Shown: positions 1-36,631 of the stretch, piece after piece | How the letters are laid out: every line of letters begins with the position of its first letter | Numbering within the stretch: position 1 is the first letter of the stretch | DNA from: a virus | Reading direction: 5' to 3' (one strand) | Length of the DNA stretch: 36,631 nucleotides | Virus record (IMG/VR): IMGVR_UViG_3300032282_005243 | Coordinates: 1-36,631 of that record | The notes under the pieces: model-generated | Seen by the model: only the letters and a program-made list of their open reading frames with translations | What the model was told of the DNA's origin: nothing | Database searches by the model: none | Program-made: the position numbers and the translations under genes

Positions 1-108
1 CAAACTGTGACGTTCCCTGACTATAACCGTGCTGCACAATTTGTCCTAAGTTTGCACATCGCTGGTGTAAAGGCAGTGGTTAATCTTCTCCCTGAAGATG
101 TGGCATGA
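1..108 (+). CDS. C-terminal fragment of an unidentified protein
   Basis: The reading frame is open from the first base to TGA at 106-108, giving 35 residues; the start lies outside the window. The visible end contains a short amphipathic stretch (AAQFVLSLHIAGVKAVVNLL) and no recognisable motif. Its stop overlaps the start of the next gene in the arrangement ATGA, typical of translationally coupled phage genes, which supports this frame being real. No function can be assigned. Confidence 0.55.
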   Translation, partial: QTVTFPDYNRAAQFVLSLHIAGVKAVVNLLPEDVA

Positions 109-236
109 GAAAGAATCAATTCATCCCTCTAGTCTTCCTCCTGTTCTTTATACTCTCCCCAGCATTAAGGTATAACACAGGAGAGTTATTTCATCTCATT
201 GGTAACACAATCCAAAGCACAACGAATCAACAATGA
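105..236 (+). CDS. Small single-pass membrane peptide (43 aa)
   Basis: Starts at ATG 105 inside the stop of the previous gene (ATGA) and ends at TGA 234-236, which again overlaps the next start at 233 (ATGA). Two such four-base overlaps in a row argue for a real coding frame although it is very short. After MRKNQ, residues 6-20 are strongly hydrophobic (FIPLVFLLFFILSPA), followed by a polar tail; this reads as an N-terminal signal anchor or transmembrane helix with a short tail. No family is recognised. It could be an inner-membrane micro-protein, or a partner of the HicA-like protein encoded directly downstream, but nothing in the sequence proves either. Confidence 0.5.
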   Translation: MRKNQFIPLVFLLFFILSPALRYNTGELFHLIGNTIQSTTNQQ

Positions 237-430
237 GCACTCAAAAGTTCAAGAAAGAACTCACTGTGATGATGGAATCAAATGGTTTTGAGTTACAACG
301 AAGTGCCTCACATCTGGTCTGGAAGCATGTCTCAGGTGTGCAGATCTTCACCAGTGCTACACCCTCCTGTCGTCATGCACTGAATCAAATTAAGCGCCAA
401 ATACGTCAAAAAGGTGTACAAATCAATTAG
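233..430 (+). CDS. HicA-like small protein (dsRBD-fold mRNA interferase family)
   Basis: A 65-residue basic protein whose layout matches HicA toxins: an N-terminal helix ending in a glycine (KKELTVMMESNGF, residues 7-19), then a strand and the Ser-His pair (S26-H27) where HicA carries its catalytic histidine, then beta-strands (LVWKH, VQIFTS) and a C-terminal helix with the pattern LNQIKRQIRQKG. HicA proteins are type II toxins that cleave mRNA and fold like a double-stranded RNA-binding domain. No HicB-like antitoxin is visible beside it: the upstream neighbour is a membrane peptide and downstream is non-coding. It may therefore be an orphan RNA-binding or RNase-type protein used against host mRNA. 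The family resemblance is by motif spacing only. Its start overlaps the upstream stop, supporting coupling. Confidence 0.5.
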   Translation: MSTQKFKKELTVMMESNGFELQRSASHLVWKHVSGVQIFTSATPSCRHALNQIKRQIRQKGVQIN

Positions 431-585
431 AAAAGCCTTTTTTTAATTAAGCTGATAATTTTATCTCTAATGATAATGATTGTTAATGCATGAGTTTCTG
501 ATACTTATTCGTATCATTTAGACCCCTTAGAAATGTCAGTTCTTATAGCGATCTTAGCCCGCAGGCTACCACAACCGCGCAGAAA

Positions 586-670
586 TGTCAAGACCTCGGA
601 GATTACCAAAACCGCACAGTCCACCCAATTCTTATAAGGACCGCTGATAAATACTCTCACGGTCTTGACA
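586..670 (+). repeat. Perfect 10-bp inverted repeat with nested stems
   Basis: TGTCAAGACC (586-595) is the exact reverse complement of GGTCTTGACA (661-670). Just inside the arms a second pairing, GAGA (599-602) with TCTC (655-658), is possible, and further in GTCC (619-622) pairs with GGAC (638-641). Together they could form an 85-nt branched stem-loop. The right arm contains the -35 hexamer of the adjacent promoter, so the repeat may be an operator rather than an RNA structure. Confidence 0.45.
647..653 (+). promoter_or_regulatory. Late-promoter-like ATAAATA
   Basis: TGATAAATAC resembles the T4-type late promoter TATAAATA. It lies in the non-coding gap, 73 bases before the next gene at 726, and inside the loop of the 586-670 inverted repeat. 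This is one of several such motifs near starts in the window; alone it is weak. Confidence 0.3.
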
Positions 671-693
671 GTTTCCCCCCTGCATCTTATACT
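665..693 (+). promoter_or_regulatory. Sigma-70 type promoter
   Basis: TTGACA at 665-670, a 17-base spacer, then TATACT at 688-693: eleven of twelve consensus positions with ideal spacing. A transcript would start near 700 and read the 55-residue gene at 726 and those beyond. Host-like promoters of this kind drive early genes in T4-like cyanophages. The -35 hexamer is part of an inverted-repeat arm, which suggests possible regulation. Confidence 0.7.
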
Positions 694-725
694 GGCCACA
701 GTTAAGTCCTCGTGCCCCTAAAACC

Positions 726-893
726 ATGTCAGTTTCTTATCTTCAAGCCCAGAAAAAGAATGTGCGTGTAACACTGGATCTTTCCGTGTACAGTGACTTT
801 GATGCCAGACAGATTGATTGGCGTAAGTTATTCCAACTCGATGGTGATGAGACCGTGGAGGCTTATGTGGAAGACCTGGATGTAGACTGGTAA
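726..893 (+). CDS. Conserved cyanophage micro-protein (55 aa)
   Basis: Runs from ATG 726 to TAA 891-893. The protein starts MSVSYLQAQKKNVRVTLDLS and is rich in aspartate and tryptophan towards the end (EDLDVDW). Short proteins with the same opening and the same 'DFDARQIDW(R/K)KLF' core are familiar to me as uncharacterised genes in marine T4-like cyanophages, though I cannot run a search to prove it. No catalytic motif, membrane segment or signal peptide is visible. The gene lies about 30 bases downstream of the predicted transcription start of the 665-693 promoter, consistent with early expression. There is no clear Shine-Dalgarno sequence. Function unknown. Confidence 0.7.
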   Translation: MSVSYLQAQKKNVRVTLDLSVYSDFDARQIDWRKLFQLDGDETVEAYVEDLDVDW

Positions 894-966
894 GAGTATA
901 ACCGTAGAGGGAATGAGATGCGCCCTTATAGACACTCACCAAACACACAGTTTCTAACACTTTATC

Positions 967-1083
967 ATGACTCGTTCGATTGCACTTTCGCTGCTCGCAC
1001 AAGGTAACAACGGCAATGAGATTCTGAGCATTCTCGAATCTATCGCTGCCGACAATGTGGAGATTGACATTATCGAATTCTGA
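967..1083 (+). CDS. Conserved cyanophage micro-protein (38 aa)
   Basis: ATG 967 to TGA 1081-1083. The sequence opens MTRSIALSLLAQGNNGNEIL and continues with a helical, acidic C-terminus (SILESIA...EIDIIEF). I believe this opening is shared with small uncharacterised genes of marine cyanophages. The coding frame carries a perfect sigma-70 promoter in its last twenty bases, so its 3' end doubles as the regulatory region of the next unit. Between this gene and the 55-residue gene lie 73 bases without a clear feature except a TATAACCGT motif at 897. Function unknown. Confidence 0.6.
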   Translation: MTRSIALSLLAQGNNGNEILSILESIAADNVEIDIIEF

Positions 1084-1092
1084 TCGTATAAT
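1064..1092 (+). promoter_or_regulatory. Perfect-consensus sigma-70 promoter
   Basis: TTGACA at 1064-1069, exactly 17 bases, then TATAAT at 1087-1092: all twelve consensus bases. The -35 lies inside the 38-residue gene and the -10 just after its stop. Transcription would begin near 1099 and give a leader of about 187 bases before the 27-residue ORF with a strong ribosome binding site at 1276. Expected to be a strong early promoter for host RNA polymerase. Confidence 0.85.
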
Positions 1093-1285
1093 GAGGGTGC
1101 TGCGGTTATTCGTGGCGCCCCCAGTTATTCGTTCTGACAGTTATTCGTGATGGCAGTATGTGGCCGTTAACGGTTATAACGGGCGGGCGGCGTGGCGGTT
1201 ATAAAAAAAGCAAACAACCCTAACCTACAGAGGTGACAATTCGACCGAGCTTTATACATATCAAAAAAAATTCCCGGAGGAAAAA
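1093..1285 (+). repeat. GC-rich leader with GTTATTCGT repeats and a CCGTTA/TAACGG hairpin
   Basis: This 193-base non-coding leader holds three exact copies of GTTATTCGT (1105-1113, 1124-1132, 1140-1148); the last two are within CAGTTATTCGT units 16 bases apart. An eight-base version recurs at 1314-1321 inside the next ORF. CCGTTA (1164-1169) and TAACGG (1177-1182) can pair around a seven-base loop, followed by a G-rich stretch. It could be a structured 5' leader or a set of binding sites. Confidence 0.5.
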
Positions 1286-1369
1286 ATGGGCGTCAAATGG
1301 ATTCATAAGGACGGTTATTCGAGACCTGACAAGAGAACCCTACCTAAGAAGGGTGTTAAGAAAAAATAA
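1286..1369 (+). CDS. Basic 27-aa micro-protein
   Basis: ATG 1286 to TAA 1367-1369. The start is decided by a very strong Shine-Dalgarno sequence, GGAGG at 1276-1280, five bases before the ATG and the best in this left region. The product (MGVKWIHKDG ... KKGVKKK) is highly basic, with lysines clustered at the C-terminus, compatible with nucleic-acid or ribosome binding, although that is inference. It is the first gene behind the perfect sigma-70 promoter at 1064-1092. The combination of strong promoter and strong ribosome site suggests high early expression. The stop overlaps an ATAAATA late-type motif. Confidence 0.6.
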   Translation: MGVKWIHKDGYSRPDKRTLPKKGVKKK

Positions 1370-1372
1370 ATA
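1366..1372 (+). promoter_or_regulatory. Late-promoter-like ATAAATA overlapping a stop codon
   Basis: ATAAATA directly overlaps the TAA of the 27-residue ORF and lies about 30 bases before the next start at 1401. It resembles the T4 late promoter core. The same stop-codon overlap is seen at 17201, 30354 and 30707. Confidence 0.35.
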
Positions 1373-1400
1373 TCAGTGTTGATTAGAAAAAATTTCCCCC

Positions 1401-1577
1401 ATGGAAAAAATCTACCACATCTATGCGCGTGGACACTGCATTTATCATTCATTAAAAGAAGAAGAATTCAAAGTAACTTGGACGGCACTGAGTCGTCTTG
1501 CAGATCTGGTTGCAATGAAGAGTGATATATCGTATGAAGAACTTATTGTTACGAAGGAATTAGAAGCCTCTTATTGA
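1401..1577 (+). CDS. Conserved small hypothetical protein (58 aa)
   Basis: ATG 1401 to TGA 1575-1577. The protein begins MEKIYHIYARGHCIYHSLKE, followed by an acidic EEEF segment and a helix (TWTALSRLADLVAM). The pattern 'YxIYxxGxCIYxxLxEEEF' is familiar from short uncharacterised cyanophage proteins. It has no membrane segment or catalytic motif. One base separates its stop from the start of the oxygenase gene, so both are probably read from the same transcript. Function unknown. Confidence 0.6.
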   Translation: MEKIYHIYARGHCIYHSLKEEEFKVTWTALSRLADLVAMKSDISYEELIVTKELEASY

Positions 1578-1578
1578 C

Positions 1579-2214
1579 ATGAATTTTTTATTTGGATTGC
1601 CATATCATAAAGGAAAAATTAATCCATTTTCTTATAATAAAAAAAAGATAATCGATGATATTAATCTGAATTATGAAAGAGATCCACGTAGAAATAAGTG
1701 GAGTAATGATAACTTTCATCATTCAAATTCCGATATTGATAATCCAAACTTTATTGATATCGATTATACAGAATTAATTCCTTTGTACGAAAAAGAGATC
1801 TATAAGTTCTTTAGTCAGTATGAAAAAATTTCTGTAAAAAATAATCTAAAATTAAATATAGAAATTGCAAATTATACTGCATCAAAGAATGATCAGTACA
1901 TGGGTGAACATGCACATATACCATCGTTGTTTTATGGTATTCATTATTTGAAATTTGATTCGGAGTGTCATAAAGCAACACTTCATAGAAACACGAATAC
2001 TTTTCCAAGATATACACATCATCTATATCCAGATTTTTATAATGCTTTGGATGATAGATGTATTGAAAATTCTTGGTTGTATCAGAGTTGGGAATTTGAT
2101 ACTCAAGAGGATGATTTTTTTATTATTCCTGCAATTGTAGAGCATAGTACAAAACCTTCATATTCTGATAAACTTAGAATTACGGTTGTCATGAACATCG
2201 ATTTGACAAATTGA
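1579..2214 (+). CDS. Probable 2-oxoglutarate/Fe(II)-dependent oxygenase
   Basis: The 211-residue protein fits the short phage oxygenases of the 2OG-Fe(II) superfamily (PF13759-like). The first histidine region reads EHAHIPSLFYGIHYLKF (H111, H113), where these proteins carry the first iron ligands before a 'GxxY(L/Y)' strand. The distal part reads IPAIVEHSTKPSYSDKLRI, giving H189 as second histidine ligand and R200 eleven residues later as 2-oxoglutarate binder. Such enzymes hydroxylate proteins, nucleic acids or small molecules using O2 and 2-oxoglutarate, and are common in cyanophages with unknown substrates. Here the canonical HxD aspartate is absent (HAH), so the iron site needs checking. 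The gene is much more AT-rich than its left neighbours. It is followed by a glycosyltransferase with its own promoter, hinting at a modification function. Confidence 0.6.
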   Translation: MNFLFGLPYHKGKINPFSYNKKKIIDDINLNYERDPRRNKWSNDNFHHSNSDIDNPNFIDIDYTELIPLYEKEIYKFFSQYEKISVKNNLKLNIEIANYTASKNDQYMGEHAHIPSLFYGIHYLKFDSECHKATLHRNTNTFPRYTHHLYPDFYNALDDRCIENSWLYQSWEFDTQEDDFFIIPAIVEHSTKPSYSDKLRITVVMNIDLTN

Positions 2215-2231
2215 TATATACTTGGTAAAAT
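2203..2231 (+). promoter_or_regulatory. Sigma-70 type promoter before the glycosyltransferase
   Basis: TTGACA at 2203-2208, a 17-base spacer and TAAAAT at 2226-2231: eleven of twelve consensus bases. The -35 lies within the last codons of the oxygenase gene. The expected transcription start is near 2238, about 17 bases before the ATG at 2255. Confidence 0.65.
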
Positions 2232-2254
2232 TGAACTGAAAGTTATTTTCTCTT

Positions 2255-3034
2255 ATGGCAAAAGGATTTACTGTTAAAGCTCCTGCTCCAAAGGTACAAG
2301 AAGCAGAGTGGGATTATGATAAAATTAAAGAACGGATGCGAGGGAAGTCAATTGTATTCTGTCTTCCTGGACGAGGTTGTTCATATCAGTTTTTAAAGTC
2401 ATTTGTACAGATGTGTTTTGATCTGGTACAAAATCAAATGAGTATTCAGATTTCTCAGGATTACTCATCGATGGTGAACTTTGCGCGTTGTAAGTGTCTG
2501 GGTGCCAATGTACTGCGTGGACCAAATCAGATTCCTTGGGATGGTAAACTGCAATATGATTATCAACTGTGGATTGATAATGACATTGTGTTTAACACAG
2601 AAAAGTTCTGGCAACTCTGTGATTTGGCTCTGAGTGAAGACAGCGAAGGTAATCTCGTTAACAGAGAAATCACCGCAGGTTGGTATTGCACAGAAGATGG
2701 TCACACGACCTCAGTTGCTCACTGGTTGGAAGAAGATGACTTCCGTAAGAACGGTGGTGTGATGAATCATGAGACTCTGACCACCATGGAAAAGCGTCGT
2801 AAGCCTTTCACTGTTGACTACACTGGTTTCGGTTGGGTCATGATCAAGAACGGCGTCTTCGAGAACCTTGAGTACCCCTGGTTCGCTCCTAAGATGCAGG
2901 TCTTTGAATCTGGTAATGTTCAGGATATGTGTGGAGAAGATGTGTCCTTCTGTCTGGACGCAAAGGAAAAGGGTTTCGAGATCTGGTGCGATCCTCGGAT
3001 CCGTGTTGGTCACGAAAAGACTCGTGTAATCTGA
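2255..3034 (+). CDS. GT-A fold glycosyltransferase
   Basis: A 259-residue protein with the landmarks of a GT-A (GT2-like) transferase. An N-terminal strand with a glycine turn (IVFCLPGRG, around residue 33) is followed by a helix. A metal- and nucleotide-sugar-binding DxD-type motif sits after a hydrophobic strand: LWIDNDIVF, D108-N109-D110. Later come GEDVSFC (E228-D229), typical of the acceptor-site acidic pair, and VGHEK with H253 near the end. It would transfer a sugar from an activated donor to DNA, a virion protein or host surface glycan; the acceptor cannot be read from sequence. No signal peptide or membrane segment is seen, so it acts in the cytoplasm. The stop overlaps the next start (ATGA at 3034). 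Codon use is more GC-rich in its second half than the preceding oxygenase gene. Confidence 0.75.
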   Translation: MAKGFTVKAPAPKVQEAEWDYDKIKERMRGKSIVFCLPGRGCSYQFLKSFVQMCFDLVQNQMSIQISQDYSSMVNFARCKCLGANVLRGPNQIPWDGKLQYDYQLWIDNDIVFNTEKFWQLCDLALSEDSEGNLVNREITAGWYCTEDGHTTSVAHWLEEDDFRKNGGVMNHETLTTMEKRRKPFTVDYTGFGWVMIKNGVFENLEYPWFAPKMQVFESGNVQDMCGEDVSFCLDAKEKGFEIWCDPRIRVGHEKTRVI

Positions 3035-3189
3035 TGACCTTTGATATCCTTTATAGAGGCAGAAAATTATACCAAAATCTCACGCATGAAGAATGTGCTG
3101 AGATTCTCGATGATCTGGCACAAAGGTATTACCAAGACGAAGAATTTGATGCAAATGAATTAGAATTAAAGGAGCATACTTATGGCTAA
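3034..3189 (+). CDS. Small acidic hypothetical protein (51 aa)
   Basis: The start is taken at ATG 3034, which overlaps the glycosyltransferase stop (ATGA). An upstream in-frame ATG at 2929 would lie deep inside that gene and is rejected. The product, MTFDILYRGRKLYQNLTHEE..., carries an acidic helical second half (AEILDDLAQRYYQDEEFDANELELKEH) and resembles short cyanophage proteins with the 'YDI.YRGKxLYxNLTxEEC' opening. It overlaps the next gene by eight bases. No function is recognised. Confidence 0.65.
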   Translation: MTFDILYRGRKLYQNLTHEECAEILDDLAQRYYQDEEFDANELELKEHTYG

Positions 3190-3328
3190 ACCAAAAGGTT
3201 CAATGAATAAGGTCACTCATGTGCCTGGAGCCCCGAAAAAAACTCGGCAGGGTCGGAGTCCCATGACACTGACCTCTGCTACTTCTCGCAATGGGAAGCA
3301 AAAGAAATACAGAGGACAAGGTAAGTGA
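3182..3328 (+). CDS. Basic conserved cyanophage protein (48 aa)
   Basis: ATG 3182 to TGA 3326-3328. The sequence starts MAKPKGSMNKVTHVPGAPKK and ends KKYRGQGK; it is strongly basic with almost no hydrophobic core, so probably unstructured or nucleic-acid-binding. A good ribosome site, AAGGAG, lies at 3168-3173 within the preceding gene. It is nested between two overlapping genes: eight bases with the one before and four (GTGA) with the next, strong evidence that this very short frame is translated. I believe close relatives occur widely in marine T4-like cyanophages as uncharacterised genes. Confidence 0.7.
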   Translation: MAKPKGSMNKVTHVPGAPKKTRQGRSPMTLTSATSRNGKQKKYRGQGK

Positions 3329-3543
3329 TTCAATTGAATCCCACAATCCCAGTCGTTACCCCCAAAGGTAATGGTTGGGCATTTTTTTTAATTGATCGGT
3401 CACAGGAGCATGACCTTGAGTGGGTTGTGTTCCTAGATAATGGTGGGTATTGTTGGACTTTTAAGAACTCCGATATCCGAATTCAGAAAAATTATACTTT
3501 ACATCGAGATAAAATTCAAGATTTCGGGATAGCAACCCCGTAA
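3325..3543 (+). CDS. Conserved hypothetical protein (72 aa), GTG start
   Basis: Begins with GTG at 3325 overlapping the preceding TGA (GTGA), which fixes the start. The product, (M)IQLNPTIPVVTPKGNGWAFF..., is a compact beta-rich domain with aromatic residues: WAFFLIDRS, LEWVVFLDNGGYCWTF and a C-terminal strand pattern. 'NPxIPVxTPKGxGxAxFLID' followed by 'WVVFLDNGxxWTF' is a familiar cyanophage signature of unknown role; the fold may be SH3-like. No catalytic residues can be named. It is probably co-transcribed with the three genes before it. Confidence 0.75.
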   Translation: MIQLNPTIPVVTPKGNGWAFFLIDRSQEHDLEWVVFLDNGGYCWTFKNSDIRIQKNYTLHRDKIQDFGIATP

Positions 3544-3549
3544 AAAGTT

Positions 3550-3570
3550 CTGATTTACCAAAATCAGGAG
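3550..3570 (+). promoter_or_regulatory. Hairpin overlapping a Shine-Dalgarno sequence
   Basis: CTGATTT (3550-3556) and AAATCAG (3561-3567) form a perfect seven-pair stem with a four-base loop. The ribosome site AGGAG (3566-3570), nine bases before ATG 3580, has its first two bases inside the stem. The fold would partly hide the site and could tune translation of the 64-residue gene. No T tract follows, so it is not a classical terminator. Confidence 0.5.
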
Positions 3571-3579
3571 CTAAAATCG

Positions 3580-3774
3580 ATGGCAAAATCACCAACTGAC
3601 AAAGGAAATGACTTTATTGAGTCGGGAATGACACTCATTACTGAAATTTCCTCTGAAAAATATCTTAAAAAAGCGAAAAAAACTCAAAAATATGACATTC
3701 CAAACGATCGTTACTCAAGACCATGTGGCGGAGCAGGTGGATTTGACGATTTTGTTGAAAGATGGCACGAATAA
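3580..3774 (+). CDS. Small hypothetical protein (64 aa)
   Basis: ATG 3580 with AGGAG nine bases upstream. The protein has a lysine-rich middle (KYLKKAKKTQKYD) and a C-terminal motif PCGGAGGFDDFVERWHE. The tail 'RPCGGAGGFDDFVxRWHE' looks like a conserved element, possibly a short interaction motif, but no family is recognised. It is the last gene before the baseplate operon and is separated from gp25 by a 43-base gap with a late-type promoter. It has no membrane segment. Function unknown. Confidence 0.65.
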   Translation: MAKSPTDKGNDFIESGMTLITEISSEKYLKKAKKTQKYDIPNDRYSRPCGGAGGFDDFVERWHE

Positions 3775-3788
3775 CCTCCAAAATCCCA

Positions 3789-3805
3789 TCTAAATAAGTT
3801 AGATT
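3789..3805 (+). promoter_or_regulatory. CTAAATA late-type promoter within an inverted repeat
   Basis: CTAAATA at 3790-3796 lies 22 bases before gp25 and probably drives the baseplate operon. ATCTAA (3789-3794) and TTAGAT (3800-3805) form a perfect six-base inverted repeat around ATAAG, so the motif is embedded in a small dyad. T4-like late promoters have the core TATAAATA; CTAAATA is a variant. Confidence 0.5.
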
Positions 3806-3817
3806 TATTGCATTTTC

Positions 3818-4219
3818 ATGCCTGTCGAAAGGGTAAGTAAGGGATTTAAAGACGTAAGTGCCTCATTTTTGGTGAGTGCATTAAATTACGACATCATTTC
3901 CCTTAAAAATGAGAATGCGATCGCTCGCTCTATTCGCAATTTAGTTCTTACCTCGCCTGGAGAGCGTTTTTTTAATGAAAATTTGGGTTCAAATGTCTCA
4001 AAAACAGTTTTTGAGAATATGGACAACGTTTCAGCATCAATTATTCAAAGTGAAATTGAAAATACAATCAATAATTATGAACCAAGAGTGAATTTACGCG
4101 ATGTTAAGGTGAGACCAAACTTCGATACTAACGAATTTGACGTTACAATTACATATGAAATCATTGGAATTGATGTTTTACCTCAGCAATTGACATTTGC
4201 CTTACAACAAACACGATAA
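3818..4219 (+). CDS. gp25: Baseplate wedge subunit gp25 (GPW/gp25 family)
   Basis: 133 residues, matching T4 gp25 (132). The diagnostic stretch is in the middle: a 'PGERFFNENLGSNVSKTVFEN' segment (around residues 46-66) corresponding to the T4 'R.FDPEFGCDLSDQLFEN' segment, followed by a helix and the highly conserved NYEPR motif (INNYEPRVNL), then a beta-hairpin (DTNEFDVTITYEIIG). gp25 is the conserved inner-ring wedge protein that docks gp6 and nucleates sheath assembly; relatives occur in all contractile injection systems. Its stop is immediately followed by the gp6 ATG, so both are translated from one message. The start has no strong ribosome site but follows the late-type promoter closely. 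Confidence 0.92.
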   Translation: MPVERVSKGFKDVSASFLVSALNYDIISLKNENAIARSIRNLVLTSPGERFFNENLGSNVSKTVFENMDNVSASIIQSEIENTINNYEPRVNLRDVKVRPNFDTNEFDVTITYEIIGIDVLPQQLTFALQQTR

Positions 4220-6133
4220 ATGGCACTAGTAAACTTTAGCAATCTCGATTTCGATCAAATTAAGAGTTCTCTCAAGGAATATTTGAGGGCAAACTCGAAT
4301 TTTACTGACTATGATTTCGAAGGTTCTAATTTATCGACAATAATTGATGTTTTAGCGTATAATACTTACATTACTTCGTACAATGCTAACATGGTTAGCA
4401 ACGAAGTTTTTATTGACTCTGCAACTTTAAGAGAAAATGTCGTTTCTCTCGCAAGAGCCATTGGATATGTTCCAAAATCCAGAAGATCTTCAGTTGCAAC
4501 AATTTCTCTTTTTGTAGATACTAGTTCTTTAGCGCAAATACCTCAAACGCTAACGCTTCAGAAAGGACTTGTATGCACTAGTTCATCATCTTTTGATGGT
4601 AATAGTTATTCTTTCAATATTAATGATCCAATCACAAAACCAATTGTTAATAATATTGCAACATTTGACTCAATTCCTGTATATGAAGGAACATATATCA
4701 CTCAGACATTTACAGTAGACGCAAATAATCCAAATCAAAAATTTATACTGACAAATTCTGGAATTGATGTAAATTCCATTCGAGTTACTGTTAAAAATAC
4801 CGAAAATAGTACAATTACTCGCAAATTCAGTCTTTCGGAAACTTTCATTGATATTGGTCCAGAATCAAAAGTCTTTTTTATTCAAGAAATTGAGGATCAA
4901 AGATATGAATTAATTTTTGGTGATGGTGTTTTTGGTGTAAAACTTGATAATCTCAATTATGTTGAAGTTTCCTATTTAATTTGTAATGGAAAGAATGGAA
5001 ATGGAGTTTCAAATTTCATATACTCTGGAAGAATTTTAGATAACAACGGTAATGTTGTTATTGAATCAATTTCTGATATCACGACTGATGTTTCTTCAAA
5101 TAGTGGTCAAGATTTAGAGTCTGTAGATTCGATTAAAAAATATGCACCAAGAATTTATGCATCTCAAAATCGTGCAGTGACGGCTGCAGATTATGAAGCA
5201 TTAATTCCAACAATATTCCCTGAAGTAGAATCAATTTCAGTATATGGAGGAGAAACTTTAAATCCACCAAAATACGGAAAAGTTTTTATTTCGATAAAAC
5301 CATATAATGGTGATTTTGTTTCTAGTATCATTAAGGATACAATCAAAACAAAATTAAGAAAGTATACTGTTGCTGGAATTGTTGCTGAAATTATCGATCT
5401 TAAGTATTTGTATGTTGAGTATGATACAACTGCATATTATAATGCAAACTTAGCTCCAGGTGCAGGAACAGTAAAATCGCTGATTGATAGCAATATATCA
5501 ACATATGCACAATCTACAGAATTAAATAAGTATGGTGCAAGATTTAAATACAGTAAATTCCAAAAAATTATTGATGATAGTCATGCATCAGTAATGTCAA
5601 ATATTACCAGAATACAAATACGTCGCAATCTGCAATCTAAAATAAACAGTCTTGCGGATTATGAACTTTGTTATGGAAACGGATTTCATTTAACAAATAC
5701 AAAAAGCGGTTATAACATTAAGTCGTCAGGATTTAATGTTGATGGCATAGTTGAGACGGTATATCTTGGAGACGTTCCAAATGCTAACCAAAAAACAGGA
5801 TCGTTGTTCCTGTTTAAATTAAATTCACCAACCGATCCTATTGTAGTAAGAAATAATGTTGGATCAATTGATTATGAAAGAGGTGAAGTTAGATTATACC
5901 CAATTAAAATAACAAATACTGCAAAATCTAAAGATGGAATAAAAATTATTGAAATTTCTGCAGTTCCAGTATCAAATGATGTTATTGGAAAAGAGGATCT
6001 TTATTTGCAACTAGATATTAATAACAGTATGTTAAATATGCAAACAGATGATATTTCATCTGGAGCAAACATCTCTGGATCAACATACACAGTAACTTCA
6101 AGTTACACCAACGGAAGTTTAATCAGATTGTAA
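4220..6133 (+). CDS. gp6: Baseplate wedge subunit gp6 (baseplate J-like)
   Basis: 637 residues versus about 660 for T4 gp6. The N-terminal signature 'NFSNLDFDQIKSSLKEYLRA' followed by 'FTDYDFEGSNLSTIIDVLAYN' and 'ATLRENVVSLARAIGYVPKS' is typical of the family. A central 'RYELIFGDGVFGVKL' region and 'QNRAVTAADYEALIPTIFPEV' (near residues 313-335) match the baseplate J-like core. gp6 dimers link neighbouring wedges into the inner baseplate ring together with gp25 and gp53, and transmit the contraction signal. One base separates its stop from the next ATG. It is AT-rich like the rest of the virion block, and no insertion or break is apparent. Confidence 0.92.
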   Translation: MALVNFSNLDFDQIKSSLKEYLRANSNFTDYDFEGSNLSTIIDVLAYNTYITSYNANMVSNEVFIDSATLRENVVSLARAIGYVPKSRRSSVATISLFVDTSSLAQIPQTLTLQKGLVCTSSSSFDGNSYSFNINDPITKPIVNNIATFDSIPVYEGTYITQTFTVDANNPNQKFILTNSGIDVNSIRVTVKNTENSTITRKFSLSETFIDIGPESKVFFIQEIEDQRYELIFGDGVFGVKLDNLNYVEVSYLICNGKNGNGVSNFIYSGRILDNNGNVVIESISDITTDVSSNSGQDLESVDSIKKYAPRIYASQNRAVTAADYEALIPTIFPEVESISVYGGETLNPPKYGKVFISIKPYNGDFVSSIIKDTIKTKLRKYTVAGIVAEIIDLKYLYVEYDTTAYYNANLAPGAGTVKSLIDSNISTYAQSTELNKYGARFKYSKFQKIIDDSHASVMSNITRIQIRRNLQSKINSLADYELCYGNGFHLTNTKSGYNIKSSGFNVDGIVETVYLGDVPNANQKTGSLFLFKLNSPTDPIVVRNNVGSIDYERGEVRLYPIKITNTAKSKDGIKIIEISAVPVSNDVIGKEDLYLQLDINNSMLNMQTDDISSGANISGSTYTVTSSYTNGSLIRL

Positions 6134-6134
6134 T

Positions 6135-9100
6135 ATGTCGCAAGTAAGAGTAAAGACTAGTTTAATCGTTGAGAATCAGGTTCCTTCTTATGTTAGAGAA
6201 GAATTTCCACTTCTTGTCGAATTTTTGTCTCAGTATTATAAATCATTAGATTATCAAAGTGCTGCATCAGATATTCTTCAAAATATTGATCAGTATGTAA
6301 AGATTGATAATCTTGTAAATTTAACTGAGTCTACCACTCTTACCAATGTCGTAGAATTATACGATACAACAATTACTGTTAGTTCAACAACTGGATTTCC
6401 AGATACTTATGGATTAATCCAAATTGATAATGAAATTATCACTTACGAATCAAAAACTTCAACAACTTTTGTAAACTGCAAAAGAGGATTTTCTGGCACT
6501 ACTTCATACCAAAACCCATCAAGAAAGGATGAATTAGTATTTGAAGATTCAAATGTAGAGGAGCATGAATCTGGAACTACAGTATTAAATCTAAGCATTC
6601 TCTTTTTAAAGGAATTCTTATTAAAGGTCAAAAAACAGATTTCTCCAGGATTTTCTGGAAGATCCTTATATTCTGGAATAAATGAGTCTTTATTTCTAAA
6701 ACAAGTTAAAGACTTTTACTCCTCAAAAGGAACGGATAACTCATTTAAAATTTTATTCAATGCATTATATGGTGATACTGATTCTTCTGTCATTAAGCCA
6801 AGAGATCATCTAATTCAACCATCAGATGCTCAATATTACATTACCAAAGATTTGGTGGTAGAAAGATTACAAGGTGACCCAATGGATCTCGTTGGGAAAT
6901 CGTTGTATCAAGATGCTAGCACTTTTATTGAAGCTGCAAAGGGTATAATTTCTAAAGTTGAAAAAATTGTTAGAGGAAATAGAGAGTATTATGTATTGAG
7001 TATTGATTATGATCAAGATAGAGATAGTGATTTTTCACAATCTATTGGCGATTTTTCAATTCACCCTAAAACTATAACAACAGCAACAGCGGGAATTGGT
7101 GTTACAACTCTTGAAGTAGATTCTACAGTTGAATATCCACAATCAGGAACTTTATTAATCAATCCAACTCAAGATACACAATTTTTTGTAACGTATACTG
7201 ACAAAACAATAAACCAGTTTTTGAATTGTTCTGGAATAACACAGACAATTGAATCTGGTAAAGAAATTTTTGCAGATAGTTATGCTTATGGTTATTCTGC
7301 AATTTCTACTGATAATATTGTAAAGGTTAGAATTTCTGGCGTCCTATCAGATTTAGATATACTCGATGAAACTTATTATTATGAAAAGAATGATCAAATT
7401 CAAATTAAATCTTTGGGATCAGATTTAAAATCGGTTAAAGCAAATACTTGGTTTTTTAATATTTCAACGAGATTTGACGTAAAATCAATTGAATTGGTAG
7501 ATAATTCAAACTATACCTACAAAGTCAATCTTTATGATGAGCATGAATTTGTAATCGGAGATTCTATTACATTAATTACATCAAACAATAAAGAATTTTA
7601 TGGTGAAATTATTCCAGAAAATATTTCATCAACATATTCTTCAGATATTTCTGGAATTTACTCATCAAATATATCTGGATTTGATAATCGCAAATCATTT
7701 AATATTGTTGGGCAAGGACCATTAAACATAAATGCTTATTATACTGTTAGAAAAAATATAACAAAAGTATCTACAACAAACTATCCAGAAATACACAAAT
7801 ATACTTCAAACGTTCAAAATGTATACACAGATTTAAACGATAATTTGTATGTCGCTTCAAACTCTCTTCCAAAATATTATAATAGACCATTAACGATTAA
7901 TGATAGGTCTATTACTTTCTCTGGGACTTTTTCTGGAACGCAACTGGTCATTGGTAATCATGGTTTATTGACAGGAGATGCAATTATATACAATCCTGTA
8001 GATGATAGCAATAAACTTGATTTATTTCCTGGAATTTATTTCGTTAGAAGACTTACAGAAACGTCAATAAGTCTTGCAAGAAGTAAAGAAAATCTTCATT
8101 CAGAAAATTATATTTCTGTAAATGGCGTAGTAACAAATAATAAATTTTATCTTCTCAATTTGAGTGATGAAACATTAGAAGAAAATAGAGTAAAACCTCA
8201 AAAATTAATTCGTAAATTATCAACACCGTCTGATGATGGATCTGTCCACACTACTCCAATTGGAGCGACGGGAATATTTGTTAATGGTGTAGAATTAACA
8301 AACTACAAGTCCGAAGATATTATTTTCTTTGGTCCACTTCAAGAAATTTTTCCAACTACTCCTGGAAGTGGTTATGATGTTATCAATCCACCAATTTTAA
8401 CTATTTCTGATCAACATGGAACTGGCGCAGCGGGAATTTGCAGTGTAACGGGATCTTTGGTCAGAGTTGATGTTATTGATGGTGGATTTGATTACTTAGA
8501 AGATCCTATTATTACAATTACTGGAGGAAATGGATCTGGAGCTTTAGTAAAACCAAATTTAATTGAGTTTGACCATTCTGCAGTTTTTAATTCTTCAGCA
8601 AGTGCATTACAAGTCAGCACATCAAATAATACTATCGGATTTTCGAGTTATCATAAATTTAGAGATGCAGAAGAAATAGTATATGGCACTCAAGGCGGAA
8701 CGGGTGTTGGTGGTCTCACAACAGGAGCAAAATATTATGTTTCTGTACAAGATGGATTTACTGTAAAATTACACAAAACTTTATTGGATGCTGCTGTTGG
8801 AATCAATACTGTAGATTTAACATCTTTTGGTGCAGGAAATCATAAATTTGCATCTACATCCAAAAAGAAAAAGATTGGTTCGATTTCTGTTGAAAACGGA
8901 GGTACTGGATATAGTAGTGGAGGAAATCCAGTTCAACTTATAATTAAAGGAAGAGTTGGAATTTCTACTTTAACTGGGCAAAGTTTTGATGCTGTTTTAA
9001 AACCAATATTTAGAGGACAGATAACATCAGTTTCGCTTACTTCCGGTGGAGAAAAGTATGGCAAAGAAGATATTATCAATTATGACTATCAACCAACATT

Positions 9101-12100
9101 CTCTTTAAATAGTGGATCTGGTGCAGAAGTTTTACCCGTAATTTTTAACGGAAAAATAAAGCAAGTTTTTGTTACAAATTCTGGTAGTGGATATAATTCA
9201 ACACCAAACCTTATTATCAACGATCCTGCAGGTACTGGAGCTGTTCTTTCTCCTATTATTAGTAATGGGCAATTAGTCGAAGTAAAAGTAATTTTTGAAG
9301 GTTTAGGGTATTCTGAAGGTGTTAACATTGATGTAGTTGCTGCAGGATCTGGTGCTTCGTTCAAAGCAAAAATTGCATCATGGAGAATAAACAACGTAGA
9401 AAGGTTAAGATATTTTAATCAGTTACCTTTAGATGATGGAATTTTGTTTAAATCCAAAAAAGACTCTTACGGGTTAAAGTATACACATTCATATGCTCCT
9501 CGAAATTTAAGATCTTCAGCTCTAGCATATAGTTTTGTTGATGAAGTTCCAATTTATGTTCCCGATCTACAAATCCTAAACGGTGCAGAAACTGATTCTA
9601 GTATTCATTCACCAATACTTGGGTGGGCATATGATGGAAATCCAATTTATGGTCCATATGGATTTGATTCTAATGGAAATGTTAAGAGAATGGCCTCTGG
9701 TTATACGCAAATAACCAATTCCAATAGACCTAGCGTTTTGCAATATCCATTAGGATTTTTTGTTGAAGATTACCAATTCACAGGATCTGGTGATTTGGAT
9801 GAACATAATGGAAAGTTTGGCCCAACTCCAGAATATCCAGAAGGCATTTATGCATATTTCTGCACAATACATTCAATCAATGATTCTGTTGGCAGTTTCC
9901 AATTTTATAGAAGACCAGTGTTCCCATATGTAATTGGACATGCTTACAAATCGAATCCAATCGATTTCAATTTCTTAACAACTTCTAATCAGGATGAAAT
10001 TAATATCAATGAAACAAATTGGAGTAGAAATACTAGACCATATCACCTCAATAGGCCTAGAAGTTATTATGATTTTGTTCTTGATCCAAATAAAATTAAA
10101 AAACAACTGTCAATTGTTAAAAGTGCAACAAGATCTGGAATAGATTCTATTGGAATCACTACTGGAGGATCCAATTATCAAATTGGAGATAAACTCATCT
10201 TTAACAATAGTGGAACTGGTGGATTTGGCATTTCCGCAGAAGTTTCTCTTTTGGATGGAAAAGAAATCACAAATATTGGTATAGGAACATCAACATTATC
10301 GAATGTTCAAATGGTTCCTTTAGCAAATTCCAAGAAGTTTATTGGATATGTAGAGAATCCACATGCTTTATTGAATAATGAACTCGTTTCTTTCTCTGCA
10401 TCTGGAATTTCTACTAGTGGAAATATTAGTGTTTTAAACAATAAATTAACTCTCACATCTGGAGTTGGATCTGCAGTATATACGGGATTAGTAACGTATT
10501 TTAATGTAAGCGGAAATCTTTCCATCATTAAAGAAAACGATGTTTATCAAATTGCTAATGAAGATATTAAGATTTTAAACGTTGATGTTCCTTCATCTAG
10601 AATCAGGGTTTTACGAAACTATCAGGGTATATCAACAGTTTCAGCAGGAACTACATTAACAGAAAAGACAAGAAGATTTGAACTGTCTTTTGGTATTTCA
10701 ACTTCAACCTATAACTTAAAATTAGATAAACAATTATACTTTGATCCAAAAGAATCTATCGGATTAGGAACTGTTTCTGGTCCTGGAATAGGATATACTT
10801 TGAGTTTTACAAATCCTGGTGCAGGAATTACTCAAGTTAATATTCCTGTAGGATCCTTATGGTTACCAAATCATGAATTGGAAACGGGAACGGAATTAGT
10901 ATATTCTCCAAATGGTGGCGTTGCAGTCTCAATTTCAACTGATGGTATATCAAGTTATCAACTTGCAGATAATTCTGTTCTGTATGCAACAAAACTTAGT
11001 GAGTATTTAATTGGTATTTCTTCTGTTAGAGTTGGACTTGGAACAACTGGTTCATTTGTCGGTATTGGCTCAACACAAGCGTCATTGTTATACTTTACTA
11101 ATGTTGGCGCAGGAAATTCACATAGTTTTACTACAAATTATGAAAACACTTTAAAGGGAACTGTATCATCAAATAGAGTTACAGTTGCTACAGCATCAAC
11201 ACACGGATTGCAAGTTAACGATACTGTTAAGGTTTTCGTTTTACCCGGAGTTGTTACAAGTTTGTATTCTGGAACTTATAGTTTAGTTTCATCTGCAGGA
11301 ACCCAATTCTCTTATTCGATTTTAAATTATCCAGAAGTTGCTTCATATGCGAGTGGAGAGTTAAAGTATCAAACAACTTCTACAAATGCATATGGACCAA
11401 TTTGTGCAGTCAATTTGAAATCTAAAGGACTTTCATATGCAACACTTCCTACAGTATCAACAGTAAAGAGTGGAATTGGAACAAATGCAGAATTAATTGC
11501 ATATGGAAGAAATATTGGTAAAATTAATAAAGTTGAAATTCAAGATATTGGGTTTGATTATCCTTCAGATTTAAGTTTAAGACCTACTGCAAGTATTCCT
11601 CAGATTTTAAAAGTACAAAATCTAGTTTCATTTAAATCAATTGGAATTTCTTCTGTAGGAAGAAACTATAATATTGCTCCAGATTTAATTGTAATTGATT
11701 CATTAACAAGAAAAGTAAATCCAAATGTAGAGTTGGATTATAAACTTGGAGATACTCAAGTTACTATTTTAAAAAATACTAATGACCTTTATAGCAATTC
11801 TACAACTATTTTTCCAGTTAACAATACTAATGGAGTTGGTATTAGTACAATAAAATTTATCCAATCATCTCAAGATGTTGTCGTAACTTTAGGATCAAGT
11901 TTTAGCAATGCTGCAGACTTCCCATTTGCTATTGGTGATAAAGTTTTAATTGAAAATATTAGTGTTGGTGTAGGATCAACAGCAAAAGGATACAATTCTT
12001 CTGCATATGGATATGAGTTATTTACTATTATAAACATCGATCCAAATATTGGTGGAATTGGAGCCACAGTTTCTTACAATATTGCTGGAAAATTAGCTTT

Positions 12101-15100
12101 TGGAGAATATGTTGGAAACTACGATCCAATTAATTCAACTGGAAGAATTATTCAAGAAAAAGACCTTCCTATTTTTACTCCAGAATATTTGGAAAATACT
12201 TTCCTTAATGGAGAAACTGTATATACACAATCATCTTCAGGAAAGATTATAAGATGGAATGAAAATAATCTTCTCATGAAAGTTGCAACTGACAAAGATT
12301 TTTCAGTTGGAGAGACTATAGTTGGCAAATCTTCTAAGGCAGCATCGATAATAAAAGAAATTATTTCTTTCGATTCTATTTACAATGTCAAAGCTTCATC
12401 TATTGTCAAGAAAGGTTGGCAAAGAGAAACTGGATTCTTAGATAATGATATTCAAAAAATTCATGACAATGATTATTATCAGTATTTTTCATATTCAATA
12501 AAAACTAAAATTCCATTTTCTGAGTGGGATGAAACTGTTGATGATTTAAACCATTCAGTTGGATTTAAAAAATTCGCTGATTTGCAGATACAATCTTCTT
12601 CAGAATCTGTTGGAGTTGGATCTACCTTATCCGCAGAAATTTCATCAATTGTTGAATTAGATTCTGTTCTGAATTTAAATTGCAAATCAGATTTTGATAA
12701 TGCACGAGAAAATAATATTATTTTGGATAATAACTATGCATCCAATCAAATAATATTTGATTCGGCAATTCTGCAGGATTACTTAGAATCTGTTGGAAAT
12801 AGAGTTCTTACAGTTGATGATCTGGGCGATGAATTTAATAGTAATCCAAGATCAACAAAATATTCAAATATTGATGTATTTGATCTGGCAACAGGTAGAT
12901 ATAGAAAGTATTTAACTTATGTAAATGATGAAGCATATGTTGACCAAAATCAAGTTATGTTGGTCTCATTGTTGCACAACAATACTTATGGATTCTTAAA
13001 TCAATATGGACAAATTTATAATTTAGATAGCCTTGGATCTTTTGATTTTAGTATTCTCGGTTCGGAAGGTATTTTGCAGTTTTATCCAACATTTTTTGCG
13101 GATAACGAATACAATATTTCCTTCTCCAACCTTTCAGTCGCAGATTTAACGACTTCTACTGGAAAACAAAGTTTAGGTGATATTGTAAGTATTGCTTCTT
13201 CTAGTGTAACAATTCCAACAGGAACAACAACAGCAACAACAGTCGTTGGAATAGCATCTACTTACAGAGGATCTAAAGTCTATGTTGTAATTGGTGCTGA
13301 AGATGGATCATATTACGAAGTAGATGAACTTAGCATAGTTCATGATGATAATAATGTTTTATATATGGATTATGGGCAATTGTCAACAGATAATATTTCA
13401 TCTTTTGGATCTCCTGGAATTGGAACTTATATTGCTTACCTTTCTGGATCAGAATTAAAAATTGATTTAAAACCAACAGCAGGATTATCTACAAATCATT
13501 TTGTTAACACTATTAGAGTTTCTATTGCAAATTCATCTGCAGTTGGTGTTGGAACTTCTAACATGTTTGATAGTTACATTAATTCAAATGTAACGAATAT
13601 TTCTGCATCAGGATCACCAACAGCTACAACAGTTGCATCATTTGGTAAAAATTATAATGCAGCATATTACATTGCCGTTGTAGAAAATCTGACCGACAAT
13701 CAATATCAAATATCAGAATTGGTTTCGATGAAAAACCAATCAAATGCATATGTTTCAGAATATGGATTTGTTCAAACTGATGGTTCTATTGGAGATTATA
13801 CAATTGCTAGAATTGGTGACGATACTGCATTACAATTTACCCCAAAAGCAAACGTAGATGTTCAAGTAAGAGTATTCCAACAAGTTCTTACGTCAACTCA
13901 TAATCATAATTATCCATCCACAATAAGTCTCAATAATGCATCTGTTAACAGTGGTCATGGTTTTTATGAAGGGACAAATGCTGCAACTAGAAAGAGTTTC
14001 GAATTAACTCATAAAGAATTACCAATTTTTGAAAGATATTTTTCTGGAAATTCTTCTGATATTGTAAATGTCGATGCAGACCAAGTTAAAATACCAGCAC
14101 ATTATTTTGTAACTGGAGAAAAACTTGTTTATGAGTATTCATCTTCTGATGTTGGAACTATAAACGCAATTGGAATTGCAACAACCACAATTATCGGAGT
14201 CGGTTCAACCGATAAATTACCAAAAACCATATATGCTGTTAAGGAGAATGATTTATACTTGAAATTTGCTGGATCAGCTGCAGATGCTTTATCTACTCCA
14301 CCAAATATCTTAGATATTACTAGTGTTGGTATAGGAACATCTCACGTATTGAGATCAACAAATCAAAATGCTAGAGCGATCATTGCAATTGATAATGTAA
14401 TTCAATCACCTATTGTTGCTACCGCAGTAACAACAACTGTATCTGCAGACGTTGGATCAGTAACCGAGTTGATTACATTATCTGGTATAACTTCAATTTT
14501 TAGTGGCGATTTAATTAAGATTGATAATGAAATAATGCAAGTTGCAACCTTGGGATTTGGAGCAACAAACGTTGCAATAGTATCAAGAGGTCAATTAGGA
14601 TCAGGAATCGCTACTCATGCTTCTGGTGCTGTAATTACAAAATTACTTGGTAATTATAACATTGATAATAATACGATCCATTTCCCTGTTGCTCCTTGGG
14701 GGAAAGTTCCATTTACCAATCCATCAACAAGACCAGATGAACAGGACTATGTTGGATTGGAGACTGGATCAACATTTAGTGGTAGAGTATTTTTAAGATC
14801 TGGAAAATCCAATACTTCTGAAGATGCTTATTTCTACAATAAAGTGTTTGATGATATTTCTGCATCATTTACTGGAGCAACCAATGATTTTACGTTAAAA
14901 TCAGGAGGCTCTAATATTACTGGTATAAGCACCAGTAATGCTGTAATCTTAATCAACCAAGTTTTCCAAGGACCATCAAGATCAACTATTCCAGTAACAA
15001 TAGAAGGAAATTATAGTCTTTCACAATCTTCTGGGATAACTACCATTTCGTTTATAGGTAGTCAATCTCAGTCATATGATATCAATGCCTCACAACTTCC

Positions 15101-17204
15101 AAGAAAAGGCATTATTGTTTCGGTTGGTTCAACGTCTGGATTAGGATATCAACCATTAGTTGCTGCTGGTGGAACAGCAACTGTTTCCATCGCAGGAACG
15201 ATTAGTTCAATTTCTATCGGAAATAGTGGTTCTGGTTATAGATCAGGAGTACAAACAGTTAGAGTTGGAGTTGCAACTTCAAGTACTGGCACTCCAAATA
15301 TTGAATTTATTGGAACTGCTGCTGTCCAAAATGGTAATGTTGTGAGCATTGCAATTACAAATCCAGGAGCAGGATATACATCAACAAATCCGCCTATTGT
15401 AATTTTCGATTCTCCACTTTCTTATAGCAATATTCCTTTAATTTACAGTTCCACATCTCCAATTGGACTTGGAAGTGGAGCCAAGGTTGATATTATCGTT
15501 GGTCAAGGATCCAGTGTAGTTAATTTTGAAATTGTGAATACTGGTTATTCTTATGGTCAAGGAGATATTTTAACTGTTGCAATTGGAGGAACTGTAGGAA
15601 TTCCCACAAATACATCATTACCATTTAAAGAATTCCAAATTTCAGTCGATAGAACTGCAACAGATTCTTTTGCTGGATGGTCTATTGGTGATCTTCAGGT
15701 TATTGATCCAATTGATACTTTATTTGACGGTGAAAGAAAAACTTTCCCAATTAAGATAAATGATGTTTTAACTTCTATTAGATCTAAGCAAGGATCTTCA
15801 GTCGATGTTGAAGCAACATTACTGGTATTCATCAATGATGTTCTCCAATTCCCAGGAAAGGGTTACTTATTCCCAGGAGGAAACTTAATCACATTCCCAG
15901 AACCTCCAAAATCGGGCGATACTTCAAAAATATTATTCTATAAGGGAAATGGTGAAATTGATGTTAATTTAATTGATATTTTAGAACCAATTGAAGTGGG
16001 TGATAGTTTACAATTAATAGATGATTCGATATATCTCACACAAGATGAAAGATTGGTTACAGATGTATCTGCAAGCGATTATGTTACAACTAACACCTAT
16101 TTTAGTCCAGGATTAACATTTGGATCGACTACAAGAAGACCAGTTACATTATGCTATAAAACTGAAGATAAAATTATTGATGGATTGGAAGTTGGAAAGA
16201 CAAGAATTCTTTATGAACCATTTATTCAACCATCATCAAATATTATTAGTAGTCTTGGAATAAGTTCTTCTGTAATTTATGTCGAAAATGTCAACACAAT
16301 ATTTGATGCTGAGAATGAAAATACTGCAGGTAATGCCGACTATAGAAAGGTTACCATTACATCGCAGGATTCTATCGTAGGAGCGTCTGCAACAGCAGTG
16401 GTTTCTGTTGCAGGTACAATATCATCATTTGTCATTAGTAATGGTGGTTATGGATATACTTCTGCTCCAGAAGTCATAGTAGCAAATCCTGTTGGATTAG
16501 GTTCTACTTATAGATCTGTTGGATCTGCAACAATTGTGAATGGTGTTGTTACTTCAATTTCTGTTTTAAGAGCAGGAACTGGATATACAAGCGCAAATCC
16601 ACCTTTAGTTTTTATTGGTTCTCCTAATGCAAAGAAAGAAACCGTTTCTAATGTAAATTATGAAGGTGACTTTGGAATTATTACTGGAATTAATACAACA
16701 TCAGTTTCTGTTGCAACAACAGGATTGGTATTTAATTTCTTTATTCCAAAGAATTCATACCTTAGAGATCTTCATGTTAATAGCGTTGGAATAGCAACAA
16801 CAGGAGTTTCTGGAATTTCTACTGGATACTATTTTGTCATTAAAAATTCAAATGTTGGAAAAGGAGTTACTGCAATAGATGAAAATGGATCAATCGTTGG
16901 TGTGGGAACAACATGTTTAGACAATATCTACAAAGCAGTTGCTGTTTCTATTGGACAAACATCCGTTCCAGGAATTGGATTAACTTATGTTGCAAAAGTA
17001 ACTGTAAGCCTTACGAATTACAATAATTTAACAGGTTTAGGATTTAGCTCTTTCTATGGAGAATATAGTTGGGGAAGAATTTATAATTTAGATCGTACCA
17101 ATCCAAAATCATTTGCAAATTATAATAATGGCATGGTAGGAGTTTCAACATCCCCAACTGTTCAAAGACTCCTCCCATTAAAACACCGAGATTATACTAC
17201 ATAA
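6135..17204 (+). CDS. gp7: Giant gp7-like baseplate wedge protein with YHYH-type domain
   Basis: An unbroken ORF of 3,689 residues; T4 gp7 has 1,032. Two separated segments match the C-terminal part of T4 gp7: residues about 165-300 (DFYSSKG at 193-199, KILFNALYGD, DLVGKSLY at 251-258) and about 2092-2155 (GWQRETG, NDIQKIHDND, then SVGFKKF). Between them lie about 1,800 extra residues. These include many GxGY beta repeats (near 743, 783, 920, 1010-1070, 1335, 1755-1880) and a YHYH-type domain (G1163-W-A-Y-D-G-N-P-I-Y-G-P, then LDEHNGKFGPTPEYPEG and the core Y1239-A-Y-F, where YHYH would stand). Downstream are a roughly 130-residue tandem duplication (2359-2592), an IDNEI..RG module (near 2785-2840; another at 75-125) and more GxGY repeats (3023-3130, 3430-3500). 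It probably forms the peripheral wedge scaffold and may bear fibre or sugar contacts. It is located between gp6 and gp8 exactly as gp7 is in T4. Confidence 0.8.
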   Translation: MSQVRVKTSLIVENQVPSYVREEFPLLVEFLSQYYKSLDYQSAASDILQNIDQYVKIDNLVNLTESTTLTNVVELYDTTITVSSTTGFPDTYGLIQIDNEIITYESKTSTTFVNCKRGFSGTTSYQNPSRKDELVFEDSNVEEHESGTTVLNLSILFLKEFLLKVKKQISPGFSGRSLYSGINESLFLKQVKDFYSSKGTDNSFKILFNALYGDTDSSVIKPRDHLIQPSDAQYYITKDLVVERLQGDPMDLVGKSLYQDASTFIEAAKGIISKVEKIVRGNREYYVLSIDYDQDRDSDFSQSIGDFSIHPKTITTATAGIGVTTLEVDSTVEYPQSGTLLINPTQDTQFFVTYTDKTINQFLNCSGITQTIESGKEIFADSYAYGYSAISTDNIVKVRISGVLSDLDILDETYYYEKNDQIQIKSLGSDLKSVKANTWFFNISTRFDVKSIELVDNSNYTYKVNLYDEHEFVIGDSITLITSNNKEFYGEIIPENISSTYSSDISGIYSSNISGFDNRKSFNIVGQGPLNINAYYTVRKNITKVSTTNYPEIHKYTSNVQNVYTDLNDNLYVASNSLPKYYNRPLTINDRSITFSGTFSGTQLVIGNHGLLTGDAIIYNPVDDSNKLDLFPGIYFVRRLTETSISLARSKENLHSENYISVNGVVTNNKFYLLNLSDETLEENRVKPQKLIRKLSTPSDDGSVHTTPIGATGIFVNGVELTNYKSEDIIFFGPLQEIFPTTPGSGYDVINPPILTISDQHGTGAAGICSVTGSLVRVDVIDGGFDYLEDPIITITGGNGSGALVKPNLIEFDHSAVFNSSASALQVSTSNNTIGFSSYHKFRDAEEIVYGTQGGTGVGGLTTGAKYYVSVQDGFTVKLHKTLLDAAVGINTVDLTSFGAGNHKFASTSKKKKIGSISVENGGTGYSSGGNPVQLIIKGRVGISTLTGQSFDAVLKPIFRGQITSVSLTSGGEKYGKEDIINYDYQPTFSLNSGSGAEVLPVIFNGKIKQVFVTNSGSGYNSTPNLIINDPAGTGAVLSPIISNGQLVEVKVIFEGLGYSEGVNIDVVAAGSGASFKAKIASWRINNVERLRYFNQLPLDDGILFKSKKDSYGLKYTHSYAPRNLRSSALAYSFVDEVPIYVPDLQILNGAETDSSIHSPILGWAYDGNPIYGPYGFDSNGNVKRMASGYTQITNSNRPSVLQYPLGFFVEDYQFTGSGDLDEHNGKFGPTPEYPEGIYAYFCTIHSINDSVGSFQFYRRPVFPYVIGHAYKSNPIDFNFLTTSNQDEININETNWSRNTRPYHLNRPRSYYDFVLDPNKIKKQLSIVKSATRSGIDSIGITTGGSNYQIGDKLIFNNSGTGGFGISAEVSLLDGKEITNIGIGTSTLSNVQMVPLANSKKFIGYVENPHALLNNELVSFSASGISTSGNISVLNNKLTLTSGVGSAVYTGLVTYFNVSGNLSIIKENDVYQIANEDIKILNVDVPSSRIRVLRNYQGISTVSAGTTLTEKTRRFELSFGISTSTYNLKLDKQLYFDPKESIGLGTVSGPGIGYTLSFTNPGAGITQVNIPVGSLWLPNHELETGTELVYSPNGGVAVSISTDGISSYQLADNSVLYATKLSEYLIGISSVRVGLGTTGSFVGIGSTQASLLYFTNVGAGNSHSFTTNYENTLKGTVSSNRVTVATASTHGLQVNDTVKVFVLPGVVTSLYSGTYSLVSSAGTQFSYSILNYPEVASYASGELKYQTTSTNAYGPICAVNLKSKGLSYATLPTVSTVKSGIGTNAELIAYGRNIGKINKVEIQDIGFDYPSDLSLRPTASIPQILKVQNLVSFKSIGISSVGRNYNIAPDLIVIDSLTRKVNPNVELDYKLGDTQVTILKNTNDLYSNSTTIFPVNNTNGVGISTIKFIQSSQDVVVTLGSSFSNAADFPFAIGDKVLIENISVGVGSTAKGYNSSAYGYELFTIINIDPNIGGIGATVSYNIAGKLAFGEYVGNYDPINSTGRIIQEKDLPIFTPEYLENTFLNGETVYTQSSSGKIIRWNENNLLMKVATDKDFSVGETIVGKSSKAASIIKEIISFDSIYNVKASSIVKKGWQRETGFLDNDIQKIHDNDYYQYFSYSIKTKIPFSEWDETVDDLNHSVGFKKFADLQIQSSSESVGVGSTLSAEISSIVELDSVLNLNCKSDFDNARENNIILDNNYASNQIIFDSAILQDYLESVGNRVLTVDDLGDEFNSNPRSTKYSNIDVFDLATGRYRKYLTYVNDEAYVDQNQVMLVSLLHNNTYGFLNQYGQIYNLDSLGSFDFSILGSEGILQFYPTFFADNEYNISFSNLSVADLTTSTGKQSLGDIVSIASSSVTIPTGTTTATTVVGIASTYRGSKVYVVIGAEDGSYYEVDELSIVHDDNNVLYMDYGQLSTDNISSFGSPGIGTYIAYLSGSELKIDLKPTAGLSTNHFVNTIRVSIANSSAVGVGTSNMFDSYINSNVTNISASGSPTATTVASFGKNYNAAYYIAVVENLTDNQYQISELVSMKNQSNAYVSEYGFVQTDGSIGDYTIARIGDDTALQFTPKANVDVQVRVFQQVLTSTHNHNYPSTISLNNASVNSGHGFYEGTNAATRKSFELTHKELPIFERYFSGNSSDIVNVDADQVKIPAHYFVTGEKLVYEYSSSDVGTINAIGIATTTIIGVGSTDKLPKTIYAVKENDLYLKFAGSAADALSTPPNILDITSVGIGTSHVLRSTNQNARAIIAIDNVIQSPIVATAVTTTVSADVGSVTELITLSGITSIFSGDLIKIDNEIMQVATLGFGATNVAIVSRGQLGSGIATHASGAVITKLLGNYNIDNNTIHFPVAPWGKVPFTNPSTRPDEQDYVGLETGSTFSGRVFLRSGKSNTSEDAYFYNKVFDDISASFTGATNDFTLKSGGSNITGISTSNAVILINQVFQGPSRSTIPVTIEGNYSLSQSSGITTISFIGSQSQSYDINASQLPRKGIIVSVGSTSGLGYQPLVAAGGTATVSIAGTISSISIGNSGSGYRSGVQTVRVGVATSSTGTPNIEFIGTAAVQNGNVVSIAITNPGAGYTSTNPPIVIFDSPLSYSNIPLIYSSTSPIGLGSGAKVDIIVGQGSSVVNFEIVNTGYSYGQGDILTVAIGGTVGIPTNTSLPFKEFQISVDRTATDSFAGWSIGDLQVIDPIDTLFDGERKTFPIKINDVLTSIRSKQGSSVDVEATLLVFINDVLQFPGKGYLFPGGNLITFPEPPKSGDTSKILFYKGNGEIDVNLIDILEPIEVGDSLQLIDDSIYLTQDERLVTDVSASDYVTTNTYFSPGLTFGSTTRRPVTLCYKTEDKIIDGLEVGKTRILYEPFIQPSSNIISSLGISSSVIYVENVNTIFDAENENTAGNADYRKVTITSQDSIVGASATAVVSVAGTISSFVISNGGYGYTSAPEVIVANPVGLGSTYRSVGSATIVNGVVTSISVLRAGTGYTSANPPLVFIGSPNAKKETVSNVNYEGDFGIITGINTTSVSVATTGLVFNFFIPKNSYLRDLHVNSVGIATTGVSGISTGYYFVIKNSNVGKGVTAIDENGSIVGVGTTCLDNIYKAVAVSIGQTSVPGIGLTYVAKVTVSLTNYNNLTGLGFSSFYGEYSWGRIYNLDRTNPKSFANYNNGMVGVSTSPTVQRLLPLKHRDYTT
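13209..13910 (+). repeat. Tandem duplicated domain inside the gp7-like protein
   Basis: Residues about 2359-2475 and 2489-2592 align as two diverged copies. Both begin with TATTV, share the pattern 'Y(Y/Q)...(D/S)EL....(N/Q)..(V/A)Y..(D/E)YG....D' and end in a strand 'I/V-R-V'. The offset between the TATTV anchors (13230 and 13620) is 390 bases, i.e. 130 codons. DNA identity is low, so the duplication is old. No family is recognised. Confidence 0.6.
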
Positions 17205-17207
17205 ATA
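17201..17207 (+). promoter_or_regulatory. Late-promoter-like ATAAATA overlapping the gp7-like stop
   Basis: ATAAATA covers the TAA of the giant ORF (17202-17204), 16 bases before the gp8 ATG at 17224. It may give gp8 its own late transcript. The leader would be only a few bases long and no ribosome site is visible. Confidence 0.35.
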
Positions 17208-17223
17208 CATAAAAAACTTCAAA

Positions 17224-18777
17224 ATGGCTGCTATCATAACAGATCAATTTAGAATATTGAGTGCTAAGAATTTTGTTTCTGCAGCAAGTTCTTCAGACAA
17301 TTCATATTATGTTTTTGTAGGACTTCCAAACGCATCTGAATATAGTTCAACTTGGGATGCAAATCCTCCTGCCCCAAAAGATAATTTTGATGAAGAAAAT
17401 GCATATTGGGATACTGCAATAGCTCTTAAAAAGGTATCTACAGAAAACATCAAACAAGTTATTAGAAAAATAACTTGGAGTTCTGGAACGACTTATGATA
17501 TGTATCGCCATGATATAAGTAGATCTAATACATCAAAACCTTCTGGAGTTACTAGTTTATATCAAGCAAATTATTATGTTGTAAACAACGAATATCGTGT
17601 TTACATTTGCTTACAAAATGGTACTAATCCAGAAAATCCCGAAGGAAGACCTTCTCTGGATGAACCAACATTCACAGATTTAGAACCAAGATCTGCAGGA
17701 ACTAGTGGTGACGGATATATTTGGAAATATCTTTATACAATTTCTCCAAGCGATATCATTAAGTTTGAAACTTCTAATTTTATTCCTGTACCAAAAAATT
17801 GGGAAACTAGTGATGCAAATTCGGTAGTTAGAAATAATGCAGAAACGAGTGGACAAATTAAAATCGTTACCATCAAAAATCGTGGAGTTGGTATCGGAAC
17901 AGCAAATACAACATATACAAGAGTTCCTGTTAAAGGTGACGGAAATGGAGCTGAGGTAACTATTGTAGTTAATAATAATTCTAAAGTAGAATCAATAAGT
18001 GTTTCAAACGGTGGTTCTGGATATTCATATGGAACTGTTGATTTAGTAGCAGGAAATGTTCCTACAGGAACCACTGCTCCAGAGTTTGATGTTATAATTC
18101 CACCAAAAGGTGGTCATGGTGCAGACATTTATAGAGAACTGGGAGCAAATAGAGCGGTTCTTTATGCGAGAATTGAAAATGATACTCAAGACCCAGATTT
18201 TATTACTGGAAATCAAATTTCTAGAGTTGGAATAATTGAAAATCCTTTAGTTTTTGGATCCGATTCCATTTTAACATCAGATAAAGCAGCTGCTGTTTAC
18301 GCATTGAAATTGGTTGGAGCTGGATATAGCACAGTAACATTTACAGCAGATAGTCTCATTACACAAACAGTTGGGGTTGCATCAACAGCAGTTGGTAGAG
18401 TTGTATCCTATGATCAAAATACTGGTGTTTTAAAATATTGGCAAGATAGAACTCTTGTTGGATTTAATAGTGATGGTACAAAGAATTCAAGTCCAATTTA
18501 TGGATTTAGATTGCATAGATTTACTTCATCACCTGGCGTAGGTGGTACAACTATTATCCAAGGTGGAACTACAAATTTATCAATCGATACAAACTTTACT
18601 GGTATATCAACCTCAATAAATAGTAGGACATATTATTTTGGACAAAATTTTATTAATGGTGTGTCCAATCCAGAAGTTGAAAAATATTCTGGAAATATTA
18701 TTCATGTAGACAACAGACCTTCAGTTACTAGGTCGTCAAGTCAAAAAGAAGATATCAAGGTAATTTTGCAATTCTAA
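17224..18777 (+). CDS. gp8: Baseplate wedge subunit gp8
   Basis: 517 residues versus 334 in T4. The ends match T4 gp8: an N-terminal 'ITDQFRILSAKNFV' (T4: 'IVTSKFRTEKMLNFY'), the hallmark SGDGYIWKYLYTI (GDGY at 162-165; T4 GDGYVWEYLFEI) followed by FIPVPKNWE, and the C-terminus HVDNRPSVTR...EDIKVILQF (T4 MENRPPI...EEINILFTF). The extra length lies between residues about 215 and 480 and includes one GxGY module (ESISVSNGGSGYSYG, near residue 257). gp8 forms the dimer at the wedge periphery that binds gp7, gp10 and gp6. It follows gp7-like and precedes the DUF4815 gene by six bases, in T4 order. Confidence 0.88.
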   Translation: MAAIITDQFRILSAKNFVSAASSSDNSYYVFVGLPNASEYSSTWDANPPAPKDNFDEENAYWDTAIALKKVSTENIKQVIRKITWSSGTTYDMYRHDISRSNTSKPSGVTSLYQANYYVVNNEYRVYICLQNGTNPENPEGRPSLDEPTFTDLEPRSAGTSGDGYIWKYLYTISPSDIIKFETSNFIPVPKNWETSDANSVVRNNAETSGQIKIVTIKNRGVGIGTANTTYTRVPVKGDGNGAEVTIVVNNNSKVESISVSNGGSGYSYGTVDLVAGNVPTGTTAPEFDVIIPPKGGHGADIYRELGANRAVLYARIENDTQDPDFITGNQISRVGIIENPLVFGSDSILTSDKAAAVYALKLVGAGYSTVTFTADSLITQTVGVASTAVGRVVSYDQNTGVLKYWQDRTLVGFNSDGTKNSSPIYGFRLHRFTSSPGVGGTTIIQGGTTNLSIDTNFTGISTSINSRTYYFGQNFINGVSNPEVEKYSGNIIHVDNRPSVTRSSSQKEDIKVILQF

Positions 18778-18783
18778 AAAATC

Positions 18784-21700
18784 ATGCCAGAGTCAACTAA
18801 TCTCAACGTTTCTCCATATTTTGATGATTTTGATTCTACTAAGAATTATCATAAAGTTCTGTTCAAACCTGGATATCCTGTTCAGGCTAGAGAATTAACA
18901 ACATTACAGTCAATCCTACAAGACCAAATTGAAAAATTTGGAAATCATGTATTTAAGGAAGGATCTGTAGTAATTCCTGGTCAGTTAAGTTATAATAACC
19001 AATTTAAATTTGTAAAGATTGAAAATTCATATCTGGGCGTAGATGTAAGTGTTTATATTCAAGATCTTATAGGTAAAAAAATTACTGGAGATGAGTCAAA
19101 AGTAGAAGCACAAATTGTATATGTTTTACCTCAAAATGAAATTGAAAATCAATATACAACTCTGTATGTAAATTATTTGTCTTCTGGTTTAGGAGATCAA
19201 GAAGTATTTTCGGATAATGAAAAGTTAACTCTGAATACAGCATACACTCAAGATTCTGTCATCATTCAAAGTGGAGAAGGATTTGCAAACACTACATCAA
19301 ATGCAACTGGTAATGGATCTGCTGCTGTACTTAGTAATGGAGTATATTTTTTAAGAGGATATTTTGTTGAGGTTGCAGATCAAACTTTAATTTTAGAACC
19401 ATATTCAAATATCACAAGTTGCAAAGTAGGATTTGACGTAATTGAAGAGACTATCACATCTGATGAAGATGATAGTTTAAATGATAATGCAAAGGGATTT
19501 TCGAACTATGCAGCTCCAGGGGCTGATAGATTTAAGTTAACTGCTTTATTGAGTAAAAAAGAAATAACTGATACGACTGCAGAAAATTTTGTCAGTCTGT
19601 TAGAAATTAGAAACGGTGAATTAGTTAAGAATACTACTACAACATCACAATACAACGTCCTTTCTACGGAACTTGCTAGAAGAACGTCCGATGAATCTGG
19701 AGACTATTATATTAGACCATTTGATGTTGTTGTAAAAGAAACTTTAAATGATAATTTAGGAAATAATGGTGTATTTCAGATTGATCAATTAACATACAAT
19801 AACAATACACCTTCTGAAGATTTGGCAACATATAAAATTGGTGCAGGAAAAGCATATGTAAAAGGATATGAAGTTGAATCTTTATCAGCAAACTTTTTAG
19901 ATTTTAAAAAACCAAGAACCACAAAACGTGTTAATGGTGCTAGCATTGCATATTTAACTGGACCAACATTCACTGTAAATAGAGCAACTGGTGCTCCAAA
20001 TTTAAATCTTGGAAATCCATTTGTAATAAGTCTTAGAGACTCTAGAATCGGTGTTACATCTTCTGCTCTTCCTGGAAAAGAAATTGGATTAGCAAGGGTT
20101 TATGATTATGCATTAGAGTCTGGATCATATAACACATCAAATTTAAATCTGAATCAATGGGATATTGCGCTATTTGACGTTGAAACATACACAGAAATTG
20201 TATTAAATCAAAATATAACTCTTACAACACCAGTACACATTAAAGGAAAATCTAGCGGAGCTACAGGATATTTAAGATATGATGTAAATAATGCTGGAAT
20301 TCTTACTGCATATGGGGTAAAGGGTTCTTTTGCTGCAAATGAAAAGTTTATTTTTAATGGTGTAGAGACGACTAGCAGAGTATCAACAGCAGTAACCGAA
20401 TATTCTATTAAAGATGTACAGTCTTTAACCAATGTAAGCACCTCAACTACTTCATTTACAGCAGATATTGTTCCAGTTACAAATTATAATGTTGGTCTTG
20501 CATCAATTACTGCAAGATCTACCACAGGCATAAGCAGCATTAGTTTAAATTCTGCAGATAATAACTTTGCATTTACTAATAATGTAAAGGTTGGTGGACT
20601 TGTTCAATATACAATTCCAGGTTCAACCGTTCCAACTTACAATAAAGTTTTAACTGTATCTCAAAATTCAATTGTAGTTACGGGAGTTACAACTGTAACA
20701 GGAATTTGTGAAGGATCTCCTCCAGCAGCTTCAAATAATGTAAATGATCTGGTAATTCTTGGATCTGCATTCCAAACTTCTGCAGATAACACTTTATATA
20801 CAAAACTTCCAAAAAATTATATTAGTTTAGTGGATCTGACAGATTCAAATCTGACAATCAAAAAAGAATTTGCAGTAACAATTTCCAGTAACCAAACAAA
20901 TACGTTGACTGCAGGTGATAATGAAACATTCTTACCTTTTGATGAGGAAAGATATGTTTTAGTTAGATCTGATGGATCTTTTGAACCACTGAGATCTGAT
21001 AAGTTTTCATTTAATACGACTTCTTCTGAGTTAACGATTTATGGTCTTGGTTCAAACGATTCAAGTGCGCGATTAATCGCAACTTTAAGAAAAACAAAGA
21101 TTAAATCAAAAGTTAAGAATAGAAATAGAATAAAAACTTTAATAGTCAACAAGTCAAAATATGACTATTCTGGAATTGGATCGACAACTATAAATGATGG
21201 GCTATCATATGGATCATACCCATATGGAACTAGAGTTCAAGACGAAGAAATTTGCTTAAATGTTCCTGACGTAACAAAAATTTATGGTATATTTGAATCA
21301 TCAACAACATCAGAAGCAAATCCATCTTCAGTTACATTTACTTCATTAACTGGACCAAATAATAAAACTTCTGATTTATTGGTAGGAGAAAAATTTGTAG
21401 GAAAAACTTCTGGTGCCATCGCAATTTATACAAACAAAATTAATGATTTAAATGTCAACTTCATATACTTAAATGATAAATCATTCCAACAAAATGAAGT
21501 TGTATTATTTGAAGAAAGTGGAATAGAAGCTACAGTTTCAACAATTACTTTATCTGACAAAAATATAACAGAAAATTATACATTAGATGCCTCTCAAAAA
21601 AATACAATTTATGATTATTCCAGAATAATCAGAAATCCATTATCAAAAGAACCAGCAAAACAAATAAAAATTATTTTTGAATCGGCAAGTTTTTCTTCTT

Positions 21701-24700
21701 CCGATCTCGGAGATATTACCACAGTAAATTCATACAACAACTTTGATTATTGTGATATATTGCCAGTTGAAGGAAAGGTTGCAAATAGTGACATTTTAGA
21801 TATTAGACCTAGAGTTTCTGAATATGCTGTTTCTGCAGGATCACGTTCTCCATTTGAATTTTTATCAAGAACATTCTCAGAATCTCAAAATTGTGGCAAA
21901 AACACTCTTGCATCCGATGAATCGATTCTTCTTTCCTTTGAGCACTATCTGGGAAGAATAGATAGAATTTTCCTGACTAAAACTGGTGCATTACAACTTA
22001 TTTCTGGAGATCCAGCAGAAACACCAAGACCACCTAAGGCTTTAGATGATGCCCTAGAAATTGCTTCTGCAGTTCTTCCTCCATATCTTTGTGATGTAAC
22101 TAAAGCATCGATTAAATTGGTTTCTCATAAGAGATATCAAATGAAAGATATCTCAAGACTTGAGGATAGAATTAAAAACTTAGAATCATATACAACATTA
22201 AATCTTTTAGAAGCAAATACACAATCTCTGAGTATAAAAGATTCTAATGGATTGGACAGATTTAAATCTGGATTTTTTGTAGACAATTTTAGAACTACAA
22301 ATTCACAAAATACATCAACCAAGATTAAGAACTCTATAGATCAAGTAAATCAGGAATTGAGACCATCTCCATATGTAACTGAAGTTGATTTATTACTTGG
22401 ATCAAAGTCTTTAGTTGGAATTGGCGCATCTATAGATCCTTTAGCTGATCCTAGGTTTGTAACTGATTTGATTGGCGAGAATATAAGAAGAACGGGTCAA
22501 GTTATCACACTTGATTACACTGATACATCTTTCTTGACACAACCATATGCTACTAGATCTGAAAATGTAACTCCATATCTTGTAACCAATTACATCGGTA
22601 ATATTGGATTAACACCGTCATCAGATGTTTGGACCGATCAGGTTAGATTGGATCCAAAAGTAATTACTCAAGATAACTTTACAGCTACACAACAACAGTT
22701 AATTGCACAAGGATTTGATCCTCAAACTGGATTTGGTCCTGTTAATTGGAACGCTTGGGAAACCACATGGACTGGAAGAGAAACAACTCAAAGAGTTGAA
22801 GATTCTGGAAATGCAACCACAACATTTACAACAGTTACTACAACTGAACAACAAAGAAGAACTGGCACTCAATTACAACTTACTGAGCAAGTAACAACAA
22901 CATCACAAGGAGACTCTATAGTTTCTTCTGAGCTTGCAACGTTCATGAGATCTAGAAATGTTGAATTTGTAGGAAAGCGTTTTAGACCATTTACTCAGGT
23001 CTATGCATTTTTTGATGGCGAAGATGTAAATTCTTTCGTTATTCCAAAACTCCTTGAAATTACAATGCAGTCTGGAATTTTCCAGGTTGGTGAAACCGTA
23101 GTAGGAGGTTTTGCAGAATCTGCGATTAATCAAAATAACACTCCGGGTGTAAGTCCTACAGAAATTAGATTTAGAGTTGCATCAGCAAATCATAAGTATG
23201 GTTCATTTAATTCACCAACAGATGTTTATACAAGAAACCCATATGATCAACAAGTAATTGGATCTTTAAGTTCAACATATTCTGCAACATCCACATTACT
23301 CAACGTTGATATTGCAAGTTTATCTGAACAAACACAAGGACAATTTTTTGGAAGAGTTGCAACAGGTCTCAAATTAAGAGGATTGACGAGCGGTGCAGAA
23401 GCAACTATCTCAAATGTCAGATTAGTCTCTGATAATGTTGGTGCGGTTATTGGTTCATATTTAATTCCTAATCCAAATGTTCCAACAAATCCAAAGTTTG
23501 AGACTGGAGTAAAAACATTCAAGTTAACTAATAGTTCAACAAATTCCTTAGTACCTGGATCAGTATTTACCGAAGGTGAAGAAAATTACTATGCACAAGG
23601 TCTTCTGAATGGTATTCAAGAAACGGTTGCTTCTGTTAGAAGTCCACGTTTTGAATCAACTACTCTTACAGATTCTAGAACACAGTCAAATTCTTCAACA
23701 TCTTCAAATACTACTGTCACAAGAATACAACCAGTATTCATTACAAATACGATTGTCGTACAAGCTCAACCACCAAGAAGAGATCCACTGGCACAATCAT
23801 TTACCATTCCAGAAGGAAATGGTTTATTTGTAACCAAAATTGATTTGTATTTTAGAACAAAAGATGATACTCTTCCTGTTATAGTACAATTGCGTCCAAT
23901 GAAACTTGGACTACCAACCGAAGAAATTTATCCATTTAGTGAAGTTGTAATCGATTCAGAAAATGTCAATATATCTGAAGATGGTAGTGCAGTTACAACA
24001 GTAACATTCCCATCTCCAGTATATCTCAGAGGTGGACAAGAACATGCTGTTGTTCTTCTTTCGGATTCTACTTCATATCAAGTGTGGATTTCTAGACTTG
24101 GTGAACCAGATGCAACAACTGCTGGATTGACTGAATCTCAGCAAATTTATGTTACTGAACAACCACTTTTAGGATCACTATTTAAGTCGCAAAATGCTTC
24201 TACTTGGACTCCAAGCCAGTACGAAGATCTTAAGTTCAATCTTTATCAAGCAGTATTTACAGATGAAGTTGGCAACATCAACTTCTATAATCCACAACTT
24301 GCAATTGGAAATAATCAAATTGCAAATCTTCTGAAAAATTCTCTTGATATGAATTCAAGAAGAATTCGTGTTGGATTGGGAACTACTGTAACCAGCACAA
24401 ACTTTATAGTTGGTACTACAGTTTCTCAATTAAATTCAAATGCAACTGGAAACTATGTTGGTGCGGCTGGATCAGCAACAGGAAATCTAACTATTACAAA
24501 TGCTGGTATTGGTTATTCAAATGGTTCGTATAATAATGTTTCTTTGCAAAATGTAAGTGGATCTGGTGTAAATGCAACTGCAAACATTACAATTTCTGGA
24601 AATGTAGCAGTTGCTGCAACAGTTAATGCTGGTGGATCTGGTTACAAAGTTGGCGATGTTTTGTCAGTATCCAATTTGGGTGGAAGTATTTTAGGAACCA

Positions 24701-26262
24701 ACATGAGATTGTCTGTTGGTCAAATTACCGGTATCAATGAAATTATTCTTGATAAAGTTCAAGGAAACTTTGCAACTGGAGCCGGAAGCACAATTACATA
24801 TGTTGCAAGTGGCATTGGAATTACAAGTTTAAATGGTGGTGGTGTATCTGCAAGTTACGTATCTGTAGATTCTGAAGAATTTGATGGACTTCATATCAAA
24901 GTTAATCATAAGAATCATGGTATGTATGCACTGAATAATAATATTGTCATTTCTGGCGTATATCCAGATTCTACACCAACTACATTAAATGCAGCATATG
25001 CAAAAGAAGATTCGGGAAATATCGTACTTACAAATGCAAGTGGATTCTCAACATTTGAGAATGTAAGTGTAGGTTCTACAAATCCTGGATATATTTTAAT
25101 CGGTGATGAGATTATTGCTTATGAAGGAGTAAGTGGAAATAGTTTAACTGGGATTACTAGACAAATTGATCAAACCAAATCATTCTCATACACTGTTGGA
25201 ACTCCAGTATTTAAGTATGAATTAAATGGCATTTCTCTCAGAAGAATTAATAAAACACATAGTCTTCAAGATGTTGGATTCTCTTCAGCGAGAACTTATG
25301 ATCTTGATTATTATTACATTAAGATTGACACAAGTTCCGATGGAAATGTAGCATCTTTACCTCAAGGTCAAGTTGATAGAAGTGTTGCTACATCATTCCC
25401 ACCACTTTATATTAATGAAACAAAATCTGCAGGTGGTGCAAACATTTATGCAACACAAAATATTCCTTTTGAAATAGTAAGACCAAATATTCAAACTATG
25501 AATTTACTTGGAACTGGACTTTCTGCTTCAATTAGAACAGTAACTGGATCAAGTGTTGATGGAAATGAAGAATCTTATGTTGATGTTGGTTATGAACCAA
25601 TTTCATTAACGTCTAATAATTATCTTAATTCTGCAAGAATTGTAGCTTCTTCTGTAAATGAATCTTCAGCATTATCAACATTACCTGGAAATAAATCCTT
25701 TACATTAAATGTAAAAATGGATACATTTGATAGAAACGTATCTCCAGTAATTGATCTTGATAGAGTATCAATGGTCTTCATTAGCAACAGAGTAAATAAT
25801 GCTATTACAGATTATGCAACTGATTTTAGAATTTCTACGATTGAAGATGATCCATCAGCATTTGTTTATGCATCAAATCCAATTGCACTTGAAGTTCCAG
25901 CATCTTCTTTAAAAGTTATTGTAAGTGCATACGTCAATAGAATTGGTGATTTGAGAGCATTTTATGCAATTATGGGAGATCCTACTGAAAAACCAATTTA
26001 CTATCCATTCCCAGGATACAACAACTTGGATAGTCTTGGAAATATTATTGATGTTTCCAAGAATGATGGATTATCTGATATTAAAGTTGCAAAAACTGAT
26101 AATCTTGCTAATCTAAGTCAGAATCTTGATTATAAAGAATACACATTCACTACAAATAATTTGACAGATTTTAGATACTTTAGCATTAAACTTATTGGTT
26201 CTTCATCTGACATGGCACATCCACCAAGAGTTAAGGATCTTAGAGTAATTGCACTTGCGTAA
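18784..26262 (+). CDS. Giant DUF4815-type virion protein, baseplate/fibre-attachment
   Basis: 2,492 residues. The opening (LNVSPYFDDFD, YHKVLFKPGYPVQARELTTL, QSILQDQIEKFGNHVFKEGS) is the DUF4815 signature seen in large structural proteins of T4-like cyanophages. A predicted coiled coil lies at about 1115-1145 (MKDISRLEDRIKNLESY). The conserved block MRSRNVEF ... GKRFRPFTQVYAFFDGEDVN starts at residue 1388. The segment RRDPLAQSFTIPEG at 1665 opens a beta-sandwich-like region (IVQLRPMKLGLP, VYLRGGQEHAVVLLSD). The C-terminal third holds GxGY modules (about 1900-1970) and an IDNEI-like module (GYILIGDEIIAY, 2102-2113). Its position between gp8 and gp13 is that of T4 gp9/gp10/gp11/gp12, so it may replace the outer wedge or serve as fibre-bearing protein; that role is inference. 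A tail-tip enzymatic function is not indicated. Confidence 0.75.
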   Translation: MPESTNLNVSPYFDDFDSTKNYHKVLFKPGYPVQARELTTLQSILQDQIEKFGNHVFKEGSVVIPGQLSYNNQFKFVKIENSYLGVDVSVYIQDLIGKKITGDESKVEAQIVYVLPQNEIENQYTTLYVNYLSSGLGDQEVFSDNEKLTLNTAYTQDSVIIQSGEGFANTTSNATGNGSAAVLSNGVYFLRGYFVEVADQTLILEPYSNITSCKVGFDVIEETITSDEDDSLNDNAKGFSNYAAPGADRFKLTALLSKKEITDTTAENFVSLLEIRNGELVKNTTTTSQYNVLSTELARRTSDESGDYYIRPFDVVVKETLNDNLGNNGVFQIDQLTYNNNTPSEDLATYKIGAGKAYVKGYEVESLSANFLDFKKPRTTKRVNGASIAYLTGPTFTVNRATGAPNLNLGNPFVISLRDSRIGVTSSALPGKEIGLARVYDYALESGSYNTSNLNLNQWDIALFDVETYTEIVLNQNITLTTPVHIKGKSSGATGYLRYDVNNAGILTAYGVKGSFAANEKFIFNGVETTSRVSTAVTEYSIKDVQSLTNVSTSTTSFTADIVPVTNYNVGLASITARSTTGISSISLNSADNNFAFTNNVKVGGLVQYTIPGSTVPTYNKVLTVSQNSIVVTGVTTVTGICEGSPPAASNNVNDLVILGSAFQTSADNTLYTKLPKNYISLVDLTDSNLTIKKEFAVTISSNQTNTLTAGDNETFLPFDEERYVLVRSDGSFEPLRSDKFSFNTTSSELTIYGLGSNDSSARLIATLRKTKIKSKVKNRNRIKTLIVNKSKYDYSGIGSTTINDGLSYGSYPYGTRVQDEEICLNVPDVTKIYGIFESSTTSEANPSSVTFTSLTGPNNKTSDLLVGEKFVGKTSGAIAIYTNKINDLNVNFIYLNDKSFQQNEVVLFEESGIEATVSTITLSDKNITENYTLDASQKNTIYDYSRIIRNPLSKEPAKQIKIIFESASFSSSDLGDITTVNSYNNFDYCDILPVEGKVANSDILDIRPRVSEYAVSAGSRSPFEFLSRTFSESQNCGKNTLASDESILLSFEHYLGRIDRIFLTKTGALQLISGDPAETPRPPKALDDALEIASAVLPPYLCDVTKASIKLVSHKRYQMKDISRLEDRIKNLESYTTLNLLEANTQSLSIKDSNGLDRFKSGFFVDNFRTTNSQNTSTKIKNSIDQVNQELRPSPYVTEVDLLLGSKSLVGIGASIDPLADPRFVTDLIGENIRRTGQVITLDYTDTSFLTQPYATRSENVTPYLVTNYIGNIGLTPSSDVWTDQVRLDPKVITQDNFTATQQQLIAQGFDPQTGFGPVNWNAWETTWTGRETTQRVEDSGNATTTFTTVTTTEQQRRTGTQLQLTEQVTTTSQGDSIVSSELATFMRSRNVEFVGKRFRPFTQVYAFFDGEDVNSFVIPKLLEITMQSGIFQVGETVVGGFAESAINQNNTPGVSPTEIRFRVASANHKYGSFNSPTDVYTRNPYDQQVIGSLSSTYSATSTLLNVDIASLSEQTQGQFFGRVATGLKLRGLTSGAEATISNVRLVSDNVGAVIGSYLIPNPNVPTNPKFETGVKTFKLTNSSTNSLVPGSVFTEGEENYYAQGLLNGIQETVASVRSPRFESTTLTDSRTQSNSSTSSNTTVTRIQPVFITNTIVVQAQPPRRDPLAQSFTIPEGNGLFVTKIDLYFRTKDDTLPVIVQLRPMKLGLPTEEIYPFSEVVIDSENVNISEDGSAVTTVTFPSPVYLRGGQEHAVVLLSDSTSYQVWISRLGEPDATTAGLTESQQIYVTEQPLLGSLFKSQNASTWTPSQYEDLKFNLYQAVFTDEVGNINFYNPQLAIGNNQIANLLKNSLDMNSRRIRVGLGTTVTSTNFIVGTTVSQLNSNATGNYVGAAGSATGNLTITNAGIGYSNGSYNNVSLQNVSGSGVNATANITISGNVAVAATVNAGGSGYKVGDVLSVSNLGGSILGTNMRLSVGQITGINEIILDKVQGNFATGAGSTITYVASGIGITSLNGGGVSASYVSVDSEEFDGLHIKVNHKNHGMYALNNNIVISGVYPDSTPTTLNAAYAKEDSGNIVLTNASGFSTFENVSVGSTNPGYILIGDEIIAYEGVSGNSLTGITRQIDQTKSFSYTVGTPVFKYELNGISLRRINKTHSLQDVGFSSARTYDLDYYYIKIDTSSDGNVASLPQGQVDRSVATSFPPLYINETKSAGGANIYATQNIPFEIVRPNIQTMNLLGTGLSASIRTVTGSSVDGNEESYVDVGYEPISLTSNNYLNSARIVASSVNESSALSTLPGNKSFTLNVKMDTFDRNVSPVIDLDRVSMVFISNRVNNAITDYATDFRISTIEDDPSAFVYASNPIALEVPASSLKVIVSAYVNRIGDLRAFYAIMGDPTEKPIYYPFPGYNNLDSLGNIIDVSKNDGLSDIKVAKTDNLANLSQNLDYKEYTFTTNNLTDFRYFSIKLIGSSSDMAHPPRVKDLRVIALA

Positions 26263-26264
26263 TT

Positions 26265-26498
26265 ATGACTACAAAATTTTCTAAAGTTGAAGGTTATACT
26301 AGTTTAGTTCGTGATAATTCTACAAATGCAATTCTAAACACCAATATGAGTGACTATCAAAATTATAAAAATTTAAAACAAGCAAAGGAATCTGAGGGAC
26401 AAAAACTTCAGAAACTTGAAGATGACATGAATAGATTAAAAGATGATATTGGTGAAATTAAAAATCTTTTGAGAGTTTTGACCTATGGATCCAAATAG
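26265..26498 (+). CDS. Small coiled-coil protein (77 aa)
   Basis: Starts two bases after the DUF4815 stop. The N-terminal half, FSKVEGYTSLVRDNSTNAIL, looks like a conserved docking motif. The second half is a clear heptad-patterned coiled coil (ESEGQKLQKLEDDMNRLKDDIGEIKNLL). 'FSKVEGYxxLVRD' followed by a coiled coil is a familiar signature of short cyanophage proteins found beside baseplate and neck genes. It may be an assembly chaperone or a minor virion component. Its stop overlaps the following gene by 14 bases. No exact function is known to me. Confidence 0.75.
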   Translation: MTTKFSKVEGYTSLVRDNSTNAILNTNMSDYQNYKNLKQAKESEGQKLQKLEDDMNRLKDDIGEIKNLLRVLTYGSK

Positions 26499-26679
26499 TA
26501 TTCAACTTACAAATTTAAATAAATCTTTTGAATATGAAAAGGTTGCTCGTGATATAGATAGTATAAGCGATATTGATGAACTAAGAAATCTCGCTAAATC
26601 GTTTATGAAGTTATATCTCAAGCAAGAAGAAGTTTTATCTGAACTCAAATGGCCCAACCCAGTACACGACAAGAACTGA
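26485..26679 (+). CDS. Small helical protein (64 aa), NblA-like pattern possible
   Basis: Overlaps the gene before by 14 bases and gp13 after by 31 bases, so it belongs to the neck operon. The product is predicted as two helices: SFEYEKVARDIDSIS and DELRNLAKSFMKLYLKQEEVLSELKW. Length, helix lengths and the closing 'LY.K(M/Q)...L..LKW' rhythm resemble NblA, the phycobilisome degradation adaptor, which some cyanophages carry. The opening also matches short uncharacterised cyanophage proteins of the form 'SFEYEK(V/I)(A/S)R.ID'. NblA identity is therefore only a hypothesis; a virion assembly role is equally possible given the location. Confidence 0.65.
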   Translation: MDPNSIQLTNLNKSFEYEKVARDIDSISDIDELRNLAKSFMKLYLKQEEVLSELKWPNPVHDKN

Positions 26680-27494
26680 TTGATTACTGTAAAAGAAAAC
26701 TGGGATATCCAGTTTTGGAAATCAACGTTGCTGATGAGCAAATAGAAGATCTTGTTGATGATGCGGTTCAATATTTTCAAGAACGTCATTTTGATGGTGT
26801 CTATCAGACATACATGAAGTATCGAATAACTCAAGATGATATTGATAGGGGAAGAGCTAGAGGAGGAAATACAGGTTCTGTTGGAATTACTACAACAACC
26901 GTAACAGAAACAGTCGGGCTTACAACATCATTTAATTTTGAAGAAAACGGAAATTATTTACCAGTTCCGCCATCAGTAATTGGTGTTAATAAAATTTATA
27001 AATTTGATGGCACTAATAGCATTACTCACAATATGTTCAGTGTCAAATATCAGTTATTCTTAAATGATATTTACTATTGGGGCACCACTGAACTTTTAAC
27101 CTATGCTATGGTTAAAACTTATCTGGAAGATTTTGATTTCTTAATAACGACTGAGAAGCAAATTAGATTTAATAAGAGACAAGATAGACTGTATATTGAT
27201 ATTGATTGGGGAAGTGCTGCTGTCGGAAACTACATTATTATCGATTGCTTTAGGACATTAGATCCTAATGATTATTCTAGAGTTTGGAATGATTCTTTCT
27301 TAAAACCATATTTGACTGCATTGATCAAACGTCAGTGGGGTCAAAACATGATGAAATTTACCGGAGTCAAATTGCCTGGTGGTGTAGAACTGAATGGTAG
27401 ACAAATGTATGAAGATGCTCAAAGAGAAATTGATTTAATTATGGAAAGAATGTCCAATACTTATGAATTACCACCATTAGACATGATAGGATAA
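26649..27494 (+). CDS. gp13: Neck protein gp13
   Basis: 281 residues versus 309 in T4. The start is chosen at ATG 26649, inside the preceding gene, because the conserved opening MAQPSTRQELIDYCKRKLGY followed by PVLEINVADEQIEDLVDDAV begins there. Further landmarks are YFQERHFDGVYQTYMKY, a middle hydrophobic MFSVKYQLFLNDIYYWG and the C-terminal LIKRQWGQNMMKFTGVKLPGG. gp13 binds the portal vertex and, with gp14, builds the neck to which the tail attaches. A Thr/Gly-rich insertion (GSVGITTTTVTETVGLTTSF) follows residue 75. gp14 starts four bases after the stop. Confidence 0.9.
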   Translation: MAQPSTRQELIDYCKRKLGYPVLEINVADEQIEDLVDDAVQYFQERHFDGVYQTYMKYRITQDDIDRGRARGGNTGSVGITTTTVTETVGLTTSFNFEENGNYLPVPPSVIGVNKIYKFDGTNSITHNMFSVKYQLFLNDIYYWGTTELLTYAMVKTYLEDFDFLITTEKQIRFNKRQDRLYIDIDWGSAAVGNYIIIDCFRTLDPNDYSRVWNDSFLKPYLTALIKRQWGQNMMKFTGVKLPGGVELNGRQMYEDAQREIDLIMERMSNTYELPPLDMIG

Positions 27495-27498
27495 AAAT

Positions 27499-28884
27499 AT
27501 GGCATTAAATCCTTTCTTTCTCCAAGGATCTAAAACAGAGCAATCGTTAATTCAAGATTTGATTAACGAACAAATTCGCATGTATGGAGTTGAGATTTAT
27601 TATATTCCAAGAAAATTTATTACAAAAAAGACTGTTATACGTGAAGTTATTGAATCAACTTTTAATAACACATATCCCATCGAAGCATATGTAAACACTT
27701 ATGATGGATATGAAGGACAAGGAACTATACTTTCAAAATTTGGTATTCAAGCATTAACAGATTTAACTATTACAATTTCAAGAGAAAGATTTGAAACTTA
27801 TATTACACCTTTAGCTGAGGGATTGCCAAATATTGAACTCATAAGTAGACCAAAGGAAGGAGATCTAATTTTCTTCCCACTTGGAGATAGATTATTTGAA
27901 ATTAAGTTTGTAGAACATGAACAACCTTTCTATCAATTACAAAAGACCTACACTTATGAATTAAAGTGCGAACTCTTTAGGTATGAAGATGAAGAACTTA
28001 ATACCGGAATTGATGTTATTGACGATTCTATTGTTAGTAAAGGTGGATACGTACAAACTCTAACGTTAGTTGGAGTTGGAACAACAGCAACAGCCGTTAC
28101 TGGAATATTAAATGGTGCAGTTCGTTTAATAACTATAACAAATCGAGGATATGGATATACTTCACTTCCACAGGTTGCAATTTCATCTTCTCCAACTGGA
28201 GGACTAACCGCTGTTGGAATTGCAACAATTATTGATAGTATTGTTGATTGTAATGGTACTACTTCAAACAAAATTCAGGGTGTTGAACTTATAAATCCTG
28301 GTTTTGGATATACTGTTGCACCAGGAGTTGTATTCGTAGGTGGAGGAGGAGCAGGTGCAGCTGCAACTGCAACAATTGGTAATGGTGTAGTTGGAGTCAT
28401 CACAGTAACAAACGGTGGTAGTGGTTATGCAACACCTCCAATTGTAACTATTCCTGCTGCGCCTGGAGGAGGAATTAATGCTACTGCAAGAGCGTATATT
28501 AGTTCAGCAGGAATCGTAACATCTATTAGAATTATAAATGCAGGAGCAGGATATACCACTGTACCAACTATTACTATACAAACACCAACTTCTACTGGAA
28601 TAGGAACATTTATTCATAATGAAACTGTTACAGGTAGTATTAGTGGAACAACAGCACTTGTAAGATCTTGGAATTCTCTAACTTATGAACTTGATGTTTA
28701 TAAAATTGATGGTGATTTTATAAATGGAGATGTTATAACAGGAGCTGCATCCTCAGCATCTTATAAAGTAAGAGCATATTCAGTAGATGATATTCGGAAT
28801 AAATATGCAGATAATGATACTATTGAGTCGGAGGCAGACGCAATATTAGATTTTTCTGAGAAAAATCCTTTCGGAACACCATAG
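27499..28884 (+). CDS. gp14: Neck protein gp14 with inserted GxGY beta modules
   Basis: 461 residues versus 256 in T4. The first about 190 residues match gp14: INEQIRMYGVEIYYIPRKF, TYDGYEGQGTILSKFGIQ and EGDLIFFPLGDRLFEIKFVE followed by PFYQL. The T4-like tail resumes at the C-terminus (ADNDTIESEADAIL...EKNPFG; T4 'VDQINSEAKEYVE...SPFDND'). Between them, residues about 195-375 hold at least four GxGY repeats (NRGYGYTSLPQVAI, NPGFGYTVAPGVVFV, NGGSGYATPPIVTI, NAGAGYTTVPTITI). gp14 cooperates with gp13 at the neck. The insertion would add a beta-rich surface domain, possibly an adhesion or decoration patch on the neck, which is inference. Confidence 0.9.
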   Translation: MALNPFFLQGSKTEQSLIQDLINEQIRMYGVEIYYIPRKFITKKTVIREVIESTFNNTYPIEAYVNTYDGYEGQGTILSKFGIQALTDLTITISRERFETYITPLAEGLPNIELISRPKEGDLIFFPLGDRLFEIKFVEHEQPFYQLQKTYTYELKCELFRYEDEELNTGIDVIDDSIVSKGGYVQTLTLVGVGTTATAVTGILNGAVRLITITNRGYGYTSLPQVAISSSPTGGLTAVGIATIIDSIVDCNGTTSNKIQGVELINPGFGYTVAPGVVFVGGGGAGAAATATIGNGVVGVITVTNGGSGYATPPIVTIPAAPGGGINATARAYISSAGIVTSIRIINAGAGYTTVPTITIQTPTSTGIGTFIHNETVTGSISGTTALVRSWNSLTYELDVYKIDGDFINGDVITGAASSASYKVRAYSVDDIRNKYADNDTIESEADAILDFSEKNPFGTP

Positions 28885-28899
28885 ATAGATTATCTTTTT

Positions 28900-28907
28900 G
28901 TTAAATA
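28900..28907 (+). promoter_or_regulatory. Late-type GTTAAATA before gp15
   Basis: GTTAAATA lies 22 bases before the gp15 start in a 44-base gap. It follows a weak AT-rich hairpin AGATA-GAT-TATCT (28883-28895) and a T run, which could end transcripts reading from gp14. Both are weak calls in AT-rich DNA. Confidence 0.3.
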
Positions 28908-28928
28908 GTTATATACGGAATTGCTAAC

Positions 28929-29930
28929 ATGTTTGAATATTTTTATCACGAAATTTTGAGGAGTACCATTGTAGCTTTCGGAACTCTTTTTAACAATATT
29001 AAAATTAAACACACAGATGATTCAAATAACACAACAAGTGTTATTGAAGTTCCTTTGGCCTATGGTCCGACTCAAAAGTTTTTGGCACGTCTTGAGCAAG
29101 TTCCCAATCTGAATAAACCAATTCAAATTTCATTACCAAGAATGTCATTTGAATTTACTGGATTAACTTATGATCCTTCAAGAAAAGTCACTACAACACA
29201 AACATTTCTTGCTGGTCTGGCATCGGATAAGACTCAACCAAGAAGAACATTTATGCCAGTTCCTTATAATATGTCTTTTGAGTTAGCAATATACACAAAA
29301 TTAAATGATGATATGCTTCAGATTATTGAACAAATTTTACCATATTTCCAACCAGCATATAGTTTATCTGTTGACTTAGTACAAACTATTGGAGAAAAAA
29401 GAGATATTCCTGTTATTTTTGAAGGTATCTCAATGCAAGATGATTATGAAGGTAATTTTGAAACGAGAAGATCTTTAATTTATACTCTTAGATTTACTGC
29501 AAAAACATATCTTTTTGGTCCAGTTACAGATGTGTCCAAAGATGTTATCAAAAAAGTTACTATTGGTTATATCGGTGGCGATCAAACATCAAGTCCAACA
29601 AGAGATCTTTCTTATGTTGCAGAACCTCGTGCTATCAAAAATTATACTGGAACAGTAACCACAACTCTTGTTGGTGATATTGATGCTTTAGACACAACAA
29701 TTTTTATTGAAGTTGCAGATGCATCAAACATTTCAGCACAAACATACATTGTTCTCGACAACGAAGAAATGTATGTTGAGTCTAAAACTGGAAATACACT
29801 TAAGGTAGCACGAGGTTCTGATAACACAATTATTGCTCCTCATGTTGGAGGAACTTCTGTTAAGAAAATAACAGCAGCAGACGATGCCTTAATTAATATT
29901 GGTGATGATTTTGGATTTAGTGGATCATGA
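28929..29930 (+). CDS. gp15: Tail completion/sheath terminator gp15 with C-terminal module
   Basis: 333 residues versus 272 in T4. The N-terminus FEYFYHEILRSTIVAFGTLF followed by NNIKIKH matches T4 gp15 (FGYFYNSSFRRYATLMGDLFSNIQIK). The middle has YNMSFELAIYTKLNDDMLQI followed by IEQILPYFQP, nearly as in T4, then KRDIPVIFEG and RRSLIYTLRF. gp15 caps the tail tube and sheath and binds the neck. Residues about 238-320 are an extra domain (TYIVLDNEEMYVESKTGNTL, then KVARGS, HVGGTSVKKI) of the same 'IDNEI..Y...RG' type found in the gp7-like and DUF4815 proteins. The gp16 ATG overlaps its stop by four bases. Confidence 0.92.
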   Translation: MFEYFYHEILRSTIVAFGTLFNNIKIKHTDDSNNTTSVIEVPLAYGPTQKFLARLEQVPNLNKPIQISLPRMSFEFTGLTYDPSRKVTTTQTFLAGLASDKTQPRRTFMPVPYNMSFELAIYTKLNDDMLQIIEQILPYFQPAYSLSVDLVQTIGEKRDIPVIFEGISMQDDYEGNFETRRSLIYTLRFTAKTYLFGPVTDVSKDVIKKVTIGYIGGDQTSSPTRDLSYVAEPRAIKNYTGTVTTTLVGDIDALDTTIFIEVADASNISAQTYIVLDNEEMYVESKTGNTLKVARGSDNTIIAPHVGGTSVKKITAADDALINIGDDFGFSGS

Positions 29931-30361
29931 AGATGACAAAGAAATTCGACAAACTGAATGAAACCTTTGATGTTTCTGATGAAATTGTCGAATCAAAGTC
30001 TGAAATTGTAGACGCAAAGATTGAATCTTTAGCTTCTTCTACTGAAGATATTAAAAAAGACTATGAATACACCAGAGGAAATTTGTATTCAATTATCGAG
30101 AAAGGACAGGAAGCAATTAATGGTATTCTTGAGTTGGCAGCAGAAAGTGAAATGCCCAGGGCTTATGAAGTTGCTGGTCAATTAATTAAAAACGTTTCTG
30201 ATGCCACTGATAAGTTGATGGATCTTCAAAAGAAATTAAAGGATATTGAAGAGACTAAACAAGTTCGTGGTCCTACAAATGTTACTAATGCACTGTTTGT
30301 AGGATCAACTGCAGAACTTTCTAAACTTTTGAAAGATGGATTGGGAACGGATAATAAATAA
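29927..30361 (+). CDS. gp16: Small terminase subunit gp16
   Basis: 144 residues versus 164 in T4. The family core is visible: KKDYEYTRGNLYSIIEKGQE (T4 '[20 protein letters not shown]'), LAAESEMPRAYEVAGQLIKN (T4 '[20 protein letters not shown]') and a coiled-coil stretch DATDKLMDLQKKLKDIEET. The end reads NALFVGSTAELSKLLK, matching T4 'NATVFMGSPTELMDEI'. gp16 forms a ring that regulates the gp17 packaging motor and recognises genome ends. A second in-frame ATG at 29933 could also serve as start; the first overlaps the gp15 stop. gp17, which usually follows, is not in the window: a fibre block follows instead. Confidence 0.88.
   Translation: MKMTKKFDKLNETFDVSDEIVESKSEIVDAKIESLASSTEDIKKDYEYTRGNLYSIIEKGQEAINGILELAAESEMPRAYEVAGQLIKNVSDATDKLMDLQKKLKDIEETKQVRGPTNVTNALFVGSTAELSKLLKDGLGTDNK
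30354..30360 (+). promoter_or_regulatory. Late-type ATAAATA overlapping the gp16 stop
   Basis: ATAAATA runs into the TAA stop of gp16 (30359-30361), 15 bases before the next ATG. It is placed to start the fibre block. Confidence 0.3.
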
Positions 30362-30374
30362 TTAAAAAAGTGCT

Positions 30375-30710
30375 ATGGCAGTCCCATCAGTTAATATATC
30401 CATAGAAAAGGGTGCAGATCATGCATCAACATTTACAATTACAAATGCAGATGGAACTGCTTTTGATTTGGCGAATCAAAGTGCTGTTGCAAAATTAAAA
30501 AAATTTCCATCTTCTACGACATCATATTCCTTTAGTTCTTCTTTGATTGTAGCAACTGGAAAAATAACAATATCTATGGGAAATACCGTGACAAATGCTC
30601 TGGATCCTGGTAGATACTATTATGATATCATATTAACTAATAGTTCAACTTCTAAGAAAACAAGAGTAATTGAGGGGATGGCTCTCGTGTCTCCATCAGT
30701 TTCGACATAA
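30375..30710 (+). CDS. Small beta-sandwich virion protein (111 aa)
   Basis: Starts 13 bases after gp16. The chain is a run of predicted beta-strands with polar turns: SVNISIEKGADHASTFTITN, AVAKLKKFPSST, SFSSSLIVATGKITISMG, GRYYYDIILT and KKTRVIEGMALVSPS. The order and length suggest a single Ig-like or BppU-type beta-sandwich, as found in baseplate and decoration proteins; 'G.Y.YDI.LT......RVIEGMA.VSPSV' is typical of such phage domains. It is likely a minor structural protein or a fibre-base adaptor. It has no signal peptide or membrane segment. The stop overlaps a late-type promoter motif for the next gene. Confidence 0.65.
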   Translation: MAVPSVNISIEKGADHASTFTITNADGTAFDLANQSAVAKLKKFPSSTTSYSFSSSLIVATGKITISMGNTVTNALDPGRYYYDIILTNSSTSKKTRVIEGMALVSPSVST

Positions 30711-30714
30711 ATAA
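30707..30714 (+). promoter_or_regulatory. Late-type ATAAATAA overlapping a stop codon
   Basis: ATAAATAA covers the TAA stop of the preceding gene (30708-30710), 22 bases before the ATG at 30736. Confidence 0.35.
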
Positions 30715-30735
30715 TTTTAAATGGATTGACCATTT

Positions 30736-31086
30736 ATGCCAGAATACAATGTTAGTTTAGATACTAATAGTATTAACGCTTTTATTGTGTCTGCAAAAGC
30801 ATTGGGTACAAAACCAGTTACAGTATCTATAGAAAAAACCGTCGTGGCCGAAAGACTTTCAGATCTCAACGATGTTTCAGTTTCCGATCTTTCAAATAAA
30901 GATCAATATGTTCTAATGTATGATGCTGGATTGCAAAAGTATAAGTTAGTTAATCCAGATCAAGTTTTAAATGCTGCAGCAACAGAACCACAGCAACCAG
31001 GATTAGTTGGTTATGCAACATCATTTCTTGATCAAATGGATGTCGATCTTGATGATCGAATTGATGTTGATGCGGGAACTTTTTAA
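30736..31086 (+). CDS. Virion-associated hypothetical protein (116 aa)
   Basis: Opens MPEYNVSLDTNSINAFIVSA with mixed strand/helix prediction. The middle motif ERLSDLNDVSVSDLSNKDQY followed by VLMYDAGLQKYKLVNPD is a short repeat-like element common in phage fibre and structural proteins ('L.DLxDVxxS...(G/N)QYLMYDxxxxKF.L'). The acidic tail QMDVDLDDRIDVDAGTF is unusual and could bind metal or a basic partner. It is located between two beta-rich structural genes, so a role in fibre attachment or as decoration protein is probable but not shown. Confidence 0.65.
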   Translation: MPEYNVSLDTNSINAFIVSAKALGTKPVTVSIEKTVVAERLSDLNDVSVSDLSNKDQYVLMYDAGLQKYKLVNPDQVLNAAATEPQQPGLVGYATSFLDQMDVDLDDRIDVDAGTF

Positions 31087-31088
31087 AA

Positions 31089-31095
31089 CTAAATA
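31089..31095 (+). promoter_or_regulatory. Late-type CTAAATA
   Basis: CTAAATATAATAAG lies 27 bases before the fibre gene at 31122 and just after the upstream stop. It is the same core as the element before gp25. Confidence 0.4.
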
Positions 31096-31121
31096 TAATA
31101 AGTAAAAGATAATTTAGACAA

Positions 31122-32237
31122 ATGCCTGCACCGGTTATTCAGTTTAAAAGAGGATTATTTGCAAATCTTCCTGGGTTGCAAGCGGGTGAACCGGGATTTA
31201 CAACTGATAGTTATGATTTATATGTTGGTTTAACATCTTCAACTGGAACCAACAAATTTGTAGGATCTCATAGATATTGGACTCAAGGTACTTCTACAAA
31301 GGGTAGTGGTGTAAACCTTGTAGAAGCAACTAATAATGGTTCAAGTTTTATAACTCTTGCATCTCCAGCATCTCTTGCAGGAATTGTAACTTATTACTTT
31401 CCTTCAAGTCAAGGTAATGCAAGTTCTGTACTCACAAATGATGGTAATGGTAATTTAACGTGGGCTAGTGGATCTGCAAGTCCAACTTTTAGTGGTATTG
31501 CATCATTTACAGATACTACAGATAATACTTTAGGAAATCCTGATACTGGTTCAGTTCAAATTGATGGTGGTCTTGGAGTCAATAAAAATGTAACAATTGG
31601 TCAAAATTTAAATGTACAAGGATATTCCGAATTCGTTGGTGTTGTAACTTTTCGTGGTGGAACAATTGGACTTGGAGATACAGAAGGAGATAACGTTGTA
31701 GTTGGTGGAGAATTTGCATCTAATTTAATTCCAACAACTGATGATGCATATGAACTTGGAAATAGTTCCAAGAGATGGAAAAATTCGGTATTTTCTGGAA
31801 TTGTTACTACTGGAACTATAAGCGCAACTACGGGAAATATTTCTGGTAATCTTACTGTTAGTGGAGATCTTTTTGTAAATGGTTCGACAACTCAGGTAAA
31901 TACTCAAACATTAACTGTTGAGGATTCTTTAATTGAAGTTGGTCTTGTAAATGGTTCTGCACCTTCAACAGATCTTGATATTGATCTTGGATTACTTTTA
32001 AATTATTTTGATGGAACTGCTAAAAAGGCTGCAGTTTATTGGGATGATAGCGCATCCAGAATTGTCCTTGCGTCCCAAGTTTCCGAGTCTTCTGGAGTAT
32101 TGACTGCCTCTGGATATGCAGGACTGGAAATTGGATCACTTTATGTCAATGATTGTGCAGGTCAAACTCAGGTTATTTCTTGCACAGGATCAACAAGAAA
32201 TCTGATCAATATAACTATCGATGGAGGTTCATTCTGA
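31122..32237 (+). CDS. Tail fibre-like structural protein (371 aa)
   Basis: The N-terminus FKRGLFANLPGLQAGEPGFT followed by TDSYDLYVG is the short module seen at the start of many phage fibres ('KRG....LP.L..GE.GF.TD...LYVG', as in Mtd-type N-termini). It is followed by DDAYELGNSSKRWKNSVFSG, the 'LG...(K/R)W...' element typical of fibre shafts. Then come repetitive strands (ISGNLTVSGDLFVNGSTTQV) and a C-terminal domain with two cysteines (NDCAGQTQVISCTG). Glycine/threonine/serine-rich, it probably forms a trimeric beta-helical shaft. The C-terminal domain may bind a receptor or the next fibre segment. No tail chaperone domain is seen. Confidence 0.72.
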   Translation: MPAPVIQFKRGLFANLPGLQAGEPGFTTDSYDLYVGLTSSTGTNKFVGSHRYWTQGTSTKGSGVNLVEATNNGSSFITLASPASLAGIVTYYFPSSQGNASSVLTNDGNGNLTWASGSASPTFSGIASFTDTTDNTLGNPDTGSVQIDGGLGVNKNVTIGQNLNVQGYSEFVGVVTFRGGTIGLGDTEGDNVVVGGEFASNLIPTTDDAYELGNSSKRWKNSVFSGIVTTGTISATTGNISGNLTVSGDLFVNGSTTQVNTQTLTVEDSLIEVGLVNGSAPSTDLDIDLGLLLNYFDGTAKKAAVYWDDSASRIVLASQVSESSGVLTASGYAGLEIGSLYVNDCAGQTQVISCTGSTRNLINITIDGGSF

Positions 32238-32246
32238 TTTTAAATT

Positions 32247-32432
32247 ATGGCATCTGAAAATGACTTGAAGTATCTTTTGAATACTTATCAAAAAAAGGCA
32301 ATGGATTTATTTACACAACTTGTTGTTGCAGAAACTAAACTGGAACAAGCACTCACAAAAATTGTTGAGTTGCAAGAAAAACTAAAAAAATATGAACTAA
32401 AAACTGATAACAACTCAGAAGAGTCTTATTGA
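32247..32432 (+). CDS. Small coiled-coil protein (61 aa)
   Basis: Almost entirely one amphipathic helix: LKYLLNTYQKKAMDLFTQLV, then AETKLEQALTKIVELQEKLK, with leucine/isoleucine at heptad positions. It is located nine bases after one fibre gene and before the next. Such short coiled coils next to fibre genes often act as assembly factors or oligomerisation tags, but this is inference. No specific family is recognised. Confidence 0.65.
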   Translation: MASENDLKYLLNTYQKKAMDLFTQLVVAETKLEQALTKIVELQEKLKKYELKTDNNSEESY

Positions 32433-32439
32433 ATCTTTT

Positions 32440-32447
32440 TATAAATA
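32440..32447 (+). promoter_or_regulatory. Exact T4-type late promoter TATAAATA
   Basis: TATAAATA is the full T4 late consensus, the best match in the window. It lies eight bases after the coiled-coil gene stop and 70 bases before the fibre gene at 32518, leaving a leader with two palindromes. Confidence 0.65.
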
Positions 32448-32466
32448 TTTTTAATGCTGATTAATG

Positions 32467-32497
32467 CCCAATATATATTGGGTTTACGGTATATACC
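32467..32497 (+). repeat. Two adjacent perfect palindromes in a fibre-gene leader
   Basis: CCCAATATATATTGGG (32467-32482) is a perfect 16-base palindrome, followed five bases later by GGTATATACC (32488-32497), a perfect ten-base palindrome. The first is followed by only three T residues, so it is a weak terminator candidate. Both lie downstream of the late promoter and upstream of the fibre start, so they could also be protein-binding sites or leader hairpins. Confidence 0.6.
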
Positions 32498-32517
32498 AAC
32501 AATGTTAAATTGATCTG

Positions 32518-33657
32518 ATGGCAAATCCAAATATTAAAATTAAACGGTCTGCTGTCCCCGGCAAAAGACCAACAGTAGACCAATTGCCCTTAGGCGAACT
32601 TGGACTAAACACTTATGATGGGCAATTATTTGCCCAGATTGATACTGGTGGTGTTGGAATCGCTACTACTGTAGCTACGCTTACTCCTTGGAAGGAGTCC
32701 TATGGCAGTAATTCGATTTCATATGATGGCAATGTATCTGTTGGATCCAATCTTACTGTTCAAAATGCTGTTCTTAATGGAACATTAAGTGTTGGATCTA
32801 CAACTGGTCAGAGTGGTCAATATTTGCAGTCTACTGGAGTTGGAGTTACTTGGGCATCTTTCCCAACTTTAAGAACAACAAATACTTTTTCTGCAACAAG
32901 TGGTCAAACTTCATTTAATGTTAATTATAATGTTGGATTTATTGATGTCTATATAAATGGAGTTAGATTAACTGATTCAGATTATACGGCTTCAAATGGA
33001 ACTTCTGTTGTTCTCAATGAATCTTGTTATGGTGGAGAAGTAGTAGATATTATCGCATACAATACTACGAGTACTAGTGGATCTGGATCTAGAAGTGGAA
33101 TTAGTACGGAATATCAGACATTAAATGATGTATTGGGGCTTGGAAATACTTCAACTCGTGGAATGAGTGTTGGAGTTATTACTGCAACTTCCTATAATGG
33201 TTCTGGTGCTACTTTATCTGGTATTGTAACTAATATTACTGCAGGTTATGGAATTTCAGTAAATCAGAGCAGTGGTAACGTAACGATCACTGCTGTTGGT
33301 TCAAGTGAAGGTAGTTGGACTGTATCTGCTGGTTCTGGCACTTATAGTTTTACTGTACCAACAAATGCAAATTATGTAATGTGGATGAGGGGTAACATAC
33401 CAAATGGCATTTGTGTTTGGAATGCTACTGTTTCTATTTCAAATCCAAATGTTCCAGTAATAGGCAATCAATATGGTTGGTATTATACTGCTGGAAATCA
33501 ATTGGTATTAACAGCAATACCAAATCAAATAATTGGCACATCTGGATCTATAATTACATCTAGTCCCGCTGTCAGCAATACTAATACCTTTTCGTTTGGT
33601 ATTACTAATAATAGCGGTACAAATCAAACTGTGGTTTATGGATACAAAACAATTTAA
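32518..33657 (+). CDS. Tail fibre-like structural protein (379 aa)
   Basis: N-terminus NPNIKIKRSAVPGKRPTVDQ, LPLGELGLNTYDGQLFAQID is the family-typical fibre module ('IKRS...GK.P....LPLGELG.NTYDG.LF'). The middle carries strand/turn repeats, a FIDVYINGVRLTDSDYTASN element (around residues 140-160, a 'VYLNGVRL..' motif common in phage fibres) and SSGNVTITAVGSSEGSWTVS. The C-terminal domain (YVMWMRGNIPNGICVWNATV, YGWYYTAGNQLVLTAIPNQI, NQTVVYGYKTI) is aromatic-rich and ends like the receptor-binding tips of cyanophage fibres. It would form a trimer on the tail or baseplate. A late promoter and two palindromes precede it; a hairpin with T tract follows. Confidence 0.75.
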   Translation: MANPNIKIKRSAVPGKRPTVDQLPLGELGLNTYDGQLFAQIDTGGVGIATTVATLTPWKESYGSNSISYDGNVSVGSNLTVQNAVLNGTLSVGSTTGQSGQYLQSTGVGVTWASFPTLRTTNTFSATSGQTSFNVNYNVGFIDVYINGVRLTDSDYTASNGTSVVLNESCYGGEVVDIIAYNTTSTSGSGSRSGISTEYQTLNDVLGLGNTSTRGMSVGVITATSYNGSGATLSGIVTNITAGYGISVNQSSGNVTITAVGSSEGSWTVSAGSGTYSFTVPTNANYVMWMRGNIPNGICVWNATVSISNPNVPVIGNQYGWYYTAGNQLVLTAIPNQIIGTSGSIITSSPAVSNTNTFSFGITNNSGTNQTVVYGYKTI

Positions 33658-33675
33658 TCATTTGAGGTATTATTT

Positions 33676-33682
33676 CTAAATA
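33676..33682 (+). promoter_or_regulatory. Late-type CTAAATA just before a hairpin
   Basis: CTAAATAATTG lies 19 bases after the fibre stop and 84 bases before the next gene. A transcript from here would start near the hairpin at 33690, so its relation to the terminator is unusual. Confidence 0.35.
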
Positions 33683-33689
33683 ATTGCAT

Positions 33690-33736
33690 AGCCTAGTGTC
33701 TTCAGACATGAGGATGGCTTTTTTAGATCTAAAAAA
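33690..33736 (+). terminator. Hairpin with T6 tract, then an 18-base palindrome
   Basis: AGCC (33690-33693) pairs with GGCT (33716-33719). Alternatively CCTAGTGTC pairs with GACATGAGG around TTCA, with one mismatch and one G-T pair. T6 follows at 33719-33724, giving a rho-independent-type terminator. The T tract then forms half of TTTTTTAGATCTAAAAAA (33719-33736), a perfect palindrome, followed by a run of seven C. It could also act in the opposite direction. Confidence 0.6.
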
Positions 33737-33765
33737 CCCCCCCATCCCTTTCTAAGTAGGAGAAA

Positions 33766-36631
33766 ATGGCATTTAATAGAGAACTCTCGCAATTTGCGTC
33801 GTTCTTGGAGCTGGACGCAAGTGCAAGATATATTGGAATTACTTCCAACTCAGCTTCAACAAAAGTCGGTATTGGTACAGCACTTCCAGATTCAAAGTTC
33901 GTAGTTGTTGGTGATGCCAGAATTACTGGTATCGTTACCGCTGCTAATTTTAAAGTATCTGGAGAGGGAAGATTTGAAGGTCCTTTAACTGGTAATGTAA
34001 CTGGTAACTTAACTGGTGAAGTTAATGCACCTTCGTTTGATACAAACGCTTCTGGTGTTGTAGTCACAGGTGTTGCTACCGCTACTTCATTCTCTGGTCC
34101 TCTGACTGGTAATGTAACTGGTAACTTAACTGGTGAAGTTAATGCACCTTCGTTTGATACAAACGCTTCTGGTGTTGTAGTCACAGGTGTTGCTACCGCT
34201 ACTTCATTCTCTGGAAACTTAACTGGTAATGTAACAGGTAATGCTGATACAGCAACTGCTTTACAGACCGCTAGAACTTTCCAAATCACTGGCGATGTAG
34301 CTTCTGCTGCAGTTTCCTTTGATGGTACTGGAAATGTTTCAATTGCTGCTACAATCCAACCAAACTCTGTTGCACTTGGGTCTGATACCACAGGTAACTA
34401 TGTTGCTACTGTTGCTGATGCTGGTTCATCTGATATTGTAGTCAACAACTCTGGTACAGAAACTGCTGCTGTCACTATTGGTCTTACAACCACAGGTGTT
34501 GTTGCAGGTTCTTATGGTTCAACAACTGCAATTCCAACAATTACTGTTGACTCAAGAGGTCGTGTAACTTCTGTTGGTACAGCATCAGTTGGAACCGCAC
34601 TGACTGTTGCTGGTAACTCTGGTTCTGAGAACATTAACCTTTTAACGGAAACTCTGTCAGTTGTTGGTGCTGCAGGTAGTGTCTCTACATCAGCTGCATC
34701 AAATACAATTACGGTTGACCTGGTAAACACTGCAGTTACACCAGGATCTTATGGTTCTTCAACTCAGATCCCAACATTTACTGTTGACGCAAAAGGTCGC
34801 TTAACTGCCGCTGGTACAGCTTCGGTTGGCACTGCTTTAACAGTTGCTGGAGATTCTGGTTCTGAGAACATCGATCTTTTATCAGAAACTCTGACAATTT
34901 CTGGTGGAACAAACCTGACTTCATCTGCAGCTGCAAATGGAGTTACAATTAACCTTGATCCTTCGATTGATCTCACCAGTGTCAAGGCATCTGGAATTAT
35001 TACCGCTGCTCAGTTTGTAACTGGAGCATCTGGACAAGCAATCGGAATCAACTCAAGCACAATTTCTGGTCCTGCGGTTATTACAATTGACCCTGCTGGT
35101 GTTGGTGACAATACTGGTGCTGTACGAATCAAGGGTGATCTATTTGTCGATGGCGTTCAAACTGTTATCAATTCGACAACAATTGAACTTGCTGACTTTA
35201 TTGTAGGTATTGCTTCTACAGCAACAACCGATGCACTTGCCGATGGAGCAGGTATCAAGATTGGTCCAGACAATACTTTAACTTATGATAATGCGAATAC
35301 AGCTCTGAAGTCAAGTGAGAATTTCAATCTTGCTTCTGGTAAATCATACAAGATTAATGGAACTGATGTTCTGAGTGCAACTTCACTTTCTATTACTAAT
35401 GTTAATGCTTCTGGTGTTGTAACTGCTACGAGTGGTTTCTCCGGAAACTTAACTGGTAATGTTACTGGTAATGTAACAGGTAACTTAACTGGTGAAGTTA
35501 ACGCTGCTGCATTCGATACTAATGCTTCTGGTGTTGTAGTCACAGGTGTAGCTACCGCTACTTCATTCTCTGGTCCTCTGACTGGAAATGTAACTGGTAA
35601 TGTAACAGGTAATTTAACTGGTGAAGTTAACGCTGCTGCATTTGATACAAACGCTTCTGGTGTTGTAGTCACAGGTGTTACTACTTCAACAAGTTTCAGT
35701 GGTCCTTTAACAGGAAACGTAACCGGTAACTTAACTGGTGAAGTCAACGCTGCTGCATTTGATACTAATGCTTCTGGTGTAGTTGTAACTGGTGTTGCTA
35801 CTGCTACTTCATTCTCTGGTCCATTAACTGGTAACGTTACAGGTAACGTAACTGGCAACTCTTCTACAGCATCTGCTCTGCAGACCGCTAGAACGATTGC
35901 TATTACTGGAGATGTAGCTGGTTCTGTATCATTTGACGGTTCATCCAATGTTTCGATTGCGGCTACAATCCAACCAAATAGCGTTGCTCTTGGTGGAGAT
36001 ACAACTGGTAACTACGTTGCTACTGTTGCTGATGCTGGATCATCTGATATTGTTGTTTCGGGTTCTGGTTCAGAAACCGCCGCTGTTACCCTTGGATTAT
36101 CAACAACTGGAGTTGCTGCTGGTTCTTATGGTTCGTCCAGTGTAATCCCAACATTTACTGTTGATTCAAGAGGTCGTTTAACTGCTGCTGGAACTGCATC
36201 TGTAGGTACTGCACTTACCGTTGCTGGCGATTCTGGGTCCGAGAATATTAATTTACTCACAGAAACTCTGACAGTTGCTGGTGGTACAAACTTAACTTCT
36301 TCAGCTGCTTCAAACACAGTTACAATTAATCTCGACAATAACATTTCATTAACAAGTGTTGTTGCTTCTGGTGTTGTAACTGCTACTAGTGGTTTCTCTG
36401 GAAACGTAACTGGTAACGTAACTGGTAACGTAACTGGTAATGTAACTGGAAACTTAACTGGTAATGTAACTGGAACTGCAACAAATGCAGATAATATTAA
36501 TATTACAACAAAGACTTCTGAAGATTCTGTATTCTACGTTCCATTTGAATCTGGAATTGGCCATACATCACTTCATATTGATACGGCTTTATACTATAAT
36601 CCAGGTCAAAATTTACTGACTGCAGAAAATA
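33766..36631 (+). CDS. Repetitive tail fibre protein, C-terminus outside window
   Basis: Open from ATG 33766 (AGGAG at 33758-33762) to the window end, 955 codons visible. It starts MAFNRELSQFASFLELDASA, a fibre opening, then SASTKVGIGTALPDSKFVVV. The shaft consists of repeats of two sorts. One is a 39-residue unit containing GNLTGEVNAxxFDTNASGVV followed by VTGVATATSFSGPLTGNVT, two copies early and about three later. The other is a larger module (LQTAR...SFDG..NVSIAATIQPNS ... GSYGS...IPTxTVDSRGR ... LTVAGDSGSENI), repeated 539 codons apart. A GDLFVDGVQTVINSTTIELA block lies between. Low-complexity GNVT runs join the modules. It likely forms an elongated trimeric beta-structured fibre whose length is set by repeat number. 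Receptor-binding end and any intramolecular chaperone would be downstream. Confidence 0.78.
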   Translation, partial: MAFNRELSQFASFLELDASARYIGITSNSASTKVGIGTALPDSKFVVVGDARITGIVTAANFKVSGEGRFEGPLTGNVTGNLTGEVNAPSFDTNASGVVVTGVATATSFSGPLTGNVTGNLTGEVNAPSFDTNASGVVVTGVATATSFSGNLTGNVTGNADTATALQTARTFQITGDVASAAVSFDGTGNVSIAATIQPNSVALGSDTTGNYVATVADAGSSDIVVNNSGTETAAVTIGLTTTGVVAGSYGSTTAIPTITVDSRGRVTSVGTASVGTALTVAGNSGSENINLLTETLSVVGAAGSVSTSAASNTITVDLVNTAVTPGSYGSSTQIPTFTVDAKGRLTAAGTASVGTALTVAGDSGSENIDLLSETLTISGGTNLTSSAAANGVTINLDPSIDLTSVKASGIITAAQFVTGASGQAIGINSSTISGPAVITIDPAGVGDNTGAVRIKGDLFVDGVQTVINSTTIELADFIVGIASTATTDALADGAGIKIGPDNTLTYDNANTALKSSENFNLASGKSYKINGTDVLSATSLSITNVNASGVVTATSGFSGNLTGNVTGNVTGNLTGEVNAAAFDTNASGVVVTGVATATSFSGPLTGNVTGNVTGNLTGEVNAAAFDTNASGVVVTGVTTSTSFSGPLTGNVTGNLTGEVNAAAFDTNASGVVVTGVATATSFSGPLTGNVTGNVTGNSSTASALQTARTIAITGDVAGSVSFDGSSNVSIAATIQPNSVALGGDTTGNYVATVADAGSSDIVVSGSGSETAAVTLGLSTTGVAAGSYGSSSVIPTFTVDSRGRLTAAGTASVGTALTVAGDSGSENINLLTETLTVAGGTNLTSSAASNTVTINLDNNISLTSVVASGVVTATSGFSGNVTGNVTGNVTGNVTGNLTGNVTGTATNADNINITTKTSEDSVFYVPFESGIGHTSLHIDTALYYNPGQNLLTAEN
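33979..34215 (+). repeat. 117-bp tandem repeat in the fibre gene, two copies
   Basis: 33988-34097 and 34105-34214 are identical over 110 bases; the period is 117 bases (39 codons). The unit encodes GNVTGNLTGEVNAPSFDTNA followed by SGVVVTGVATATSFSG. Identity at DNA level, including third codon positions, indicates recent duplication or gene conversion. Confidence 0.85.
34249..36360 (+). repeat. Large duplicated fibre module, offset 1,617 bp
   Basis: The sequence beginning at 34249 (TATALQTAR...) recurs at 35866 (TASALQTAR...) and stays recognisable to about 36360, offset 1,617 bases or 539 codons. A sub-unit GSYGS...IPTxTVD(S/A)(R/K)GR...VAG(N/D)SGSENI occurs three times, at 34507, 34744 and 36121. 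Codons differ more than in the 117-base repeats, so this duplication is older. Confidence 0.75.
35443..35859 (+). repeat. Second array of the same fibre unit, about three copies
   Basis: The GEVNAAAFDTNASGVV core occurs at 35491, 35620 and 35737, spaced 129 and then 117 bases. The 12-base difference equals one extra GNVT unit. The copies are diverged from the 33979 array (PSF replaced by AAF) but resemble each other. Confidence 0.8.
36400..36471 (+). repeat. 12-bp tandem repeat, six units
   Basis: Six consecutive 12-base units of the form GG(T/A)AA(C/T)(G/T)TAACT encode (GNVT)4-GNLT-GNVT. Shorter runs of the same unit occur elsewhere in this gene. Unit number is prone to slippage, so fibre length may vary between isolates. 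Confidence 0.85.

Follow-up and report, generated by a model that had tools for sequence, protein, structure and literature searches.

Evidence for a split gp7 core with a nested internal insert in a giant baseplate wedge protein of a T4-like cyanophage

In contractile tails, the core of the baseplate wedge is formed by (gp6)2-gp7 or an equivalent complex (PMC6300606, PMC10457771), and TssG of the T6SS and gpI of phage P2 are gp7 counterparts by structure comparison (PMC6300606). The T4 protein is represented in Pfam by Gp7_helical, Gp7_5th and Gp7_6th and in the PDB by 5IV5 and 5HX2; its helical core is interrupted by domain V (residues 766-861 according to Pfam), so that a mild split exists already in T4 gp7. 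In the gp7 ortholog of Vibrio phage XM1, gp17 (242 aa), a loop separates domain I into two halves, and two sets of tail spikes are held by the loop (residues 80-106) and by the C-terminus (201-242) (PMC10457771). Cyanomyoviruses lack g10, g11, and g12 (PMC2984593), and according to a 2020 study pelagi- and cyanomyophages have no T4 gp7, its place being taken by VrlC (PMC7029224). In purified S-SZBM1 virions, a 6,619-aa 'baseplate wedge initiator' was detected with 71 peptides (PMC9146016).

Here, we analyze a giant open reading frame from a 36.6-kb IMG/VR virus contig (36,631 nucleotides, the whole of which is referred to as the window). Its product shares with T4 gp7 the gene position between gp6 and gp8, the helical core, domain V within that core, and the closing HPxGF block, but differs in where the extra bulk lies: in T4 it consists of domain VI and the N-terminal ~640 residues, in the giant protein it is found inside domain V and after core block B. 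The minimal gp7s of PF23786 (Ackermannviridae and C48C1 type) share the core A1-A2-B but have no insert; in the C48C1 type, A2 and B are 4-13 residues apart, and the Ackermannviridae form stops right after block B. The 'baseplate wedge initiators' of Kyanoviridae (S-SM2, P-SSM2, P-HM1, syn9, S-RIM8; 3,048-6,395 aa) belong to the same family and have the split architecture, differing from the window protein in insert length and module set. Judging by published residue numbers and description, XM1 gp17 holds its spikes at sites that resemble those expanded in giant gp7, between the core halves and after the core, but its 27-residue loop binds separate spikes non-covalently, whereas giant gp7 carries thousands of residues in cis. 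Taken as a whole, the giant ORF is very likely best explained as a gp7 with a split core and a nested insert, for whose added parts an outer-baseplate role is proposed.

The giant ORF and its gene neighborhood

The giant ORF (Table 1) runs through 3,689 codons in one frame, without an internal stop. At least seven intact full-length homologs of the same length class (3,680-3,695 aa) are present on independent IMG/VR contigs, and an assembly artefact as the origin of the ORF is therefore ruled out. The protein falls into PHROG 2885, 'baseplate wedge subunit' (E = 0), and the operon order is gp25, gp6, giant ORF, gp8, with T4 genes 6-7-8 arranged likewise. As read from its sequence, the giant ORF encodes the wedge protein gp7, and the phage is a T4-like cyanophage. 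A candidate host-recognition gene near the tail genes, at positions 31122-32237, encodes a protein whose N-terminal domain is of the major tropism determinant type (Mtd_N).

Table 1. Coordinates of the giant gp7, its segments and neighboring genes in the window.
Feature	Residues	Position	Strand	Basis
gp6, wedge partner of gp7		4220..6133	+	phrog_219, PF21379
Giant gp7, baseplate wedge protein	3,689 aa	6135..17204	+	single ORF
Core segment A1, first helical segment of gp7 core	7-39	6153..6251	+	HMM E 8.4e-8
Spacer A1-A2, small insertion between core helices	40-179	6252..6671	+	block positions
Core segment A2 with S/AKGT motif	180-231	6672..6827	+	HMM E 9.5e-14
First part of T4-gp7 domain V	232-310	6828..7064	+	hhalign
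Internal insert of beta modules inside domain V	311-2053 (about 1,740 aa)	7065..12293	+	
Run of GG-x-GY beta repeats	743-1079	8361..9371	+	iterated repeat HMM
Small beta-barrel module between repeats	812-909	8568..8861	+	AF2 model
YHYH domain	1153-1245	9591..9869	+	PF14240 E 1.6e-22
Further beta repeat	1336-1368	10140..10238	+	repeat HMM 6e-10
Module collinear with pelagiphage short insert	1752-1831	11388..11627	+	pelagi-type alignment
Closing part of domain V	2054-2098	12294..12428	+	window 2054-2145 to T4 818-889
Core block B, DNDYYQYFSY...NHSVGF	2099-2154	12429..12596	+	HMM E 1e-15
C-terminal extension	2155-3689	12597..17204	+	repeats; no T4 gp7 match
gp8, wedge subunit		17224..18777	+	phrog_438, PF09215
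VrlC/DUF4815 protein	2,492 aa	18784-26262		downstream of gp8

Core blocks, domain V, and the breakpoint

To locate the core, eight short homologs, and neither T4 nor any giant cyanophage protein, were used to build HMMs of A1, A2, and B. Each HMM matches the window protein exactly once. On T4 gp7, the A2 HMM matches residues 731-759 (1.3e-9) and the B HMM residues 860-894 (3.2e-4), the best E-values for reversed and 10x-shuffled decoys being 0.12 and 0.58, respectively. The T4 gp7 equivalents are residues about 646-675 for A1, about 720-760 for A2 (hhalign to T4 725-758, E 5.5e-9), and about 850-893 for B, and the start of the window protein corresponds to T4 residue about 646. The helical core (T4 about 643-765 and 862-893) is thus present in the window protein by both the HMMs and hhalign. 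In profile-profile comparison, window residues 185-291 aligned to T4 725-814 (E 4.6e-10, probability 97%), and residues 2054-2145 to T4 818-889 (E 2.4e-4). The direct match of window block B to T4 is weak (E 2e-3 to 2e-4), and the case for it depends on intermediate homologs; in the C48C1 protein, the A1 region aligns to residues 1-52 (E 7.6e-7) and block B to residues 146-200 (E 2.1e-6). The Pfam model Baseplate_wedge (PF23786), which assumes an uninterrupted core, scored 24.3 bits at residues 7-48 of the window protein, below its cut-off of 27, and 70.9 and 51.5 bits with the C48C1 and pelagi-type proteins. These results bear out the preliminary description, in which two blocks of the protein had been matched to consecutive parts of T4 gp7: the parts are 725-814 and about 818-889, they lie side by side in natural homologs, and profile comparison of each block revealed neither a better unrelated family nor non-adjacent gp7 parts. 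The first block was correctly recognized as core but is slightly longer than claimed, since residues 7-39 match the helical core too.

Profile tiles across the rest of the window protein matched T4 gp7 nowhere else, its N-terminal ~640 residues and domain VI (920-1012) included. We conclude that the N-terminal ~640 residues are a feature of the T4 lineage and do not define the family, because the minimal homologs lack them as well.

The intermediate homologs were compared with T4 gp7 by both sequence and structure. An alignment of the C48C1 family (19 sequences) matched T4 gp7 residues 646-893 in one stretch (E 3.7e-5; 0.29 with the reversed template), T4 domain V being the only large gap. When a C48C1-type profile (13 sequences) was compared with all PDB sequences, T4 gp7 came first (E 0.011), followed by an unrelated protein at 1.7; profile residues 20-131 fell on T4 650-759, and residues 154-198 on 852-894, the latter piece being weak and sub-threshold. 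An AF2 model was obtained, from a 33-sequence alignment, for a natural, unaltered 867-aa pelagiphage-type gp7 with a shorter insert (L137). In a Foldseek search, its top PDB match was T4 gp7 (5iv5, E 4.7e-4), and VIA-align to T4 gp7 gave Z 10.4 over 87 residues with an rmsd of 2.7 A. The matched range was model residues 246..599 on T4 764..851, and a Klebsiella gp7 as well as another T4 structure gave the same span; confidence in the model's helical core is low (pLDDT 30-66 across the helices and block B). Neither an hmmsearch of the PDB with the pelagi-type alignment nor a search with an Ackermannviridae gp7 as single query revealed a PDB relative, and the single P2 gpI sequence gave no match above background in a profile comparison with the gp7 family. 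The phiM12 short form matched TIGR02242 at 1e-5, below the family cut-off.

With these data at hand, the published view that gp7 is truly absent (PMC7029224) can be weighed. It would have the VrlC/DUF4815 protein substitute for gp7 and the giant ORF encode a fibre-like protein with a chance resemblance. Direct phmmer of the whole window protein revealed no real PDB relative, so that intermediates are required, and in several records the giant ORF bears the label of a structural protein or a putative fiber protein. A chance resemblance is at odds with core blocks matching to E 1e-15 with clean decoys, with the position of the ORF between gp6 and gp8, with the homologs that bridge it to T4 gp7, and with the relative whose top structural match is T4 gp7; the VrlC-like gene, for its part, lies downstream of gp8 and has no gp7 link in Pfam or PHROGs. 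We therefore regard true absence of gp7 as highly improbable. On the sequence comparisons made here, the 2020 claim is contradicted and requires correction, and we retain the identification of the giant ORF as gp7.

Domain V shows where the core is opened. Window residues 249-310 aligned to T4 778-823 (hhalign, E 7.6e-4) and the closing part of domain V aligned to that of pelagi-type proteins (E 1.8e-17), so the match to T4 766-861 is itself split, into window residues 249-310 and 2054-2098. A piece similar to the T4 814-829 strand region is found in both window halves. The Pfam model Gp7_5th gave no match on the window protein; the insert is placed within domain V because the domain V match of the pelagiphage-type relative spans both sides of its repeats. 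The insert breakpoint is inside T4 domain V.

Distances for A2 and B are correlated across 17 proteins (r 0.61, p 2e-4), and all 203 environmental ORFs that contain both blocks have one copy of each in the same order, 4 to 2,248 residues apart; the loci of this sample were retrieved by similarity and are hence biased, while block order and copy number were unselected. An origin of A and B as separate genes or in different proteins, later united through fusion of neighboring genes, is compatible with the window sequence taken alone, and one contig (L238:367-12040) does have gp7 broken into two overlapping ORFs that separate A from B, through either a sequencing frameshift or a real break. Natural short proteins in several phage groups, however, keep A and B side by side, T4 has the same order, and the correlated distances argue against separate origins, which leaves fusion of this kind extremely unlikely. 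A split architecture of the gp7 core is, in our judgement, nearly certain. On another contig (L245:2140-10818), the ORF stops early past block B, again through a sequencing frameshift or a real break.

Homolog lengths and layering of the insert

Homologs in the gp6-gp8 slot vary widely in length. They are found in phages C48C1 (316 aa), Dickeya RC-2014 (284), Variovorax (486), Xanthomonas X1 (498), Stenotrophomonas YB07 (503), BUCT-ZZ01 (607), Melnitz (896), phiM12 (1007), HTVC008M (1016), S-PM2 (3048), S-SM2 (4156), P-HM1 (4446), P-SSM2 (5195), syn9 (6076), and S-RIM8 (6395). The conserved core in the smallest natural forms amounts to about 280-320 aa (C48C1 316, Ackermannviridae 284). The A2-B gap is 8 residues in C48C1, about 9 in Ackermannviridae (by eye), and ~100 in T4, and continues through 197, 257, 387, 520, 801, and 1583 to 1867 in the window protein, 2143-2345, and ~2716. 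The beta repeat (GG-x-GY type) is missing from C48C1 and T4, present in one to three copies, in the gap only, in short forms, and in up to 10 copies in the gap, as well as past block B, in giants. In the gp7s of S-RIM8 (L014) and syn9 (L015), a second insertion of ~650 residues lies between A1 and A2 (about 40-685) and contains four of the same beta repeats.

The pelagiphage form is collinear with the window protein across the mapped segments. Its residues 1-354 align to window 1-425 (E 7e-23), residues 445-660 of the pelagi-type alignment to window 1752-2157 (E 4.7e-22), and the repeat of the pelagiphage short insert to its window counterpart at 1336-1368 (pelagi 363-412 to window 1327-1376, E 4.8e-10); the last 180 pelagiphage residues have no match on the window protein. 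The older insert therefore persists and has been opened by newer modules. Comparison of the window protein with 57%-identical relatives revealed clean modules of 85 and 220 residues that are present or missing, both being missing from the window protein.

From these maps, we conclude that the insert is built by nested accretion. The first layer is domain V in the helical core, as seen in T4; the next, beta repeats placed in or beside domain V, as in the Stenotrophomonas/Xanthomonas and pelagiphage forms; and the latest, more repeats, small barrels, and the YHYH domain put into that insert in cyanophages. The reverse course, in which an ancestral long form lost its insert by deletion in T4, C48C1, Ackermannviridae, and pelagiphages, is unlikely. 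At least one loss is possible, as C48C1 is filed under Kyanoviridae yet has a gap of 8, and the window itself is without the 85- and 220-residue modules of its relatives; but in the gp6 tree all nine giants form one clade (99/97) and the short forms are scattered across the rest (deeper branches are poorly resolved), a long ancestor requires several independent losses to the same joint, and the YHYH domain is restricted to giants.

The insert of the window protein agrees in size with the preliminary figure of ~1,800 residues: the helical blocks are separated by 1,867 residues, or about 1,740 net without both domain V pieces, and the YHYH domain and the beta repeats that had been proposed to fill this gap are both real. 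The proposal that gp7 was opened by internal insertion rather than extended by terminal fusion holds for these ~1,740 residues and for a single interrupted unit, but is incomplete in that ~1,530 residues have also been added after block B and the T4 N-terminal ~640 are undetected; moreover, the opening is a rule of the whole clade, and T4 already has domain V at this place.

The gp7 label and the great length of these proteins are already in databases. Annotation as gp7 is frequent, though not universal, among Kyanoviridae homologs, and PHROGs divides the family among numerous entries whose names disagree; where short gp7s are called 'head closure Hc2', the probable reason is a repeat that they have in common with the neck protein. 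A literature search, with subscription journals largely outside its scope, revealed no description of the split core, the insert-length ladder, or the nesting. The present analysis merges no fewer than eight protein families with differing labels, 'head closure Hc2' and 'virion structural protein' among them, into a single family and provides residue boundaries for the gp7 core and each module. With 8 to 2,716 residues inserted at one joint and older inserts visible in newer ones, the core has stayed intact though repeatedly opened.

Added modules and their proposed function

Within the GG-x-GY run of the insert, scored repeat copies are located at 778-806, 914-951, 963-1001, 1008-1041, and 1049-1079, with no decoy match at E<1, and AF2 pLDDT is about 90 over most of the run. 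The barrel module between them matches phage endosialidase barrels (phi92, K1F, NF) with VIA Z 5.6-6.8. It also matches the ubiquitin-E1 barrel (VIA Z 9); the ubiquitin-E1 and EF-Tu matches were set aside as functional clues and taken to reflect a common small barrel. The YHYH domain scored 80.9 bits against a PF14240 cut-off of 25, with an altered signature (YAYF in place of YHYH); it is present once, within the insert, in all nine giants (9/9) and in none of the shorter forms. A Foldseek search with the AF2 model of the window insert gave no PDB match below 1e-3.

The window repeats have no Pfam match, and their similarity to T4 gp18 domain I is Z 5.8. A repeat pair in the L137 model (residues 373-485) resembles the same domain of the T4 tail sheath protein with VIA Z 9.0 (74 aa, rmsd 2.3), and PF22639 scored 28.1 bits against a cut-off of 27 in a Stenotrophomonas homolog (L019:4550-5149). 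The same beta repeat occurs in neck protein gp14 (27499-28884), with four copies in its C-terminal half, and once in gp8 (aa 255-285, 3.6e-6). This distribution hints that sheath, neck, and baseplate share one mobile beta module.

The C-terminal extension measures 1,535 residues, in line with the about 1,500 noted before, and contains four more beta repeats (3023-3056, 3069-3094, 3429-3458, and 3472-3496). No tile of it matched T4 domain VI or other gp7 parts, and alignment revealed no counterpart in the pelagi-type C-terminus. The most conserved stretch of the protein, residues 3001-3100 (15135-15434), is 75-81% identical with relatives that are ~50-57% identical overall, and looks like an interface or active part.

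As gp7, the giant protein is predicted to be present once per baseplate wedge, as partner of the gp6 dimer. The core halves would rejoin across the insert as in uninterrupted homologs, giving a (gp6)2-gp7 unit, and the insert and the C-terminal extension would exit this core and make an outer, receptor-facing part of the baseplate. The added parts would thus act covalently for what are separate proteins elsewhere: gp10, gp11, and gp12 in T4, and the spikes bound to gp17 in XM1. We lean slightly towards such an outer-baseplate or receptor role by analogy with these systems, and, based on the beta repeats, the YHYH domain, and their position, the inserted domains are plausibly adhesins. It is also conceivable, to a degree that deserves serious attention, that the core is split but the insert and C-terminal extension are structural (an outer ring, a sheath-like spacer, or a virion stabiliser) and do not bind receptors. 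The beta repeat is indeed like T4 sheath gp18 domain I, both in the relative's model and through PF22639 in the Stenotrophomonas homolog; it recurs in gp8 and neck gp14, which are not receptor-binding in T4; and the most conserved stretch falls in the C-terminal extension. The YHYH domain, the endosialidase-like barrel, and an insertion site that in XM1 docks spikes point outwards instead, and gp12 needs some substitute for host recognition.

If the added parts do face receptors, a broader reading may tentatively be put forward, in which the entire outer, host-recognizing baseplate of marine T4-like phages (the work of gp10-gp11-gp12 in T4) was transferred in cis to the core wedge protein. The route, an equally tentative part of this same reading, would be repeated nested insertion at one joint together with C-terminal growth. 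If true, a single polypeptide of 3,000-6,600 residues, in six copies, would constitute both the contraction-controlling core and a receptor-facing apron. The phages concerned infect SAR11 and the ocean's most abundant phototrophs, and the split-gp7 map allows the insert to be tested directly as the host-recognition part. In S-PM2, an extra virion protein gene (L008:24148-24675) lies between gp7 and gp8 and may be a part of the gp7 C-terminal extension that has become separate.
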